Positions 1-64,000 of a stretch of 64,000 bases of DNA are shown in pieces. The notes beneath the pieces are model-generated. The model worked only from the letters and a program-made list of their open reading frames with translations, was not told the DNA's origin and made no database searches. Source of the DNA: Methanomassiliicoccus sp. (GTDB taxonomy: Archaea > Thermoplasmatota > Thermoplasmata > Methanomassiliicoccales > Methanomassiliicoccaceae). The translations under genes were made by a program, and so were the position numbers. The DNA lies in contig JAWQJJ010000005.1 of assembly GCA_033485155.1 (NCBI GenBank), forward strand, positions 1-64,000. The letters run 5' to 3'. The first letter of the stretch is position 1. Each line of letters starts with the position of its first letter.

Positions 1-101
1 TGGCGATATGCAAGAAGATCGTGGAGCGTCACGGCGGCAGAATATGGTTCGAGAGCGAACCGGGCAAGGGGACGACGTTCTTCTTTACGATCCCGACATG
101 A
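1..101 (+). CDS. Histidine kinase, C-terminal end (partial)
   Basis: The window opens inside a gene; from base 3 the frame reads [18 protein letters not shown] followed by a PGKGTTF-type block and a TGA at 99-101. This is the G2-box end of a HATPase_c domain (the GxGTTFxFxLP signature of two-component sensor kinases). Only the last 32 residues are visible, so the sensor part, the phospho-acceptor histidine and the partner regulator are outside the window. The family call is firm because the ATP-lid end is highly conserved; nothing can be said about the signal sensed. Confidence 0.85.
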
Positions 102-225
102 TCCCCCGGCGTCGCTATGGTGGGTTAGACGCCCTATGCGCCGAGCATCGGGCCCTTCGTCTAGATATTCCAGATGACCCAGTCGGTCAGCCCATCCTAT
201 GTGATCTTCCGCACAATACTGAGCG

Positions 226-606
226 TCAGATATTCGTGGGACAATGTGTATTCTCAACAATTTCACAAGTGTAGCCCAATAACTTAGGTGGATCCGAATT
301 ACCAATGAAGAATGTCTCAGGTAGAGATGTATCGAAAGTGATGTCGGCCACGATGGTCTGCCCTGCTGGTACAGTGATGACAGCGTAGTCTCCTGTCCAA
401 TTCCCCCATGAGGAGCTGTTTCCGATGTAGCTGATGCAGTGTAGTTCCACCGTCTGATCTGCCGATCTGCCATTGACCAGAGTGACGCTGTAGGTCACAT
501 TGGCCGTATGTCCGTCAAGAGTCAGTCTTGCTGAGTATCCATCGATATGAGTTCCGTTTAGAATATACCGGAAAGCGATGACAGCGGCGATTGCAACAAT
601 TACCAC
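226..606 (-). CDS. Small membrane-anchored secreted protein, unknown
   Basis: The protein has 126 residues from a GTG start: one N-terminal membrane helix (VIVAIAAVIAF) and an extracellular beta-rich domain with several N-glycosylation sequons (NGT, NVT, NSS, NWT). The frame stays open upstream for about 33 codons, reading a charged stretch ending KKTRKLWLATLAIVAVV, which looks like a normal cytoplasmic N-terminus. No ATG, GTG or TTG lies between that stretch and the upstream stop, so either GTG at 606 is used or the true start has been lost. It resembles the other single-anchor surface proteins near it, but I recognise no family. Confidence 0.5.
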   Translation of the reverse strand: MVIVAIAAVIAFRYILNGTHIDGYSARLTLDGHTANVTYSVTLVNGRSADQTVELHCISYIGNSSSWGNWTGDYAVITVPAGQTIVADITFDTSLPETFFIGNSDPPKLLGYTCEIVENTHCPTNI

Positions 607-968
607 GGCGACAATGGCTAGAGTGGCGAGCCAGAGTTTTCGAGTCTTTTTTTCTTTGGTGGTGGTAAATGGGTTCTTCGTTTCCGTTCTTACTTTTTCC
701 TCATCGGATTATTTTAATTCATCTAATTTTGACTCTGGCATTAACTTCCCCGAACGATGTATCCGATTACAATCAAATAAAAACCATACATTCAGAACCT
801 ATTGAATAGATTACGCCTTTAAGCGATAGGAAGCATTCAGCATACATTAGCACGCAGATCATATCACTTCCGTAGACATGGCTGGTTAAACAATTCTCCG
901 ATTCCTTCCGCTTCCCCGGATGATTTTAATTATGGTCAGTTGAATTCCTGGCGTCAATATCTTCATTT
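607..968. other. AT-rich intergenic stretch, no gene seen
   Basis: About 360 bases between two minus-strand secreted-protein genes. Apart from the start-less upstream coding-like extension of the first gene (to about base 708) I see no convincing reading frame. It probably holds the promoter of that gene. Confidence 0.5.
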
Positions 969-1508
969 TTAAACCATCTTCTCAGCCTGTATTTGTGCAA
1001 CCTGAGTAATGTTCGAACTGGTCCATCCGAATGAATTGTTCCAGCCGAACTGCATGATTGCCAAATAACTGCCTTTGACGACATAGATATTCTGACATTG
1101 ATCGACATCGAGTATTGTGTGCATATCATCCAGCATAAACGCCGCATCGCCGGCTGCTATCAAAGCAACGTTTCTAGATGTATTATTTTCGAATCCAGAG
1201 AGTATGGAGCCGAATATTACTCGAGCTGCTTCGGTCGAATTGAAATGGTATAGATCGATAACAATCGCCGCTTGCATTCCGGTTGAGTTTGTCCATTCCA
1301 TCGATGACGTGCATGAGTCATCAGATACTACATAGTTCATAGCTGGACCATAAATGACGTTTTGCTTCCACCCTTTTTCATGCAAATCCGAGACGATGAG
1401 AACTGCTTTCTCAGATGGCGTCCTGATAGGCGTGGATTGGAATAGAGTCATGCTAACCAGAACAATTGCTACAATGGCGACAGCTATCAATATCAATTTC
1501 CTATTCAT
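969..1508 (-). CDS. Secreted/anchored protein, paralogue of the protein at 2169
   Basis: Start chosen at the ATG at 1508 (MNRKLILIAVAIVAIV), which puts the membrane helix right after three basic residues; a start ten codons upstream is possible. The 179-residue product has an N-terminal anchor and an extracellular domain with about eight NxS/T sequons. Length, architecture and the ending (a hydrophobic strand near the C-terminus followed by AQIQAEKM) match the product of the gene at 2169, which ends AEAQADRL. I read the two as diverged copies of one small secreted family lying on either side of the left repeat of the degraded element. Function unknown. Confidence 0.7.
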   Translation of the reverse strand: MNRKLILIAVAIVAIVLVSMTLFQSTPIRTPSEKAVLIVSDLHEKGWKQNVIYGPAMNYVVSDDSCTSSMEWTNSTGMQAAIVIDLYHFNSTEAARVIFGSILSGFENNTSRNVALIAAGDAAFMLDDMHTILDVDQCQNIYVVKGSYLAIMQFGWNNSFGWTSSNITQVAQIQAEKMV

Positions 1509-1974
1509 GCTTCCCCGATTTGAATATAGCAGAACCAAACTTTATGGTTATCTTCAGAATAATCGGAGCGACGTTTGCTTCCTGCACACCATGGGTGTGT
1601 CGTTCATTGTATGCGAGGAGATTGCGAAAACTACCGAGGAGATACACCTCGCTCGCACTGGCCAATGACTACGCGAAGGTGCAGACTCTGCTCCTCTCGA
1701 TCATGCTCATGGCGCGAATGGACGACGATCGAAGGGGAATCGCAGCGGCCATGCTCTGCCCTAAGCTTGAACGAGACATCGCTCAAAGACACTCTCTTGC
1801 CACTAAGTCCTGATACTATCTGCGTCATGGGATCGAGCTCCGATGGTCACTCAATAGCGTCCTCAGGCTCGATGAGGCTGTAGTCCTGGCATCCATCGTC
1901 AGCGAGGAATAGCGACCGAGGAATCCACCCACACTGGAACAGCGTCCCTCAAATCAGTTAATTATATTCCAGCC
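1509..1974. other. Gene-free stretch left of the degraded element
   Basis: Frames here are short and overlap one another on both strands without start signals or recognisable motifs. I see no RNA gene. The right-hand end runs into the left copy of the tRNA-Ala-derived repeat. Confidence 0.5.
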
Positions 1975-2036
1975 TGCCCTAAAAGGGCAATTCTGGAAAG
2001 GTCTGTAAAATAGTGGATGGACCGGGATTTCTGAAC
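1975..2036 (+). repeat. Left copy of tRNA-Ala 3'-end repeat (attL-like)
   Basis: This 62-base block corresponds to 4281-4342: a small hairpin of the type TGCCC-TAAAA-GGGCA, a variable middle, then GTGGA-GGACCGGGATTT and TGAAC. In the right copy the last part is the 3' end (acceptor and T arm) of the tRNA-Ala gene, read on the minus strand. The left copy carries an extra C in the T-arm segment and changed bases next to the CCA, so it cannot form a tRNA end. Such duplicated tRNA ends are the usual scar of integrases that target tRNA genes. Confidence 0.75.
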
Positions 2037-2168
2037 GAGAAAGTTACTGTGTAGGTCCTCAAAATACCCCAAATCGGGCAAATCGCCCTGAAGTTATGAA
2101 AAGTAAATAAAAACCCTTCATTTTCTTTTATTTATAAAAGTGTTATTTATCTCCCAACCTCATTCAAG

Positions 2169-2732
2169 ATGGGGAATTGGATGAAACGGATTCATTTAGT
2201 GATAGCGATTGTAGGCATTGTAGCTGCTATTATCATCTCAGGGGCGGCGGTAGCTGGCGTCTTCGATCCGCCTCCGAAGAATGTCATTCTCAAAGCGCAA
2301 GACATGGAATTGATACCGGGTCTTCATGGCGATTGGACTCAGACCACGCTAGATCTGCGGAACATAACCTATTCGCTGGATGGGGCGAAAAATACGGCGC
2401 TGTCCTGCATGGAACTCGAGAACGCCACAGGACACAGTTCGTGTACGATCATAGTGGCGGAGATGCATTCCGCGGAACAGGCAAAGGAGCAATACCTCGA
2501 GGCCATATCCCCGAATTCATTTCAGAATAGCAGTTTCTGGAACCAAACATCCCTAGACTCTATTGGTGATGGAGGAGTAATGTTCACAAGCAACTCGCCA
2601 ACACCGCTGACGGGCTGTTGGGTTTTCTTCCACAAGGGCGTCTACATGGTGAAGATGTTGGGAGTGGGAGACGTTAACGAATGCCAGTCAATTATGCTCA
2701 GACTTGCGGAAGCTCAGGCTGACAGACTCTAG
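2169..2732 (+). CDS. Secreted/anchored protein inside the degraded element
   Basis: 187 residues: short basic start (MGNWMKRIH), one membrane helix (about 9-30) and an extracellular domain with several sequons and conserved-looking cysteines. A TATA-like box (tttataaaag) lies about 35 bases before the ATG at 2169. It shares length and plan with the protein encoded at 969-1508. It is intact although both recombinases beside it are broken, so it may be a retained cargo or a host gene caught between the repeats. A second in-frame ATG (MKRIH) four codons on could also be the start. Function unknown. Confidence 0.75.
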   Translation: MGNWMKRIHLVIAIVGIVAAIIISGAAVAGVFDPPPKNVILKAQDMELIPGLHGDWTQTTLDLRNITYSLDGAKNTALSCMELENATGHSSCTIIVAEMHSAEQAKEQYLEAISPNSFQNSSFWNQTSLDSIGDGGVMFTSNSPTPLTGCWVFFHKGVYMVKMLGVGDVNECQSIMLRLAEAQADRL

Positions 2733-2826
2733 ATGGAGGCTGCGATGAAAATACCAAACCATCTTCTTTTCCTTTTTTTATCCCCAATATATCAGCGGGA
2801 GAGCCCTAAAGCCCAGCCTAGAGAGG

Positions 2827-3240
2827 ATGCTCCGTGAGGGCAGAGCTCGACACTTCGATGCCGTTCTAATTGTCAGGTTGGACCGATTAGCCCGATCGGG
2901 AAAGCAGCTATTGGGTATCATAGAGAACCTCGACAGTTTCAAAGTGGCCCTGGTCTGTATGGATCAGGAAATGGACACCAAAAGCCCCTGCTGGAAGACT
3001 CCTTTTGACAGTCCTTGGGGCGGTCGCAGAGCTCGAGTTGGACTTGATAGGGAAGGGACTAAGGCGGACTCGCTAGAGCCCGGGCGGAGGGCAGGAAGCT
3101 AGGGAAACCGCCTAAGCACGAGCTCACCGAAAAAATGGAGAGGCTTCGAGCCCAAGGCCTTCCCTTCGGCAGATCGGGGAGAGATTGGGCATCAGTCATC
3201 AAACTGTCAAGCAGAGGATCCGTAGGGCTAGGGTACAAAA
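2827..3240 (+). pseudogene. Serine recombinase (resolvase/invertase) fragment
   Basis: The first frame reads RHFDAVLIVRLDRLARS, then a segment ending in KVALVCMDQEMDTKSP: the conserved middle of the resolvase domain (L-x-RLDRLxRS, then the E-x-x-D-T motif). The next conserved piece, LLLTVLGAVAELELDLI, is in another frame, and GERLGISHQTVKQRIRRARV (helix-turn-helix) in a third, so there are at least two frameshifts plus stops. The N-terminal part with the catalytic serine is missing. It is clearly dead. Known members drive resolution, inversion or integration; this one is the relic of an element. Confidence 0.85.
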
Positions 3241-3360
3241 CCGGGTGGATTCCCAGAATGATGCCAGTTAAATCGCTTACCGATGCCCGAGACGGGGCTT
3301 CGGAATCGTTCGATAAATTTACGTCTATCTCTGCCCATTGTTCCCTTCAGAGGAGCTAAG

Positions 3361-4262
3361 ATGCCTAGAGTATGGAGGCTCCTCGAGGACGAGATAGAGG
3401 ACTATCTAAAGGAACTAGAATCTGGACAGAGAAGCCCGGAGACCATCAACGACTCCGCCGGACCTTGGTTTACATGTTTGGAGCCTTGAGGGATGCAAAA
3501 ATGACGGTGAATCCTCGCGAATTTGCCGAAAGGAGCTGGATTACCTCAAGGACGATTTCTTAGAAGGGCAGTCAAGCAACTACCGATCTAACCAGATAAA
3601 ACGCCTCTTTAAATTCCTGAGATGAGCGGGAAACAACGAGGTAAGGTGCATTAGACTGAGCTATGGCAATCTGGATTCGCCTAATATCAAATGGCTAAGC
3701 GATGACGAAGCCCTGAGCCTGAAGCTCAATGCTACTGGCATTGCCAAGATGATAATTCATTGTGAGCTGGATCTTATGACGGACAGGATTGAACTCCTAA
3801 GGCTAAAGGTAAGCGATTTCAAAACTGGCAGAAATCCTTCATCCATGTCCATGAAAAGGGCAGGTATGGAGGGAAACATGCCGACATCGCTTGGCATCCA
3901 GAACTGCTGCCATATTAGAGAAACATCTTACCGAGGTTCGAGAGAAAGAGGTTCAGAAGGCGCTCAGGAAACAACCCTTGGTTGTTGCGCCCGACAATCT
4001 CTTTATCTAAGAACGGAACGGGTAACTTCACGCATACAAGAAAACGGCCATTGACTCATTTCTAAAGAACTTTGGCCGGACCCTAGGAATGGAGATCTCC
4101 AACCATGACCTAAGGCGAACGGGCGGCAGAATGATGCATCGGGCAGGAGTCCCTATCGAGGAGATAGCTAGGGTATTGAGGCATTCGGACACGAAGGTTA
4201 CAATGCACTATCTAGGGCTTGATAGGGACGATATGAACCGAGCAATGGAACAATACCGCTAG
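3361..4262 (+). pseudogene. Tyrosine integrase, frameshifted remnant
   Basis: It starts MPRVWRLLEDEIEDYLKEL, shifts frame near 3450, and continues as a typical SAM-like core-binding and catalytic domain. The box-I arginine region reads DRIELLRLKVSDF. The C-terminal half is clear: HDLRRTGGRMMHRAG, then ARVLRHSDTKVTMHYLGL, giving the HxxR, His and nucleophilic Tyr of the family. In-frame stops at 3623 (TGA) and 4008 (TAA) and additional shifts around 3840-3900 disable it. Its 3' end is next to tRNA-Ala, the expected place for the integrase of an element that used this tRNA as attachment site. Confidence 0.9.
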
Positions 4263-4280
4263 TATCAGAAAAATGTGATT

Positions 4281-4342
4281 TGCCCTAAAACGGGCATTTT
4301 TGAAGTTAGCCAGTGTAATGGTGGACGGACCGGGATTTGAAC
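4281..4342 (+). repeat. Right copy of tRNA-Ala 3'-end repeat (attR-like)
   Basis: The counterpart of 1975-2036. It includes the 3' part of the functional tRNA-Ala gene (CCA, acceptor strand, part of the T arm) and about 38 bases of 3' flank with a TGCCC/GGGCA hairpin that could also terminate the tRNA transcript. The hairpin and the tRNA part match best; the middle 20 bases are diverged. Confidence 0.7.
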
Positions 4343-4395
4343 CCGGGGCCTCGTGATTGCAAATCACGCGATCTTCCGAGCTGATCTATCCGCCC
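4319..4395 (-). tRNA. tRNA-Ala (TGC)
   Basis: The minus strand folds as a full cloverleaf. The acceptor GGGCGGA pairs with TCCGTCC (one G-T pair), the D arm starts TAGATCAGCTC, the anticodon stem CGTGA/TCACG encloses TTTGCAA (anticodon TGC, alanine), and the T arm is CCGGG-TTCAAAT-CCCGG. The discriminator A is followed by an encoded CCA. A TATA-like box (tatttatcc) lies upstream. The gene is intact, so the integration that used its 3' end restored it. Confidence 0.95.
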
Positions 4396-4562
4396 TTGTC
4401 TCCCTCGTAGCGCCATTTCGGATAAATAGGTTCCCATGTACCCAGCATAGCGTGCAAAGGTAATATGGAAAAAAGATAGCGACCTCGGTGGTACATTCAC
4501 GGACTAAGCCGTGAACCGGCGCGGACCACGAGGCCGGTCGTTCTCCGATGGTCGGGGCGACC

Positions 4563-6209
4563 TCACTTCAGCACGGCGCCCTGGGCCCCGCTCCCCACCA
4601 GCTTGCGGTACTTGGCCAGGATGCCGGTCACCGGACGATCGACGATCCGCACCTCCTTGAGCCGGCATTCCATCTCCCGATCGGTGATCTCGAGCTGCAG
4701 CTTGCGGCCGGGTATATCGATGGTTATTGCGTCGCCTTCCCTCACCGCGGCGATCGGACCCTTGGCATAAGCCTCCGGGGACACGTGACCGATGCACGGC
4801 CCCCGGGTGGCCCCGGAGAACCGGCCGTCGGTGATCAGCGCGACGTCGTTGGACAGGCCCATACCGGAGATGAGGGAGGTGGGGGAGAGCATCTCTGCCA
4901 TGCCCGGACCGCCCTTCGGCCCCTCGTAGCGAATAACGACAACGTCACCCTTGACAATCCTGCCGGCCATGATGGCTTCCATGGCCTGAGCCTCCGAGTC
5001 GAACACCCTCGCTCTCCCGGCGAAGTGCATCATCTTCTCCGAGACCGCGGCCTGCTTCACCACCGAGCCCTCCGGGGCGAGGTTGCCGTATAGCACGGCG
5101 ATCCCCCCCTGCTCGTGGAACGGACGGCTAAAGGGACGAATCACTTCCTCGTCGGCGATGACTGCTTCATCCGCGATCTCGTAGAGCTTCCTGCCCGAGG
5201 CGGTGTCCTCGTTGGACAGCTGACCCTTGAGCCGCTTGAGGATCGCGGGGATGCCCCCGGCGCGCTCCAGGTCAGCGATGTGATAGGGGCCGGAAGGACG
5301 GATGGAGGTGATATGCTTCACCTGCCGCGACAGCTCATCAAAGGTGCGCAGATCGATCTCGATGCCGAACTCGTGGGCGATGGCCGGCAGGTGGAGGGCG
5401 GTGTTGGTCGACCCGCCGATGGACATGTCAACCTTGATGGCGTTGAGCATCGAGGCCTCGGTGACTATGCTCCGAGGCGTCACGTTGTCGCGGACGAGCT
5501 CCACGATGCGGCGGCCGGTGGCGCGGGCGATCTCCCGCTTCTTCTTGCTGATGGCGAGCGACGTGCCGCAGCCCACCAGGCTCATCCCCATGGCCTCGGT
5601 CAAGCAGGCCATGGTGTTGGCCGTGAACAGGCCGGAGCAGGAGCCCTCTCCCGGACAGGCAGCGCACTCGACCCTCATGACCTCGTCCGCGGTCCTCTTT
5701 CCGGCGGCGTGCTCCCCCAGCGCCTCGAAGATGTCCTGGAGGTCGATCTCCCGCCCGTCCAGAGTACCCGCTTCCATCGCTCCCCCGGTGACCATGATCG
5801 CCGGGATGTTGAGGCGGCCGGCGGCCATCAGCATGCCCGGGGTGACCTTGTCGCAGTTGGTTATCCCGACCCACCCGTCGAACATGTGAGCATTGTCCAT
5901 GATCTCCACGCAATCGGCGATGGTCTCTCGGGAAGGGAGAGAGAACCGCATGCCCGAATGGCCCATGGTGATGCCGTCGCACACCGCCGGCACTCCGAAG
6001 ACGAAGGGCACACCCCCGGCCTCCACGATCCCCCGCTTGACCTCATCCACCAGCTTGTTGAGGTGGACGTGCCCGGGGACGATCTCGTTCCAGGAGTTGG
6101 CGATCCCGATGAACGGCTTGTCCATGTCCTCGGAAGTCACACCTGAAGCTCGCAGAAGGCTCCTGCTCGGGGCCTTGTCCAGTCCCTTCTTGACCTGATC
6201 ACTCCGCAT
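4563..6209 (-). CDS. ilvD: Dihydroxyacid dehydratase
   Basis: Catalyses dehydration of 2,3-dihydroxy-3-methylbutanoate or -pentanoate to the 2-oxo acids, the third step of valine and isoleucine synthesis. The 548 residues match the family length. Landmarks are GVTNCD-type [11 protein letters not shown] (Cys 119), the cluster segment [16 protein letters not shown] (Cys 185/191), [17 protein letters not shown], and [12 protein letters not shown] near the C-terminus. The early segment reads [13 protein letters not shown], without the extra cysteine that in family knowledge marks [2Fe-2S] members, so a [4Fe-4S], oxygen-labile enzyme is more likely (inference). It stands alone, with no other branched-chain genes nearby; 130 bases separate it from rps10. 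Confidence 0.97.
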
Positions 6210-6339
6210 CTTATCGGAGCATGATACGACTCAGGATAGAAAATGTTTCTATGCTTTCGAACGAAGGAACACGAGCAAACGAGTGAATGAAACAAAAAGA
6301 AAATTGGTGGGTAAATCGTTTCAGAAGGGGTTTCGCCGC

Positions 6340-6651
6340 TTAGGACCTGAGGACGATCTCGATATTGACGCCGTCAGGGACCTGGATCCTCATGAGCTGG
6401 CGCAGTGCACGCTCGTCAGCGTCTAGATCAATAAGACGCTTGTGGATCCTCATCTCCCACCTGTCCCAGGTTTCCGAGCCCTCTCCGTCGGGGCTCTTCC
6501 TCACCGGGACCACCAAGCGCTTGGTGGGCAGGGGGATAGGTCCGCGGATGGCGACACCGGTCCTCTGGGAGATCGACTTGATCTGTCCGCAGACACTGTC
6601 GACCTTCTTGGGGTCAGTGCCGCTCAGCGATATTCTTGCTCTCTGTGCCAT
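6340..6651 (-). CDS. rps10: Ribosomal protein S10 (uS10)
   Basis: 103 residues, the normal archaeal length. It begins [18 protein letters not shown] and contains the conserved [20 protein letters not shown] loop, which reaches into the 30S head, then [13 protein letters not shown]. It is the last gene of the str operon, 34 bases behind the EF-1alpha gene and preceded by a purine-rich Shine-Dalgarno-like run (aggggggac). This S10-after-EF-1alpha order is the standard archaeal arrangement. Confidence 0.97.
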
Positions 6652-6685
6652 AGATTAGTCCCCCAAAAATTTGGGAGGAAGGGGT

Positions 6686-7963
6686 TTACATTACCCTCTT
6701 CTCGACGTCCAGGCAGATACCTGCAGCAACGGTCTGGCCCATATCCCTGATAGCGAACCTGCCGAGCTGGGGGAACTCCTTGGCCTTCTCGATGACCATC
6801 GGCCTGGAGGGCTGGATCTTGACGATCGCAGCGTCACCGGTCTTCAGGAACTGGGGGTTCTCCTCCTTGACGGCACCGGTCGCGGGGTCCAGCTTCTTCT
6901 GGAGCTCCAGGAAGGTGCAGGCCACCTGAGCGGTGTGGATGTGGAAGACGGGGGTGTACCCGACAGTAATGACCGAGGGGTGGTTCAGGACCATGATCTG
7001 GGCGGTGAAGGTCTTAGCCACCGAGGGCGGGTTGTCGACCGGACCGGCCACATCGCCGCGCTTGACATCATTCTTGGCGATGCCACGGACGTTGAAGCCG
7101 ACGTTGTCACCGGGGTAGGCAGCGGGAAGCTGCTCGTGGTGCATCTCCACGCTCTTGACTTCACCGACGACGTGGGCGGGCTCGAACATGACCTTGGTCT
7201 CAGGCTTCAGCACACCGCACTCGACACGGCCCACAGGGACGGTGCCGATACCGGTGATGGTGTATACATCCTGGATAGGCAGCCTGAGCGCCAGGTTGGT
7301 GGCCTTTGCGGGCTCCTTCAGGTTGTTCAGCGCATCCAGCAGGGTGGGCCCCTTGTACCAGGGCATGTTGGCGGACGGCTTGGTGGCGTTGTCGCCCTTG
7401 AAAGCGGAGTAGGGGATGAAGGGGACCTCGTCGAGCTTGAATCCGATGGACTTCAGGATCTTGCCGACTTCTTCCTTGACCTTCTTGTACTGCTCCTCAG
7501 AGTAGGCAGGCTTGGTGGCGTCCATCTTGTTGAGGCCAACGATGATCTGCTTCACGCCAAGGGTCCTGGCCAGGAAGATGTGCTCCTTGGTCTGGGCCTG
7601 AGGTCCAGCGCCAGCGTCCACGACAAGGACTGCGGCATCAGCCTGGGAGGTACCGGTGATCATGTTCTTGACAAAGTCACGGTGACCAGGGGCGTCAATG
7701 ACGGTGAAGTAGTACTTGTCGGTGTTGAACCGCTTGTGGGCGACGTCGATGGTGACACCTCTCTCCCTCTCTTCCTTCAGGGAGTCCATGACCCATGCGA
7801 ATTCGAAGGTCGCCTTTCCCTTCTCCTCAGCCATCTTCCTGTACTTCTCGATGAGGTACGCATCTACGTTTCCAGTGTCGGCAAGCATCCTGCCTACGGA
7901 GGTGGACTTGCCGTGGTCAACGTGACCGATAAAGACTAGATTCAAGTGTGGTTTCTCTGCCAT
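6686..7963 (-). CDS. tuf: Translation elongation factor 1-alpha (aEF1A)
   Basis: 425 residues; a GTPase that delivers aminoacyl-tRNA to the ribosomal A site. G motifs are GHVDHGKST near residue 13, DAPGHRDFV, and NKMD; the remainder carries the two beta-barrel domains, including [11 protein letters not shown]. The start is set by a strong Shine-Dalgarno sequence (aggagg) eight bases before the ATG at 7963. The 81-base gap after the EF-2 gene contains a TATA-like tract (gtatataaacg), so an internal promoter giving extra EF-1alpha transcript is possible in addition to read-through from the operon promoter. Confidence 0.98.
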
Positions 7964-8044
7964 TTTTACTGCCTCCTACGTTTATATACTGTTATATGAG
8001 TTTTTACTCCATACCATTTTTCGTATTTAATCGTTGTTCAGCGC

Positions 8045-10243
8045 TCAGCCCGAATAGTACGCAGCGTCGTACGGCTCTGGCTTCAGTCCCTTCCGGGTCC
8101 TGATCTCGGCTACAACCTTGGTCTGAATTTCGTTCGGGACTGGTACGAATCCCGAGTTCTCAGTGGACCAAAGGGCACGGCCCTGGGTGGCACCGCGGAT
8201 GGCGGAAGCGAATCCGAACATCTCGGCGACCGGCGCCTTGGCGGCGATAATCGTCGCCTCGCCTTCCTGATGAATGTCCTCGATGGTACCGCGCCTCTGC
8301 TGCAGCTCGCGCAGGGCGTCGCCCATGACGGACTCAGGGCAGTTGATGTAGATCTTGGTGAGCGGCTCCATTAGGATCCTGTTACCAAGGCACATCGCAC
8401 CGTAGACAGCGGACCGGAACGCGGGGATGACCTGCGCCGGACCCCTGTGGATGGAGTCCTCGTGGAGCTTGGCATCCACGAGCTTTACCTTCAGCCCCAT
8501 GACCTTTTCCTGGGCGAGCGGTCCGAGGTTCATTGCCTCCTCGAATCCCTGCTTGCACAGTTCAATGGTCTCGTTCAGGTATTGGATACCTTTGGTACCG
8601 TCGATGAAGACGTTGTTGTCCTTGAACATGACAACGCCCCTAGCCTCGTCACGGTCCATGCCCAGGTCCTGCAGCTTCCTGGCCAGTTCCTTGGCATCCT
8701 TAATCTTGCCCTCGACCACCAGTTCGCCGCTCTTGATGGCGTCGACGATGGGCTGCTCCAGCTGGGATACCTCCACGAAGAAGCGGTTGTGCTTGTTCGG
8801 GGACTTGCCCTCGAAGGCGGGGCTCTTGTTCTTGACGTTCTCCCTGTACACCACGATGGGCGGGGAGGACTTGATCTCGACCTTATGATCGTTGACGATA
8901 CGGTAGGTGGTGATCTCGAGGTGCAGCTCACCCATGCCCGACAGCAGGTGCTCGCCGGTCTCGTTGTTGATCTCGACCTGGATGGAGGGATCGGCCTTGG
9001 CCACGGTCCTGAGGACCTCGACCAGCTTGGGCAGGTCCTTCATGTGCTTGGCCTCGATGGCCACGGTGACGACCGGCTCGGTGTAGTGGGAGATCTTCTC
9101 GAACGGCTCCATGGCCTTGTCCGAGCTTACGGTGGAACCGGCCATGGCATCCTTCAGACCGGCCACGGCAACGATGTTGCCCGCTTCCATGTGGTCGATG
9201 GGAATCCTGTCCGCGCCGACGCTAAGGGCGATGGTCTGGGTCCTCTGGGGATTGGGCATTCCGGACACCCATAGCTCCATGCCCCTGGTGACGGTGCCGG
9301 AGAACAGACGGCCGATGGCGACCTCGCCAGCATGGGGGTCGACGATGATCTTGGTGATCATTAGGGCGACCGGACCCTTGGCGTCGCAGTTGAGCATGGT
9401 CTTCGCGACCTCGGACTCCTTGTCGCCCTTCCAGATGACCGGGATACGGATCTTCTGAGCGTCAAGGGGGTTGGGGACGTGCTCGATAACCATGTTGAGC
9501 AGGACCTCGTGGACCGGGGCCTTCTTGGCCAAGGTCTTCTGGTCGTTGTTCTTGCAGTACTCGTAGACCTTGGCGAAGTTGATGCCGGTCTTCTTCATGG
9601 ACGGGACGTTGACCGCCCAGTTATGGAACGCGCTACCGAAGGCAACAGTGCCGTCCTCCGCCTTAACCTGCCATTCCTTGTTGAGGGGCTCAGGCAGCTG
9701 GGAGGCGATACGGCGGTTGACCTCGGTGATGATGGTCACGAACTTCTTCTGCATCTCCTCGGGAGTGACCTTCAGTTCGTTGATCAGGCGATCCACCTTG
9801 TTGATGAACAGAACAGGGCGGACACGCTCCTTGAGGGCTTGCCGGATAACGGTCTCGGTCTGGGGCATGATGCCCTCGACCGCGCAGACCAGGATAATGC
9901 AACCATCCAGAGCGCGCATGGCCCTGGTGACGTCGCCACCGAAGTCGACGTGGCCGGGAGTGTCGATCAGGTTGATCAGGTACTCGCTGCCGTTGTACTT
10001 GTGAACCATCGAGGCGTTGGCGGCGTTGATGGTGATACCACGGGCCTGCTCCTGCTCATCGAAGTCGAGCAGTAGCTGCTTACCGGCGAGGTCCTCGGAC
10101 ATCATGCCGGCGCCAGCGATGAGGTTGTCGCTCAAGGTGGTCTTTCCGTGGTCGATGTGGGCGGCGGTCCCGATGTTCCTGATGAACTCAGGATTCTTGG
10201 AGATCGCTTGGGCCCTTGCGATGTTGTCTTCCTTGCGTCCCAT
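8045..10243 (-). CDS. fusA: Translation elongation factor 2 (aEF2)
   Basis: 732 residues, full length for an archaeal EF-2, the GTPase that translocates tRNA and mRNA. Motifs: AAHIDHGKTTLSDNL (G1), the switch segment EQARGITI, DTPGHVDFGGDV (G3), FINKVDRL (G4). The domain IV tip reads LHEDSIHRGPAQVIPA, the loop that carries the histidine modified to diphthamide in archaea and eukaryotes. The start ATG at 10243 follows an aggtga ribosome-binding site. It is 25 bases downstream of rps7 in the str operon. Confidence 0.98.
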   Translation of the reverse strand: MGRKEDNIARAQAISKNPEFIRNIGTAAHIDHGKTTLSDNLIAGAGMMSEDLAGKQLLLDFDEQEQARGITINAANASMVHKYNGSEYLINLIDTPGHVDFGGDVTRAMRALDGCIILVCAVEGIMPQTETVIRQALKERVRPVLFINKVDRLINELKVTPEEMQKKFVTIITEVNRRIASQLPEPLNKEWQVKAEDGTVAFGSAFHNWAVNVPSMKKTGINFAKVYEYCKNNDQKTLAKKAPVHEVLLNMVIEHVPNPLDAQKIRIPVIWKGDKESEVAKTMLNCDAKGPVALMITKIIVDPHAGEVAIGRLFSGTVTRGMELWVSGMPNPQRTQTIALSVGADRIPIDHMEAGNIVAVAGLKDAMAGSTVSSDKAMEPFEKISHYTEPVVTVAIEAKHMKDLPKLVEVLRTVAKADPSIQVEINNETGEHLLSGMGELHLEITTYRIVNDHKVEIKSSPPIVVYRENVKNKSPAFEGKSPNKHNRFFVEVSQLEQPIVDAIKSGELVVEGKIKDAKELARKLQDLGMDRDEARGVVMFKDNNVFIDGTKGIQYLNETIELCKQGFEEAMNLGPLAQEKVMGLKVKLVDAKLHEDSIHRGPAQVIPAFRSAVYGAMCLGNRILMEPLTKIYINCPESVMGDALRELQQRRGTIEDIHQEGEATIIAAKAPVAEMFGFASAIRGATQGRALWSTENSGFVPVPNEIQTKVVAEIRTRKGLKPEPYDAAYYSG

Positions 10244-10268
10244 AAGATTTCACCTATGTTAATCTTGA

Positions 10269-10862
10269 TTACCGAGCCGATGATGCAACGCGCTCCAGCT
10301 CCTCCTTCTTGGCAACAGAGAACGAATTCATGTCGCCCTTGGAAGCAAGGATGAGCTCGTCGGCGAGGCATTCCTCTACCGGCTTCTTGTTCTTGAAGGA
10401 GGCGTCCACGGTTCCCTTGGCGATGTTCCTGAGGGCGATGTCCAGCCTCCTGCAGGGAGCCACGTCCACGGCCTTGGGGACGGAAATACCTCCGAACTGC
10501 AGCCGAGTGATCTCCTCACGGGGAGCGGCGTTCTCGAGCGCTTCCACCAGAACCTGCACAGGGTTCTTCTTGGTCTTGTTGGCGATGATCTCGAAAGCGT
10601 CCTTGACCACTCCCAACGACTTTGCCTTCTTGCCAGTGTACACCTCGGTCCTCATGAGGTTGTTCACCAGGCGCTCGACGATGCTGACCTTGGACTTTCC
10701 GAAGGACCGGTTGGCATGCTTGCCCCCAGTGTGGGGGATGGCGACGGGGGTGAGGTCTATGTACTTGGCTAGGCCACCGTCCCTGATGCCAATCCCGGTC
10801 ATCTCGTACTTGCCAAAGAGCATTACGCCGCTAGCGATTTGAGCTTGAGTTTCTCCTTCCAC
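10269..10862 (-). CDS. rps7: Ribosomal protein S7 (uS7)
   Basis: 197 residues including the archaeal N-terminal extension. Conserved parts are FGKSKVSIVERLVNNLMRTE, the helical core with VEALENAAPREEITRLQFGG, and the C-terminal RLDIALRNIAKGTVDAS segment. It binds the 3' major domain of 16S rRNA at the E site. The start is a GTG at 10862, with gaggtga five bases upstream inside the end of rps12, so translation is probably coupled. Confidence 0.97.
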   Translation of the reverse strand: MEGETQAQIASGVMLFGKYEMTGIGIRDGGLAKYIDLTPVAIPHTGGKHANRSFGKSKVSIVERLVNNLMRTEVYTGKKAKSLGVVKDAFEIIANKTKKNPVQVLVEALENAAPREEITRLQFGGISVPKAVDVAPCRRLDIALRNIAKGTVDASFKNKKPVEECLADELILASKGDMNSFSVAKKEELERVASSAR

Positions 10863-10866
10863 AATA

Positions 10867-11295
10867 TCACCTCACCGGCTTCTCCTTGCGACCCCTGACG
10901 AGCTCGTTGAGGGAGACATTGTTGACCTGGACGACCTTGTAACGTACTCCAGGAATATCGCCGTAGGACCTTCCCAGCCTGCCGCCGATACCCTCTACCA
11001 TGACCTCGTCATGCTCGTCAATGAAGTTGATGGCGCCGTCACCGACAGCGAACGCGGTGATCTGACGGCCGTTCTTGATAAGTTGGACCTTGACGCACTT
11101 TCTGATGGCGGAGTTCGGTTGCTTGGCCTCGATACCTACCTTCTCCAGTACGATGCCACGGGCCTGAGCCGCACCCTCCAGGGGGTCGGACTTCTCCCGG
11201 AGCTTCAACATTCTCCGCTTGTATGTGCTATCTGACCATCTGAATTTCTGACGGTCGACCTTGAGCTTCCTAGCCGTGTAAAGACCTCTAGCCAA
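10867..11295 (-). CDS. rps12: Ribosomal protein S12 (uS12)
   Basis: The decoding-centre protein; the [19 protein letters not shown] loop and [15 protein letters not shown] are diagnostic. A GTG at 11304 could start the frame, but the TTG at 11295 is better supported: the product then begins [12 protein letters not shown] as in other archaea, and aaggtga lies five bases upstream of the TTG, overlapping the GTG. Length is then 142 residues. It is the first gene of this operon; the rpoH-rpoB-rpoA-nusA genes that precede it in many archaea are absent from the 350 bases upstream. Confidence 0.95.
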
Positions 11296-11337
11296 ATGAT
11301 TCACCTTCTTTGTGAGAAGCGGGCTCCTTATTATGGT

Positions 11338-11350
11338 AGTTATATTTAAG
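11338..11350 (-). promoter_or_regulatory. Promoter of the str operon
   Basis: On the minus strand the sequence ccttaaatataact forms a good BRE/TATA element about 45 bases before the S12 start, leaving a 15-20 base leader. No comparable box lies nearer the gene. Confidence 0.6.
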
Positions 11351-11660
11351 GGTTAAGGGTTTTTCAGAGACCGTTCAGGCTACTCTTATTAGGCATCTAT
11401 ATTAAAACTATTCGGTAAGAGAAAAAACATGCTGGCCAGGCCCAAAGGACGGGAGGAGAGGCGCCCCGGGGCTCACCGGGGTGAGGACGAGAGGAGAACG
11501 CACAATTGTATACATTCGCACCAATATTAACGCCAACGGGCTCTCTTCCGGCGGTCCGGCAACGAAGAGTGGGCGGCTCGACCGCCTGAGCAATCCAGAT
11601 TCTCTGAACGGGGTCGAAAGAGATTTATCGAGATGCCTCAATCCCCTACTGGGATGGGAT

Positions 11661-12344
11661 ATGGGCGACGAAAGGGATGCGGCCCGTCGGTTGAACAAGG
11701 CACAGCGCATTATAGAGTATGGCTTGGCAGTAGCTGTGCCCCTGCTCCTGACGCTGATGCTCTACTCTTATGTGATATATAACGATCTGTTCACGCCGCT
11801 GTTCGTCCTCGTCGTGGTATTCGCCGCGCTGATGGTCGTTCCGGCATACATGGCCCTCCGGCTCCACTACGACTGCTGGGCCCGCAACACCATGCCCCAG
11901 CGCCTGGCCACCGGACTGGTGGGAACGATCTACATCTCGGCGGCCTCGGTCTTCGGGGTGTCCCTCATGTCCACCACCAAAGGCCTCGACCCCGAGCAGC
12001 CGCTCACCTTTGCCGTGTTCGCGTTGCTGGCCATGCTCCTGATAGCGGTGATGGCCTACAACTCGAGGTTCAAGGCCCAGAACGAAAGAACCGACATTCG
12101 GTTCTTCCACAAGGAGAGCGACACCCTGGCCACTGAGATCCGGACGGTTTGCGACACCCAGAAGATCGGCTACAAGGTGATAAAGAACGGAAAGGTCATC
12201 ACTATGGAGCTACCGGACAGCAAGGTGTTCATCACCCTCCGGAAGCAAAAGCCTTCCGCCACCGAGGTCATGGTGGAGTGCCAGGACCCTGTCGGCACCG
12301 AGTTCTGCTCGACCCTGAAGCAGTCCCTGGATCAGGAAGCCTAG
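11661..12344 (+). CDS. Four-helix membrane protein with cytoplasmic tail, unknown
   Basis: Start taken at the ATG at 11661 (MGDERDAARRLNKAQR) because upstream codons look non-coding; a TATA-like gatttatcg lies about 35 bases before it. Of 227 residues, the first 130 form four membrane helices in two hairpins, and the last 95 form a soluble alpha/beta domain (HKESDTLATEIRTVCD onward, with the strands KVIKNGKVITMEL and KVFITLRKQ). The frame ends overlapping by three bases the end of the convergent DUF99 gene. I do not recognise the family. Confidence 0.8.
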   Translation: MGDERDAARRLNKAQRIIEYGLAVAVPLLLTLMLYSYVIYNDLFTPLFVLVVVFAALMVVPAYMALRLHYDCWARNTMPQRLATGLVGTIYISAASVFGVSLMSTTKGLDPEQPLTFAVFALLAMLLIAVMAYNSRFKAQNERTDIRFFHKESDTLATEIRTVCDTQKIGYKVIKNGKVITMELPDSKVFITLRKQKPSATEVMVECQDPVGTEFCSTLKQSLDQEA

Positions 12345-12919
12345 GCCCGGCCGTGGGACTCGCCCCGCACCATCGCGCTCGATATCAGGTGGGCAATCCG
12401 CAGCGGCTCCGGCAGGCGGCCTTGGACGGTGCATTCCCCCAGGATCATCTCCAAGGCCTCCGCATCCATCCCGGCGATGGAAGCGAACAATGATCTTCTG
12501 CGGGGACCGATCTTGAAGAGAGGGTTCCGCTTGATTATTCTCAGCCGCTCCTGCCAGTCGGGAAAATGAGCTCGGAGGGCCGCCTCCATCTTATCGAAGT
12601 CGGGCATCTCCCGGGTGACCGTGGCGCAGGGGATGCCCGTCCGGCGGTACATCATGTCCACGTCGATGACATTGAAACCCCCGACAGCCACTCCGTCGAA
12701 GAGGATGAGGCGAAGCTGTTCCCGGTACCTCGACCGTCCGACCATGGCCGAGATGGCCTCGTTGGCATCGCTACCGTCCACTTGGACCTCGGTGCGCATG
12801 ATCCCCTCGATGTACATCGGCAGGCGGGCCACCACCCCCACGACCAGAGCCCTCTCGGACCGGAAGTCGAACGGGGAATCGTCGATGCCCAGGATGCGCA
12901 CGTGCCGCTTCACGCTCAT
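12341..12919 (-). CDS. UPF0215 / DUF99 family protein
   Basis: 192 residues with the family's hallmark start VRILGIDDSPF, then VGVVARLPMYIEGI and LRLILFDGVAVGGFNVID. The fold of this archaeal family is related to endonuclease V (family knowledge); its function is not established. It begins inside the end of pth2 (ATG at 12919, four-base overlap), so the two are almost certainly cotranscribed and translationally coupled. Confidence 0.9.
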   Translation of the reverse strand: MSVKRHVRILGIDDSPFDFRSERALVVGVVARLPMYIEGIMRTEVQVDGSDANEAISAMVGRSRYREQLRLILFDGVAVGGFNVIDVDMMYRRTGIPCATVTREMPDFDKMEAALRAHFPDWQERLRIIKRNPLFKIGPRRRSLFASIAGMDAEALEMILGECTVQGRLPEPLRIAHLISSAMVRGESHGRA

Positions 12920-13278
12920 ACCAGCTTGAGGTGCCCGGTGACCTTGTCTAGCACGTCGTTCGGTCCCGGGCCGATACCCAGGCAGGTCACGGTATTGGGC
13001 GGGATCTCAGTCATGCCCGCGTCGGTGATCAGCGACGTGACCAGCCGGAGGGCCTCAGCGTTGCTCTTGACCTCGTACAGGTCATCCAGGGTCGGTACCT
13101 TGACCACGACCTTGCGCTGCCCCTCGGCATACCAGCGGTCGAACCATTCGGGGCTCCTCTTCTTGGCGGCGAGGGCGCAGTTGACCGCGGCGTGGGCCAC
13201 CTGCGCCGCCATCTTCCCGGCCGACAGCTTGAGGTCCCAGCGCACCACGATCACGAGCTTGTATTCCATCAATATCAC
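12916..13278 (-). CDS. pth2: Peptidyl-tRNA hydrolase, archaeal type (Pth2)
   Basis: 120 residues. It releases tRNA from peptidyl-tRNAs dropped by the ribosome. The signature is all present: KLVIVVRWDLKLSAGKMAAQ, VAHAAVNCAL, GQRKVVVKVPTLDDLYEV, TDAGMTEIPPNT, TCLGIGP. It is the last host gene before the integrated element; its start lies 100 bases from the left repeat. Its own promoter should lie in 13279-13378. Confidence 0.97.
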   Translation of the reverse strand: MILMEYKLVIVVRWDLKLSAGKMAAQVAHAAVNCALAAKKRSPEWFDRWYAEGQRKVVVKVPTLDDLYEVKSNAEALRLVTSLITDAGMTEIPPNTVTCLGIGPGPNDVLDKVTGHLKLV

Positions 13279-13378
13279 GACGATGCCTGGTTAGCGTGTG
13301 CCTGCTTATAATCCTGATGAATCTGGCCGTGAGGGGCTCCTGGATCGACGATCGGCCGATAGGCTCGGGCCTCGGGTA

Positions 13379-13399
13379 AAAGACTTTTAAACCGACTTG
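13379..13399 (+). repeat. Left attachment-site repeat (attL)
   Basis: AAAGACTT, three variable bases around T, then AACCGAC and a TG end; it matches 38969-38989 at 18 of 21 positions. The site looks like a plus-strand BRE/TATA element, yet no plus-strand gene follows it here, because the integrase runs towards it. The right copy serves as the tgtA promoter. The simplest explanation is duplication of the promoter region when the element inserted. Confidence 0.65.
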
Positions 13400-13434
13400 T
13401 GACTGGATAGAAGAACTAGGTTCAATTTCGATGC

Positions 13435-14295
13435 TTAATGGTACCTCGGCTGAAATTTGTCCACAGAATTGTCTAAATCGGAGTCTTTGAGGCCGAGATA
13501 TTGAATTGTGGTCTCCACCCTTTCGTGACCTGCAAATCGCTGGATCTCTGGGAGCGACATCCCGGCGAAGTAAAGATCTCGAAGGCAGGATCGCCTGAAG
13601 GTGTGAACGTCCAGAGATATGCCGATCCGCTTTCCATGACAATGAATTGCGGAGTAGATCCCGTCGTCTGTATATGGTCCGACTGGATGACCGTTCCTGG
13701 CTGGATGGAGCATGAAGAATTCGTTCCTTATCGTCCTCCTCCACGCCATATAAGGTTCGATCGCTTCCCAGAACTGCCTGGTCAATCTTATTCGCCGACC
13801 TTTGGATCCCTTTCCGAGAACAGTCAAATGATCCTGGTCGACCTCCGACCACTTCAGCTCTGAAAGTTCCGTTTCCCTGAGTGCTGTATATATCAATATC
13901 AGCATTAGGGTCTTCGTCCAGAGATCTTCGCATGACGAGATCACTGCAATAGTCTGTTCTTTCTCCAACCATCGAACTCTTGATCTCGTTACCTTGATCC
14001 GCAGCCGGAACTTTTCCGGCCATGATAGTCCCACATGCTCTAGGAAGAGCAGCATTACCATCATGTATCCCATCTGCGTCGAGGTTCGATACTTCTTCAC
14101 ATGCCTTTGATACTCTTGGGCATGGGAAGCTTCCCACTTCTTCGGGTTGTCCGGCCAGTTGTGTGACTCTCCGAACTTGATCGCCTGTAGAATTTCGCTC
14201 TTGTAGGTCTTCAGGGTTGTCTCCGGATAGTTCTGTTCCCTCAACTTCTCTATCCATTCGAGAGCCAATTTCCTGCTCGGTCTCATCCGTGGCAT
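13435..14295 (-). CDS. Tyrosine recombinase, element integrase
   Basis: 286 residues, complete. The N-terminal SAM-like core-binding domain spans about 1-110. The catalytic domain has TALRETELSELKWSEVD (first Arg), a Lys-containing beta-hairpin LTVLGKGSKGRRIRL, HTFRRSCLRDLYFAG (HxxR), FAGHERVETTIQYLGL (His and nucleophilic Tyr). It resembles the XerA/archaeal integrase group and should catalyse insertion and excision at the flanking repeats. It lies 35 bases inside the left repeat, the classical position, and 54 bases downstream of the small AbrB-like gene, with which it is probably cotranscribed and regulated. Confidence 0.93.
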   Translation of the reverse strand: MPRMRPSRKLALEWIEKLREQNYPETTLKTYKSEILQAIKFGESHNWPDNPKKWEASHAQEYQRHVKKYRTSTQMGYMMVMLLFLEHVGLSWPEKFRLRIKVTRSRVRWLEKEQTIAVISSCEDLWTKTLMLILIYTALRETELSELKWSEVDQDHLTVLGKGSKGRRIRLTRQFWEAIEPYMAWRRTIRNEFFMLHPARNGHPVGPYTDDGIYSAIHCHGKRIGISLDVHTFRRSCLRDLYFAGMSLPEIQRFAGHERVETTIQYLGLKDSDLDNSVDKFQPRYH

Positions 14296-14349
14296 CCACC
14301 GCCCCCCCGAACTTTACAATGACTATCTGGTTAGGCAGCGGAGCAGAGC

Positions 14350-14526
14350 TCACGCCGAAACCTCCCCGATTCCACGAATGGCCTTCTGGATGATCAGGCG
14401 CTTGCTGTTGGGGTCCTGTAGGATCTCATAGGAATCACCTTCCTGGCAGCCAATATAATCCAGGCCTTCGGCCGGTATGCGGCTGTTATAACGGTCCTTG
14501 ACCTGGCGAACTCCTATCAGTTTCAT
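14350..14526 (-). CDS. AbrB/SpoVT-like DNA-binding protein
   Basis: A 58-residue product: MKLIGVRQVKDRYNSRIPAE, then GLDYIGCQEGDSYEILQ and a final strand KRLIIQKAI. This is the swapped-hairpin plan of archaeal AbrB/MazE-type regulators: a start strand with an Arg-rich turn, then the GxxxGDxyEIxxd box, then a strand. It precedes the integrase on the same strand and faces a second protein of the same plan on the plus strand, with a palindrome between the two starts. A role in controlling integrase and lysogeny is inference. Confidence 0.75.
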   Translation of the reverse strand: MKLIGVRQVKDRYNSRIPAEGLDYIGCQEGDSYEILQDPNSKRLIIQKAIRGIGEVSA

Positions 14527-14641
14527 TGCTCATAGTAATGGGCTTCTACGTATTTAATATATCTCATAGACTTTGAGATAACTATATCTATATTGGTATG
14601 AGAATAGTAATTAAATGTAGTAAATGGTATGGCGCATAAGA
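14527..14641. promoter_or_regulatory. Divergent control region with palindromic operator
   Basis: This 115-base AT-rich gap separates two divergent AbrB-like genes. It contains a perfect inverted repeat, TATCTCA at 14560-14566 and TGAGATA at 14574-14580, seven bases apart. TATA-like tracts lie on both sides (tatttaatata towards the left gene, ctatatctatattgg towards the right). Binding of one or both proteins here would control both promoters at once, as in a lysogeny switch; the role is inferred from position. Confidence 0.65.
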
Positions 14642-14845
14642 ATGAAACTAAAACGTTTAGATGGTGTCTCGAAAGTTCAGGGGTTCAATCAGATCACAAT
14701 AGTCAAGGATGCCAGGGAGATACTGGGAGCTACGAAGGGGGATACAATAGGTTTTTTTGAGATCGAAGGAACTCCAGGAATTGTCGTGATAGCGAAGGTA
14801 AGTGTCGTGATTTCGAGTGACTTTGAAGTAAAAGTTGACGATTGA
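14642..14845 (+). CDS. AbrB-like regulator, divergent partner
   Basis: 67 residues from the ATG at 14642 (MKLKRLDGVSKVQGFNQITI); an upstream ATG at 14624 is possible. The core reads NQITIVKDAREILGATKGDT, then IGFFEIEGTPGIVVIAK, the usual AbrB pattern of strand, K-x-R-E-x-LG-xxxGDxI, and hydrophobic strand. Its 3' end overlaps the end of the convergent gene at 14730. As the only plus-strand gene in the left 7 kb of the element, it may be the one expressed in the integrated state. Confidence 0.7.
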   Translation: MKLKRLDGVSKVQGFNQITIVKDAREILGATKGDTIGFFEIEGTPGIVVIAKVSVVISSDFEVKVDD

Positions 14846-15041
14846 TCTCTTTTCGAGCATCCTCCAAAATTATTTTCATTTTTTCATCCGTGATGCTTAT
14901 CTCAGGGAGTCTTTCCAAGTATAGTTCAAGACAAACAGTTTCAGAGTTCCCATCTTTTAGCGCGATTCTATATTTTGCTCGCAGTTTCAATTCCACGTCT
15001 AAAATATCATCAAATTCCAAACTCTCAACATCGCAGATCAT
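14730..15041 (-). CDS. Small charged protein, unknown
   Basis: Start chosen at ATG 15041 because ggaggagga lies seven bases upstream, a strong ribosome-binding site; a longer frame to 15113 would have to cross the poly-C/G tract. The first 70 of 103 residues (MICDVESLEFDDILDVELKL onward) look like a real acidic alpha/beta protein. The last 38 codons overlap the convergent AbrB-like gene, so the extent of the 3' part is less certain. No family recognised. Confidence 0.55.
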   Translation of the reverse strand: MICDVESLEFDDILDVELKLRAKYRIALKDGNSETVCLELYLERLPEISITDEKMKIILEDARKEINRQLLLQSHSKSRHLPSLSRQFLEFLRSQKNLLYPPS

Positions 15042-15067
15042 TTTAGTCCTCCTCCAACTTTTTCGAA

Positions 15068-15081
15068 CCCCCCCCCCCCCC
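15068..15081. repeat. Homopolymer of 14 C (14 G on the gene strand)
   Basis: A run of 14 identical bases lies about 27 bases upstream of the small gene starting at 15041, between it and its likely promoter. Runs of this length slip readily during replication and sequencing. Confidence 0.95.
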
Positions 15082-15270
15082 TGGAAAGAATTGGAAAGGA
15101 TTTCTAGACTCATAATTAGCTGGAACTCGGGAGGTTGGCCACGTACTTCCTTACGTCATTTTCAACGTATCATAAGAATTATTGAAATATAGATAGATAT
15201 TTCTCCAAGAGGTCACCGAAAGTGAAAAAGACCAGGGAAAAAAGATGGATGAAAGTGTTTTAGAATAGGC

Positions 15271-15678
15271 TCATTCAAGCCACCTATCATAACTGTCGAG
15301 CGAGGTCCCGAACGGAATATCGACCTTAATATCATAGCTTGCAGTCTCAGCCGGAGCTAATGTGACCTTCAGAGTGTTCTCATAAGAATTAGTCCCGCTC
15401 AAGATCTTGACATGGATCGTCTTCATTCCAATGGCATCCCCGGTATTGGTTACCTTAACAGTTACCGTCGCATCTCCCCAAACACTCTGATCGATGCTCG
15501 AGGTGACGATCTGCAGGTTCGCCTTCGGGACATAGGTCGGAGTATCATCCGACGTGGATCCTGATCCTGAACTCCCGGAAGAATTGGCATTTGAAACGAC
15601 CAGGAGAGTCGCGAATATGATCACGATCAAAAGCGCTACTACACCAATTACAAGGGCTGCAATGTGCAATGGTTTCAA
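15271..15678 (-). CDS. Anchored extracellular beta-sandwich protein
   Basis: 135 residues from a TTG start preceded by cggggaag. An N-terminal membrane helix (about 6-29) is followed by a Ser/Gly linker and a domain with the pattern of CARDB/FxLYD-type sandwiches: VTVKVTNTGDAIGMKTIHVK followed by LKVTLAPAETASYDIKVDI. This fold is common in archaeal surface and extracellular proteins. It is set apart from the ATPase cluster by 195 bases and so probably has its own promoter. Confidence 0.7.
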   Translation of the reverse strand: MKPLHIAALVIGVVALLIVIIFATLLVVSNANSSGSSGSGSTSDDTPTYVPKANLQIVTSSIDQSVWGDATVTVKVTNTGDAIGMKTIHVKILSGTNSYENTLKVTLAPAETASYDIKVDIPFGTSLDSYDRWLE

Positions 15679-15872
15679 GAGGCTTCCCCGATTGACTATT
15701 TTGATGGAAGCTTATCAAATTATATTTTCAATTATCACTCAAAAATCCTGCATATTTCCTATAATGTGGAGGCGCGCACGCATATTGCATGAAACTTATC
15801 ACCAGTATCACCAATGGTTATAATTCAACATTTCAAACTTTTGCAAATTTCTAAATAGAAGTTAAAGTTTTA

Positions 15873-17093
15873 TTATGTAACCCCCATCGCAGTTAGCCAT
15901 CTGGATATGGTCGACTGATTCACCGGATGATCATCGAGTGAGACACATTCTGCGATCTGATTCTGCGTCATGATGCCTTTGACATAGCAGATCTTCGCGA
16001 ACGCCATGTAATCTTGTTTTGTGATCTGCGACCGATCAAGGTTCAAAAAGTCAAGGATGAGCTTGAATGCATTGACCTCTTTTCCTTCCTTATACGCCAT
16101 CTCTTCCTGTTCGATCAGATAATCATGCATCGCATCGATGTCGAGGTCATCAAGCCTGAACGAACCGGGGTGTCCGGTCTGGAACTTGAGCTTAGTTCCA
16201 GGGACCTGATAAACCATCTCATCGACCGTACTCATACCCTTGATCACAAAGTGAACTCTCATTATCTCTTTCTCTATCTTTTGAACATGCCATACACCCA
16301 TTTCTTGAATGGCGGTTGGAACTTCTACCTCTCTTTGCGACAGCGCGATGATATTCAATCCGATCTTACGACATAGATAGAGAAGCTTCTTCAGATTGAC
16401 CCAATCGCCCTTTGTGGCCTTTTCCTTGCTTACTACCTGCAGGAACTCATCCAGGAACGCGAAGGTAAGCTTTCCTTGGAATAGATTATTGATCGCAAGT
16501 TCGACCAGTCCGCGTAGGCCGAAAATCCTTGTTACTCCAGGAGGAGCATCTTTCATCACGATGTTGGTCGCTACGCATTGACCCATTTCGAGAACAAATT
16601 CCATCATCCGGCAGGCAAAATCACTCTTACCAACTCCCAAAGGCTTGCCCTTTGGTCCGCTGATATATCCGAATGATCCTGGCTCTTTGATGGCATCAGT
16701 GAAATATTCCTTGGAGCAATGCGAGAATATCCGTCCACGCTTAGACTTGGAAGGATAGACGCCCATAGCCGCTACCCTAGTCATTGGATCGAGAGATTGG
16801 AGGGTTTTATTCATCAAACCAAAGACCTTATCGATGAAAACACGCTGGAAGTCCTGATCATTATAATTATCCCTGAATACCCAGGAATCGCGATCAACAT
16901 CCTTGGGGTCTGAATAGCTATAATTTATGAAGATGAGCATTTCCTCATAAGCTTTATCAGATGCAATGGTGCCAGCAAGTCTCACCAGCTTGTATCTGGT
17001 CCATTCATCTTCCTCAACCAATTGGAAGATCTCATCTAACGCTCGCTGTATCTGCAATCGAACTTCCATCATTTGCTCAGAAGCTTCGGCCAT
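15873..17093 (-). CDS. P-loop ATPase with C-terminal HTH (packaging/secretion-like)
   Basis: 406 residues from the ATG at 17093, chosen because gaggagggg lies just upstream. The P-loop region reads GPKGKPLGVGKSDFACRMM near residue 145, a variant with Lys at the usual first Gly; Walker B is LTFAFLDEFLQ near 220, followed by NIIALSQRE, a sensor-like strand. This order and spacing resemble the FtsK/HerA, VirB4 and Zot groups that move DNA through membranes or into virions. The last 60 residues end QNQIAECVSLDD then NQSTISRWLTAMG, a helix-turn-helix. The gene ends a five-gene overlapping operon of membrane proteins. The exact ATPase class needs a profile search. Confidence 0.7.
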   Translation of the reverse strand: MAEASEQMMEVRLQIQRALDEIFQLVEEDEWTRYKLVRLAGTIASDKAYEEMLIFINYSYSDPKDVDRDSWVFRDNYNDQDFQRVFIDKVFGLMNKTLQSLDPMTRVAAMGVYPSKSKRGRIFSHCSKEYFTDAIKEPGSFGYISGPKGKPLGVGKSDFACRMMEFVLEMGQCVATNIVMKDAPPGVTRIFGLRGLVELAINNLFQGKLTFAFLDEFLQVVSKEKATKGDWVNLKKLLYLCRKIGLNIIALSQREVEVPTAIQEMGVWHVQKIEKEIMRVHFVIKGMSTVDEMVYQVPGTKLKFQTGHPGSFRLDDLDIDAMHDYLIEQEEMAYKEGKEVNAFKLILDFLNLDRSQITKQDYMAFAKICYVKGIMTQNQIAECVSLDDHPVNQSTISRWLTAMGVT

Positions 17094-17769
17094 CTCCCCT
17101 CCTCTGGCGAAGCTTTTCCTCTTCACTCAGCATCTTTTCGGCTCGAGGCCTTTCAGCTATGATATTTACAATCTCCTCTGGTTTAATATAGGAGGTAAGA
17201 TAGGCCAGCTTCATAACCTTGTAATAGAGCTGCCTGGCGGTGCAATTGATACTTCTATAGCCATTCTCTTTTTGAGCATCAAGGGCCACGGCATAGTCTT
17301 GGATATTGCACACCAATTCACTATTCTTGACCTCGCTCAAGCTTGCCTTTTCTTCTTTATTCTCTCTGCTTGATACATAGCCGAAGACCTTCATTTCTCT
17401 TGAATCATTGACTCCTGCTTGGTCCGATCCAACAGTAACGATGTTGCAAGCATTCATCATATCTTCGATCTCATCGAATAATCGGCGCCACTCTGGATGC
17501 TTCTCTTCATTTCCAAGAACCAGAGGAGCTAAAACCGACATGATAAAGGAGGTCGACATCGTACAGCGATGGTTGAGTTCCTGTTCACTCTTGGATTCGG
17601 CGATCCATATGTGGCTAGTCATGATCATAGCTTTAGTTGCATCAAAATTAAAATCATCATGACTCATCGCCGCCAGCACTTGCATGTATCTTAGGAAAGT
17701 GGAACTTTCCTGAGCCGTCTGGATAGTAGGGAAAGGTAAGACGGATTGAGGCTGATTGCCAGCTTTCAT
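17077..17769 (-). CDS. Soluble helical protein of the ATPase operon, unknown
   Basis: 230 residues, no signal or membrane helix, mostly alpha-helical, with an acidic middle (SSRENKEEKASLSEVKNSEL) and a basic C-terminus (RQRRGDGRSF). Its start overlaps the preceding gene's stop by four bases and its end overlaps the ATPase start by 17, so it is translationally coupled to both. An adaptor or accessory of the ATPase is a reasonable guess from position only. Confidence 0.75.
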   Translation of the reverse strand: MKAGNQPQSVLPFPTIQTAQESSTFLRYMQVLAAMSHDDFNFDATKAMIMTSHIWIAESKSEQELNHRCTMSTSFIMSVLAPLVLGNEEKHPEWRRLFDEIEDMMNACNIVTVGSDQAGVNDSREMKVFGYVSSRENKEEKASLSEVKNSELVCNIQDYAVALDAQKENGYRSINCTARQLYYKVMKLAYLTSYIKPEEIVNIIAERPRAEKMLSEEEKLRQRRGDGRSF

Positions 17770-18554
17770 CTTTCCTCAACCCCCTCTTCCTCTTCTCTTG
17801 GAGCATCCCAGCGCTTTCGTTCCACGCTAGTACCTCTACTAGCGAGCATCGCACGTTCGTGCGCGCCAGCCTGATAGATGCTTCCCTTATTGATCGAGTC
17901 AAGTTGCTTCTGTAGGGATGAGATCGTGGAATTGGCCTGCTCCCATAAGGATCTGAAATACTTCTCTTCCTTCTGAATGGCGGTCAGCTTCTTCCGGTTC
18001 TCATGTGGCGCCCAGAACACCGCAATCGGCCCTTCCGGATCGAAGGCTACGCTCTGCACCATGGTCTTGATTTGCTCCGGGAGCCATTCGAAAGGCTTGT
18101 ACTTCCCTCCCGGCCGGACATTCATCTTGTACCAATCGGGAGATGAAAATATCCAGACATTGGTCTCCTCTCCTGGTATGGTGACCAAGCAATCGTCGCG
18201 GACCACTAGGCAGCCATGTTTCTTCCCTCCCTTGATATAATACGGACCCTGGCACCCATTGGCCAGGAATAAATGAAAGGTATGAGGGTCCTCATCCTTT
18301 GCACCTGGAAGTTCTACACTCGCCATAGGCTGATCTGTGCATATCGAGGTATGAATTCCGAAGGCCTCGGCATGGCAGCTATGTTTTCTCGCAACCTCCA
18401 GGCCCCACAGGCCGAATAGGATGAAGATGAGAGCGATCATTCCAAGGAAGAGAAGACTGGATACCTGAGTCTTCGGGTACGGGAAGATGAAAGTTATGAT
18501 GAATAGCCCTAGCATTCCAAGGCCGATCAGCAATAGAGCGGTCCAGTTCCTCAT
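17766..18554 (-). CDS. Two-helix membrane protein with large soluble domain
   Basis: 262 residues: two membrane helices (about 5-27 and 33-52), then a beta-rich domain (FHLFLANGCQGPYYIKGGKK, CLVVRDDCLVTIPGEE), then a helical, probably coiled-coil tail (EEKYFRSLWEQANSTISSLQ) and an acidic end EEEEGVEER. The topology suggests a membrane-tethered cytoplasmic protein. Four-base overlaps on both sides place it in the ATPase operon. No family recognised. Confidence 0.75.
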   Translation of the reverse strand: MRNWTALLLIGLGMLGLFIITFIFPYPKTQVSSLLFLGMIALIFILFGLWGLEVARKHSCHAEAFGIHTSICTDQPMASVELPGAKDEDPHTFHLFLANGCQGPYYIKGGKKHGCLVVRDDCLVTIPGEETNVWIFSSPDWYKMNVRPGGKYKPFEWLPEQIKTMVQSVAFDPEGPIAVFWAPHENRKKLTAIQKEEKYFRSLWEQANSTISSLQKQLDSINKGSIYQAGAHERAMLASRGTSVERKRWDAPREEEEGVEER

Positions 18555-19735
18555 TGCCCACCCTCCTGCTCAATAGGCTTCTTAGGCTTGGCCGGCGCGC
18601 GCTTACGTGGCGCAGCTGACTTCTTCGTCTCCTTGGGCTTGGTGACCTTGGGCTTAGGCTTCACCTCTTCCTTCGCCTCTTCGATCTCCTCCTCAACCTC
18701 AAGCTCCTTGACGCTCACATGATCATCATTCATAGGATCCTCTCGGAACAATGGCTTTCTCTGCGGTCTCTGGGGTCTCGGCCTCGGCGGAGGTCGGGAA
18801 AGAAGCCGCTTCAATAATCCTGGCTTGGTCGGCTCCTGAACTTCGACCTCCTCAATTGCATCCTCAACCACCTTTTTCTTTGGAGCCTTGATCTCGCTCT
18901 CTCCTACGTCCTTCTTGATCTCGATCGGATTAAGGGGAAGAACCACACCCTTCTGCGCTGGGTCCGGACTCGGCACTACCACATATCCATTGTCGACCGG
19001 CTTTCCTTCCTTGAGCAGCTGAGCCCTTAACCGCTCCATCTTAGCCTTCATGCCATCATGAAGGAAGGTCATCTCACCATCCGGAGGTGGGTTCATTAAC
19101 AGGTACCATGTCGCCTTGATCGAGGACTCGAGGCCCTGAGCTCTCTTCATCGCCGACCAGTTCCAGTTGCGCCAATCCTTCCGGTTCACCCAGACATACG
19201 CCATTGTTCCGCCTGCGAAGAATAAGGTCATCAGGCCGAACCACTTGATCTGCTCAAGATTGTCATTCAGCAAGGCAACCTGCTTGGCATACTCCAGGGT
19301 GATATTCTGCTGTCTCTGATACTCGGCCTCCAATGCCGCTATCTTGGCCTTGCTCCAAGTCTCATAATCGAATAGGACGCTGATGGTGCAATTAGCGACC
19401 TCTGTACCATCCAGGGAGACTGAAGCGTAGTAGGTTCCGGCAACCGCGCTGATCGGGATGGTAATATTCACCGTGGCCAATCCTCTTGGGTCAAGCTGCG
19501 CGAACTCCTCCCCGATCTCGATGCCCTGGCTAGAATTGTCTCCGGAAGTCAAGGTAACGAAAACATAGCTCATCGGTGTACCGCTGATGGCGAAGGACAC
19601 GTTATCGCCGATGAAGGCGAAGTCTGGAGTAGGCTGGACGCTGAAGCTATAAGTTCCGGTAGCGGCCGATGCTGGCGGCGTGACAAATACTACAGCGAGA
19701 GCAATGGCCATCAAGGCGATCAGAGAGCGCTTCAT
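18551..19735 (-). CDS. Signal-peptide membrane protein with long charged tail
   Basis: 394 residues in clear sections: cleavable signal (1-25, ending PPASAAT), a beta-sandwich ectodomain to about 125, a coiled-coil stalk (ETWSKAKIAALEAEYQRQQN), one membrane helix (WFGLMTLFFAGGTMAYVWV, about 165-183), then a 200-residue cytoplasmic or virion-interior part that ends in Pro/Arg-rich and Lys/Glu-rich low-complexity sequence (RPPPRPRPQRPQRKP; final KKPIEQEGGQ). A basic interior tail could contact DNA. It is the second gene of the operon and overlaps its neighbours by four bases. Confidence 0.8.
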   Translation of the reverse strand: MKRSLIALMAIALAVVFVTPPASAATGTYSFSVQPTPDFAFIGDNVSFAISGTPMSYVFVTLTSGDNSSQGIEIGEEFAQLDPRGLATVNITIPISAVAGTYYASVSLDGTEVANCTISVLFDYETWSKAKIAALEAEYQRQQNITLEYAKQVALLNDNLEQIKWFGLMTLFFAGGTMAYVWVNRKDWRNWNWSAMKRAQGLESSIKATWYLLMNPPPDGEMTFLHDGMKAKMERLRAQLLKEGKPVDNGYVVVPSPDPAQKGVVLPLNPIEIKKDVGESEIKAPKKKVVEDAIEEVEVQEPTKPGLLKRLLSRPPPRPRPQRPQRKPLFREDPMNDDHVSVKELEVEEEIEEAKEEVKPKPKVTKPKETKKSAAPRKRAPAKPKKPIEQEGGQ

Positions 19736-20121
19736 CTCTTCTCACCCTCCACGATCAAAAAGGCCTGAAGCGTAGCCATGGGATTACTAGATAAGATCAG
19801 ACAATAATCGCTCATCTTCTCGAAGAAATCCCTTATTAGCGCCCAATCATCCTTTCTGATGTCGGCCTCATACTTCACGCTACCAAGGGTTGTGATGAGG
19901 TTCTGGCTAACTTCCGATAGATGCTGGAGCTGGCCCAAAGGACCGCCGTACAATTTTAATGCCTCCGGGATCAAGGCATGAAAGAGAATGAGCGAATCTG
20001 AATCCTTCAGCTCGAAATTGCTCTGGAAGACCCGCATCTGTTTGATCGCCCTGGGGTCCCATTGCATTCGATAATGGAAGGATGGTGCCTCTTCAAAACC
20101 CTGGGGGCTATTAAAAGTCAT
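19732..20121 (-). CDS. First gene of the ATPase operon, unknown
   Basis: 129 residues, soluble, helical, starting MTFNSPQGFEEAPSFHYRM. No signal, membrane helix or motif seen. It follows the divergent promoter region directly and overlaps the next gene by four bases, so it leads the five-gene minus-strand operon that ends with the ATPase. Confidence 0.75.
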   Translation of the reverse strand: MTFNSPQGFEEAPSFHYRMQWDPRAIKQMRVFQSNFELKDSDSLILFHALIPEALKLYGGPLGQLQHLSEVSQNLITTLGSVKYEADIRKDDWALIRDFFEKMSDYCLILSSNPMATLQAFLIVEGEKR

Positions 20122-20310
20122 GAATAGTACAGCAAATAATTAACTATTTTAAATTATAGGCACTTAGGCTATAGTGTATAAGTGTTTTGCGGTACTTCCT
20201 TTAATTTTCACCATAAGTCATTAAAAAATAAAGCAAGTATTATATACTAAGGGAGTTCGCTCCCCCGCCCAACGAATGCTCTCCGTCGGGGAGCGGGATA
20301 GTGAAAGAAA
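20122..20310. promoter_or_regulatory. Divergent promoters of the two structural operons
   Basis: This 189-base AT-rich gap separates the minus-strand ATPase operon from the plus-strand surface-protein operon. Towards the plus strand a symmetric box, AGTAT-TAT-ATACT (about 20236-20248), contains the TATA element. It is followed by a GGGAG-TTCG-CTCCC hairpin at 20251-20264 and a second hairpin (GCTCTCC/GGGGAGC) before the ATG. Towards the minus strand a taatttaaaat tract serves the other operon. A palindrome over the TATA box is a likely repressor site. Confidence 0.6.
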
Positions 20311-20994
20311 ATGGATCTCTTGTTCGGTTTGACCGCCGGAGCGATGCTCTTCCTTGGCGTAGTCGTCTTCCTTATCGGGTGGATCGGGTTCGGTATCCCC
20401 AAGAAGTACGGCTCGTGGATCAAGGTAATCGGCGGAATAATGGTCCTCATTGGCGCTGGGGCTTATGTTGGACTCATCGGCACTAGCGGCACTCCCCAGG
20501 CCACGATCGAAACCGCGACCTACGACATCGGCTACACCGAGTCCCAGGCCTGGCAGACCTATGATTCTGAGACCCACGTGATCACGGTCGCCATGAACTA
20601 CAACCTGACCAACAAGGCCTTCGTTGGCGGGACTGGCTCCATTACCGGCGTCTTCGCCCTCACCAGGTCCGATGCTCTGACCACCGATGCCAGCGCTCTC
20701 GGTACCCTCGGCAACGTGGCCATGGTCGATGTGACCGGCGCCTCTCCTGAGCCCATCCTGGCCCAGAACTCCGACAACTCCTACCAGTTCGTCTGGACCA
20801 AGGCCTCTGGCGCCACCGTTCACCCTGATGTCTCCGTGCTCGTGCCTGCCGGCGATAGCGTCAATGTGACCCTGACCGTCACCTTCAACGCTGATGCCGT
20901 GGACGCGATGGCCCACTACGAGACCCAGGACGTGACCTTCACCCTGGCCGGTGAGCAGTTCACCATCCACGCGATCCTGGCCACCGTGGCATAA
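20311..20994 (+). CDS. Membrane protein leading the surface operon (major structural candidate)
   Basis: 227 residues: two membrane helices within the first 55 (LTAGAMLFLGVVVFLIGWIG and IGGIMVLIGAGAYVGLIG), then a 165-residue extracellular beta-rich domain (VITVAMNYNLTNKAFVGGTG, VPAGDSVNVTLTVTF). Codon use is noticeably stronger (C-ending, few rare codons) than in its neighbours, and a structured leader precedes it; both would fit a highly expressed structural protein (inference). No capsid family recognised. Confidence 0.75.
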   Translation: MDLLFGLTAGAMLFLGVVVFLIGWIGFGIPKKYGSWIKVIGGIMVLIGAGAYVGLIGTSGTPQATIETATYDIGYTESQAWQTYDSETHVITVAMNYNLTNKAFVGGTGSITGVFALTRSDALTTDASALGTLGNVAMVDVTGASPEPILAQNSDNSYQFVWTKASGATVHPDVSVLVPAGDSVNVTLTVTFNADAVDAMAHYETQDVTFTLAGEQFTIHAILATVA

Positions 20995-21037
20995 ACCCCT
21001 TCCCTCTAACTCTTTTTCAAACGAGGGAGACGTATGC

Positions 21038-21679
21038 ATGAGCGACCAGGGTGTGAAGGTACTAACGAGAGTGGCAAACTCGGAGTTCGCGTTTGTCCTA
21101 TCGGTAGCCCAGCTGGTCGCTCTGATACCGCTCAGGATCTACCTGCCAGACCTGGACTGGAATGTAGCGATAACCTACATGCTGATCCCGGTTCTCCTGA
21201 CGTACTACGGGAAGCGGCTCCCGGACCTCATTCGGGGCGTCCGGCTGGTCGACATCATGTGGTATGGCACCATCGCGTTCACCCTTACCACCGTGGTCAC
21301 GCTCTACCTCTTCCGCGTAGTTTTAGGCACCACGCTAGGAACCCTGAATCCGCTGGAAGCGACCAGCGTGATAGCGACGCAGGTATTGTTCGTGGCTCCG
21401 AGCGAGGAACTGGCCTTCCGGTTCGCCGTTCCTTCATGGTTGAGGATGAAGTTCCCGAGGTCCTGGAAGTTCACCCCGATGCTGATAGCCTCGGCGACCT
21501 TCGCGCTCTTCCATTATACGGCCTACGCGGGCTCGTGGACCTCGATACTGATAGCGTTCATCATAGGACTGATCTGGGCGCTGGCTTACAGCCGATGGGG
21601 GCTCGGCGCCACAATAGGATCCCACTGCGCTTACAACCTGGTCGTTGCCGGCATGTGGTCACTCATCGGAGGTCTCTGA
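21038..21679 (+). CDS. CPBP-family intramembrane metalloprotease
   Basis: 213 residues from ATG 21038, preceded by gagggaga. Six or more membrane helices carry the CPBP (CAAX protease and bacteriocin-processing, Abi) motifs: APSEELAFRFAVP (motif 1, EExxxR), TFALFHYTAYA (motif 2, FxxxH) and GSHCAYNLVV (motif 3, HxxxN). Family members cut prenylated or hydrophobic membrane substrates, and bacterial ones give bacteriocin self-immunity. Within a structural operon it might mature one of the membrane proteins or act against competitors; this is inference. Confidence 0.88.
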   Translation: MSDQGVKVLTRVANSEFAFVLSVAQLVALIPLRIYLPDLDWNVAITYMLIPVLLTYYGKRLPDLIRGVRLVDIMWYGTIAFTLTTVVTLYLFRVVLGTTLGTLNPLEATSVIATQVLFVAPSEELAFRFAVPSWLRMKFPRSWKFTPMLIASATFALFHYTAYAGSWTSILIAFIIGLIWALAYSRWGLGATIGSHCAYNLVVAGMWSLIGGL

Positions 21680-21680
21680 C

Positions 21681-21962
21681 ATGAGTTCTGCAATGTCGTT
21701 ACTCGGAAGCTCAAAGCTCCTGATTGTACTCTTGGTGCTGGGAGCCATCTTCTCATGGGTAGGTCTGGCCTTCTTCGGAGTGGCCATCCTATCGGCTGCG
21801 ATAATAGGGGCGCTGATCGGGATATTCATTCCCGCCATCCTCATCCTGGTGGCCTTCCTGGTGCTGATCGGCATAGTCCCGACACCCGGCTGGCAAATGA
21901 GGATGATCATCAGCATTGGACTGATCATAGTCGCCTGGATCATCTCCAAGGGGATAATATGA
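21681..21962 (+). CDS. Small membrane protein (three helices)
   Basis: 93 residues beginning MSSAMSLLGSSKLLIVLLVL one base after the protease stop. Nearly all of it is hydrophobic: three helices rich in Ile/Leu/Val with short polar turns. No motif. Ends in a four-base overlap with the next gene. Confidence 0.7.
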   Translation: MSSAMSLLGSSKLLIVLLVLGAIFSWVGLAFFGVAILSAAIIGALIGIFIPAILILVAFLVLIGIVPTPGWQMRMIISIGLIIVAWIISKGII

Positions 21963-22180
21963 GCATCTGGCCGATAAGCTGGTTCGAAGGCGCGGTCCAG
22001 AGCCAGACTGACCACATGATGTCGATGATAATACTCGTCGTGGTCGGACTTTTCATCGCTGTGGCTGGGCTCGCGATCGTGGCAAGGAAGATCCCCGTCC
22101 CTGGAGGCATCTGGGGCCAGTACATAGTCGGCTTCGGGGTCACCATCTTCGGGCTTCTAATGGCAGCGGGAGTGATGTGA
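21959..22180 (+). CDS. Small membrane protein (two helices)
   Basis: 73 residues, MSIWPISWFEGAVQSQTDHM followed by two membrane helices (MSMIILVVVGLFIAVAGLAI and IVGFGVTIFGLLMAAGVM) around a basic loop RKIPVPGG. It overlaps both neighbours by four bases (ATGA). Small two-helix proteins in such operons are often envelope components; the function is unknown. Confidence 0.7.
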   Translation: MSIWPISWFEGAVQSQTDHMMSMIILVVVGLFIAVAGLAIVARKIPVPGGIWGQYIVGFGVTIFGLLMAAGVM

Positions 22181-22776
22181 TGATACCAAAGAGGATGAAA
22201 GACAGGAAAGGAGCGATGGGGCTGGCGGTCTCGGCCCTCATCGTGATCATGATAGTCATCATCGCTGGGCTGACCATGTACGTCATTGCCGGTGATGTTC
22301 TGACCGGCAATCCGGATGACGATACGCCATATAAGCCTGGAGACAACAGCACCTCGGCGCCGATCTTCGCCTACTTCACCGTAGTTGCTCACTGCAAGTT
22401 CGATAACTCGCAGTACGACAACCACGTGATCTACGGACTCAACTCGATCGACGTTACCTGGAACTCCGATCCGTCAAGCGAGAGCATGACCATCTTCGAT
22501 GGCTTCGGAAAGCTGGCCGACTGGTTCACGGCGCATGATGCGAAGTACAAGGTGACATACAAAGTCACGTCTCCGGCTGAGGCGGGTTATTCAAAGACAT
22601 ATACCGCAACTGGAGAACAGCACGTTGGAGCCTTACAAAGCAAGAATGTTGATGTCTCCATGCCTGGCTCTCCCGGGATTCGCTACGAAGGCCCATACAC
22701 TGTTCTGGTGACGCTCTTCGATGGCGATGGCAATGTTGTGAGCTCCCTATCCAAGACTGTGCAGGTGACGAAATGA
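22177..22776 (+). CDS. Type IV pilin-like anchored surface protein
   Basis: 199 residues. The N-terminus, MIPKRMKDRKGAMGLAVSAL, puts a short basic stretch and a Gly-Ala next to a 24-residue hydrophobic helix (VSALIVIMIVIIAGLTMYV), the look of an archaeal class III prepilin signal (K/R-G/A cleavage, PF07790-like). The ectodomain is beta-rich with an immunoglobulin-like end. Could be a filament or spike subunit; the alternative is a plain signal anchor. No prepilin peptidase is encoded in the element, so a host enzyme would be needed. Confidence 0.65.
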   Translation: MMIPKRMKDRKGAMGLAVSALIVIMIVIIAGLTMYVIAGDVLTGNPDDDTPYKPGDNSTSAPIFAYFTVVAHCKFDNSQYDNHVIYGLNSIDVTWNSDPSSESMTIFDGFGKLADWFTAHDAKYKVTYKVTSPAEAGYSKTYTATGEQHVGALQSKNVDVSMPGSPGIRYEGPYTVLVTLFDGDGNVVSSLSKTVQVTK

Positions 22777-23570
22777 AGCGACTCTTCCTAGTAATTGGCG
22801 CCATTCTGGCGATCGCCATCCTTGGTTTCGCTATCCTAGGTCCCGCATTGACCAAGGGGGCCAGCGATGCATGGGATGATCTCAACGGGAAAGATGAATC
22901 GGTCCAGGCCACCGCGACCATCTATATCGCCGATGGTAGCGGCAATATCATGACCGCTGATGTTCCCATCGGTGATGCTACTCCAGGAGAAGCGATGATG
23001 CTGGCTTTCGGGCAGGGCATCAGGGGAGTTCAGTTCGAACCGCTTTCGTACTCTGCATCCACCTCTAAGCTGTGGTTCACCGGCGTCAACTATCAGATCT
23101 GGGGCGTGGTCAATGCCCAGCTGACCAGCAATAATGCCCAGTTTACTAAGGTATCAGCGACCTTCACCGGGCTCTCTGGTGCTACCCAGCGCGATGCTCC
23201 AGGTGTCTCTCCGAATCACCTTACCAGCGCCTACAAGATGCTGGGAAAGGATAAGTCGACCTCATCCTTCACCGTCACCCAGACCAGCGGCCTGGGCAAT
23301 GGTGCGACCGTCAGCCTTAACCAGGATACAAAGGCCTCGGATGATTCGGATAGGTTCTGTTACTTCAGCGACTCCGTTAGCACTTCGATCCTCAGCGGGG
23401 ATTACGTCGATGGTTCGATGATAAAGGTGAAGCTGGAGGTCTACGGCACGACTCCGGATGGCCAGCAGAGCTACAACTACTATAACGCGGACATCCTGAT
23501 CAGCGCTAGCAGCTGGGATAGCGGCTATGTCTCGGCCTCGATCACCGGAATGAGCGCAGGTGGTATCTGA
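22773..23570 (+). CDS. Anchored surface protein, unknown
   Basis: 265 residues with an N-terminal helix (FLVIGAILAIAILGFAIL) and a Ser/Thr/Asp-rich extracellular domain of beta type (VQATATIYIADGSGN, FTGVNYQIWGVVNAQLTS, YINYNADILI-like end). It overlaps the pilin-like gene by four bases. No cysteine motif or enzymatic signature is visible. Probably part of the same surface structure. Confidence 0.75.
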   Translation: MKRLFLVIGAILAIAILGFAILGPALTKGASDAWDDLNGKDESVQATATIYIADGSGNIMTADVPIGDATPGEAMMLAFGQGIRGVQFEPLSYSASTSKLWFTGVNYQIWGVVNAQLTSNNAQFTKVSATFTGLSGATQRDAPGVSPNHLTSAYKMLGKDKSTSSFTVTQTSGLGNGATVSLNQDTKASDDSDRFCYFSDSVSTSILSGDYVDGSMIKVKLEVYGTTPDGQQSYNYYNADILISASSWDSGYVSASITGMSAGGI

Positions 23571-23577
23571 GGTCGGC

Positions 23578-23721
23578 ATGGCCTACTTCAAGGAGCGCGA
23601 AAAGGAGATCGCGCGGTTCGATCTCCCGGACCGTCAGCGGGAAGTAAGGAAGATCCAGGAACAACATGCCGAGAAGCATTCGGGAAAGGATCCTCCGATA
23701 CCAAAGGAGCGGAGGCTATGA
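23578..23721 (+). CDS. 47-residue charged protein
   Basis: Reads MAYFKEREKEIARFDLPDRQ and continues with alternating basic and acidic residues, a predicted single amphipathic helix, ending PIPKERRL. It starts seven bases after the previous stop and is followed by a 73-base gap. The size is too small for any family call, but the coding character and its place within the operon support it. Confidence 0.55.
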   Translation: MAYFKEREKEIARFDLPDRQREVRKIQEQHAEKHSGKDPPIPKERRL

Positions 23722-23794
23722 TCTCGGATCATGCCTCTCAAACCCCTTTCATTTTAATCCTACCTAGACGATATACTTTTCTAGGGGTGGGGAA

Positions 23795-26578
23795 ATGAAC
23801 TTTTCCAGAACATTCGCTCTAACCATCCTGGCAGTTCTATTGCTGTCAGGTTTCGCTTGCTTGATGGTCGCTCCCAGCGGGATCTCTCCCATGGGGAATG
23901 CCAGCGCAACCACGGCACATGGTGGTTACCTTTGCATCACCTTCGATGATGGCACTCAGGGAGAATATGATAATGCATTTGGAACGCTGTCATCATATGG
24001 AATTCCTGCAACCGTTTACATGCCTTCTGATTTTGTCGGGATGGATGGGCGCCTGACCGCTTCTGAACTCATCGAGATGCAAGATGCAGGATGGGAGATC
24101 GGAAGCCACGGCAAGACCCATACCGACTTCACCAATCAATCAGCCGAGACTTATACAGCGGAGATGGCCGACTCCAAGGCCGCTCTAACGGCACTCGGGC
24201 TGAACGTGGTCTCTCTGGCCTACCCTTTCGGGGGCAATAACGCAGCCATACGCGCTACTGCTGCCACTTACTATGAGAGGATGAGGACCGCCAATGATTA
24301 TGAGATCTACCAGAACCACTTCACCTCATCGGTCCGCAATGTCGGCGTAGTATTCCCAACCACCATCACCGATGTCAATGCTGAGCTGGATCGTGCCATC
24401 GCCACCAACTCATCGATATGCTTCATCTATCATCAGGTCCTGGCCGGGGGGGTCATCGACGGCACATCGTACACAGTAACCCAGCTCTCCGATGCCGTGA
24501 TAGCCAAGGAGACCGCCAACGGCCTGCAGGCTCTCAGGTTCAGGGACCTGAGCAGCATTGGCACTACCGATATATGCGAGTGGGTAGCGACCGCCGATGG
24601 CGTCTTCTCCAACGCTGCCAATTGGGCCGATGGCGTAGTTCCAACCACCGGCAAGAACATACTGCTCTCTTACAGATCCAACAAGAATATCACCTTCGAT
24701 ACTGCCATCACTCTCGGCGACATCTATGGCACGATCGATTATACTGGCTCTCTGATCCAGGGGTCGGTCGCGCTTCACTATCGGAGCATGAACATGGCCG
24801 GAGGGGTCTACACTCCGAGCAGCACGGCCGCTTACACCAACATCTGCGATAATCAGCTGAGGCACCGTGGCACTATCGGCAACAATGGTTACCTGACCAT
24901 CAACGGGGTCGGCGTCGATCTCAATTCCGGCGCTACCTGGACCTCCCTGACGGTCAACGGCGCCATTCGATTACAGCAGACCTGCGGTTACAAGACCCTG
25001 CATGTCGCGTCCGGAGCCAGCATCAGCATCATTGCCACGAAGAACTTTATCCTCAATACCGGAGGAACCTTCGACAACCAGGGTACCATCAATGGTCCGG
25101 GTGGCGTGGTCTTCTACGTCACCGCAAACTACAACGTGAATCTAGGGGTCATCAACGCGCCGATACGCTTCAACGCGCCTTCCTTCACTTCCAGTTCCTA
25201 TACCGCCTCGCTCTCGGCGAATGCGGTCATGGGGAGTACCTTAGGAGTGGATTCGAGCCATGCCTCGAGGACCGCAACCCTGGATGTCAATGATAAGGAC
25301 ATCAGCTGTACGGGAGTTTCAGTAACCGTAAGAGCGGTCATGATGGGCGGTACCGGGACCATCACCGATAGCGGCAACTGGGATACCAGCGCCGGTACCT
25401 GGACGCCGGAAAGCTCCAAGCTCATCTTCACCGGGACCAGCGCCACGGTCAAGACCGCTGCCGCCCAGACCTTCTATGATCTCACCGTAGCAGCCGGCGC
25501 TTCCGTGACCCTGCAGAGCGATGTGGTGGTCACCCATGCCTTCCATCTCAATGGCACGATCAATAAGAACGGCCATAATCTGACCGTCCCGGCCGGATAC
25601 GAGAACCAGATCACCAGCACCCCTACCTATAACGTGGCTCAGGATGCGGCCTATTCCTACACTCCGACCGCCAACCAGGTAGGGACGTTCAACGCTACCA
25701 GCTCAGCCTCATGGCTCACCTGGGATGGCTCAAAGCTGGTCGGAACTCCCAACGCCGGCGATGTCGGTTCGGTCAACGTCGATGTATCCTTCACCAATGG
25801 GGTCTCGACCGTCCACCAGCTCTACACCATGAATGTAACCAATGTGGCGCCGGTCTTCACCGTCGACCCCATCGACAGCTGGAGCTACGGAAATACTTAT
25901 CTCTTCGATGCCCAGACCAATGAGGAGGGGCTTGGAGTAACCTATTCCTTCACCACCAGCAGCACATCGATGGACTTCTGGATAGAGCCGGACAGCGGGG
26001 TATTGAGGGCGCACATAACCGACGTGAACGATACGCAGATCTCGATCATCGCCAACGATGGTCATGGCGGGATCGCATACCAGAACTACACTCTCCATGT
26101 GACCTCTGCCCCTTGGGATCACGAGATCACCATCCTCTATACTGAGGGTCTGAACTACCGCGTCAGCTTCGATTTCGCCATGAACGACAGCGCGAAGGGG
26201 AGCATCGATCGCATACAGTGGAACTTCGGCGATGGAAACGGCTCGAGGGATATGACCCCGGTTCACACCTATGACCAGCCGGGAAAGTACCTGATCACAT
26301 GCTGGGTCCGTCTTACCGATGGCACTGCCAGCGCCAAGAGCATGGAGATATCCGTAGGCGATCCGCAGACCGTCGCCAACATCGATAATGCGGTCATGGA
26401 GAAGCTTACCCAGGCGCTCTATATGGTCGCCTTGGTGGTCGTGGCCGGCGCTGTTCTGATGTTCGCCTATGCTCGCTACTCTGGACTTCGCGGACGATTC
26501 AATCAGATGGTCCTTTACCTGATAGCGGTTGGCATCGTGGCCATCTCCATCATCATCGTAGGAGGTGCATTGATATGA
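23795..26578 (+). CDS. Giant anchored polysaccharide deacetylase (NodB domain)
   Basis: 927 residues: signal peptide (1-34), NodB/CE4 domain (about 42-235), beta-repeat region (about 265-600), Ig-like domains including a He_PIG type (about 610-790), a PKD domain (WNFGDGNGSRDM, about 805-855) and two C-terminal membrane helices. The CE4 motifs are complete: TFDDG (catalytic and metal Asp), SHGKTH (metal His pair), AYPFGG. CE4 enzymes remove N-acetyl groups from glycans. Placed on a long stalk with a C-terminal anchor, it looks like a spike that binds and edits the host cell-surface polysaccharide. A ribosome-binding run (ggtgggga) precedes the ATG, with a 73-base gap upstream that could hold a promoter. 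Confidence 0.88.
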   Translation: MNFSRTFALTILAVLLLSGFACLMVAPSGISPMGNASATTAHGGYLCITFDDGTQGEYDNAFGTLSSYGIPATVYMPSDFVGMDGRLTASELIEMQDAGWEIGSHGKTHTDFTNQSAETYTAEMADSKAALTALGLNVVSLAYPFGGNNAAIRATAATYYERMRTANDYEIYQNHFTSSVRNVGVVFPTTITDVNAELDRAIATNSSICFIYHQVLAGGVIDGTSYTVTQLSDAVIAKETANGLQALRFRDLSSIGTTDICEWVATADGVFSNAANWADGVVPTTGKNILLSYRSNKNITFDTAITLGDIYGTIDYTGSLIQGSVALHYRSMNMAGGVYTPSSTAAYTNICDNQLRHRGTIGNNGYLTINGVGVDLNSGATWTSLTVNGAIRLQQTCGYKTLHVASGASISIIATKNFILNTGGTFDNQGTINGPGGVVFYVTANYNVNLGVINAPIRFNAPSFTSSSYTASLSANAVMGSTLGVDSSHASRTATLDVNDKDISCTGVSVTVRAVMMGGTGTITDSGNWDTSAGTWTPESSKLIFTGTSATVKTAAAQTFYDLTVAAGASVTLQSDVVVTHAFHLNGTINKNGHNLTVPAGYENQITSTPTYNVAQDAAYSYTPTANQVGTFNATSSASWLTWDGSKLVGTPNAGDVGSVNVDVSFTNGVSTVHQLYTMNVTNVAPVFTVDPIDSWSYGNTYLFDAQTNEEGLGVTYSFTTSSTSMDFWIEPDSGVLRAHITDVNDTQISIIANDGHGGIAYQNYTLHVTSAPWDHEITILYTEGLNYRVSFDFAMNDSAKGSIDRIQWNFGDGNGSRDMTPVHTYDQPGKYLITCWVRLTDGTASAKSMEISVGDPQTVANIDNAVMEKLTQALYMVALVVVAGAVLMFAYARYSGLRGRFNQMVLYLIAVGIVAISIIIVGGALI

Positions 26579-26853
26579 AGAGACTTGGATCCGACAATGG
26601 CGCTTTCATCCTCAACATCGGATGGCTGGCCCTAATATCATATGCCGTGATAACGGTGTGCAGCATCAGCGTGTACCTGCATCATGCCGATCTCCTGCAG
26701 GATACCTTCATGGCATCGGTCTACTCATGGTCCTGGCTCATCTTTGGCCTCTGCATTGGGTTTTCAGTTGCCTCAAAAATCACGGATGCACGAATCTGCA
26801 TCCTACTCATGGGAATTGCCTGCTCTGTCTGGTATTTCGTGGTCATGGGGTGA
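26575..26853 (+). CDS. Small membrane protein (three helices)
   Basis: 92 residues, overlapping the deacetylase stop by four bases. Three membrane helices (FILNIGWLALISYAVITVC, SWLIFGLCIGFSVA, ICILLMGIACSVWYFVVM) with few polar residues. Its coupling to two giant C-terminally anchored proteins suggests a partner in anchoring or assembly. Confidence 0.7.
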   Translation: MKRLGSDNGAFILNIGWLALISYAVITVCSISVYLHHADLLQDTFMASVYSWSWLIFGLCIGFSVASKITDARICILLMGIACSVWYFVVMG

Positions 26854-26857
26854 TGGC

Positions 26858-29485
26858 GTGAGGAAGAGCATAGCGATCGCCCTGGTCGCCCTCCTCATGG
26901 CCTCTTCGCTCCTGATCATCGGCCCGGGAACGCAGCAAGCCAGCGCCAGCTCTACCACCATAGTTTACAGCACTTCGCAGGATGGAGCGATAGGCACCAA
27001 CTATACTACTGATGTTCCTTTCGAATTCTACACTACAGGCACCAGGATGAACCTGGGGCCGTTCACAGCCGATTTCTATGGTAGAGGCTATTTCTTCTTC
27101 GATCTGACCTCAATAGTGCCATCGGGAGCGGTTGTAGATTCGGCGACGCTTAATCTGCACTTCGCCAGCGTTTCAGGCACCAAGAGCATGGCGGTATATT
27201 CTGGCAATCTGGGCTCGACTCTGGATCTCTCGGACTGGGGGCAGGGAGTTACCAACGGCACTTATCTCGGAACCGCTGTGATGTCCGGGACCTCTGGATG
27301 GACCTCGATCGACATATCCTCATCATCCATCACATCCTCCATGCTGGGTATCGAGATGGCCATGGTGAATGAGAAGACCTTCTGGAATTCTGCTGGGATC
27401 CATACATCAGAGGCCGAAGTAACCTACAGGTCCTATCTCTCCATAACTTATCATTTCGTTGGATCCCTAACTTACCAGTTGTCGGGGGGCGGTCAGTATG
27501 GGTCATCCATACCGCCGATCGTGAGCGCCTATAACAGCACCCATGATACCTACCTCTTCGAGTTCGACACCTGGACCGGAGTTAATAACGTCACGATAGC
27601 CAAAGGAAGCTCATCCTGGGCGCTGCTAGCATCAACTCCCCAGGCTACGAGCGTCACCGATAACGCGACAGTGATCAAGCTTACCGGAGTGGTGTCTCCA
27701 GCTACCTATCGCGTTTATGTGAGCGTTCCAAGGACTTCCATGAGCACGATCCATGTCGGCACCTACGTATCGAGCACAGGGGAGGGTCTGGCCTTTGAGA
27801 CATTCCATATGAGGTATTGTCTCGGATTGACGTACAATGCTTCGGCGGCGCAGGAGATCGTCGATGCGAACTTCCTGGTGCCATACGGTCCTAGCTACAC
27901 CATCGCCGTGCTGGATTACTTCGGGAACGTGATAGCGACACAGAGCTTCGTGGCCAGCGCTGATGTCAAGTACATCAGCATACCGCTGGACATCTACAGC
28001 TTCAAGAGCTATAACCAGCAGGACGATTTCGCGCGGTTCAGGATCTACTACAACAATACCGGCGATCCCCTGAGCTTCTATCTTGCTCCCCAGGAGACCG
28101 TAGAGCGGTTCCTGCGTCCAGGCGCTTATACCGTGGTAGTTACGAACTACCCGGCCGCAGTGGCCGCTACCAGTCAATACTTCAACCTCACGATCTCTGA
28201 TGCCGAGTTCCTGATGTTGAACGGCACCACCATAAGCCGGGTCATCAGCGATGTCGCCGGCGTCATGGCTCTACAGCAGGTCATAACTGCCGCTGTGACC
28301 CCAGATATGGTCTTCATACGCGAGAACATGCCCTCGGTGCCTACGGAGGCGGTAGAGTACATCCATCCATGGAGCGTGTTGACCGCTACGAGAGAGCAGG
28401 ACGGCACCGGGACCAGCATCGCTCTCGGCCTGCCTTATCCCAATGTCGCCGGCACTACGTACACGATCATCAGCGATAAGGTCTACATCTCCGGACAGTA
28501 CGCTACGTCCATCTGGGTGAACGATACCGCCGGCACCTCGATCTATACGGCGGCGAACCTGCCCAGCTCCATCACTCTGGCCGGTCAGAACGTTACCATC
28601 GAGTCCAGCGCCCCGATCACCGCGCAGAGGGTGACCGAGTTCCGTTCGGAGACGCTGTTCTACTGGCAGTTCTTCACTACCCAGAAGAAGTATGATGTGA
28701 CGCTCTCGATCAATGACACGATGGCCCAGGACCTCAAGGACCTTAACTGGTTCGTGGGATGGCCGGAGAACCGTTCCGTCGATCTCAGCTCGGTCAAGGT
28801 CTACGACGTGGATAACGATGTAACCCTGGTCGCCGGACTGAATTATGACGTGACCACGGCCGGGATAAGGTTCCACTTCGACAGCCTTTTAGCCGGAGCC
28901 TCGAGGACGTTCCAGATAACCTGCTATGACAGCAACACCACCAGCGGGCAGAGCGTCCCGATGATCTACGTCGACATAGCCGATGATACGACCTTCGAGG
29001 GCACCGAGTATCAGCACTGCCATGCTTCCTGGACATCGAACTACAGCGCTACCTACGAGGGCCTGCTTAACATAAAGCTCGACATCACCGGCTCCCAATA
29101 CATCAAGAGCGCCAGCGTGGTAGTGGTCGACGCCACCAATAACCGCCAGCTGGACCCCACCGAGTATTATGTCAGCGGGAACATCGTGACCATCAATCAC
29201 GCCATGGTCGCGACCGGAGCGGTGCAGGCCTATGACGTGTATTTCAAGATGGACTACGCGCAGGGAAGCGGCTGGAGCATCACCGAGCCGCTGATGATCC
29301 TGCCCGGAGGCTTCCCCATAACCGGCCAGTTCATCGGTCTCGCGGCCATCCTGGTCGTAGCCGCGTTCACCGTTATGGACTATCTGAAGTATGGCAGCAT
29401 CTCGAAGATCTGGGGAGGGCTACTGATCACCACGGTCTCCATCGTGATGATCGTGTTCATGCTCTATGGGGGCGTTATAGCATGA
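26858..29485 (+). CDS. Giant surface protein with C-terminal anchor (spike candidate)
   Basis: 875 residues from the GTG at 26858, five bases after the previous stop; this puts a signal peptide (MRKSIAIALVALLMASSLLI) exactly at the N-terminus. Residues 40-190 resemble DNRLRE-type stalk domains (ATLNLHFASVSGTKSMAVYS); the rest is beta-rich with about 20 sequons, ending in two membrane helices (IGLAAILVVAAFTVMDYL and ITTVSIVMIVFMLYGG). It has the plan of the deacetylase protein without an enzyme domain. I think the pair forms the receptor-binding or fusion spikes of the particle; this rests on architecture and position. Confidence 0.8.
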   Translation: MRKSIAIALVALLMASSLLIIGPGTQQASASSTTIVYSTSQDGAIGTNYTTDVPFEFYTTGTRMNLGPFTADFYGRGYFFFDLTSIVPSGAVVDSATLNLHFASVSGTKSMAVYSGNLGSTLDLSDWGQGVTNGTYLGTAVMSGTSGWTSIDISSSSITSSMLGIEMAMVNEKTFWNSAGIHTSEAEVTYRSYLSITYHFVGSLTYQLSGGGQYGSSIPPIVSAYNSTHDTYLFEFDTWTGVNNVTIAKGSSSWALLASTPQATSVTDNATVIKLTGVVSPATYRVYVSVPRTSMSTIHVGTYVSSTGEGLAFETFHMRYCLGLTYNASAAQEIVDANFLVPYGPSYTIAVLDYFGNVIATQSFVASADVKYISIPLDIYSFKSYNQQDDFARFRIYYNNTGDPLSFYLAPQETVERFLRPGAYTVVVTNYPAAVAATSQYFNLTISDAEFLMLNGTTISRVISDVAGVMALQQVITAAVTPDMVFIRENMPSVPTEAVEYIHPWSVLTATREQDGTGTSIALGLPYPNVAGTTYTIISDKVYISGQYATSIWVNDTAGTSIYTAANLPSSITLAGQNVTIESSAPITAQRVTEFRSETLFYWQFFTTQKKYDVTLSINDTMAQDLKDLNWFVGWPENRSVDLSSVKVYDVDNDVTLVAGLNYDVTTAGIRFHFDSLLAGASRTFQITCYDSNTTSGQSVPMIYVDIADDTTFEGTEYQHCHASWTSNYSATYEGLLNIKLDITGSQYIKSASVVVVDATNNRQLDPTEYYVSGNIVTINHAMVATGAVQAYDVYFKMDYAQGSGWSITEPLMILPGGFPITGQFIGLAAILVVAAFTVMDYLKYGSISKIWGGLLITTVSIVMIVFMLYGGVIA

Positions 29486-29505
29486 TCCGACCCAAATTAA
29501 ACCCC

Positions 29506-29766
29506 TTACCCTTCCATCTTTTTAATGTCCCTGATGTTGATCGATGCCCTCTTTATCTCGATCGAGAAGGTCATGATGAGGGCTTGAGCGCATATTCTGT
29601 CATGTCCGCAGGCTAGGCAGTAGCGAGAGCCTGTGGCATGGTGACCGAAGCACTTTTTTGGCTCGTAAGTCTGGGATTTTTTCTGTATTTTCAGCTCGAT
29701 CCTGGGCACTTCCTGATTATTATCCATGATCATGATGGAAAGTGCCTCCGAAGGTGCCTTTTTCAA
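29506..29766 (-). CDS. Small zinc-ribbon-like protein
   Basis: 86 residues from a TTG that overlaps the stop of the hydrolase gene (TTGA), so translation would be coupled; a start at an internal ATG (MDNNQEVPRIELK) is an alternative. It contains CFGHHATGSRYCLACGHDRI followed by Cys: a Cys/His-rich knot typical of a small zinc-binding domain. It converges on the spike gene with a 20-base gap. Confidence 0.55.
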   Translation of the reverse strand: MKKAPSEALSIMIMDNNQEVPRIELKIQKKSQTYEPKKCFGHHATGSRYCLACGHDRICAQALIMTFSIEIKRASINIRDIKKMEG

Positions 29767-31091
29767 GCGCTCACCGCCAAGATCCCGAACTTGGTCGCTA
29801 GCATGAGCGCGGCGAAACCTGTAAGGACGACGCCCAGAGCTAGCACCCTGGAGCGCCGCTTATAGGTTCCTATCATTGCTACGGCAATTCCTCCGGCCAT
29901 GAGATAGTAAGGGACCTCTCCGGCCGCTCCTATGTTGTACAGGTTCGGGATGCTGTTGACGATCGCGCCAGCGCCGCTCCCGCCGCTACCGTTCCCCGGG
30001 GTGATGTGCTGAGCATCGAGAAGTGATCCTCCGGTGTAGGGGTAGTTGTTCATCGGGTTCATGACCATGGAAGTTATGGCCTGCCCCCCATTGGCGAAGA
30101 TCCTCGACTCGGCATAGGTCCAGCGAACGTAAGTGTTTCCGGCATTGTAGCCTAGCTCTGACCAGTAGAGAGGAATGCCATCGTTCTCGGCCCAAGCCTC
30201 TGGATCGGCGAACAGATACTCATCGGTCGCGGTCGCATAGTAATGACGAGAAGCGATCTCCCATCCAACCTTTCCTGTGGCTAGGTCGAAGTCGCTCTGA
30301 CCCCATCCGAACATGGCACCCTGGCCGGCAACGCCCATGGTGCGGGGCTGCGCTCCTGAGATCTTGGTTGCCGAGCATACCGCCTTCTCCCAGGAGTTTA
30401 TGCCATTCTTACCGTTGTGGGATGCCCAGTAGGAGTAGTAAATGGCGTCGTAATCCGGCTCATTCCAGAGATCGAACATCCCGATGCCGTCCTCTCCCTT
30501 GACGGCGCTTATGGTCGACTTAACATAGGTGATGTAGCCAGAGTAGGCGCTCGAGGAGGTATCGAAGGCCGATCCGCTCCCGCCGAAGGTGAAGGTATCA
30601 GTCTCGGCGGTCCCGGCCATTACCAGGCAGATCCACACGCCATGATCGGCCGCTTGCCTTGCCATGGTCTTCAGGAGGGTGAAGTATTCGCTCTGATGGT
30701 TGGCCCAAGCATCATACTGGATTGACGATCCCCACTTATCGCCGGCTCCGATGCGGACCAGGTTCATTCCATAGTAATTGCACAGAGCGAAATATTGATG
30801 AAACAAGGTCTCGGCGTCGCCGTTCTGGGTGATGGTTCCTTGGGGTCCCGGAAAATTCTGGTTCTTACCACGATAAACAGCCTGGTCCTCAATGTAAGAC
30901 AATATGGCGAACTGCAGGACTGTGGTATCACATACCCCATAGAGTTCATCCGATAGCTTGGAGCCATCGACGGTCAGCGTGTGGCCGCTGGTTCCGATCC
31001 TTGCCGCCTGCACGTCCATCGGAATAGAACAGAGTAAGAGGACTAAGCAGAGTATGATGGCAAGAGAAGAAGCCAACCGATTGTGGCTCAT
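29763..31091 (-). CDS. Clan-A glycoside hydrolase, anchored (GH5/cellulase-like)
   Basis: 442 residues from ATG 31091 (MSHNRLASSLAIILCLVLLL), chosen because it overlaps the upstream stop as ATGA and has aaggtga before it. Signal peptide 1-30; TIM-barrel-like catalytic part with FDLWNEPDYDA (acid/base Glu in the N-E-P motif) and YWSELGYNAG (nucleophile Glu candidate); a Gly/Ser linker; then a C-terminal helix pair and basic residues (YKRRSRVLALGVVL) as anchor. Clan-A enzymes hydrolyse beta-glycosidic bonds. A surface glycanase in a provirus would fit entry through or exit from the host glycan layer; the substrate is unknown. Confidence 0.78.
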   Translation of the reverse strand: MSHNRLASSLAIILCLVLLLCSIPMDVQAARIGTSGHTLTVDGSKLSDELYGVCDTTVLQFAILSYIEDQAVYRGKNQNFPGPQGTITQNGDAETLFHQYFALCNYYGMNLVRIGAGDKWGSSIQYDAWANHQSEYFTLLKTMARQAADHGVWICLVMAGTAETDTFTFGGSGSAFDTSSSAYSGYITYVKSTISAVKGEDGIGMFDLWNEPDYDAIYYSYWASHNGKNGINSWEKAVCSATKISGAQPRTMGVAGQGAMFGWGQSDFDLATGKVGWEIASRHYYATATDEYLFADPEAWAENDGIPLYWSELGYNAGNTYVRWTYAESRIFANGGQAITSMVMNPMNNYPYTGGSLLDAQHITPGNGSGGSGAGAIVNSIPNLYNIGAAGEVPYYLMAGGIAVAMIGTYKRRSRVLALGVVLTGFAALMLATKFGILAVSA

Positions 31092-31939
31092 GGGTTCACC
31101 TTGAAGGGCCACCAACTCCTTACCTCGGTCGCTTCGCCAATATAAATTCCCAGAGGGGCCTTGGAGATCTTATTGAGATGAAGGAATCCTTCTTGATGAA
31201 GATCGGCATCACCGAAAATCGTATCCGTTGTTAGGTGGCATTTACCATCGCCACCCTTATTCATGATGCAATGTGCATCATTGATGTGAGTTCCGCCGAG
31301 ATCTGTTCCTGAGACTGGATAGTGATCGACCGCTCCGAAGGCATGACCGATCTCATGGGCAGCACACCATCGCCAGTAATGGTCGGTGATGTAGTAGCTA
31401 ACTCCATCGTTGGAGAAGCCCAAGACGACCCTGGCCCCCCCATAAGTATTCATGTTGCGTGGTCCGTGGACGGCCCATACAATAAGGTCGGCGGAATCGT
31501 AGATGGATGAGAATTTATCCTCATTGTAGCGTACGAATGAGTCGACGATCTGAGTGCTTCCGTCGCTCGGATCTAGCTGATCGACATAAAGCTGAGTGAC
31601 TTTGTAATCATAATAGGAAAAGGACATATGCACGCCGTATTTTTCATAAAATTGCTGGACGGAATATTCGCCAGCGATGGGTGTTTCCATTATGTTCTTT
31701 AGAGCATTGATCGCGGCCGGATCCTTATTGACTCCATAATAGAGGTAGACCACCGCGACCTTTACTTTGCCATCAGATACATCGACCGAATAGCTATCGG
31801 AACTCTTGGCCAGAAGACAGTATGCTCCAAAGGCTCCACCAATGAGCAATATTACGATAATGATAGCCACCAGTGGCGCTAGTGCTTTTGAGTTCCCCCA
31901 CTTCTTGATCTTTAAAGCGGGCGCTGAACGGCGATGCAT
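31088..31939 (-). CDS. Anchored metzincin-like metalloprotease
   Basis: 283 residues. A basic N-terminus and a membrane helix (LVAIIIVILLIGGAFGAYC, about 23-42) anchor an extracellular domain with the extended zinc site AAHEIGHAFGAVDHYPV (HExxHxxGxxD) near residue 185 and a Met-turn candidate HCIMNKGG. That combination defines metzincin-type zinc endopeptidases. It is the first gene of a three-gene operon with the glycosidase. A TATA-rich leader lies in 31940-31989. Expected to cut protein on the outside of the cell or particle, such as the S-layer or the spike itself (inference). Confidence 0.85.
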   Translation of the reverse strand: MHRRSAPALKIKKWGNSKALAPLVAIIIVILLIGGAFGAYCLLAKSSDSYSVDVSDGKVKVAVVYLYYGVNKDPAAINALKNIMETPIAGEYSVQQFYEKYGVHMSFSYYDYKVTQLYVDQLDPSDGSTQIVDSFVRYNEDKFSSIYDSADLIVWAVHGPRNMNTYGGARVVLGFSNDGVSYYITDHYWRWCAAHEIGHAFGAVDHYPVSGTDLGGTHINDAHCIMNKGGDGKCHLTTDTIFGDADLHQEGFLHLNKISKAPLGIYIGEATEVRSWWPFKVNP

Positions 31940-31989
31940 GGTAGTAAATATACTCCACAGTTATAATTTATTATTGGTGGTTATATCCT

Positions 31990-32235
31990 TTATATATTGA
32001 AATTATAACCTATAACTGTGGGGAATATTGATTCGGAATAGTTATCAGAGTAGCTAGGATAGGTTGCGGTAGTGTTGTTCGATTCGTTCTCCACGTGATC
32101 GATCACAATGACCAGCTGCTGATCATTGTTCTCGGCATCTTGAGCACCGACAATGACATAGGAGAACATCGCAGTGACACAGATCCCCCATAATGTGAGT
32201 CCGATCGCCAATCTCTGTCTGTATGATCGAGCCAA
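31990..32235 (-). CDS. Small anchored protein
   Basis: 81 residues with a single membrane helix (LAIGLTLWGICVTAMFSYVI) and a short Asn/Ser/Thr-rich ectodomain with sequons (NESNNTTATY). The ending lies directly before the AT-rich promoter of the protease operon. No family recognised. Confidence 0.65.
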   Translation of the reverse strand: MARSYRQRLAIGLTLWGICVTAMFSYVIVGAQDAENNDQQLVIVIDHVENESNNTTATYPSYSDNYSESIFPTVIGYNFNI

Positions 32236-32257
32236 TAAACCATCTCCTTCAATTCAT

Positions 32258-32599
32258 TCATTTCTGCTCGGTCTGTGTCTCGACGCTGGCCTGAGATAAA
32301 GGGGGGGCCTTGCTCAGACCCTCCCTTCTTAGAGCCTCTTGTATCTCTTGGATGCGCTCATCCTTGGCCTTGGCATTCGTATTCAGTCTCTCTTTCTCCC
32401 ATTCCGGGAATTTCTCATCAATAGCTTTCGATTGAAAGCGCATGAAAAGAAAGAAAGCCGCTAATCCACCTATCAGTAATGCGATGGCCCAGTTGTATTC
32501 AATCAATCTATTAAAAAACAGAATTGTTGAGCTTATGACTAATGCCAGGCCCAGTATTAGGTACATTCCTGCCATGTCAGAATAGGTTAATTTTCTCAT
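32258..32599 (-). CDS. Two-helix membrane protein with charged tail
   Basis: 113 residues: two membrane helices (YLILGLALVISSTILFF and WAIALLIGGLAAFFLFM) and a helical charged C-terminal half (EWEKERLNTNAKAKDERIQE). Overlaps the next upstream gene by four bases. Unknown function. Confidence 0.7.
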   Translation of the reverse strand: MRKLTYSDMAGMYLILGLALVISSTILFFNRLIEYNWAIALLIGGLAAFFLFMRFQSKAIDEKFPEWEKERLNTNAKAKDERIQEIQEALRREGLSKAPPLSQASVETQTEQK

Positions 32600-32823
32600 T
32601 CCTTTCCCTCCGAATGTCGTGTCTCTTCCTTCTCATCCGATATTACCCCCAAATATGGGGGCGCGCCTAACATAAGAATTGGAAAAGCTGCCATCCTGGC
32701 AAGATGAGCATTGAAACCCCACCCTGGTATCTTTTTCCAGAGAAGAATCTCGCCAGCCAGGATTAGCCCGAAGGCAAGACAGCCCAGAAGGATGACGAAA
32801 CCGGTGATAAAATCCTCGATCAT
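32596..32823 (-). CDS. Two-helix membrane protein
   Basis: 75 residues with helices at about 5-26 (FITGFVILLGCLAFGLILA) and 40-60, ending EKEETRHSEGKE. Four-base overlaps link it to the recombinase gene upstream and the membrane protein downstream. Confidence 0.7.
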   Translation of the reverse strand: MIEDFITGFVILLGCLAFGLILAGEILLWKKIPGWGFNAHLARMAAFPILMLGAPPYLGVISDEKEETRHSEGKE

Positions 32824-33464
32824 ATGCCAAACCTCGTACAGTCGGAGTATATTCTAGACCTCTGTCGAATGTTAAGGTGTAGGTAGATCTGAGTAACTTC
32901 GATGGATGCGTGACCAAGGTTATTCTTCACCACTTCTAAGGGAATCCCTTTATCTAGCTGCCAGGTCGCGCATGTATGCCGTAGCATGTGAGTATTCATT
33001 GAAAGACCTGCACGAGGAGCTATCACTTCGGTGACATGACGTTGGAGGGTTCTCTTCGAGCACTTGAAGAGTTTATTATCAGGCTTCAGCTTCTCTTCGG
33101 CAATGTAACATTGTATCAGGGCGATGGTCGAAACGTCGATCGGAGCATACCTGTCCTTCGAGAACTTTCCTTGCCGCACGAACACCGAGCGTTGATTTGG
33201 GTCAATGTCCTTAACAAGTACGTTCGTGGCTTCATTTACCCGGAGTCCGGCGTAGAGCATTATCCGACAAGCGATAAGGTCCTCGATGTCATCGACCGCT
33301 AAGAGGAACCTATCCTGTTCGTCGTATGTGAGAATCTTCGGGAGGACTAGACCGCCCCGGACCCGTTCGCCTTCCTCTTCCTCCTCTTCCTTTAGATCCT
33401 CTCTAAGCTCTTCGTCCTCCTCGGAATTTGTCACCTTTGTTTTTTCGAGGGGGTTTTCGAGCAT
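32820..33464 (-). CDS. Second tyrosine recombinase, core-binding domain replaced
   Basis: 214 residues. The catalytic domain is complete: LYAGLRVNEATNVLVKDID (Arg), FVRQGKFSKDRYAPID (Lys), NTHMLRHTCATWQLDKG (HxxR), NNLGHASIEVTQIYLHL (His, Tyr). In place of the SAM-like core-binding domain there are about 40 highly acidic residues (EEDEELREDLKEEEEEEGER). It sits in the middle of the element, cotranscribed with small membrane proteins. Such truncated catalytic-domain recombinases could resolve dimers, invert a segment or act as an excision partner. No inverted repeat that would mark an invertible segment was found around it. Confidence 0.88.
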   Translation of the reverse strand: MLENPLEKTKVTNSEEDEELREDLKEEEEEEGERVRGGLVLPKILTYDEQDRFLLAVDDIEDLIACRIMLYAGLRVNEATNVLVKDIDPNQRSVFVRQGKFSKDRYAPIDVSTIALIQCYIAEEKLKPDNKLFKCSKRTLQRHVTEVIAPRAGLSMNTHMLRHTCATWQLDKGIPLEVVKNNLGHASIEVTQIYLHLNIRQRSRIYSDCTRFGI

Positions 33465-33529
33465 CTAGACCCCCCTAAACGAGCCCTTTTCCTCGTTTTC
33501 TTGCATCTTATTTGAAATTGTGTGAAAGC

Positions 33530-33697
33530 TCACGATATCACCGCCCTATGATTTCTCCATGAGAGTCCGAGGTTCGCAAGCGCGAAAACAGTCCAAGCGG
33601 TCCAACCGAAAGGGGTTAGATAGACCGCTACTAGAATGGAAAGAATAGCTCCGGTCATCATTGAGAGTTCGAAGCCCCTCCAACGATGCGGAGTCAT
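33530..33697 (-). CDS. 55-residue two-helix membrane protein
   Basis: Starts MTPHRWRGFELSMMTGAILS at 33697, nine bases after the preceding gene ends; the longer frame upstream would overlap that gene. Two membrane helices and a basic end (SWRNHRAVIS). Unknown. Confidence 0.55.
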   Translation of the reverse strand: MTPHRWRGFELSMMTGAILSILVAVYLTPFGWTAWTVFALANLGLSWRNHRAVIS

Positions 33698-33705
33698 GAA
33701 GTCGC

Positions 33706-33888
33706 CTAAAGTGTGTCGGATGCTACCGCCTCCTTCTTCTTTTCGTTCGCGCCACGGTATCCCTGGCATGATTCCCTGGTGTATCTTCTAACCGCAGGAG
33801 GGGCAGAGTATGAAAAACACCAACACCCTTTGATGTCTTTGCATGGTCCGTCTGGACCTGTAAAGCAAATAGACTTTTTTGAGGGCAT
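33706..33888 (-). CDS. 60-residue cysteine-containing protein
   Basis: Begins MPSKKSICFTGPDGPCKDIK and continues with CWCF and a later Cys; aaggtg lies about six bases before the ATG. The five cysteines in the first 45 residues suggest a small metal-binding fold. Unknown function. Confidence 0.5.
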   Translation of the reverse strand: MPSKKSICFTGPDGPCKDIKGCWCFSYSAPPAVRRYTRESCQGYRGANEKKKEAVASDTL

Positions 33889-33922
33889 ATTTACACCTTC
33901 TTGGGTAGTTGAGGACGGTTGG

Positions 33923-34219
33923 TCATTCGGACCGCCTCACGTCATAGTATGGGCCAATGTCCCGCACGACCGATCCGTACCACACATTTCCGAAGTAGTA
34001 ATCCCTGATGCGGCCATGACCAGACCATCTAGTTCTTAGCTTCTCCTTGGGAACTTCCTTGAGGCCTCGGGACTTTCTAATCTCATTACCCTTCGTGAAG
34101 GTATATTCCTCTGCATCGATCGCGCTTTCGAACTTTTCATCTACATCGACCCAGGGCAATCTTGGGCGATACCAATCAACGAATTTTGACGCCTTACTAT
34201 CAGAAGGATGAGAGGTCAC
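33923..34219 (-). CDS. Small soluble protein, unknown
   Basis: 98 residues, charged, with many aromatic residues (WYRPRLPWVDVDEKFESA; YYFGNVWYGSVVRDIGPYY). Overlaps the upstream gene by four bases. No signal or membrane segment. Confidence 0.6.
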   Translation of the reverse strand: MTSHPSDSKASKFVDWYRPRLPWVDVDEKFESAIDAEEYTFTKGNEIRKSRGLKEVPKEKLRTRWSGHGRIRDYYFGNVWYGSVVRDIGPYYDVRRSE

Positions 34220-34590
34220 GGAAACTCCCCCCTAAGCATTCTCTGGAGGTCAGCGTTCATTTCATCAGCGAACATCTGGCTACGAGTCTCGCTGCGTTCC
34301 CAATAAAATTGGAGCGCGTGTTGCCAACTCAGGTCGTGATAACGCTCAGCGGCCTCATCGTCCCCATAGATGTAGAGATCGTATTCGATGCACCGCGATT
34401 CATCGAACCAAAAGTGATCCTTGCAAAGGAAGAGCGCTAATTGGTTAGCTTCGTTCTCATCTCTGGCCCAGAAGTCCTGACAGTCTCCATCCGAGAACAT
34501 GACCTCATAATGTCCAGGCATTTCGAGAAGATGAGGCCAACGCTCGAGCTTAGTTGTGATGATGCCCATCGCCTCCTTTTTTGTTACCAT
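34216..34590 (-). CDS. Acidic soluble protein, unknown
   Basis: 124 residues from ATG 34590 (MVTKKEAMGIITTKLERWPH); a start at 34638 would overlap the upstream gene. Mixed alpha/beta, rich in Trp, Phe and acidic residues (FWARDENEANQLALFLCKD). No known motif. Confidence 0.6.
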   Translation of the reverse strand: MVTKKEAMGIITTKLERWPHLLEMPGHYEVMFSDGDCQDFWARDENEANQLALFLCKDHFWFDESRCIEYDLYIYGDDEAAERYHDLSWQHALQFYWERSETRSQMFADEMNADLQRMLRGEFP

Positions 34591-34607
34591 CCTATCATAA
34601 CTAGGAC

Positions 34608-34940
34608 TCAATCGGACCACTCCTTTACATCCCAACATTCCAGGGGCTTCATCATCCCAGAGTCATCTTCATCGAAGCCAGGATATGCTGGAGTCGAAAT
34701 GCCTGGGTTCTCAGCCGTACAGACTAGATCATCCTCACACCAATGCTGACAGGTCGCACATTTACGGCCTTTCCTCCAACTTTGGTCCAGATCAGGAAGA
34801 AGAAGTCTGAATGCGCTGGCTAGGATTGGGTCGCTCCTATCGGCTCTAACCCATCTGGCGATTGTCCATTCCGTATCACAAGCCAGCATTACCGAGTTGA
34901 GCTGCTTACTTAACATCCTTCTCCCGGTTTTAGGACACAT
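34608..34940 (-). CDS. Cysteine-rich zinc-finger-like protein
   Basis: About 110 residues from ATG 34940 (MCPKTGRRMLSKQLNSVMLA). Contains CATCQHWCEDDLVCTA and a later ECWD, giving six cysteines and a His in the C-terminal half, a likely zinc site. The start is placed inside the end of the upstream winged-helix gene. Confidence 0.6.
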   Translation of the reverse strand: MCPKTGRRMLSKQLNSVMLACDTEWTIARWVRADRSDPILASAFRLLLPDLDQSWRKGRKCATCQHWCEDDLVCTAENPGISTPAYPGFDEDDSGMMKPLECWDVKEWSD

Positions 34941-35337
34941 ATGCATCGGCCCCCATGGTCTGCACTTGAGGAACATTGTCCTTGGTCATGTTCTCGGCAC
35001 GAGCCTTCATGTGCTCCAGTTCCGCGCCCCAGATCTTCTTGAAGGCAATCGCCAACTCACGGCCTTCTGGCGTCAGCTGATAGCACATTATCTTTGATCG
35101 CTGGCATGATCTCTTTTGAACGGGCCAGTCGGATATATTAGCTCTGAATTTTTCGAGAAGCCCGGATGCTTCAAGCAAGGTAAGTGATTTGTATAAGTTT
35201 GACCCGTTTTTGATGCCCAGGCCATTACAGATGCCCCGGACGCATGTCGCGAATGGCATCAAGTACCTGTCGGATATGCGGAAATCCGAAAGGTACATTA
35301 GCGCCATGATGCCCGTTTCCGATAGGTAGGGTATCAT
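34930..35337 (-). CDS. Winged-helix DNA-binding protein
   Basis: 135 residues. The segment NGSNLYKSLTLLEASGLLEK, followed by a basic wing (RSCQRSKIMCYQLTPEGREL), has the pattern of MarR/PadR-type winged helices. The start overlaps the stop of the upstream gene (ATGA). Probably a regulator of the element's lytic or early genes; the target is unknown. Confidence 0.7.
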   Translation of the reverse strand: MIPYLSETGIMALMYLSDFRISDRYLMPFATCVRGICNGLGIKNGSNLYKSLTLLEASGLLEKFRANISDWPVQKRSCQRSKIMCYQLTPEGRELAIAFKKIWGAELEHMKARAENMTKDNVPQVQTMGADAYVS

Positions 35338-35579
35338 CTCTTGCTACCTCCTCCATGGCGATCCTTCCAGACCTCCGGGTGGCGCTCGTAGTAGTGTTCG
35401 ATCTCAGGAGCGCGCGGCATCTTACCATACTTTGCGCGGAAAGCGTTCTGGAAGCCGTCGTAGGTCGGCGCCGAGTAAGGGTCCGTCCTCTTAGCATCTA
35501 TGGCCCTCTCGGCGATGTCTACCACCTTAACCGGGCGGTTCTTCGGTGAGGGATTCAAGAATTGGTCGAGATTACTCAT
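35334..35579 (-). CDS. Small basic protein, unknown
   Basis: 81 residues, MSNLDQFLNPSPKNRPVKVV to KDRHGGGSKR, containing FQNAFRAKYGKMPRAPEIEH. Highly charged; overlaps both neighbours by four bases. A DNA- or protein-binding accessory is possible but unproven. Confidence 0.65.
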   Translation of the reverse strand: MSNLDQFLNPSPKNRPVKVVDIAERAIDAKRTDPYSAPTYDGFQNAFRAKYGKMPRAPEIEHYYERHPEVWKDRHGGGSKR

Positions 35580-35887
35580 GCCGACCCCTTCCTTTCCTTA
35601 TCCATGCGGTCTTTTACTCGGGCAAGGAGTATCGTTAGCGGTGTGCTTCCTGCGAGCACAAGAAAGATTGATGCTACTGAGAGTCCAGCCTTCGATATCC
35701 CTGCTAATGGGTTTTCATCGGTCCAGAAAGGTGCGAAAGCAAGGATTATAACGCCGAATAAGCCTAGCATGAAGATAACCATCGAGTAGACATAGATCAC
35801 TGGCCAAGTGACCAGGATTCGATGGTAGGCCTCATCATCCCTGATGGCCCAGGCGATCAGGTCCTCCCGGGAGGTCTTGAACTTCAT
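35576..35887 (-). CDS. Two-helix membrane protein
   Basis: 103 residues: membrane helices at about 28-52 (VIYVYSMVIFMLGLFGVIIL) and 64-84, with a basic C-terminal end (RVKDRMDKERKGSA). Overlaps the 52-residue gene before it and the basic protein gene after it. Confidence 0.7.
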   Translation of the reverse strand: MKFKTSREDLIAWAIRDDEAYHRILVTWPVIYVYSMVIFMLGLFGVIILAFAPFWTDENPLAGISKAGLSVASIFLVLAGSTPLTILLARVKDRMDKERKGSA

Positions 35888-36045
35888 CAGATCACCCCGG
35901 CGATCATGAAAAAGCCGATCGACATCATGGTGATGGCCAGGACCATCAGGCTTACGCGCGCCCAGAAGGTCTTCGGAGTTAGGGCCTTGCCCCTAAGCGA
36001 GTATGGACGTTGGACCTTCCTGTAGGGATTGATCCTCTCATTCAT
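35887..36045 (-). CDS. 52-residue single-helix membrane protein
   Basis: Reads MNERINPYRKVQRPYSLRGK, then a helix VSLMVLAITMMSIGFFMIAG. ATGA overlaps on both sides show it is part of the same tightly packed operon. A basic cytoplasmic start followed by one helix is all that can be seen. Confidence 0.6.
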   Translation of the reverse strand: MNERINPYRKVQRPYSLRGKALTPKTFWARVSLMVLAITMMSIGFFMIAGVI

Positions 36046-36296
36046 CAGAATCCCTCGAGGAACTGCTGGCCCTGCGGATTCAGGACGACATGCCCGGCTT
36101 GATCGACCACGACGCGGTTTCCGGAGATTTCAAGCTCCATCTTTGCGCGGAGAGGAAGGAAACCTCTTACCATCCGGACGTTGCGACGGTAACGCTTGAC
36201 CCAGATCAAGCGGTTCGGCGACTTCAGGCACTCCTTGATGATAACGCCCTTATGCTGCTCGGTCATGTACTTCGGGTTCGGTATTCTGGGGCTCAT
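36045..36296 (-). CDS. Small basic protein, unknown
   Basis: 83 residues from ATG 36296, which overlaps the upstream stop as ATGA; a longer frame to 36416 would run through that gene and is unlikely. Basic N-terminal half (RLIWVKRYRRNVRMVRGFLP) and a beta-type C-terminus. Could bind nucleic acid. Confidence 0.6.
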   Translation of the reverse strand: MSPRIPNPKYMTEQHKGVIIKECLKSPNRLIWVKRYRRNVRMVRGFLPLRAKMELEISGNRVVVDQAGHVVLNPQGQQFLEGF

Positions 36297-36610
36297 TCCG
36301 CGAACACCTCCGGGAAGTAGACGACGCGGCCATGAACGACCTCGGCCGGGACCTGGAGTTCTTGGAGGTGAAGCATCGTCTCCATGCGAACGTAGGTCAG
36401 GTCCTCGCCAATACACAGGCCGAGCTCATCTATGATCTCATCAAGATGTATGTTCCTAGGCTCAACGCGAAGGCGATTCCAGACCGCTCTCAGGACGTTC
36501 TCGCGTGTCGGCTGAAGCATCTCGACCGCTGTGTTCTTCCAGTTGTTATTACTGAGGATTTTTGCTCTCTTCCCACACCACAATTCTTGCTTTCGCTCGC
36601 ATGTCGGCAT
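36293..36610 (-). CDS. Helix-turn-helix-like small protein
   Basis: 105 residues beginning MPTCERKQELWCGKRAKILS, with aggtga before the ATG. The middle (TRENVLRAVWNRLRVEPRNI, then LDEIIDELGL) and the end (AEVVHGRVVYFPE) resemble a winged helix-turn-helix. Moderately confident of the fold, not of a function. Confidence 0.6.
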   Translation of the reverse strand: MPTCERKQELWCGKRAKILSNNNWKNTAVEMLQPTRENVLRAVWNRLRVEPRNIHLDEIIDELGLCIGEDLTYVRMETMLHLQELQVPAEVVHGRVVYFPEVFAE

Positions 36611-36614
36611 TTTA

Positions 36615-36854
36615 TCACCTGATCTTTGGGTTTATAAAAGTGCCCTGCCAGACCTCTCCATTCTGTATATACTGGGAGCGCAGGAGTTCATTCAACAGTA
36701 TCTCTGCAGCCTGTGGTTCTTTCGTTTTTAGCTTCTCAAACCACAATTGCCAGACTTTTCTCTGTCCCTGATCTCTTGATACTTTCCAATCTTTGAACTT
36801 TAAGCACCGCTGATACCATTCATTTTCGAATGCGCGGCGACTAACATCAGCCAT
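36615..36854 (-). CDS. Small basic helical protein
   Basis: 79 residues, MADVSRRAFENEWYQRCLKF onward, rich in Lys/Arg/Trp and predicted helical throughout. Starts eight bases inside the preceding gene's end. Unknown. Confidence 0.6.
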   Translation of the reverse strand: MADVSRRAFENEWYQRCLKFKDWKVSRDQGQRKVWQLWFEKLKTKEPQAAEILLNELLRSQYIQNGEVWQGTFINPKIR

Positions 36855-37305
36855 CGATTGTCCTCCCCACCCTCGTTTGGCTAACTGCCGTCAGAAGCTT
36901 CTTCGCGAAGTCTGACTTTTTTGGATCCTCGCTTTCAACTTGTCTCTCAAAAAGAGCTTTCAATCCAGGGCTTTCGCGAACACGCTGGATGACAAAAGGT
37001 TGAATTTTAACTTCGCCTCCATGGAATTGATCCTCATCAAGATCCATTAGGCCAGTGACCAATTCTTCCATGGTGCCCAATGTTGCAAAATTTATCTGTG
37101 GGATAACATCCAGCTTTGCGAGCTTTGAATCCTTTACAGCCTTTCTGAACTTTGCAGCGGCAACAGGACCTTCGCGTTCATCGATCTCCCTTGCTGTTAG
37201 TATCTCATCTTCATTGAGACCTTTATCAGCCGCGTTCGGTCTTGGTCCATCATCTTCCTGCTGATGGATATCCCTTATCAGATCCTCATAAGCAGTATAG
37301 GCCAT
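36847..37305 (-). CDS. Acidic soluble protein, unknown
   Basis: 152 residues from ATG 37305, overlapping the upstream stop (ATGA). Acidic first half (HQQEDDGPRPNAADKGLNED), helical C-terminal half ending TAVSQTRVGRTIDG. No motif recognised. Confidence 0.65.
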   Translation of the reverse strand: MAYTAYEDLIRDIHQQEDDGPRPNAADKGLNEDEILTAREIDEREGPVAAAKFRKAVKDSKLAKLDVIPQINFATLGTMEELVTGLMDLDEDQFHGGEVKIQPFVIQRVRESPGLKALFERQVESEDPKKSDFAKKLLTAVSQTRVGRTIDG

Positions 37306-37673
37306 CAAAGATCACCATCTACGATCTGTGACCTCTCTCGGCCGGCGGCGCGCGTTTGAACGCTGTAATCGGGTTCCTCTACCTCGATCGCATTTTCTGG
37401 AACTCCCTTGAGCTTACGGACCCTTGAATATGCTTCATCAGAAAGCCTATAGCCGAACTTATTGACCTTTCTAATATAACCGCAATCCTCGAGGATCCTG
37501 CGCTTATTGCGATGCGTCCTCGGATCTTCCAAGTAGAATGGTCTGCTCCGGAGCATCTTTTGCATGTCCGACCAACTGAAGGATCCATGCTCACTCTCCA
37601 AGGCAAGATCTGCGAGGCCTCTAAGGAGCTCATCGATATCCGCTTCCCTTCGTTTCACGTCGAACTCGTTCAT
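37305..37673 (-). CDS. Small DNA-binding-like protein, first after the repeat region
   Basis: 122 residues. The centre, MLRSRPFYLEDPRTHRNKRR, then ILEDCGYIRKVNKFGYRLSD, has the look of a winged helix (recognition helix plus hairpin wing). gggtgg lies before the ATG. It is the first gene downstream of the inverted-repeat region at 37683-37978, so it may be the initiator or autoregulator of that site. This is inference. Confidence 0.6.
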   Translation of the reverse strand: MNEFDVKRREADIDELLRGLADLALESEHGSFSWSDMQKMLRSRPFYLEDPRTHRNKRRILEDCGYIRKVNKFGYRLSDEAYSRVRKLKGVPENAIEVEEPDYSVQTRAAGRERSQIVDGDL

Positions 37674-37682
37674 ATTCCACCC

Positions 37683-37978
37683 TTGTGTGTTGTGTTGTGT
37701 TGTGTTGTGTTGTGCTGTGTGCCTCCTTTTGCGAGGCTGTGCCTTGCCAGCGAGCGCTAATTTGTAGAGCTTGCTATGCTAGCGCTACCGCTAGTGCACC
37801 GTTGTCGCGACGCAAGCAGCGAGGGGGTAAATTAGGGGGAGATGACGGACACAAAAAATGGTCCATCAAAATACCTAAAATACATACTGGCTATCCTCAA
37901 ACTGCTCTTGTCTTCAGTACCAATCTCTACAGGGTCTTCCTTTAGAGAGAGGCACACAACAACACAACACAACACATA
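37683..37978. repeat. Inverted pentamer-repeat region, origin candidate
   Basis: A GTTGT/TGTGT pentamer array (37683-37722, about seven units) faces its complement (ACAAC units, 37952-37978) about 230 bases away. Between them are a perfect palindrome, CTAGCG-CTAC-CGCTAG at 37779-37794, a second around TCGCGA near 37805, and a G-rich/AT-rich run. Iterons plus palindromes in the one gap in front of the early operon is how many plasmid and viral origins look. The right array also lies within a possible gene at 37832-38170. Confidence 0.5.
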
Positions 37979-38170
37979 GAGACATCTTGTGTACGTGTTT
38001 CCTATCTGGATGGCCATTTTGCCGAAAGTGCCACCCGAACGTTCGTAAAAATGAGTTGGGAATGAACCCTTCTCATTCTTTTCCTCTTGTGAATCGAGGA
38101 GTGTTAGGTAATGCCTCTTTTCGAGGTATTCTTGATAAAGGATATCAGCCCGGACGAAGGGAGAGATCAC
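37832..38170 (-). CDS. Doubtful small gene overlapping the repeat region
   Basis: 112 residues from a GTG that overlaps the upstream stop (GTGA), the same coupling used throughout this operon; the first 60 residues (MISPFVRADILYQEYLEKRH onward) look plausible. The rest translates the pentamer array into a Cys/Val run and seems non-coding. Either a short real gene with a degraded end or a chance frame. Confidence 0.35.
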   Translation of the reverse strand: MISPFVRADILYQEYLEKRHYLTLLDSQEEKNEKGSFPTHFYERSGGTFGKMAIQIGNTYTRCLYVLCCVVVCLSLKEDPVEIGTEDKSSLRIASMYFRYFDGPFFVSVISP

Positions 38171-38655
38171 TTTGAGATCCTCCCAATCGTCCTAGTCCCC
38201 TTCAAGTATGAGATGAAGCAACTTATCCGGTACCTGGTAAGCTCCAATGCCGCCTTCGCCAGTTCTTTCATCTGGAGTTCCATTCCAGGAGATGCCCAGC
38301 CCCTCCAGCATTGCGGCTCATAATAGCATTTGCGACTATAGGGAGGGACTACCGCCGCATAACATGGGCACTCAGCTATCAGATCGCCAGGCCTTGGTTT
38401 TAAGGCATTCCTTGCAACTAGCGGGCAATACTCAAATTTAGTAGGGTGTGAAGGGATCGAGGTGCTCTTATTCCTGTAGGATAACGGAATATCCTCGATC
38501 CCAGCACAGTTAGATACGTCAACGATCGCTACTTTAAGTTGAGCGAACTTTTCCAACTCTGAAGCGAACGGATGAGAGGAAGGAGAGCCGGGGTCGGTGG
38601 CTGTGGGCCTTCCGGGGGGAAGTTGATCTCCCAGCTCTCCATTGTTCAGAAGCAT
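38167..38655 (-). CDS. Cysteine-containing soluble protein, unknown
   Basis: 162 residues, starting at ATG 38655 right after a G-run (ggggggATG) and overlapping the upstream gene's end by ten bases. Contains a cluster CPCYAAVVPPYSRKCYYEPQ plus a following Cys, and a helical C-terminus. No family recognised. Confidence 0.55.
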   Translation of the reverse strand: MLLNNGELGDQLPPGRPTATDPGSPSSHPFASELEKFAQLKVAIVDVSNCAGIEDIPLSYRNKSTSIPSHPTKFEYCPLVARNALKPRPGDLIAECPCYAAVVPPYSRKCYYEPQCWRGWASPGMELQMKELAKAALELTRYRISCFISYLKGTRTIGRISK

Positions 38656-38894
38656 CCCCCCGTATTGACGGCAGCAAGACGGGCAAGCCTTGCTACCGCC
38701 TGAGGGGTTTTGGGGATTTCTTGTGTAAATGGTTTCACTAAAAGATCATCGTAATCGCTTTGGAACACGTAGCCGCATCCGAGGCAGGACGATGACTCCG
38801 ACAGGAAGACGATCCTATTAAGATCGCACATCACGCCGGGATGCAGGGCGCAAGGCACAAGGAGTTCACGGCCGCGCCGGCGGAGGACCACCAT
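38646..38894 (-). CDS. Small zinc-ribbon-like protein, right-end gene of the element
   Basis: 82 residues: MVVLRRRGRELLVPCALHPG with Cys/His, then MCDLN, and SSCLGCGYVF; the pattern suggests a zinc ribbon. It is the rightmost gene of the element, 74 bases from the right repeat, and leads the long minus-strand operon. Confidence 0.6.
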   Translation of the reverse strand: MVVLRRRGRELLVPCALHPGVMCDLNRIVFLSESSSCLGCGYVFQSDYDDLLVKPFTQEIPKTPQAVARLARLAAVNTGGCF

Positions 38895-38968
38895 CAGCGG
38901 GACCCCCGAACCAAGATTCCTAGATTGGAATTGTACCTGTCCAGCTCAGCCAGATATGACGAATGGCT

Positions 38969-38989
38969 AAAGACTTATTAACCGACCTG
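38969..38989 (+). repeat. Right attachment-site repeat (attR) and tgtA promoter
   Basis: Matches 13379-13399 at 18 of 21 bases: AAAGACTT, then a variable triplet core, then AACCGAC and a TG end. It contains the TATA-like box of tgtA, whose ATG at 39004 is about 25-30 bases downstream, so the tgtA mRNA would be nearly leaderless. The element therefore ends inside the promoter and supplies or restores it. Confidence 0.65.
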
Positions 38990-39003
38990 CCATCCCTTGG
39001 AAC

Positions 39004-40956
39004 ATGTTCGAGCTCATCAGGCGCGACGGCCTGGCCAGGATCGGGAAGCTGGATACCCCCCATGGGCAGCTGGAGACGCCGGCGCTCCTGCCGGTGGTGA
39101 ACCCCCGCCTGGTGACCGTCCCTCCCCGGGAACTGCACGACGTGTTCGGCTTCCGGGCCCTTATCACCAATTCCTACATCATTAGGAACGATCCCAAGCT
39201 CAACGCCAGGGCCAAGGAGGTCGGTCTGCACGAGATGCTCGACTTCCCCGGGGTCATCATGACCGACTCCGGCACCTTCCAGTCGCACATGTACGGTGAG
39301 GTCGAGGTCAAGAACGAGGACATCATCAACTTCCAGCGGGACATCGGCACCGACATCGGTACGGTGCTGGACATCTTTACCGAGCCGGACTGGAGCAAGG
39401 AGAAGACCTCTCACGCGGTCGATGTCACCATGGACCGGACCATCGAGGCCGCTCAGCTGAAGGGTGGCATGCTCCTCGCCGGCGTGGTGCAGGGCTCGGT
39501 GTTCGAGGACCTGCGTGAGGATTGCGCCCGCCGCCTGGCGCTCGTGGATGTGGATGTGCACCCCATCGGCGGAGTGGTGCCGCTCATGGAGCAATATAGG
39601 TTCACGGAGCTGGTCGACGTCATCGTGGCGTCCAAGAAAGGGCTGGACCCCAGCCGGCCGGTCCACCTGTTCGGCGCTGGGCACCCCATGGTGTTTGCCC
39701 TAGCCGCCCTCTTGGGCTGCGACATGTTCGATTCCGCCTCCTATGCCAAGTTCGCCCGGGACGACCGGTTCATGTTCCCCGAGGGCACCGCCAGCCTGGT
39801 AGACATGAAGGGAGTGCACTGCCACTGCCCCGCCTGCCAGTCCCATTCCTACCAGGAGATCGTGGCGATGAAGCCGGCGGAGCGCACGGCGCTCATCGCC
39901 CGCCACAACCTGTGGGTCTCGCTGGAGGAAGTGCAGCGGGTCAAGCGGGCCATCCTCGAGGGGGACCTGTGGGAGCTGGTGGAGAGGCGCTGCCGCGCCC
40001 ATCCCGCCCTGCTCAGCGCCCTGCGCCGGCTGGCCAGGCACAAGGGATATCTGGAGAAGTTCGAGCCCTTGAGCCGAGACAACAGCCTGCTGTACACCGG
40101 TCCGGAGACCCTGAATCGCCCGGTGTTCCTCCGCTACGAGCAGAGGTTCTTCGAGCGTTACAAGTACCCTGACACCGAGGTCATGGTAGCATTCGAGGAG
40201 TCCGGGAAGCCGTACGCCAGGCACTACCAGAAAGAGATGGCCGATGTGCTGGAATCGTGCGATGCCCACTTCTTCGTCGCTTCGCCGGTGGGTGCCGTGC
40301 CCATCGAGCTCGACGAGATGTATCCCGTGGCCCAATCGTTGTTCCCCGAGCCCGTGGACCGGGAGACCAAGGAGCGGATCAGGGAACAGATGGAGCACCT
40401 ATCTCATGAGCACCCCTATGCGCTCGGAGTAGCGTGGGATGGACAAGCTACGATCGACACCCTGGAGATGATGTGCCGGAAGAAGCCATCATTCGACATC
40501 GACATCGCCAGGGTGCGGGCGGTATGCGACTACCAGTTCGGCAAGGGTGCGGCGGACATACTGCTGAAGGGCAGGGTTACGATCAAGAAATCGGAGACCA
40601 CCGGCAAGATCAGGAACGTGCTTGTGGACGGGGAGCACATCCTATCCATGCGCGCCAACGATGGCTTTTTCACTCTCCGCCCACCGGGAGCAGTGCGACT
40701 CAAGAACGGATTCCCCGCCCCCCGGCTCAGGGTGACGGTCAAGGATGATTCCATACCATTCAACCGTGAGGGCAAGAACGTGTTCAACGCGTTCGTGATC
40801 GAGTGCGACCCCGAACTCCGCCCCATGGACGAGGCCCTGGTCGTGGATCAGAAGGATGAGCTGGTCGCGCTCGGGCGGACCATGCTGACCAGGGACGAGA
40901 TGTTCTCCTTCCGCACCGGGATCGCTGTCAAGGTCCGCGAGGGCATCAAGCTCTGA
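39004..40956 (+). CDS. tgtA: Archaeosine tRNA-guanine transglycosylase
   Basis: 650 residues. Exchanges guanine 15 in the tRNA D-loop for preQ0, the first tRNA-bound step to archaeosine. The catalytic TIM-barrel has IMTDSGTFQSHMYGE (catalytic Asp near 88) and GVVPLMEQYRF, the zinc site CHCPACQ with a downstream His (ARHNLW), then the archaeal C-terminal domains ending in a PUA domain (about 560-645; KNVFNAFVIECDPELRPMDE). Length fits the full-size archaeal enzyme. It is the first host gene to the right of the element, and its promoter overlaps the attachment repeat. Confidence 0.97.
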   Translation: MFELIRRDGLARIGKLDTPHGQLETPALLPVVNPRLVTVPPRELHDVFGFRALITNSYIIRNDPKLNARAKEVGLHEMLDFPGVIMTDSGTFQSHMYGEVEVKNEDIINFQRDIGTDIGTVLDIFTEPDWSKEKTSHAVDVTMDRTIEAAQLKGGMLLAGVVQGSVFEDLREDCARRLALVDVDVHPIGGVVPLMEQYRFTELVDVIVASKKGLDPSRPVHLFGAGHPMVFALAALLGCDMFDSASYAKFARDDRFMFPEGTASLVDMKGVHCHCPACQSHSYQEIVAMKPAERTALIARHNLWVSLEEVQRVKRAILEGDLWELVERRCRAHPALLSALRRLARHKGYLEKFEPLSRDNSLLYTGPETLNRPVFLRYEQRFFERYKYPDTEVMVAFEESGKPYARHYQKEMADVLESCDAHFFVASPVGAVPIELDEMYPVAQSLFPEPVDRETKERIREQMEHLSHEHPYALGVAWDGQATIDTLEMMCRKKPSFDIDIARVRAVCDYQFGKGAADILLKGRVTIKKSETTGKIRNVLVDGEHILSMRANDGFFTLRPPGAVRLKNGFPAPRLRVTVKDDSIPFNREGKNVFNAFVIECDPELRPMDEALVVDQKDELVALGRTMLTRDEMFSFRTGIAVKVREGIKL

Positions 40957-41184
40957 TCACTTCGACGCCTGCACCGTCTCCTCGGCCACCCTGACGCATG
41001 CGAGGAGGTCTTCCATGGTGTGTAGCATCTGGGGGCAGGTGTCGGAGCGCGAGCGGATGATGACCTTCATCCCATCCCGCTCCGCCTCGGCGTAGGGGGC
41101 ATTGTCCGGGGATATCGCTTCCATCACCGCGATGGCATCCCTCTCCGTTTCGTACTCCAAAACGATCTCGCAATCGACGCTCAC
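40957..41184 (-). CDS. pcc1: KEOPS complex subunit Pcc1-like
   Basis: 75 residues with the short Pcc1 plan: strand-helix-strands-helix, ending TCPQMLHTMEDLLACVRVAE. Pcc1 is the dimerising subunit of KEOPS, which makes threonylcarbamoyladenosine on tRNA. It converges on tgtA with no gap. The product of the methylthiotransferase gene at 42835 would act on the same tRNA modification. Confidence 0.85.
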   Translation of the reverse strand: MSVDCEIVLEYETERDAIAVMEAISPDNAPYAEAERDGMKVIIRSRSDTCPQMLHTMEDLLACVRVAEETVQASK

Positions 41185-41259
41185 GAACAGTAGATGATCG
41201 GTCCGGAGAAATAGGTTGGCATGGGGGCGCGCACATCGAACCCCCCGCCCAGCTTATGC

Positions 41260-41643
41260 CTATTTCATTTCGATTACCTTGCCCACGTTACGGCACTTTG
41301 TGAGAACCTGGAACCGTGTGAGGGCTGGCGGTATCTTCACTAGGCCGACCTTCACAATGGCCCCCACATGCTGGTCGAAGATCTCCCAGTCGATCTTGTC
41401 CTCGAACTCCAACGTCTTGATATTCGAGAAGATGACCGTCCCCTCTAGTGAGTCCAGGTCCTTCTTGGAGACACTGAGGTCCGACAGATCGCCGATGTGA
41501 TATGTCCGGGTGCTAGTCTCGTCGATCAGGGCCCGCATGACCATAGTGGTCAGTTCGCCGATGGCCACGCCGCGTTTCTTCGCCTCGGCGGTGAAGCGAG
41601 CGTAGACCTCGTCGTCGATCCCTCGAATGGTGACATCAGTCAT
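41260..41643 (-). CDS. Ribbon-helix-helix-type protein with C-terminal domain
   Basis: 127 residues. The first 45, MTDVTIRGIDDEVYARFTAE and the helix that follows, form a ribbon-helix-helix DNA-binding unit like those of CopG/Arc regulators and antitoxins. The C-terminal 80 residues are a small alpha/beta domain (FDQHVGAIVKVGLVKIPPAL). The gene after it encodes a membrane protein, not a recognisable toxin, so a transcription factor is more likely than an antitoxin. Confidence 0.75.
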   Translation of the reverse strand: MTDVTIRGIDDEVYARFTAEAKKRGVAIGELTTMVMRALIDETSTRTYHIGDLSDLSVSKKDLDSLEGTVIFSNIKTLEFEDKIDWEIFDQHVGAIVKVGLVKIPPALTRFQVLTKCRNVGKVIEMK

Positions 41644-41647
41644 TCGT

Positions 41648-41995
41648 TCACCTCCTTTTGCGTGTTGCCGCGGCCACGATAAAGGCGCCGCCCGCGATCA
41701 TCAGCAGGATCGAGAAGGCGGCGTACCACGGCAAGACAATGCCGAAGAACGACATGAACCAAATGAGGCCGAAGGTGAACAGCAGCGTACCGATCACGCC
41801 GCCCAGCCATTTCAATGCGGGCTGGACGAAAGGCATGGACATGGCCTCCTCGAACTCTTCTGCCTCACGTTGCCGTTCCGCCTTCTCATATTCCGATGGC
41901 AATCGCTCCTCCCGCTCTTGCAATTGAGTCCGCAGATTCTTCCTGAATTTGGAATCAAGCTCCGGTTCATTGGTGCCATTATCATTCGTCACCAT
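41648..41995 (-). CDS. Membrane protein with cytoplasmic coiled region
   Basis: 115 residues from ATG 41995 (MVTNDNGTNEPELDSKFRKN); an upstream start is possible. A charged helical N-terminal half (QEREERLPSEYEKAERQREA) precedes two membrane helices (WLGGVIGTLLFTFGLIWFM and AAFSILLMIAGGAFIVAAA) and a basic end. Four bases upstream of the ribbon-helix-helix gene, so probably in one operon with it. Confidence 0.7.
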   Translation of the reverse strand: MVTNDNGTNEPELDSKFRKNLRTQLQEREERLPSEYEKAERQREAEEFEEAMSMPFVQPALKWLGGVIGTLLFTFGLIWFMSFFGIVLPWYAAFSILLMIAGGAFIVAAATRKRR

Positions 41996-42123
41996 TATCA
42001 CCATTGCAACAATATCAACATTACACCTATAAACCTTTCCTTCAGCGCCGCCCTTACAATTCCACATGTAGAGAATGATTAATAGTCTGCAATGCGATAC
42101 TCTAGTCGAGCTGGGAGGGAGTC

Positions 42124-42645
42124 GTGCTGGACATTATCGAATGCTTCGAGAAGAGAAGGAGCGTCAGGGCGTTCACCGACGAGCCGGTACCGGAGGATGT
42201 CATTGAGAACGCCCTCTTGATGGCCAATCAGGCACCCTCGGCCGGGAACCTCCAGGCCAGGGACTTCGTCGTTGTTCGAGACGAAGGCATGAGGGCAAAG
42301 CTGGCGGACGCCTCGCCCGGCCACAAGTTCCTGATGGACGCACCGGTGATGATCGTATGCTGCGCCAACCTCGATCGGGTAATCGAGTACGGCCCCCGAG
42401 GCAAGGACCTGTACGCCATACAGGACGTCTCGGCCTCGGTGGAGAACATGCTGCTGTACATCACCGCCCGAGGGTATGGGGGTTGCTGGATCGGGGCCTT
42501 CGACGAAAGAAAGGTAGCTGACACTTTGGGACTCCCGAAGCACGTCCGCCCCCTGACCCTGATCCCGATCGGGAGGCCGATGAGGGAAGGTACCAAGCCG
42601 CCCAGGGTGAAGATCGAATTGCTCGTGCACAACGAACGATGGTGA
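42124..42645 (+). CDS. Nitroreductase-family FMN oxidoreductase
   Basis: 173 residues from a GTG at 42124, preceded by gggaggga. FMN-binding signature at the start (EKRRSVRAFTDEPVPEDVIE), QAPSAGNLQARDFVVV, ENMLLYITARGYGGCWIGAF, and RPLTLIPIGRPM. Such small members reduce nitro or quinone compounds or enones with NAD(P)H; the substrate cannot be told from sequence. It stands alone before tRNA-Gln. Confidence 0.9.
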   Translation: MLDIIECFEKRRSVRAFTDEPVPEDVIENALLMANQAPSAGNLQARDFVVVRDEGMRAKLADASPGHKFLMDAPVMIVCCANLDRVIEYGPRGKDLYAIQDVSASVENMLLYITARGYGGCWIGAFDERKVADTLGLPKHVRPLTLIPIGRPMREGTKPPRVKIELLVHNERW

Positions 42646-42670
42646 TCTGTTATCGGTTGGAGAGAAGAGG

Positions 42671-42743
42671 TAGCCCCGGGCAGATTCGAACTGCCGTCGC
42701 TGGCTCCAAAGGCCGGCATGATTGACCACTACACTACGGGGCT
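42671..42743 (-). tRNA. tRNA-Gln (TTG)
   Basis: The minus-strand cloverleaf has acceptor AGCCCCG/CGGGGCT, D arm TAGTGTAGTGGTC, anticodon loop CTTTGGA (anticodon TTG), T arm GGCAG-TTCGAAT-CTGCC and discriminator A without encoded CCA. The anticodon stem contains one C-A mismatch (second pair from the top), which is unusual; the loop and the remainder are normal for archaeal tRNA-Gln. Confidence 0.9.
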
Positions 42744-42834
42744 ATGGCGGCACCGGGGTCCGGGCCGACATCCTGAGGTATATTGAAAAGATATTTCACT
42801 CTTTACCCTCGGCTAGCCGTCGGCGACCCTGAGG

Positions 42835-44076
42835 TCACAGGGTCCTGCCGAATAGATGGGTCGGGGCGCTGGACACGACCTCCGCGTCCAGCCAGGTGCC
42901 CAGCGGCAGCTTCCCCGGCAGGACCACCGGCTTGTACGACGCCGTCCGGGCGATGGAGGTGCCGCTCTTGCCCTCCTCGGTCACCAAGACCTTCTCCCGC
43001 CTCCCCACCAGGGCGGCGTTGACCGCCGAGGATATCTCGAATCTGAGGCGAGACAGCTCTCGCGAGCGCTCTTTGGACACCCAGCCCGGCACCTGATTGC
43101 GGGCTCTGGCCGCCGGGGTCCCCTGGCGCGGGGAGAACCGAGTCACGTTGACGGTGTCCGGGCGGACCTCGTTCAGCAAATCGACGGTGGCGCGGTGGTC
43201 CTCCTCAGTTTCCCCGGGGAAGCCGGTGATGATGTCGGTGGACAGGGTCATGGACGGCGAGGCCGCCCTCAGTCTGGCGACCAGGGATGTGAACTCCTCC
43301 GGCCGGTAACCGCGGTTCATTCCTTCCAGCACCGCCGCGCTGCCGCTCTGCACCGGCAGGTGGGTGAACTGGTACACCTTGGGCGAGGTCCACGAAGGGA
43401 GGAAGCGGTCGATAATGCGGCCGAGGTTATCGGGGTTCATCATGCCCACCCGCACCATGAACTCCCCTGGCAGGGCGGTGATCCCGTCCAGCAGGGCGGA
43501 GAGATCGGTGCCCCGGTCGAAGCCATAGCATGCGGTGTCCTGGGCGGTTACCAGAAGCTCCCGCGCCCCCGCCTGCAGCGCGGACCTGGCGGCGGCGATG
43601 AGGGAGTCGGCGGGATAGCTGGCCAGAGTCCCTCGGGCGAACCTGGTGATGCAGTAAGAGCAGGCGCCGATGCACCCCTGAGCCACCGGGAGCACCGAGG
43701 TCACCGGGCAGGACTGGACCACTAAGGGCGACGCCTCGCCCCGCCCGAAGGCGCTCTCCACCACCGACGAGAACGAGGGATAGTCCCGAGGAGCCATAAT
43801 GATGGCGCTGGGCGCATGCTTGATGATCTCGTCCGCTTGCACCGAAGCCATGCACCCGGCAACGATGATTTTCTTGCGCTGCCCGTTGAGCTCGGCCATG
43901 CGCTTGAGCATGCGGTTCTCGGTCTCCTTGATCACCGTGCAGGTGTTGAGAACCACCAGATCCGCGTCCCGGGGGTCGTCCACCACCTCGTGACCCAGAG
44001 CGGCGAGCTTCTCGGCCAGCTCCGCTCCCTCGCCCTGGTTCATGGTGCAGCCGTAGGTCTCCACGCGGACCTTCAC
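42835..44076 (-). CDS. Threonylcarbamoyladenosine tRNA methylthiotransferase
   Basis: 413 residues. A radical-SAM enzyme that adds a methylthio group to t6A37 of tRNA (the archaeal/eukaryotic MtaB-CDKAL1 branch of the MiaB family). The N-terminal cluster cysteines are in VETYGCTMNQ, LNTCTV and VAGCMAS; the radical-SAM motif is CIGACSYC near 142; LSTDIITGFPGETEEDH and HLPVQSGS are family hallmarks; a TRAM domain is at about 355-410. Its place beside tRNA genes and near pcc1 groups the t6A-related functions. Confidence 0.95.
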   Translation of the reverse strand: MKVRVETYGCTMNQGEGAELAEKLAALGHEVVDDPRDADLVVLNTCTVIKETENRMLKRMAELNGQRKKIIVAGCMASVQADEIIKHAPSAIIMAPRDYPSFSSVVESAFGRGEASPLVVQSCPVTSVLPVAQGCIGACSYCITRFARGTLASYPADSLIAAARSALQAGARELLVTAQDTACYGFDRGTDLSALLDGITALPGEFMVRVGMMNPDNLGRIIDRFLPSWTSPKVYQFTHLPVQSGSAAVLEGMNRGYRPEEFTSLVARLRAASPSMTLSTDIITGFPGETEEDHRATVDLLNEVRPDTVNVTRFSPRQGTPAARARNQVPGWVSKERSRELSRLRFEISSAVNAALVGRREKVLVTEEGKSGTSIARTASYKPVVLPGKLPLGTWLDAEVVSSAPTHLFGRTL

Positions 44077-44122
44077 GGCACGCCATCGGGACCTCGATAT
44101 AAGTGTTTTTATCCGACCTACG

Positions 44123-45574
44123 TCAGCACGGGATCAGCGTGTAGTACCAGCTCTCGACCTCCGTTGGCCAGCCGATGGGCATCACCGAGGTACACTCGCA
44201 GTAGTAGTACCCGTAGCTTTGACCGTATCGATAGGTCCTGACCTCCCAGGAGAGCAGCTGGTCCTGAGATAGAGTATATTTGGTCCCGTTGTAAGTGAAG
44301 CTGACCTCACTGGGCAGGTCGGACCGATCGAAGTACAGCCCCACGGCCATGTGGCCGACGTCGCTGTTGGGCGTGGAAAGACTAACCAGTACCGCGTCGA
44401 GGCCAAAGTACGAAGTCTGGATGAGGGAAGCGAACAGGATGGAGGTGTCCTCGCAGTCCCCCACCCCGTCCACCAGCGTCTCCACCGGGTACCGCGGATA
44501 TTCTTCCTCGCCGGTGGTGTTGAGGTCCGAGTCGTAACGGATATTCTGGACGAAGGAGAGGACGAAGCAGGCAGTGGTATACTCGTCATAGCCTTTGCTT
44601 GCGGCCATGGCCGAGAGCTGAGCCGCCGTCTCGTTGACCGCCTCGTCGTATGTCACGTAATTGGCGTACTCCTGTTCGCTGTGCATGGTCCCCCGGGGCA
44701 GGGTCTTCGCACCCCAGTAATCCTCGGCGGAGACGTTGGTACTGAGCGTCCAGGTGCTGTCGTCGGCATAGAATGTCCACGTCCTTGTCACCGTGTAGGT
44801 AAGTGGGGACACGAATAGTGCCCTCTGGGGAGACCAATCGGTCCATCCATCGCCTGTCTCGGCCGCTACCCTCCAGTAATAAGTGGTGTTCACGTCGGTC
44901 ATCTCGGACGCAGTATAGTTGGTCCCGCTCACTTCAGCCGAGGTCAGGATATCAGTGAAATTCGCGTCGGTGGAGATCTCGACCCTGTATGCGCTGGCGC
45001 CGGTGACGGTGGTCCAGGCTAGCACTGGGATCTCGTCGATGTAGATTGTGTTGTTCAGAGGAGCGACAGGGGTAGGGGAACCTGACGGGCTACCTGCGGT
45101 GAAGGACCAGACATCGCTCCATATCCCATAGGCGTTATTGATGATCGGGCAGACCGACCAATAGTAGGTCGTTCCGATCTCCAACCCGTTGAGCACGAGG
45201 CTGTTCTGCCTGGTCGTCACGTTATAGGGGTCGGTAAGGTCGCTGCTCTCCGAGACCCGCAGTCCGAAGTAGGAAGCAGCCGAGGAGCTGTTCCAGGACA
45301 GGGTAGCGGTGCTACCGGAAACGGTGGCACCATTGCTGGGAGAGACCAGAGTGATGCTGGAGGAGGTATCGCCGGCGTTCCCGCCCACCAGGGTCGCCGT
45401 GGTGGTCTCCACGACCGGGATCATTATCGAAGCGCCGATCAGGAAGTATACTAGGCTCAGGGACACCGCTATGATGGACCAGTTCCTTTCGCTGAGGTCC
45501 ATCCCCTTGCGGGAGGCTTCGTGTCCATCTCGCAAGCTGGCCGGCTCGTCCCACGCCAATCGTTCTTCGTTCAT
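44123..45574 (-). CDS. Surface protein with Fn3-like repeats and transglutaminase-like domain
   Basis: 483 residues: short charged cytoplasmic start, one membrane helix (IIAVSLSLVYFLIGASIMIP, about 34-56), two fibronectin-like repeats (about 70-260; each ends GTTYYWSV- or NTTYYWRV-like), then a transglutaminase/protease-like domain with VDGVGDCEDTSILFA (catalytic Cys near 375) and SDVGHMAVGLYF (His). Archaeal proteins of this type are usually thought to be cysteine proteases or cross-linkers at the cell surface. An Asp after the His cannot be assigned with certainty. Confidence 0.85.
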   Translation of the reverse strand: MNEERLAWDEPASLRDGHEASRKGMDLSERNWSIIAVSLSLVYFLIGASIMIPVVETTTATLVGGNAGDTSSSITLVSPSNGATVSGSTATLSWNSSSAASYFGLRVSESSDLTDPYNVTTRQNSLVLNGLEIGTTYYWSVCPIINNAYGIWSDVWSFTAGSPSGSPTPVAPLNNTIYIDEIPVLAWTTVTGASAYRVEISTDANFTDILTSAEVSGTNYTASEMTDVNTTYYWRVAAETGDGWTDWSPQRALFVSPLTYTVTRTWTFYADDSTWTLSTNVSAEDYWGAKTLPRGTMHSEQEYANYVTYDEAVNETAAQLSAMAASKGYDEYTTACFVLSFVQNIRYDSDLNTTGEEEYPRYPVETLVDGVGDCEDTSILFASLIQTSYFGLDAVLVSLSTPNSDVGHMAVGLYFDRSDLPSEVSFTYNGTKYTLSQDQLLSWEVRTYRYGQSYGYYYCECTSVMPIGWPTEVESWYYTLIPC

Positions 45575-45703
45575 TCAATCCTCACTATTTGATACTAATA
45601 TCGATAGTAGCTATTAAAGATAATGGCACATTCAATTAAGATGATAACGACCGCCCGTGAACGATGTGCCGGACGAGGGTCGGCCGGGAGACGAGGCACC
45701 GAT

Positions 45704-46222
45704 CTATGATCTCACATTCCCCTTCGGACCCATAGCTATCGGCCTCTGGCCGACGGTCACGAAGGTATGATAAGGCCTCTCGGGATCGCCGGTGACCGCT
45801 ACCACCTCTCCGACGAACAACGTGTGGTCCCCTACCTCGTGGGAATCGAAGAGCCTGCATTCGAAAGCGACCGTACACCCCTCGATCGTCGGCGGTTTGA
45901 CCTTCCTGCTAGGGGTGGCCGCCAGGCCGCTCCGAGCGAACTTATCCTCGCACCGGCCGGAGTGGAAGCCGCAGTATAGGGCCTGTTTGCTCTGTTCGGC
46001 GGAAGGATAGCAGATGACGAACTCCCCGCTATTTTTGATGAGGTCATGGGAGTACCGGGTATGGCCGATGGACACTGCCATAAGGAAGGGGTCGAAGGAA
46101 AGCTTGGTGACCCAGGAGACACCCAGGACGTTGGCTCTGCCTTCCTTGTCCGCCGAAGTCACCAACACATAGGGCAACGGAGAGGTCATGCTGAACCCCA
46201 CGTTGGAATCGATGTCTTCCAT
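45704..46222 (-). CDS. Flavin reductase-like / flavoredoxin-type protein
   Basis: 172 residues of the FMN-binding split-barrel family: PLPYVLVTSADKEGRANVLG, SWVTKLSFDPFLMAVSIGHT, GEFVICYPSA, and a late TLFVGEVVAV strand followed by a basic stretch. These proteins bind FMN and pass electrons in anaerobes (flavoredoxin) or supply reduced flavin. The partner is unknown; the flavodoxin-like gene at 54205 is the nearest candidate. Confidence 0.9.
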   Translation of the reverse strand: MEDIDSNVGFSMTSPLPYVLVTSADKEGRANVLGVSWVTKLSFDPFLMAVSIGHTRYSHDLIKNSGEFVICYPSAEQSKQALYCGFHSGRCEDKFARSGLAATPSRKVKPPTIEGCTVAFECRLFDSHEVGDHTLFVGEVVAVTGDPERPYHTFVTVGQRPIAMGPKGNVRS

Positions 46223-46418
46223 GCTGAAAGTGAGTAAGTCGGGGGATTAAATACGTTAAGGTGAAGGTACTGGAAAGGCCGAAGGCGATTGATTGGTGCA
46301 TTAGTTCGTTGAGCCTTGGCCACGAACGGCGCCGGGCGGGGCTGAAGTGAGGCCTTCTTCCCGGCCCGTTCATGTAAGGGATTCAATGGAGGGGGCTAGA
46401 TCACTGGTAAGAGCCGCT

Positions 46419-46985
46419 CTAAGCCATCACCCGGCCCTGGGTCGGATCCCTGGTCACGCTCTCGTTCGCTCCGGACCCCGAGCCTATCGAGCTGTCTTGG
46501 CCGTAACCATGCTCGGTGAACGCCTGCCCGTTCATATTGTTCCATTGCCACTGGTGGGCATAACAGAGGTTGGCCTCCGTATCGTTCATGTTCATGCTGG
46601 TGAAGCCTCTCATTTGCTGGTTCTCGGCGCATATCATGTACTTCGAGCCATCTGAGAAGTTATACATCGCCTTGCCGTTCGCATCGGTCATCAGTGTGGT
46701 CATTTCCATCACTCTGAAAGTGAGATGCTCGCCGTCAGAGGTGATGTTCATCCGGCATATGTTGACCTGTACCCCGCTGAGAGGTACGCTTTCCCCGTCG
46801 ACGGCGGTGGACACCTGAACGGCTTCGCCGGCCACGTTGGAACCGTAGCTCTGAATGGAGACCGCAGGGGTCTCCGATCCGACCGCCGTAACGTCGTTCT
46901 GATCGATGAGCAAGGCGATCGCCAGTCCAGCTACCATCAGCGCACCTACGGCGCCGATTACCATCATCTTGTAGGTTGGTTTCAT
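46419..46985 (-). CDS. Anchored extracellular protein, unknown
   Basis: 188 residues with an N-terminal membrane helix (MVIGAVGALMVAGLAIALL) and a beta-rich extracellular domain that resembles a carboxypeptidase-regulatory-like fold (VPLSGVQVNICRMNITSDGE, TDANGKAMYNFSDGSKYMI). The C-terminus is Gly/Ser-rich. A role in surface adhesion or sensing is possible, not shown. Confidence 0.7.
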   Translation of the reverse strand: MKPTYKMMVIGAVGALMVAGLAIALLIDQNDVTAVGSETPAVSIQSYGSNVAGEAVQVSTAVDGESVPLSGVQVNICRMNITSDGEHLTFRVMEMTTLMTDANGKAMYNFSDGSKYMICAENQQMRGFTSMNMNDTEANLCYAHQWQWNNMNGQAFTEHGYGQDSSIGSGSGANESVTRDPTQGRVMA

Positions 46986-47232
46986 TCAATGCCTCTGTTC
47001 GGCAAATCGATGTCTTGTTTTATCTCAGGTCGGAAAGAATCATATGGATGATTCATTCAAATTATAAGATAATATTAAATCAGTTCTATAGCCTGGCTTG
47101 GGAGAGCGACGCGGCGATCCGTTTTACCTATCGTTAAGAGACACGGAGCCATTAGAGTCTTTACGGGAGATCATGCGCTTCATTCAAATATTCAATATAT
47201 ATCAGGAGATAAAACGAATTTAGTGTGACCTC

Positions 47233-47925
47233 ATGTTCCCGCCACGCTGGTTCCTGCCATACGATGCGCTTTTTCAGTTGATCACCGCGTTCGTTGCCCT
47301 AGCCGTCGCCCTGTATGCCATGAAGGGCCACCAATTGATCAAGGACAGCACATTGCAGAAAATATTCCTGGCATTCCTGCTGTTGGCAGTTGGATTGTTC
47401 ATCAACGGGATCACTCTCAGTTACACCTACGCCCTGGGGATCTCATTCACGGCGCCTTCAGATCCGCTCTCCATAGCGGATGTCGGCTTCTGGGCGTATT
47501 ATGGGATGAGCATGCTCGCATACTCTTTCCTTATCTTTGCCTATGCCAGCCGCCTAAGGGAGTCCACAGTCGCTCTTGGAGGGGGAGTGATGGGGGCAGG
47601 AGGGAATGGCGGTGGGGCAGGGGGAGGCGGGGGCATGTGGGGCGGAGGCAATGGCAGTACATTGCTCACCCTGGGGCCGCTGATGGAGCTAATCCTGGTC
47701 ATCCTTCTCCTGGCGATAGTCATAGCTCAGTTTGCTCATCTGGTCGTGAAACGAAGTCGTTACTCGATCATGGTCACGTTCAGTTTCCTCCTGTTGCTGA
47801 TCAGTCACATCTTGATCATGTTCAGCCCGGTCGAGGACATTATCTACGTCTTCGGACGAGTGTTCGAGCTCTCTGGCTTCATCTCGCTCTTCGCAGTGCT
47901 CTATGGCCTGAGGAGGGGCGGATGA
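47233..47925 (+). CDS. Polytopic membrane protein with glycine-rich loop
   Basis: 230 residues with about seven membrane helices. Between helices three and four lies a loop dominated by Gly with scattered Asn, Met and Trp (around residues 115-143). The TATA box caatatatatcag is about 40 bases before the ATG. The stop overlaps the start of a winged-helix gene (ATGA), so a membrane sensor and its cognate regulator are plausible. Family not recognised. Confidence 0.75.
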   Translation: MFPPRWFLPYDALFQLITAFVALAVALYAMKGHQLIKDSTLQKIFLAFLLLAVGLFINGITLSYTYALGISFTAPSDPLSIADVGFWAYYGMSMLAYSFLIFAYASRLRESTVALGGGVMGAGGNGGGAGGGGGMWGGGNGSTLLTLGPLMELILVILLLAIVIAQFAHLVVKRSRYSIMVTFSFLLLLISHILIMFSPVEDIIYVFGRVFELSGFISLFAVLYGLRRGG

Positions 47926-48206
47926 GGGGGCCTCAGAAGTACCGCTCAAAGGGCCGCATATTCGCTGACATCCTGAGGGCGATATCGGAGAGCTCTCCGG
48001 CCAAGGTCACGCACATACTGTACCGATCCAATCTCTCGCATGACCGCCTCTCCAAATACCTGCAGCAGTTGGAGGAGTCGGGCCTCATCGATAAAGAGCA
48101 AGAGGGGGAGCGTGCGTTCTACTCAATTACTGACGAGGGACAGAAGTTCATTGTCGAGTTCAGGCGGATGGAGGAATTTGCCGAGGCGTTCGGCCTCGAT
48201 ATTTGA
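47922..48206 (+). CDS. Winged-helix regulator
   Basis: 94 residues from ATG 47922, overlapping the membrane-protein stop. SKGRIFADILRAISESSPAK, then ILYRSNLSHDRLSKYLQQLE, then GLIDKEQEGERAFYSITDEG: the archaeal HTH_45-type winged helix, with recognition helix and wing in the right order. Probably controls the upstream membrane gene or responds to it. Confidence 0.85.
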   Translation: MRGPQKYRSKGRIFADILRAISESSPAKVTHILYRSNLSHDRLSKYLQQLEESGLIDKEQEGERAFYSITDEGQKFIVEFRRMEEFAEAFGLDI

Positions 48207-48232
48207 CCGATCGAGCGACGTTTGAAAAAACT

Positions 48233-48291
48233 CCCGGACGACCGCATATTACTATCGGCCGTCCGGGCCTGCATCCGGGACCCTCGGATGC
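48233..48291. terminator. Tandem hairpins between convergent genes
   Basis: CCCGGACG at 48233-48240 pairs with CGTCCGGG at 48260-48267 (three more pairs after a mismatch), and GCATCCG at 48271-48277 pairs perfectly with CGGATGC at 48285-48291. They lie in the 98 bases between a plus-strand and a minus-strand gene end, so a two-way terminator is likely. Confidence 0.6.
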
Positions 48292-48304
48292 TTGGTAGTT
48301 GCCC

Positions 48305-50059
48305 TCAATCCTCCAGCGTGGAGAGGTCCCCCAGCGGCTGACCGAGCTCCTTGGCCTTGAGCACCCGGCGCATGATCTTGCCGCTGCGCGTCTTCGGCAG
48401 CGTGTCGACGAACTCGATCTCCCTCGGGTACGCGTAGTATGCCAGCCGAGTCTTGACGAACTTGGTGATGTCCTCCTTCAGTTGGTCGGAGGGAGCGTGC
48501 CCCGGGCGCAGGGTGATGAAGGCCTTGACGATCTCGCCCCGCAGCTCGTCCGGTTTTCCGATGACCCCGGCCTCGGCGACGGCGGGGTGCTCGATGAGCG
48601 CCGACTCGACCTCGAACGGTCCGAGCCGCTCGCCGGAGGTCTTGATGACGTCGTCAGCTCGGCCCAGGAACCAGAAGTAGCCGTCCTCGTCCTTGTATGC
48701 CTGGTCCCCGGCGATGTACCAGCCGGGGACGCGGAAGTACTCCTTGAACTTGGGAGTGTTCCTCCAGATGCCCAGCATCATCGACGGCCAGCCCGGCCGG
48801 ATGGCCAGGAAGCCTTCTCGCCCCGGTGGCAACTCATTACCCTCCTCGTCGACTATTCCGACCTTGACCCCCGGGATCGGTTTACCCATCGACCCCGGCT
48901 TTATGGCCATGCAAGGATAGTTGCATATCGTAATCGCTCCGGTCTCGGTTTGGAACCACGTATCATGGATGCGGCGGTCCAGGACCCTCATTCCCCACCG
49001 CACGACCTCGGCGTTGAGGGGCTCTCCGATCGAGCAGATGTGGCGCAGGGAGGATAGATCATACTCCTTCACCGCATCGTCACCGGCCCTCATCAGCATC
49101 CTGAGGGCCGTCGGAGCCGTATACCAGACGGTGATCCCGTAGTCCTGCAGGATCGCGTACCAGGTCCTGGGATCGAAGCGGCCTTCGTAGGAAACGATCG
49201 AGGTACCAAGGCACCACGGTCCGAAGATGCCGTAGGTGGTGCCGGTGACCCACCCGGGGTCGGCGGTGCACCAATAAATGTCATCCTCCCTGAGGTCGAG
49301 GACGTTCTTAGAGGTGAAAAGGTGCTGCACCATGGCCTGGTGTCCCAGCAGCACGCCCTTCGGTTTCCCGGTCGAGCCCGAGGTGTAGTGGATGATGTAC
49401 GGCTCGTTGGGGGCCATGTCGACGGTTCGGAACGATGGGTCACCGGAAGCGAGTATGTCCTCAAAGCTCACCGTTCGCTCGCCGAGGTCCGAATTGTCAC
49501 CGACGATGATGAACTTCTGAACGTCGACCAAGTCGTCCATGATCGGCTCCAGCCGCTTGTACAGATAGGGAGAGGTGATCACAAACCGGGCGCCGCAGTC
49601 GAGGGCCCGGTCCTTGAACGCCTCCGGCCCCAGCGCAGAGAACAGGGGGCCGGCGATGCCTCCCATTTTAACGATACCGAGCATCGACATGTACAGCTCC
49701 GAGGTCCGGTCCAGGAATACGAAGATGCGGTCGCCCTTGACCGCTCCGAGCTTCGTCAACCCGCTGGCCAGTCGGGTGGTGATGTGGGACATCTCCCGGA
49801 AGGTGAATTTCTTGACCTTGTCGCCGGCGGTGATCGAGTACAGTGCGATCTTGTTCTTCCTCCAGTTCCGAGCATGGCGATCCATGGCCTCCGCGGCGAT
49901 GTTGTGGACACCGCCGTTGGACCAATCGAACTCCTTATCCATAGTCGCCCAATTGAACTCCCTCCAGGCCCTCTCGTAATCCTCGAGGTTGCCCAATCCG
50001 AGAGATTGGATCGTCTCCTTTGCCGGTTCAGGGCCGGCCACATCCGTCACCGCTCTCAT
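48305..50059 (-). CDS. AMP-forming acyl-CoA synthetase (acetyl-CoA synthetase-like)
   Basis: 584 residues. Activates a short carboxylic acid to its adenylate and then to the CoA thioester. AMP-binding motif YTSGSTGKPKGVLLGH near 230; WFQTETGAITI; GWYIAGDQAYKDEDGYFWFL and GRADDVIKTSGERLGPFEVE; catalytic Lys in LPKTRSGKIMRR near the end. The N-terminal segment (REFNWATMDKEFDW) is typical of acetyl/propionyl-CoA synthetases; the exact acid is not certain. Single gene. Confidence 0.92.
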   Translation of the reverse strand: MRAVTDVAGPEPAKETIQSLGLGNLEDYERAWREFNWATMDKEFDWSNGGVHNIAAEAMDRHARNWRKNKIALYSITAGDKVKKFTFREMSHITTRLASGLTKLGAVKGDRIFVFLDRTSELYMSMLGIVKMGGIAGPLFSALGPEAFKDRALDCGARFVITSPYLYKRLEPIMDDLVDVQKFIIVGDNSDLGERTVSFEDILASGDPSFRTVDMAPNEPYIIHYTSGSTGKPKGVLLGHQAMVQHLFTSKNVLDLREDDIYWCTADPGWVTGTTYGIFGPWCLGTSIVSYEGRFDPRTWYAILQDYGITVWYTAPTALRMLMRAGDDAVKEYDLSSLRHICSIGEPLNAEVVRWGMRVLDRRIHDTWFQTETGAITICNYPCMAIKPGSMGKPIPGVKVGIVDEEGNELPPGREGFLAIRPGWPSMMLGIWRNTPKFKEYFRVPGWYIAGDQAYKDEDGYFWFLGRADDVIKTSGERLGPFEVESALIEHPAVAEAGVIGKPDELRGEIVKAFITLRPGHAPSDQLKEDITKFVKTRLAYYAYPREIEFVDTLPKTRSGKIMRRVLKAKELGQPLGDLSTLED

Positions 50060-50605
50060 CTCCTCAATCTGGCTTCCGTTCAGCGTGTAATCACCCTATC
50101 CACGTGGTCCTTGAATTTCCTGTAGATTATCAGATCAGCCCTATCCTCGTCCAGTCTCCATGCGTCAGCCTGGACGTTCGTTCCCCTATCTTGTTGTTCC
50201 GCGGCCTTCGATGCCCTGAGCATGCGTTCTACCATGTCTCCAACCCCCTCGCAATCGTGAGGTCGCTCGGACCCTATCCAAGCGCCTCGACTATACCAGC
50301 GATACCGCTACCTTGACAGCAAAAAATTGTCTAACGCCAAAGAGCAAGGTATTCGTTCGCGTACATAGGAAATTAATCGACCATAAGTTAAATATTTCTA
50401 CGACAAAGGTCGAAGCTACATCGAGCGAGAGACCGACTATCATCGAGCCAGCATCATCGTTAGACTTCGTCAACCTCCCGTACCACGGTCAGGGCCCTGA
50501 GCTTATTACTTGAGGGAGCATGGGAACCGCAACATCCTCGGTCTCCGCATCGAAGGCGTGAACGTTATTAATATTCCGACTTGGCAGAGGCTTCACGGTG
50601 ACCCA
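50060..50605. other. Intergenic stretch with divergent promoters
   Basis: 546 bases between the synthetase gene and the Csp-like gene. No supported gene; frames are short and lack start signals. A TATA-like gttattaatattcc at about 50567-50580 lies 30-40 bases before the Csp-like ATG, and AT-rich tracts near 50330-50400 could serve the synthetase or an unseen RNA. Confidence 0.5.
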
Positions 50606-50968
50606 ATGGCCGAGATGACAATGAGCGAGAGGAGCGACACCGTGGAGGGGTGCATCCAGGCATGCAGAGAGTGCAACGAGACCTGCCTGGGGACGATGAC
50701 CTACTGCCTCAGTAGGGGAGGAGAGCACGCAGAGGTCAGCCACATGAAAATGATGCGCGATTGCGAGGAGATTTGCAGCACGAGCGTGCAGAGCATGATC
50801 AGGAGCTCGAAGTTCTCGCCTGATTTCTGCGATCTTTGCGCTAAAATATGCGACGAGTGCGCGGCCAGCTGCGAACAGTTCGACGACGACCGGCAGATGT
50901 CCGCCTGCGCCGAGACCTGCCGCAACTGCGCTAAGGCGTGCAGGGATATGTCCAGCGTGCCGATGTGA
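50606..50968 (+). CDS. Cysteine-rich four-helix protein (Csp/DUF326-like)
   Basis: 120 residues from ATG 50606 (ggtga seven bases upstream), with 16 cysteines in CxxC/CxxxC spacing along helices (CIQACRECNETC, FCDLCAKICDECAASC, CAETCRNCAKAC). Copper storage proteins of the Csp family bind many Cu(I) ions on such cysteines inside a four-helix bundle. No export signal is seen, so a cytosolic form is likely. No copper pump or sensor lies next to it. Confidence 0.82.
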   Translation: MAEMTMSERSDTVEGCIQACRECNETCLGTMTYCLSRGGEHAEVSHMKMMRDCEEICSTSVQSMIRSSKFSPDFCDLCAKICDECAASCEQFDDDRQMSACAETCRNCAKACRDMSSVPM

Positions 50969-51115
50969 ACATAGTCCGGAGAGAACGGCACCAGCGTACA
51001 GTGGTAGAATGCCATTGCTATGGAGCGGACCATGATGCTGGTTTAACTGAGCCTGCAATGCGATTTGGAAAAGGATTAAATCACGGGCGGTGAGTGATAC
51101 CTATCCAGGTCGTCG

Positions 51116-52144
51116 ATGGGGGACGGCACCGTGGATGACATCATAATCGTTGACCGGCTGGAGAAGAACTTCGAGGACATCAGGGCGGTGGACGGCATCT
51201 CGTTCTCGGTGCAGCGAGGCGAGATATTCGGTTTCCTCGGCCCCAACGGGGCCGGCAAGAGCACGACCATCAAGGTCCTCACGACATTGATCAGGAAGGA
51301 CGAGGGAGAGGTCCTGATCGATGGCCTGGATCTGTCGAAGCAACCGGATCAGGTAAGGCGAATAATCGGCTATGCCTCGCAGGAGGTAGGGGTCGACAAC
51401 GACCTCACGGCGAGGGAGAACCTCTACATCCAGTGTCGATACTACCACCTGCCGAAGGAGAGGGCGAGGGAGAAGGTAGAGAGCCTGTTGCGAACAGTCA
51501 ACCTGGCGGGGGCCGGCGATAGGAAGCTGTCGACATTCTCCGGAGGCATGCGGAAGCGTCTGGACCTGGCCACCGCACTGGTGTCCGATCCCAAGGTCTT
51601 GTTCTTGGACGAACCGACGACCGGCCTGGACCCCAAGAGCCGCAGGGAGCTGTGGGATTACATCAGGCTCCTCAACCGCCAGGGGGCCACCATATTCTTG
51701 ACCACCCAGTATATGGAAGAGGCGGACCAGTTGGCCGACAGGCTGTGCATAATCGACCAGGGAAGGATCGTCTCCGAGGGAGTGCCGGAGAGCCTGAAGG
51801 CCCAGATCGGCGGGGACACTATCGCCATAAGCTTTCCTGACGATCCTGAGCTGATAAGCAGGGCAAAGGACCTGCTCGGCGGGCTGCCGCAGGTGCGAGA
51901 CATCCGGGATTGCGAGATCGACGACATCTGCGAGAATGGCCTTGTGCTTACCGTCACGGACGGGTCGTCGGCCATGCCCCTGGTGGTCCGCACGCTCGAC
52001 GGACAAGGGATCGAGATCAAGAAGCTGACCCTGGCCGAGCCGACGCTGGACGATGTGTTCCTCAAGCTCACGGGAAGGACGCTCAAGGTCAGTGAGAAGG
52101 AGGATGGAAGCAGGAAAGGCAGGCGGGGGAGGCGATCCCGATGA
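51116..52144 (+). CDS. ABC transporter ATPase (DrrA-like)
   Basis: 342 residues: Walker A GPNGAGKSTTIK near 46, Q-loop at YASQEVGVDN, signature TFSGGMRKRLDLA, Walker B VLFLDEPTTGLDP, H-switch replaced by Q in FLTTQYMEEADQL, then the about 100-residue C-terminal domain common in daunorubicin-resistance-type exporters, and a basic end. Overlaps the permease gene by four bases. Probably exports a lipid-like or toxic compound; the substrate is unknown. Confidence 0.93.
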   Translation: MGDGTVDDIIIVDRLEKNFEDIRAVDGISFSVQRGEIFGFLGPNGAGKSTTIKVLTTLIRKDEGEVLIDGLDLSKQPDQVRRIIGYASQEVGVDNDLTARENLYIQCRYYHLPKERAREKVESLLRTVNLAGAGDRKLSTFSGGMRKRLDLATALVSDPKVLFLDEPTTGLDPKSRRELWDYIRLLNRQGATIFLTTQYMEEADQLADRLCIIDQGRIVSEGVPESLKAQIGGDTIAISFPDDPELISRAKDLLGGLPQVRDIRDCEIDDICENGLVLTVTDGSSAMPLVVRTLDGQGIEIKKLTLAEPTLDDVFLKLTGRTLKVSEKEDGSRKGRRGRRSR

Positions 52145-52926
52145 ACATGGAGTGGGGCTCGGAGATCGGGACGGTCTTCTACCGCTGGATCATCAAGCTG
52201 AGAAGACGGCCGATCTATCTCTTCTTCTCCCTCATACAGCCGCTGGTGTGGTTCCTTCTGTTCACTCAGGCGTTCTCGGCCATCGGGGACATCCCTGGCT
52301 TCGCCCAGATCACCGGGACCAGCGACTACATCACCTTCTTCACCGCGGCGGTCATCATCCAGACCGTGGCTTCATCCGCCTTGCAATCGGGCATAGGCAT
52401 GGTCAACGACATTGACAGCGGCTACCTGGATAAGATGAAAACGGCACCGATACGCAAATCATCCATCCTGCTGGGCAAGGTCCTAAGCGACGGCGTGAGC
52501 ATCGTCATCCAGGTGGCGATCATCCTCGGGCTCGCTCTCCTGGTCGGCGTGCGGATCGCCACCGGTGTGCCGGGCATCATCCTGATCCTCCTGCTGTCTA
52601 TGGTCTTCGGCATAGCCTGGTCCGGAATATCACTGTTCGTCGGGCTGAAGACCAAGAACTCGGAGACCACGCTTTCCGTCGGCCTTCTGACCACCTTTCC
52701 CTTGCTATTCCTCTCCACCGCGGTGATGCCCAAGCCTCTCCTGCCGGAATGGGTGCAGAAGGTGGCCACCATAAATCCAATCTCCTACATCAGCGACGCC
52801 CTTCAGGGGCTCATCATACGGGGGTTCGAATGGAGCGCGATCGGCAATGCCATCATCGTGACGATCATCATAGGCATCATATCCCTGGGGGCGAGCATAG
52901 CCTTGTTCCGCCGAGCGGTGTCCTGA
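52141..52926 (+). CDS. ABC-2 type permease
   Basis: 261 residues with six membrane helices and the ABC-2 hallmarks: an amphipathic start (FYRWIIKLRRRPIYLFFSLI), DIDSGYLDKMKTAPIRKSSI between helices two and three, and FLSTAVMPKPLLPEWVQKVA before the last helix (NPISYISDALQG). It is the membrane partner of the ATPase encoded just upstream. Confidence 0.93.
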   Translation: MNMEWGSEIGTVFYRWIIKLRRRPIYLFFSLIQPLVWFLLFTQAFSAIGDIPGFAQITGTSDYITFFTAAVIIQTVASSALQSGIGMVNDIDSGYLDKMKTAPIRKSSILLGKVLSDGVSIVIQVAIILGLALLVGVRIATGVPGIILILLLSMVFGIAWSGISLFVGLKTKNSETTLSVGLLTTFPLLFLSTAVMPKPLLPEWVQKVATINPISYISDALQGLIIRGFEWSAIGNAIIVTIIIGIISLGASIALFRRAVS

Positions 52927-52981
52927 TCCCTTTCCAACAAGTCGGGCATCGGCGCCTCACTTGGTCCAGGAAAGTTAGAGG

Positions 52982-53104
52982 ATGGTCGTGTGGAACCGTC
53001 CCGGGCTCCTTTCCGATGATTTTGACGCGGTTCTGAGCTCAGCCCACATCCGCAGTTTTCATTGCGAGGAGGGGGTGACGATCTACCATGGCCAGCGATG
53101 CTAG
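52982..53104 (+). CDS. Possible 40-residue protein
   Basis: Frame from ATG 52982: MVVWNRPGLLSDDFDAVLSS then a segment ending in TIYHGQRC. It lies in the gap between the permease and the MscS-related gene, without a clear ribosome-binding site. May be chance. Confidence 0.25.
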   Translation: MVVWNRPGLLSDDFDAVLSSAHIRSFHCEEGVTIYHGQRC

Positions 53105-53185
53105 CCAGCTCGCTGGATGAGCACGGCGCATCGGCCGATTATAAATAGTGACGGCCTACGTAGAAACCAAGGAGGTGAGGCCTGA

Positions 53186-54025
53186 ATGGCCGACTTGAGT
53201 GAAGCGTTGAACAACATGTGGAATACCATCATTGGGGCGATCCCTTCCATCATTGCGGCGATAATAATCATCATCGTCGGTGTCGTGATCGGGATCCTGG
53301 TAGGCCGAGCGTCCAACAAGCTTGTGGAGAAGTTTGGCCTCGAAAGAGCGTTCGATAACACCAGCGCAGGCAAGGCGTTCAGAGAATCAGGCATGGACCT
53401 ATCCAACATCGTCGGATGGTTCGTTGAAGGGTTCATCGTCATACTGGCCCTCATCTACGCCATCGAGACGCTGAACGTCGGAGGGTCCTTTGGCATCTAT
53501 CTCATATCGATTGCTGACTACCTGCCGCGGCTCCTCGCCGGGATCCTGATCATCATCCTCGGAGTGGTCTTCGCCGATCTCCTGGCATCGTTCATCGGCA
53601 AGATGATTAAGCCCATGTTCCCGCCGCAGAAGGGCGAGATCGCGGACATGCTGAAGAACCTCCTGTTCATCGGCCTGATCGCCTTCGTGCTGCTGCTGGC
53701 CTTTGATACCATGCTGCTATCTGGGACCACCATCTACCCATTGATCCTCGGCTTCGTGATCATCGGTGTCGGCCTAACCCTGACCGATGGCCTGGTTAAG
53801 TCGATCATCGACGAACACGCCGAGTTCAAGGAGGTCGCGGGATATGCAAAGTTCGTCCTTTACTCCATATTCCTCATCATCGGCGCGGGTGCGATCTTTG
53901 CCACTTTCCCGGGGGTCACCAACATCGTGGCCAACATCTCCTGGGCCTTCGCCATTGCTCTGGCCATCATGCTCCTGCCGATGGCGTACGGCATGACCAG
54001 GAGGATGGGGGACCGCATGAAGTAG
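53186..54025 (+). CDS. MscS-related membrane protein (conserved TM-helix family)
   Basis: 279 residues, seven to eight membrane helices and a repeated unit of the PF05552 type (IPSIIAAIIIIIVGVVIGIL, LPRLLAGILIIILGVVFADL, each followed by a charged helix such as GRASNKLVEKFGLERAF). Proteins with this unit are related to small mechanosensitive channels but lack the MscS beta domain, as here. Preceded by caaggaggtga, a strong ribosome-binding site. Confidence 0.85.
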   Translation: MADLSEALNNMWNTIIGAIPSIIAAIIIIIVGVVIGILVGRASNKLVEKFGLERAFDNTSAGKAFRESGMDLSNIVGWFVEGFIVILALIYAIETLNVGGSFGIYLISIADYLPRLLAGILIIILGVVFADLLASFIGKMIKPMFPPQKGEIADMLKNLLFIGLIAFVLLLAFDTMLLSGTTIYPLILGFVIIGVGLTLTDGLVKSIIDEHAEFKEVAGYAKFVLYSIFLIIGAGAIFATFPGVTNIVANISWAFAIALAIMLLPMAYGMTRRMGDRMK

Positions 54026-54204
54026 ACCTCAGACCCCCCCCCCTTTTATTTTTTTACTGCCCTCGACATCCATGGCCAGCGCATCGTCACATGGCGGTGG
54101 AGAATGCAGCCGTTAGGCGTGGCCCGTCCAGCGAAAGACGTTTATGCCGTGGAGCGGGTGTGGATATTCAACCGGCCCTATCGCCGGGCAACGGAGAGGT
54201 AACG

Positions 54205-54768
54205 ATGAAAGTGGTAGTTTTAAACGGCAGCCCCCGCAAGGACGGCAATACCGCCGCGCTGTTGAAGAAGATGACCGAGGACCATGCGGACGTGGACCTG
54301 AAGTACTTCGACCTGGTGGACATGAAGATCAAACCATGCATCTCCTGCATGTACTGCAAGACCCACGAGCTGTGCTCCATCAAGGACGATATGAACAAGG
54401 TCTACAATGCGGTCAAGGAGGCGGACGCCATCGTCCTGGGCTCCCCCATCTACATGGGGGCGGAGACGGCATGGCTCAAGGGCGCGGTGGACCGCATGTA
54501 CGCCTTCCTGGCCCGCAACCCCAACGGCCCTGGCTATCAGACCAAGCTTGACGGAGGGAAGAGGGCTGTGGCGGTCTTCACCTGTGGCAATCCTCAGGGC
54601 GACAAGGTATATTCGTTCATGAACGACCGGTTCTACTCGTGGCTCGGCCTGGCCAGTGTCAACGAGGTCAAGTCGTTCATCGTCCCCGGCGTCAACCCGA
54701 CCATGAACGTTATGGACCTGGTGGCGGCCCAGAAGGCGGTGGATGAGGTAAAGCAGTTCCTGCAGTGA
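54205..54768 (+). CDS. Iron-sulfur flavoprotein / NADPH-dependent FMN reductase family
   Basis: 187 residues from ATG 54205 (ggagaggtaacg upstream; longer upstream frame rejected). Starts MKVVVLNGSPRKDGNTAALL, the FMN phosphate loop, then MKIKPCISCMYCKTHELCSI: four cysteines in the compact spacing that binds a 4Fe-4S cluster in archaeal ISF proteins. IVLGSPIYMGAETAWLKGAV follows. Acts as an electron carrier or oxygen-stress reductase in anaerobes. Confidence 0.92.
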   Translation: MKVVVLNGSPRKDGNTAALLKKMTEDHADVDLKYFDLVDMKIKPCISCMYCKTHELCSIKDDMNKVYNAVKEADAIVLGSPIYMGAETAWLKGAVDRMYAFLARNPNGPGYQTKLDGGKRAVAVFTCGNPQGDKVYSFMNDRFYSWLGLASVNEVKSFIVPGVNPTMNVMDLVAAQKAVDEVKQFLQ

Positions 54769-54775
54769 ACCGGCA

Positions 54776-54807
54776 CCAGGGCCCGTGGGCCCTGGCTCCC
54801 ATATTTT
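54776..54807 (+). terminator. Hairpin plus T-run after the flavoprotein gene
   Basis: CCAGGGCCC and GGGCCCTGG are perfect nine-base arms around GT, seven bases past the stop, followed by atatttttc. Confidence 0.7.
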
Positions 54808-54895
54808 TCGAGTCCCTTAATGCCCATCAAAGTTCGATCAAGAAATGAAGAAGCGCCTCGGTGAAGCCGCCCGTGCTGCACCGGACGCTTTTCTC

Positions 54896-55465
54896 TTATA
54901 TCCTGGGAGCCACCTTGGCGGGCTCGGCCGTCGCCTCCGGGGGAAGGGTCACATCGCCCTTGGCCTCCATGTGCTGGATGACATCTCCGGACAGTCCCTG
55001 GGTCCATACATCGGTGGCCTGCTTTCCGATCTCCTCCTTGACCTCCGGGACCCATTGATCCGCCACCAGCACGATGATGGCCGAGCTGTTCGGTTTCATC
55101 TCCGAGGCCATGGTCTTGATGCGGTGCTCGTCGAAACCCTTGTTCCTCAGTTCAGCGCCCAGAGCGCCCAGGATGCCCACGCCCAGGGCGGCCCAGCCCA
55201 CCGGGCCCGCGGCGATGCCGATGATCCCGCCCACGACAGCACCGGTGATGAATCCTTTGCCGGCCCCAAAGTCCTTGGTCTCCCTGACCTTGAGCTCGCC
55301 ATCTGCGGTCTTGGTGAGAACAGCGGCATCTCTGATCTCCATCCTTTCACCCCTGCTCTGTTCCTTTCTGATCATTCTCAGACCTTCCCATGAGCGTGTC
55401 CCGCCGGTCAGGTCATCATACCTTGCCACCACTATGGTCATCGGCTCTTCTTTTTTCGCCATCAT
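54896..55465 (-). CDS. DUF1269-type membrane protein
   Basis: 189 residues from ATG 55465 (gggagtgat upstream). The N-terminal alpha/beta part (IVVARYDDLTGGTRSWEGLR, DAAVLTKTADGELKVRETKD) leads into a Gly-rich hydrophobic double helix (GFITGAVVGGIIGIAAGPVG), then a second alpha/beta part with SSAIIVLVADQWVPEVKEEI. This is the DUF1269 plan. Function unknown; members are often stress-related. Confidence 0.85.
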   Translation of the reverse strand: MMAKKEEPMTIVVARYDDLTGGTRSWEGLRMIRKEQSRGERMEIRDAAVLTKTADGELKVRETKDFGAGKGFITGAVVGGIIGIAAGPVGWAALGVGILGALGAELRNKGFDEHRIKTMASEMKPNSSAIIVLVADQWVPEVKEEIGKQATDVWTQGLSGDVIQHMEAKGDVTLPPEATAEPAKVAPRI

Positions 55466-55771
55466 ATCACTCCCAATGACCTGCATCACCATTGCGATGC
55501 GAGATCGTGGTTACGTGGCCGGTCACCGTATAAATAGAACGTTACTAGGCTGGTACCTAGGCCGAATGGAGTGAATCGATGAAGAATAACTGACGCATCC
55601 CCATCGCCTGAGGGGGCGACCAAAGGGCCAATGATTGGATCCCTATCAAGGAGTCATGTAGTCAGGAATACGAGACGCTATGTCCGATCCGGGCCTAGAT
55701 GATCGCCCACTTGCAGGATAAGATCATTCGAACGATGGCACGCAGGGGAGCATGACCATCGGTGTCAAGCA

Positions 55772-55972
55772 TCAGCAATCCAGAGCCGCCTTGATGGCTT
55801 CTGCGTCCCCATGAGCCAGACCGTACCGGCCGTCCTTGGTGTATTCGAGCATCAGCGTGTATTCAGTGGAGTGCTGAAGGCCATTGGAGTCGACCCAGAT
55901 GAGATATGTGCCGACCTTGGTCCGCTCGATGCTGTCGATCGAAATATTGCTTGAATGGTTCATTTTATTCAT
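55772..55972 (-). CDS. 66-residue soluble protein, unknown
   Basis: Starts MNKMNHSSNISIDSIERTKV after cggggg. Beta strands GTYLIWVDSNGLQHSTEYTL and a C-terminal helix (DAEAIKAALDC) suggest a compact small domain. It is isolated between two gene-free gaps. Confidence 0.55.
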   Translation of the reverse strand: MNKMNHSSNISIDSIERTKVGTYLIWVDSNGLQHSTEYTLMLEYTKDGRYGLAHGDAEAIKAALDC

Positions 55973-56142
55973 CCCCCGATATCCAACTCATAATCTATGG
56001 TATCAATCTTCCCCAGTGAATATCACCGGATGCTAGTCAGCACCAGGCCGAGCTAACCGACGCTCGCCGACCTTCCAGTATGCGGCAATCGTCCCCTGAA
56101 ATCCAGAGGCCCCGAATCAGAGGTGCTCGGCCGGGAGAGACC

Positions 56143-56475
56143 TCAGGTACCTTGGTTCTCCTTCCGCTGCCGGTTATCCTCCGGCCCGAAGCGGTCCGGA
56201 ATGCGCGATCGAGCTTTGGCGTCGGCGACCCCTGAGGGCACCTGCTCCAGCCCTCTCATCTCCTTCACCAGGTCCGTTCCCTTCTCCGTTAGGTGGAGGT
56301 GGGTGTTCGGACCGCCGATGATGCCCTCGGCCATGAGGTGGTTGACCGCTCTATCGATCCCGACGGATGGCAGATGGTTCTGCTTGGCGATCCTCTCCGC
56401 GCTGATCTCTCCGTTCGATAAATCCTCGACCACTGCCAAGCTGTACTTGTCCCTCATCATCGACTGCGCGTCCAT
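56143..56475 (-). CDS. Winged-helix protein, archaeal type
   Basis: 110 residues: YSLAVVEDLSNGEISAERIA, NHLPSVGIDRAVNHLMAEGI, then THLHLTEKGTDLVKEM, matching an archaeal winged helix with a wing hairpin. The basic, disordered tail (RQRKENQGT) is likely non-specific DNA contact. Target unknown. Confidence 0.75.
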   Translation of the reverse strand: MDAQSMMRDKYSLAVVEDLSNGEISAERIAKQNHLPSVGIDRAVNHLMAEGIIGGPNTHLHLTEKGTDLVKEMRGLEQVPSGVADAKARSRIPDRFGPEDNRQRKENQGT

Positions 56476-56809
56476 GCGAACACCGTGCGTTTCTGGGCCT
56501 TCCGATTATTTAACGATTTACAGGGGTCTGGAGAGCGTGGCTGGCCGTGTTCTGTTGTATGATGAACACAGATGAGACGTCCCCTGTATGATGATGTTTT
56601 ATTCATCTCGAACGGCCCGCGAGATCGGCGTTTCGAGAAGGCGAGCATTACCATGAGTGCGACGAGGCAAGCATCAATGGCGGAAATGGGCTTCGATGGA
56701 GGCGCACTGCATCAACCTCTCGGGATCCATCCCGGGCACCTCGAACGCGGCCAGATAATGGTTATATACCGTTCCTTGACCTAGCATTGACCATGCTGGA
56801 GGAGAGTAA
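56476..56809. promoter_or_regulatory. Gap with promoter of the DUF1254 gene
   Basis: 334 bases without a supported gene. The box ggttatatacc at 56759-56769 is a good TATA element 41 bases before the GTG start at 56810. Confidence 0.5.
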
Positions 56810-58180
56810 GTGAGAAGCGCCCACCTAGTGCAATCGCCCCGATCTCCAAGCTCCAAGGTCGACGTGCAAGAGATCCATGAGATCGGCATCGAAGCTTACC
56901 ACTACCTCTATCCGCTCATCCTCATGGACATCACTAGGCGAGTCACGACTAACCACGAGCCAGGGACCGGACCGAGTTTGGGAATGATGAATGCCTTCTC
57001 TCACATGTCCGCCTTCCCTAGAGCGGACTTCCGAGAGGTAGTGCGTCCCAATTTCGACACTCTCTATTCGAGCGCCTGGCTCGACCTGACCGAAGAGCCG
57101 ATGGTCGTCACCGCCCCCGATACCGCCGGCCGCTACTATCTTCTCCCCATGCTGGACATGTGGACAGATGTGTTCGCCGTCCCCGGGAAGAGGACGAGCG
57201 GCACCGGGGAGGGGCATTGGGCAGTCGTCCCTCCTCGCTGGAGCGGATCGTTGCCGGACGGCATGCTGCGCATCGAGGCTCCCACCCCCTATGTGTGGAT
57301 CATTGGTCGGACCCAGACCAACGGGCCGAAGGACTACGATGCCGTGCATGAGGTCCAGTCAGGATTCTTGATAACTCCCCTCTCCCAGTGGGGCAAGCCA
57401 CCATCGATAACCAAAACGAGAAGCGACCCTGGCGTGGACATGCAAACCCCGCCCATGGTGCAGGTGGCCACCATGTCCTCTCCAGACTACTTCTCCTACG
57501 GTGCGGAGCTGATGAAGCTGCATCCTCCTCACTCCACTGATTGGTCCCAGATCGAACGGTTCCGACGGATAGGGCTCGAGCCGGGGAAGAGCTTCGATCT
57601 GGACGGGACAGCTCCCGAAATCAAGGATGCGCTCGAGAAGGCTACCGCGGACGGCCTGAAAGGGATCAGGGAAGGGATCTCATCATTCGCGCCGATCGTC
57701 AACGGTTGGCAGATGATCGCCGAAGGAGTGGGGGTGTACGGGAACGCTTACTTCAAGCGCGCCATCATTGCGATGATCGGCCTCGGGGCGAACCCTCCGG
57801 AGGATGCGATCTACCTCGTGGGCCTGGCCGATGCAGGCGGCAATCCTCTCGATGGCTCGAACAGGTACGTCTTGCACTTCGACCGGGACGAGCTACCGCC
57901 GATGGAGGCGTTCTGGTCACTGACGATGTACGACTCGGAGGGGTTCCAGGTCGCCAACGGCCTGGATCGTTTTGCCATAGGGGACCGCGACGACCTGATA
58001 TACAGCGAGGATGGTTCCCTGGACATATACATCCAGAGCGAATCCCCGGGAGCGGACAAGGAATCTAATTGGCTGCCTTCCCCCGCTAACGGGCGGTTGG
58101 GGCTTACCATGCGCATCTATGCTCCGAAGGCTCGGGCCCTTGATGGGAGATGGGTGCCGCCCTCGGTGAGGAGGTCATAG
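56810..58180 (+). CDS. DUF1254/DUF1214 domain protein
   Basis: 456 residues from a GTG at 56810 (ggagagtaa upstream). N-terminal DUF1254 part: EAYHYLYPLILMDITRRVTT, VVRPNFDTLYSSAWLDLTEE, YYLLPMLDMWTDVFAVPGKR. C-terminal DUF1214 part: LDGSNRYVLHFDRDELPPME, AFWSLTMYDSEGFQVAN. Such two-domain proteins are widespread in bacteria and of unknown function; in archaea they are patchy, suggesting transfer. No signal peptide seen, unlike many bacterial members. Confidence 0.9.
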   Translation: MRSAHLVQSPRSPSSKVDVQEIHEIGIEAYHYLYPLILMDITRRVTTNHEPGTGPSLGMMNAFSHMSAFPRADFREVVRPNFDTLYSSAWLDLTEEPMVVTAPDTAGRYYLLPMLDMWTDVFAVPGKRTSGTGEGHWAVVPPRWSGSLPDGMLRIEAPTPYVWIIGRTQTNGPKDYDAVHEVQSGFLITPLSQWGKPPSITKTRSDPGVDMQTPPMVQVATMSSPDYFSYGAELMKLHPPHSTDWSQIERFRRIGLEPGKSFDLDGTAPEIKDALEKATADGLKGIREGISSFAPIVNGWQMIAEGVGVYGNAYFKRAIIAMIGLGANPPEDAIYLVGLADAGGNPLDGSNRYVLHFDRDELPPMEAFWSLTMYDSEGFQVANGLDRFAIGDRDDLIYSEDGSLDIYIQSESPGADKESNWLPSPANGRLGLTMRIYAPKARALDGRWVPPSVRRS

Positions 58181-58345
58181 CGGCACTGATAAGTCGGGAC
58201 CGTGGATTTAGACGCCAGATGGTGGGACCTATGATGTGTTTGGCATCCACAAGGCGGACAATGTGTCATTATCAATATACATATATTATATGAATATTTT
58301 TTTAGTTTGTCATTGCACATACCCCGCCCATATGGGAGTGGGGAC

Positions 58346-61300
58346 GTGGGATCGCAGCCGAAAAAATACTCTTTATTTCTCACGCTAGCAGTTCTAACAT
58401 TATTGATCGCCTTCCCGGTCATGATCATTCCGGATATGGGGGGCGCTCGCTCCGAGGGCCACACGTTGGGCGACAACGTCACCTCCAAGACCGTAAACAC
58501 CACGATCCTCGGCCGTTTTATTGAGAACGACGGCCAATGGGACCCGAGCGTTTATTTTGAAGCGACCACTGAATTCGGTGCGGCGGCGTTCACCTCTGAC
58601 GGTTTCTCCTACCTTCTGCCGACACCCGATGGACGATATGATGTCGTCACTTACTCATTCATTAACGCCAGGCAGGTGAGACCGGACGGCATTACCAGGC
58701 TCCCTTCCGTATCCAATTATTTCCTCGGGAACGACTCAGGATCCTGGCACACTGGAGTCTCCGAATACGACGGGATAACATATCGTGATCTGTGGGGCGG
58801 CATCAGCATTTCATTCTACTTCGTCGATGGCAAGCTCAAGTATGAGGTCTCCGTGGATTCCTATGCTGACGCGGACCTCATCGCTATCCGGGTGGACGGT
58901 GGAATGATCTCGGTGCAGAACGGCGATATGATCATCACTACCACCAACAACACTCTCGTTGACGGCTCGCTCACGGCATTCTACAAGGACGGCCATGACG
59001 CGATAGGCGCGTCCTTCGCAGTGAGCAATAATGTATACTCTTTCAAACTGGCCGGACATGACGCCTCGAGGGCGCTGGTCATCGACCCCCTGGTATACTC
59101 CACCTATCTTGGCGGGAACGGCGTCGAAACCGGATACAGTATCGCGGTAGATGCTTCGGGTTGCGCGTACGTGACCGGGCAGACCTCGTCCTCCTTCCCC
59201 ACGACCCTGGGTGCATACCGCACCGCCTACGTCGGCGGTTCAAACGACGTGTTCGTCAGCAAGTTCAGTACTGACGGTTCAAAGCTCCTGTACTCCACGT
59301 ACCTCGGGGGTAGCGGAGACGATTGCAGCTATGGTATCTCCGTCGACTCATCGGGCTGCGCGTACGTGACTGGGCGCACCGATTCATCGAACTTCCCCAC
59401 TCTCAATGCATACCAGGCCACGTCCAAGGGCTCGGACGATGCCTTCGTGACCAAGCTCAGTGCAGACGGTTCCAGTTTAGCATACTCCACGTACCTCGGC
59501 GGTAGCGGAGACGATTGCAGCTATGGTATCTCCGTCGACTCATCGGGCTGCGCGTACGTGACCGGACAAACCTATTCACTGGGCTTTCCCGCCTTTGACT
59601 ACAAGATCCTCTATGGCGGTTCGGGCGATGCCTTCGTGACCAAGCTCAGTGCAGACGGCTCAGACATCTTGTATTCCACGTTCATCGGCTTATTGGGTTC
59701 CGATTGCGGTTATGGGATTTCCATAGACTCATCGGGCTGCGCGTACGTGACCGGGAAAACCAACTCGCTTCTCTTCTCAACGATAGGCGCGTTCCAGACC
59801 ATCTACGGTGGTTCGGTCGATGCCTTCGTGACCAAGCTCAGCGCCGATGGCTCAAAGCTCCTATACTCCACATATCTCGGAGGGAACGGGGAAGACTGTG
59901 GTTACGGCATCTTCGTCGACTCGTCGGGATGCGCATACGTCACCGGACAAACATCCTCATCCATCTTCCCAACACTGAACGCATTCCAGAGCGCATCCGG
60001 CGGATCGCCGGACGCATTTGTGGCCAAGCTAAGTTCTGACGGTTTCAAGCTGGCATATTCCACGTACCTCGGCGGTAGCGGAGACGACTGCGGCTACGGC
60101 ATCACTGTCTCCGGGGGAAGCGCGTTCGTGGTCGGGTACACCGAGTCATCCGACTTTCCGACCAGGGATGCGGACCAGGCCGCCTATGGCGGTTTGGGCG
60201 ATGCCTTCGTGACCAAGCTCAGTGCAGACGGTTCAAATCTCATATATTCCACATACCTCGGCGGGGGAGGTTCCGATTGCGGCTATGGTATCTCTGTCGA
60301 CTCATCGGGATGCGCGTACGTCACCGGACAAACCAATTCATCGAACTTTTCCCACGCTGGTGCTTACCAGATCGCATACGGTGGGGGTTCGGAGGATGCT
60401 TTCGTCCTCAAAGTAAACCCAGTTCGTCCCCCCAGCGCTCCGACCGATCTGACGGCCATACCGGGCAAGACCAATGTCTCCCTTTCCTGGGAGGCACCCG
60501 CAAGCATCGGTCCCGGTGTTGATTATTACCTTCTTTATCAGAATGGGGTGAAGGTCGCCCAGGTGACCTCGACTTCTTACCTGGCATCTGGTCTGACCAC
60601 GGGCCAAAACTATGAGTTCAACGTATCGGCGCATAACGCGGGCGGGGCCGGTGCCAATGCTAGCATCGCAATCTTGCCGAAGATCTACATTACGGTACAA
60701 GCGACACCGTCGGCGCATTATGCCAACGCCTCCACCGCATCATCGATAACCGTGACGGTGAATTCCTCGAGCAGCCTGTCTTCGATTGGGCTATCGAGCG
60801 CAAATGTCAGCCACTATGTGAACGGTGCTCTCGTGGGTAACAACGTCATAGCTGCCAACGGGAAAGCGTATGAGAACACCGCACCGCTGGATCTGGCGGT
60901 CGGCATCAACCTATTCGTGTACACTTTCAACGATAGCGTGGGTAACTCGATGAGCACCAGCATAACCGTCACCTATGACGTGGTCGATCCTTCGTTATCG
61001 ATCACTTCACCTTCCGATGGCTTGTTGAGCAGCACTGACAGCGTGTTGATGGGATGGACCGCCACCGATGACCGATCCGGCATCAAGGCTGTCGAATACA
61101 ACCTTGATGGGGCAGCCTGGATCACTACAAGTGCCACTGGCAATTATGCGTGGAACGATCTTGCGGACGGCCCCCACACCTTTTCTCTCAGGGTCGTCGA
61201 CTACGCTGGAAACATGAACGCCAGCGAAGTGGGGTTCACGGTAGATACGACCAGGCCTACCTTGACGATCCTATCGCCGACAAACGGCTCGTGCGTCGAT

Positions 61301-63199
61301 GCGAGCTCGCTGACCGTGGAATGGTCCGGAATCGACAATGGTTCAGGCATCGCCTTCTACAATGTCAGCATAGACGGACAGACGCCAGTAAGGGCCTATG
61401 AGGCGAGCCGTTCGTTCAGCAGCCTCACGAATGGGGCTCACGTCGTTGGCATCTCTGCGTTGGATGAGGCGGGCAACGAGCGGTACGCTGAGGCGGCGTT
61501 CATCGTTGACCTCGTTACGCCAATGGTAACGATACTCTCGCCTCAGAACGATACGTACAATAACACCGGTTCTGTAACCATCACGTGGAAGGCCGACGAC
61601 ACGATATCCGGCCTGGATTCGGTGAGATACAGTCTGGACGGAGCCGGCTGGATTGAGACCGCCGACTCACAGGCCATCTGGTCAAACCTCACCAGCGGCG
61701 TCCGCGTCTTCTATCTATGGGCAACCGACAACGCGGGGAACAGCAACATCACGTCCGTGACCATCGTCGTGGATTTGGTCAGACCAACAATGGTCATTGA
61801 TGCTCCGGGCAACCGCACCTACAATAACAGCGGGAGCGTAGAGGTCAGATGGGGCGCCAGCGATGACCGATCCGGCATCGATCATATTGAATACCGCCTC
61901 GATGGCGGGGCCTGGAAGGATGCCGGCGGAGCGGGATACTATCTCTGGTCCGGCCTATCTGATGGTGAGCATACCTTCTCGCTGAGAGCGACCGACGGCG
62001 CTGGCAACGAGAACACCACGCTTGTCGTGTTCATTGTCGATACGGTCAAGCCGTTACTAACGATCGATTCTCCTGCCAACGGCTCATATGTTAACACGGG
62101 CTCGGCGACAGTATCGTGGGAAGGAAGCGATGCTCTCTCCGGGATCGCCTACTATGATGTCGCGATCGATAACGGCGCTTTGGTCCGGTCGTCTGGACCA
62201 GACCATACCTTCGATGACCTTACCGATGGGCCTCATCATATCAGGATAATAGCGACGGACAGATCAGGAAATGAGAGGATGGCTGAGGTCAATGTCACTG
62301 TCGACACGATAAGGCCCAGCCTCGCCATCATCTCACCGGACGGAGGAACAAGGGTCAACTCATCAGCGCTGACGGTCATCTGGTCGGCCTCCGACGAAAA
62401 TGGAGTGGATTACATCCTCGTTCGCATTGATGGCGGTGCATGGCAACTCCTCGGGGCGGGCGACCGTACCAAGATCCTCAGCCTTGTGGACGGCGAACAT
62501 GTGATCGACATCGATGTTTTCGATGCTGCTCAAAATGTTCAGGGAGCTAGCGTGATCGTGATCGTTGATACTCTCGCCCCGACGGCGCTGATATCGCCGA
62601 GCGGGAACGACGTTGCGATCGTCTCCGCGATTAGCGCATCGTTCTCCGAAGCGATGGATGAGAGCTCAGTGAAGATGTATGTTAACGGCATCGACGGCGC
62701 ATTGTCATGGAACGGCAATATGGCCACCCTCGTTCGGTCCTTCGACCTCGCTTACGGCTCCACTTACAATGTGATTGTCAGCGGTAAAGACCTGGCCGGG
62801 AATGAGATGATCCGCTCGTGGTCCTTCGCGACCCTGGAGAACGAAGGCATCATCAATGGAACGCTGGTGGATTCAGACGGCAACCCGGTCGCTAACGCGA
62901 CCGTCTTGCTCAGCAATGGCAATAGTACCATCACCACCTCGAACGGATACTTCGAATTCACCAATGTTACTCCTGGAACTTATCTTTTAATCATTACCAA
63001 AGATAATGTGGAGATAGGTAGGCAGAACGTCTCGGCGAATGCCGGTGAGGTCACCATCCTGGTCGTAGTAAGTTCGGAGCACGGCGGAGCCTCTGACGAC
63101 GAGATGCCAATAGTCATTGGAGTCGTAGTGGTAGTTGCCGCCCTATTCATAATATTCCTAACCACATTCCATCGAAAACAAGAGGAGGAGAAAAAATAG
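58346..63199 (+). CDS. Giant SBBP-repeat surface protein
   Basis: 1617 residues from the GTG at 58346 (MGSQPKKYSLFLTLAVLTLL), which follows gtgggga; a TTG start 13 codons upstream is possible. Signal helix; N-terminal beta domain typical of SBBP proteins (about 40-240); eight or nine SBBP beta-propeller-like repeats (YSTYLGGSGDD, SSGCAYVTGQT, DAFVTKLSADG; about 245-690); an Fn3 domain; five to six Ig-like repeats of about 90 residues; an Ig-like Big_5 unit (FSEAMDESSVKMYVNG); a carboxypeptidase-regulatory-like domain (NGTLVDSDGNPVANATVLLS); one membrane helix and a basic-acidic tail. Probably an adhesin or cell-wall protein. Confidence 0.9.
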   Translation: MGSQPKKYSLFLTLAVLTLLIAFPVMIIPDMGGARSEGHTLGDNVTSKTVNTTILGRFIENDGQWDPSVYFEATTEFGAAAFTSDGFSYLLPTPDGRYDVVTYSFINARQVRPDGITRLPSVSNYFLGNDSGSWHTGVSEYDGITYRDLWGGISISFYFVDGKLKYEVSVDSYADADLIAIRVDGGMISVQNGDMIITTTNNTLVDGSLTAFYKDGHDAIGASFAVSNNVYSFKLAGHDASRALVIDPLVYSTYLGGNGVETGYSIAVDASGCAYVTGQTSSSFPTTLGAYRTAYVGGSNDVFVSKFSTDGSKLLYSTYLGGSGDDCSYGISVDSSGCAYVTGRTDSSNFPTLNAYQATSKGSDDAFVTKLSADGSSLAYSTYLGGSGDDCSYGISVDSSGCAYVTGQTYSLGFPAFDYKILYGGSGDAFVTKLSADGSDILYSTFIGLLGSDCGYGISIDSSGCAYVTGKTNSLLFSTIGAFQTIYGGSVDAFVTKLSADGSKLLYSTYLGGNGEDCGYGIFVDSSGCAYVTGQTSSSIFPTLNAFQSASGGSPDAFVAKLSSDGFKLAYSTYLGGSGDDCGYGITVSGGSAFVVGYTESSDFPTRDADQAAYGGLGDAFVTKLSADGSNLIYSTYLGGGGSDCGYGISVDSSGCAYVTGQTNSSNFSHAGAYQIAYGGGSEDAFVLKVNPVRPPSAPTDLTAIPGKTNVSLSWEAPASIGPGVDYYLLYQNGVKVAQVTSTSYLASGLTTGQNYEFNVSAHNAGGAGANASIAILPKIYITVQATPSAHYANASTASSITVTVNSSSSLSSIGLSSANVSHYVNGALVGNNVIAANGKAYENTAPLDLAVGINLFVYTFNDSVGNSMSTSITVTYDVVDPSLSITSPSDGLLSSTDSVLMGWTATDDRSGIKAVEYNLDGAAWITTSATGNYAWNDLADGPHTFSLRVVDYAGNMNASEVGFTVDTTRPTLTILSPTNGSCVDASSLTVEWSGIDNGSGIAFYNVSIDGQTPVRAYEASRSFSSLTNGAHVVGISALDEAGNERYAEAAFIVDLVTPMVTILSPQNDTYNNTGSVTITWKADDTISGLDSVRYSLDGAGWIETADSQAIWSNLTSGVRVFYLWATDNAGNSNITSVTIVVDLVRPTMVIDAPGNRTYNNSGSVEVRWGASDDRSGIDHIEYRLDGGAWKDAGGAGYYLWSGLSDGEHTFSLRATDGAGNENTTLVVFIVDTVKPLLTIDSPANGSYVNTGSATVSWEGSDALSGIAYYDVAIDNGALVRSSGPDHTFDDLTDGPHHIRIIATDRSGNERMAEVNVTVDTIRPSLAIISPDGGTRVNSSALTVIWSASDENGVDYILVRIDGGAWQLLGAGDRTKILSLVDGEHVIDIDVFDAAQNVQGASVIVIVDTLAPTALISPSGNDVAIVSAISASFSEAMDESSVKMYVNGIDGALSWNGNMATLVRSFDLAYGSTYNVIVSGKDLAGNEMIRSWSFATLENEGIINGTLVDSDGNPVANATVLLSNGNSTITTSNGYFEFTNVTPGTYLLIITKDNVEIGRQNVSANAGEVTILVVVSSEHGGASDDEMPIVIGVVVVVAALFIIFLTTFHRKQEEEKK

Positions 63200-63200
63200 G

Positions 63201-63224
63201 GGAGCGGAGGCTCCGCAACCCCTA
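63201..63224 (+). terminator. Possible terminator after the surface protein
   Basis: A GC-rich inverted repeat (GGAGCGGAGG-CTCCGC within ggggag to aacccc) follows the stop directly. No long T-run; weaker than the hairpin at 54776. Confidence 0.4.
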
Positions 63225-63387
63225 ACCCCATTCCAGGCAATGGCGGGTACACTGAGCGCGCCTCGCCCCAGGGCAATATCTATCCTCGGAAGATCAAAAA
63301 TAAGCATATTGTGACGCTAGTGGGTCATCTGGCCCATGCATCGAAACGGCTAAATTGAGCGTATTTTCGGATTACTGGATACAAAAA

Positions 63388-63474
63388 TGGCGCGAAGGGG
63401 GGGATTTGAACCCCCGAGACCGTGCGGTCACAGGATTAGCAATCCTGCGCCTTACCGGGCTGGGCCACCTCCGC
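63388..63474 (-). tRNA. tRNA-Ser (GCT)
   Basis: The minus strand has acceptor GCGGAGG/CCTTCGC (one G-T pair), the long variable arm of a class II tRNA (TGACCGCACGGTCTC), anticodon stem AGGAT/ATCCT around the loop TGCTAA-type with anticodon GCT, T arm GGGGG-TTCAAAT-CCCCC, discriminator G and an encoded CCA. All features fit archaeal serine tRNA for AGC/AGU codons. Confidence 0.93.
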
Positions 63475-64000
63475 TCTGATGCCACACAATGAGATGTCTC
63501 ACTTAAACTTTTTTGTCCCAGGAATGCTTGGCAATCATTCCAGATGGGTCGACATGTTGGGCAATATGGGCTCTTCGTCGCCATTGAACGCTCCTCCGAT
63601 ACTATTTGTATATAGTGAAGGTACCATCAGAGGCAGATAATGTGGGCAATCCAACCCCATAAATCGCTCGCTCCACTCGTCGCGACCGGCCAAATCGGCC
63701 GGCGAGCGCCCGCGAAAAATGGCGGCGGGTGCCCTTCCAAACGGGTGGAACACACGAAGGAAGAGCACTGCCGCAAACCTTATATACCAGAGCTGAATAA
63801 GGAGATTCAGCTGTGAGATATGGAATAACACAGAACCCATATCTCCCATACACACGAATCGAAGAAAAAAGTCTTTCACCCTGCGTGAAAAGGCTTATAT
63901 ATGACTTCGGTTTTAGTGGGGAAAGCGCGGATGTGGTAAAATAACATACACATCCTCGCAAAAACGCAAATCCCGGGCATGCAAATGCTTAAATATAACA
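63475..64000. promoter_or_regulatory. Gene-free end with multiple strong TATA-like boxes
   Basis: No supported gene in 526 bases. Plus-strand TATA-like boxes occur at about 63777-63787 (aaccttatatacc), 63893-63902 (gcttatatatg) and 63989-63998 (gcttaaatata). Right after the first, AGCTGAAT at 63791-63798 and ATTCAGCT at 63805-63812 form a perfect inverted repeat that would overlap the transcription start. Tandem strong promoters of this kind often precede rRNA or highly expressed genes; what follows lies outside the window. Confidence 0.45.

Follow-up and report, generated by a model that had tools for sequence, protein, structure and literature searches.

A predicted metzincin-like protease and a GH5-like glycosidase encoded together in an integrative element of Methanomassiliicoccaceae

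Introduction

A described precedent for the locus analysed here is the fusellovirus SSV19, which hydrolyses the N-glycan of its host; this activity has been ascribed to VP4, a tailspike that contains an endo-mannanase domain, and this 137-kDa virion protein has been compared with an endo-mannanase active on alpha-mannan (PMC12042106). A prominent cell wall is not seen in M. luminyensis, which is probably able to synthesise activated mannose for its N-glycans (PMC4153887). How elements and viruses interact with the cell surface in Methanomassiliicoccales is poorly understood.

We analysed a window of Methanomassiliicoccus sp. DNA (the whole stretch of 64,000 nucleotides, to which positions refer unless a contig or locus is named) in which a putative protease gene is coupled to a putative glycosidase gene. 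The locus resembles SSV19 VP4 (PMC12042106) in that an archaeal mobile element carries a mannanase-type domain which, as we propose here, is directed toward the cell surface; it differs in that this domain is predicted to form a separate anchored enzyme. The glycosidase shares with the GH5 mannanase type (3wh9, 1qno) a predicted TIM barrel, with the acid/base Glu of the NEP motif past strand 4 and the nucleophile Glu at the end of strand 7, as well as conserved Arg, Asn, His and Tyr residues. However, it is only ∼11-16% identical to GH5 mannanases, has no Pfam match, is membrane-anchored and belongs to a family that our searches found in Methanomassiliicoccales only. The protease shares the HExxHxxGxx-D/H zinc site and a downstream Met with reprolysin-like metzincins (PF13583, M12B-like), but Asp replaces the third His, the protein is short with an N-terminal anchor, and homologs within the phylum went undetected.

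Results and discussion

The gene pair lies within an integrated element

The protease and glycosidase genes are located inside an integrated element of 25.6 kb that is flanked by pth2 and tgtA (Table 1). In a sister genome this site is empty, i.e. the two genes are adjacent and the alignment ends lie 43 bp apart (L047), while other relatives have unrelated short contents in the interval. The end repeats of the element are identical at 20 of 25 positions, which none of 293 random region pairs equalled, and joining the flanks in silico gave approximately the element-free site of genome G005. With its defined ends, its integrase and the empty site in relatives, the stretch is by sequence an integrated mobile element.

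Table 1. Positions of the element's features and flanking genes in the window
Feature	Position	Strand	Remarks
pth2 (flanking gene)	12916-13278
attL-like end repeat	13375-13399	+	GGTAAAAGACTTTTAAACCGACTTG
Tyrosine integrase	13435-14295	-	left element end; PF00589, 1.9e-21
Small AbrB-like protein	14624-14845	+	assigned by eye; beside integrase
Putative P-loop ATPase	15873-17126	-	packaging-like by eye; C-terminal HTH-like similarity
Membrane/surface protein block	20311-23570	+	CPBP/Rce1-type intramembrane protease at 20951-21679
Polysaccharide deacetylase with PKD domain	23795-26578	+	secreted, C-terminally anchored
Large surface protein, 933 aa	26684-29485	+	two C-terminal hydrophobic segments; adhesin/spike candidate
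Small ORF	29506-29766	-	86 aa, TTG start; overlaps glycosidase by 4 bp
GH5-like glycosidase (predicted), secreted, C-terminally anchored	29763-31091	-	442 aa; Glu211 (WNEPD), Glu312 (WSE)
Metzincin-like protease (predicted), membrane-anchored	31088-31939	-	283 aa; HEIGHAFGAVD 195-205, CIMN 224-227; PF13583
Promoter region of protease-glycosidase unit	31947-32029	-	inverted repeat CCACAGTTATA and TATA-like box; operator-like
Second tyrosine recombinase	32820-33464	-	PF00589, 1.2e-27
Winged-helix-like protein	37305-37673	-	assigned by eye
attR-like end repeat	38965-38989	+	GGCTAAAGACTTATTAACCGACCTG; upstream of tgtA
tgtA (flanking gene)	39004-40956

The element encodes many small membrane proteins in addition to the proteins listed. 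The start of the 933-aa surface protein is likely to lie about 58 codons into its ORF. The putative ATPase weakly resembles phrog_1979 and a terminase, and no homolog of it was found in 147 genomes of the order. Since no capsid or terminase was recognised among the element proteins scanned (PHROG, Pfam), that the element is a virus is only a conjecture. Inverted repeats of TGTGT/ACACA type, with about 236 nt between the arms, are also present inside the element (37686-37976).

The pair forms an operon-like unit with a separate promoter region

The two ORFs are encoded on the minus strand, and the four-base overlap that had been claimed for them was confirmed: the protease stop and the glycosidase ATG (31091) overlap in the 4 nt ATGA. 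Judged by this layout, protease and glycosidase are one operon-like unit with products predicted to face outward, and they are probably made together. Upstream of the protease, the arms of the inverted repeat CCACAGTTATA (31955-31965 and 32011-32021) enclose an A+T-rich TATA-like stretch, AATATATAAA; exact copies of the arms occur nowhere else within the window, and the 83-bp promoter stretch does not recur as a repeat in the genome. This arrangement fits a promoter under the control of a repressor.

A third gene, downstream of the glycosidase, had been put forward as zinc-ribbon-like. We reject this assignment, as the ORF has a single CxxC (residues 50-53) in place of the two CxxC/CxxH knuckles of a zinc ribbon, its remaining Cys residues are scattered, and neither Pfam nor NCBIfam gave a match. 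This ORF, with its TTG start, may not be a gene.

Predicted properties of the two enzymes

The original prediction of a membrane-anchored metzincin-like protease held up. The single hydrophobic segment of the protein is N-terminal (residues 14-47), the zinc-site motif HExxHxxGxxH/D is present, and the CIMN sequence is a Met-turn candidate at a plausible spacing, the turn itself being invisible in a model that was built from a single sequence and is unusable (pLDDT 42). The sole curated-level family match was a marginal one to Pfam PF13583 (Reprolysin_4; 23.3 bits, cut-off 22, E=5.5e-5), and searches of NCBIfam and of PDB sequences gave zero matches. The motif and the marginal profile match are the basis for calling the protein metzincin-like, and it is a likely protease.

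No homologs of the protease at E<=0.001 were found in 390 genomes of the phylum, and a search of 150 relatives returned one 48-residue match only, around the hydrophobic N-terminus (E=7.6e-4). Phage records contained no homolog, plasmids no credible homolog, and none was found in a peptide-seeded scan of IMG/VR. The IMG/VR scans (protease, glycosidase, ATPase and 933-aa protein) depend on short conserved peptides, so that distant relatives are missed and their outcome says little. Searching the relatives with PF13583 gave zeros, which carry little weight because the same search misses the window's own protease. A six-frame scan of 0.88 Mb of sequence (redundant) revealed no other ORFs of >=100 aa with HExxHxxGxx[DH]. 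The protease is, by sequence and among the searches made, an orphan.

For the glycosidase, the claim of a secreted, anchored clan-A enzyme with both catalytic Glu motifs was likewise supported. The protein has an N-terminal signal (residues 2-32) and a C-terminal hydrophobic segment (residues 414-441), and Arg113, Asn210, Glu211, His283, Tyr285 and Glu312 are invariant in an alignment of 24 homologs. A Pfam search with the glycosidase alone gave no match, PF00150 included; three of the 24 aligned family members do match PF00150 (best E 6.2e-6), and the family profile reaches the GH5 mannanase 1qno (E=3.3e-4). An AF2 model built from 17 sequences (mean pLDDT 70) is a (beta/alpha)8 barrel in which Glu211 lies just past strand 203-207 (beta-4) and Glu312 ends strand 308-313 (beta-7), a placement that agrees with the clan-A arrangement; for the glycosidase, the catalytic geometry, whose loss would have spoken against the original prediction, is consistent in the model. 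When this model was compared with the PDB using Foldseek, the top matches were nearly all GH5, mannanases first (probability 1.00, E down to 1.2e-8), at identities of 11-16% and modest TM-scores of ∼0.4-0.6. Because of the invariant residues, the reach of the profile to 1qno, the modelled positions of the Glu residues and the Foldseek matches to GH5, the glycosidase is predicted to be, and likely is, a GH5-like retaining enzyme.

These features bear on the alternative that both products are catalytically inert and act by binding, as lectin-like proteins or receptor decoys. In its favour, the protease is an orphan whose third ligand is Asp and whose profile score is marginal, and the long branch of the glycosidase (see below) may reflect relaxed constraint; however, the clan-A catalytic positions of the glycosidase are all intact and invariant, and the protease retains both HExxHxxGxxD and the Met-turn Met undamaged in an open frame of 283 codons. 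We consider inert binding proteins highly unlikely.

The glycosidase belongs to a family of the host lineage

The host genome contains seven copies of the glycosidase family, and every one of the 15 host-family genomes has homologs, which led us to reject the idea that the glycosidase is specific to the element. Beyond the host family, two more of the 150 genomes searched, both from the same order, had homologs, and matches of the family profile among 390 genomes of the phylum were restricted to the host family. A scan of one genome per species gave 20 glycosidase loci, titled either Methanomassiliicoccus and relatives or, vaguely, Euryarchaeota or Methanomicrobia MAG. By these sequence searches, the glycosidases form an uncharacterised GH5-like family confined to Methanomassiliicoccales. 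The original prediction had counted a pair conserved in host chromosomes outside any island as evidence against it; this applies to the glycosidase, which is chromosomal in 15 of 15 family genomes, and does not apply to the pair.

The chromosomal glycosidases of Methanomassiliicoccaceae (the G000:C8, C3 and C2 copies and those of relatives) are of the same family as the element glycosidase, with 41-55% barrel identity in the host family. Their contexts are ordinary (archaellum genes, hypE/hydrogenase and metabolic genes), and most have long Ig/PKD-type tails; the host paralogs carry adhesive repeats of the Big, PKD and He_PIG types. In contrast, the element copy consists of the catalytic barrel and a membrane anchor, without adhesive repeats, and has the protease gene before it. 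In the family tree a long branch (0.77) close to the base leads to the element glycosidase, which is therefore related to the host copies without recent duplication; a recent copy of a host paralog was rejected on these grounds. Its lineage could be old within elements. Taken together, the pair is very probably element cargo related to the host glycosidase family.

The host copies also raise the alternative that the pair is cargo that benefits the host while riding on the element, serving adhesion to, or use of, environmental or gut glycoproteins as the host's other surface glycosidases may do. The adhesive repeats of the host paralogs and their location among ordinary chromosomal genes agree with such a role, whereas the element glycosidase has an anchor only and lacks the repeats; moreover, polysaccharide use is not known in methyl-reducing hydrogen-dependent methanogens. 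We regard this alternative as unlikely.

Two side observations concern this family and its tails. At L026:6932-9836 two glycosidase genes lie in tandem, and part of their interior is almost the same in both, suggestive of gene conversion. In the window, outside the element, positions 58307-63199 encode a 1630-aa surface protein with an SBBP beta-propeller and Big_7 Ig-like repeats, and the Ig part of this protein resembles the host glycosidase tails.

The closest related element lacks the pair

Integrase and deacetylase both have their best homologs (E=3.5e-45 and E=3.5e-49, respectively) on one contig of a related genus, G012:C31 (L101:1-17687). This contig is 17,687 bp long, and its first and last 23 bases are identical; it is probably circular, the alternative being a repeat. 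Genes for the integrase, the AbrB-like protein (44% over 48 aa), the winged-helix protein (34% over 87 aa) and the deacetylase are common to the contig and the element, in corresponding order. The contig differs in having no protease-glycosidase pair, a different ATPase and different surface proteins, and its own serine resolvase; it encodes neither a NEP-motif protein nor a HExxH protein. As it keeps the integrase, the two DNA-binding-type genes and the deacetylase without the pair, the pair is dispensable for this type of element. Within the few relatives compared, gene content is suggestive of the deacetylase being shared core and the protease-glycosidase pair cargo. The lone IMG/VR match to the deacetylase was on an unrelated contig with other phage-type genes and was set aside.

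The host's own genome contains an island-like stretch (G000:C2:400-419 kb, L099) with a related integrase (E=2.3e-38) and several large secreted or surface proteins; the pair is absent. One of its proteins has repeats resembling those of the deacetylase protein. No metzincin motif was found near the glycosidase homologs examined. The proposal that the pair recurs in other islands was therefore rejected, given its absence near these homologs, from G012:C31 and from C2:400-419 kb.

In another genus, the pth2-tgtA interval of G009:C13 (L024:1-12000) is occupied by a 5.8-kb stretch, and the glycosidase encoded there is the closest homolog (55%). This stretch is not a copy of the element, as its content is unrelated and an integrase was not seen; the unrelated content indicates that the pth2-tgtA interval is variable.

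The comparison of elements bears on the alternative of a virion-borne entry tool, i.e. anchored enzymes in the envelope of an archaeal virus that cut glycans and protein of the host coat on contact. The hydrolysis of host N-glycan by SSV19 is a precedent (PMC12042106), and the mannanase-like fold predicted for the glycosidase, together with the putative ATPase, the many small membrane proteins and the anchored adhesin-like protein of the element, would suit such a tool. However, the putative virion/adhesin block (20.3-29.5 kb) is on the other strand, and the pair, which has a promoter region of its own, is missing from G012:C31; the glycosidase belongs to a chromosomal host family, and no capsid or terminase gene was recognised. 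An entry or egress role is possible by analogy with SSV19, while enzymes borne on a virion appear unlikely. The original prediction had gone further and read protease, glycosidase and deacetylase as three tools of a dedicated entry or egress module. Anchored hydrolases and a deacetylase do occur together in one mobile element, but a dedicated module is unsupported because the glycosidase family is chromosomal, G012:C31 lacks the pair, and the pair has the opposite strand and its own promoter region.

Proposed role of the pair

The reading we prefer, with a probability of about 0.5, is that the pair is an accessory surface-remodelling operon with which the coat of the carrier is actively remodelled; we favour it over entry because the operon is separate, the glycosidase is of host kinship and G012:C31 lacks the pair. 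In the scheme we infer, which extends to the activity of the enzymes and their substrate, to their acting jointly, to their regulation and to a benefit for the element, the pair would be accessory cargo, an operon carried by a virus-like integrative element (25.6 kb) of Methanomassiliicoccaceae, with the glycosidase descended from a host-lineage family of GH5-like surface enzymes. The operon would have its own promoter, probably controlled by a repressor at the flanking inverted repeat. Both products would face outward, the protease held by its N-terminal segment and the glycosidase by its C-terminal segment. As the enzymes are predicted to face outward and are probably co-produced, their most likely target is the glycoprotein coat of the carrier cell, on which they would act in cis, the glycosidase trimming beta-linked glycans, possibly mannose-containing, and the protease cutting exposed protein. 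The surface would be altered or loosened to the gain of the element, either by loss of receptors and superinfection exclusion or by release.

A bolder version, distinctly unlikely in our judgement, is that the element represents an undescribed enveloped virus or virus-like family of Methanomassiliicoccaceae in which a host glycosidase and an orphan metzincin make up a regulated module for breaching or remodelling the coat of an archaeon without a prominent cell wall.

If active, the operon would supply two defined enzymes for probing coat composition and for asking whether a host surface enzyme has been turned, in an archaeal mobile element, to work against the carrier or for it. The analysis also delimits an apparently undescribed type of element, of which the family has at least two members, and brings out the uncharacterised GH5-like family described above.

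A trace of integration was also seen in the window outside the element. At 4014-4395, a broken integrase fragment with an internal stop adjoins a tRNA-Ala gene (4319-4395), bordering a region of low G+C (1-4 kb), and appears to be a remnant of another integrated element.
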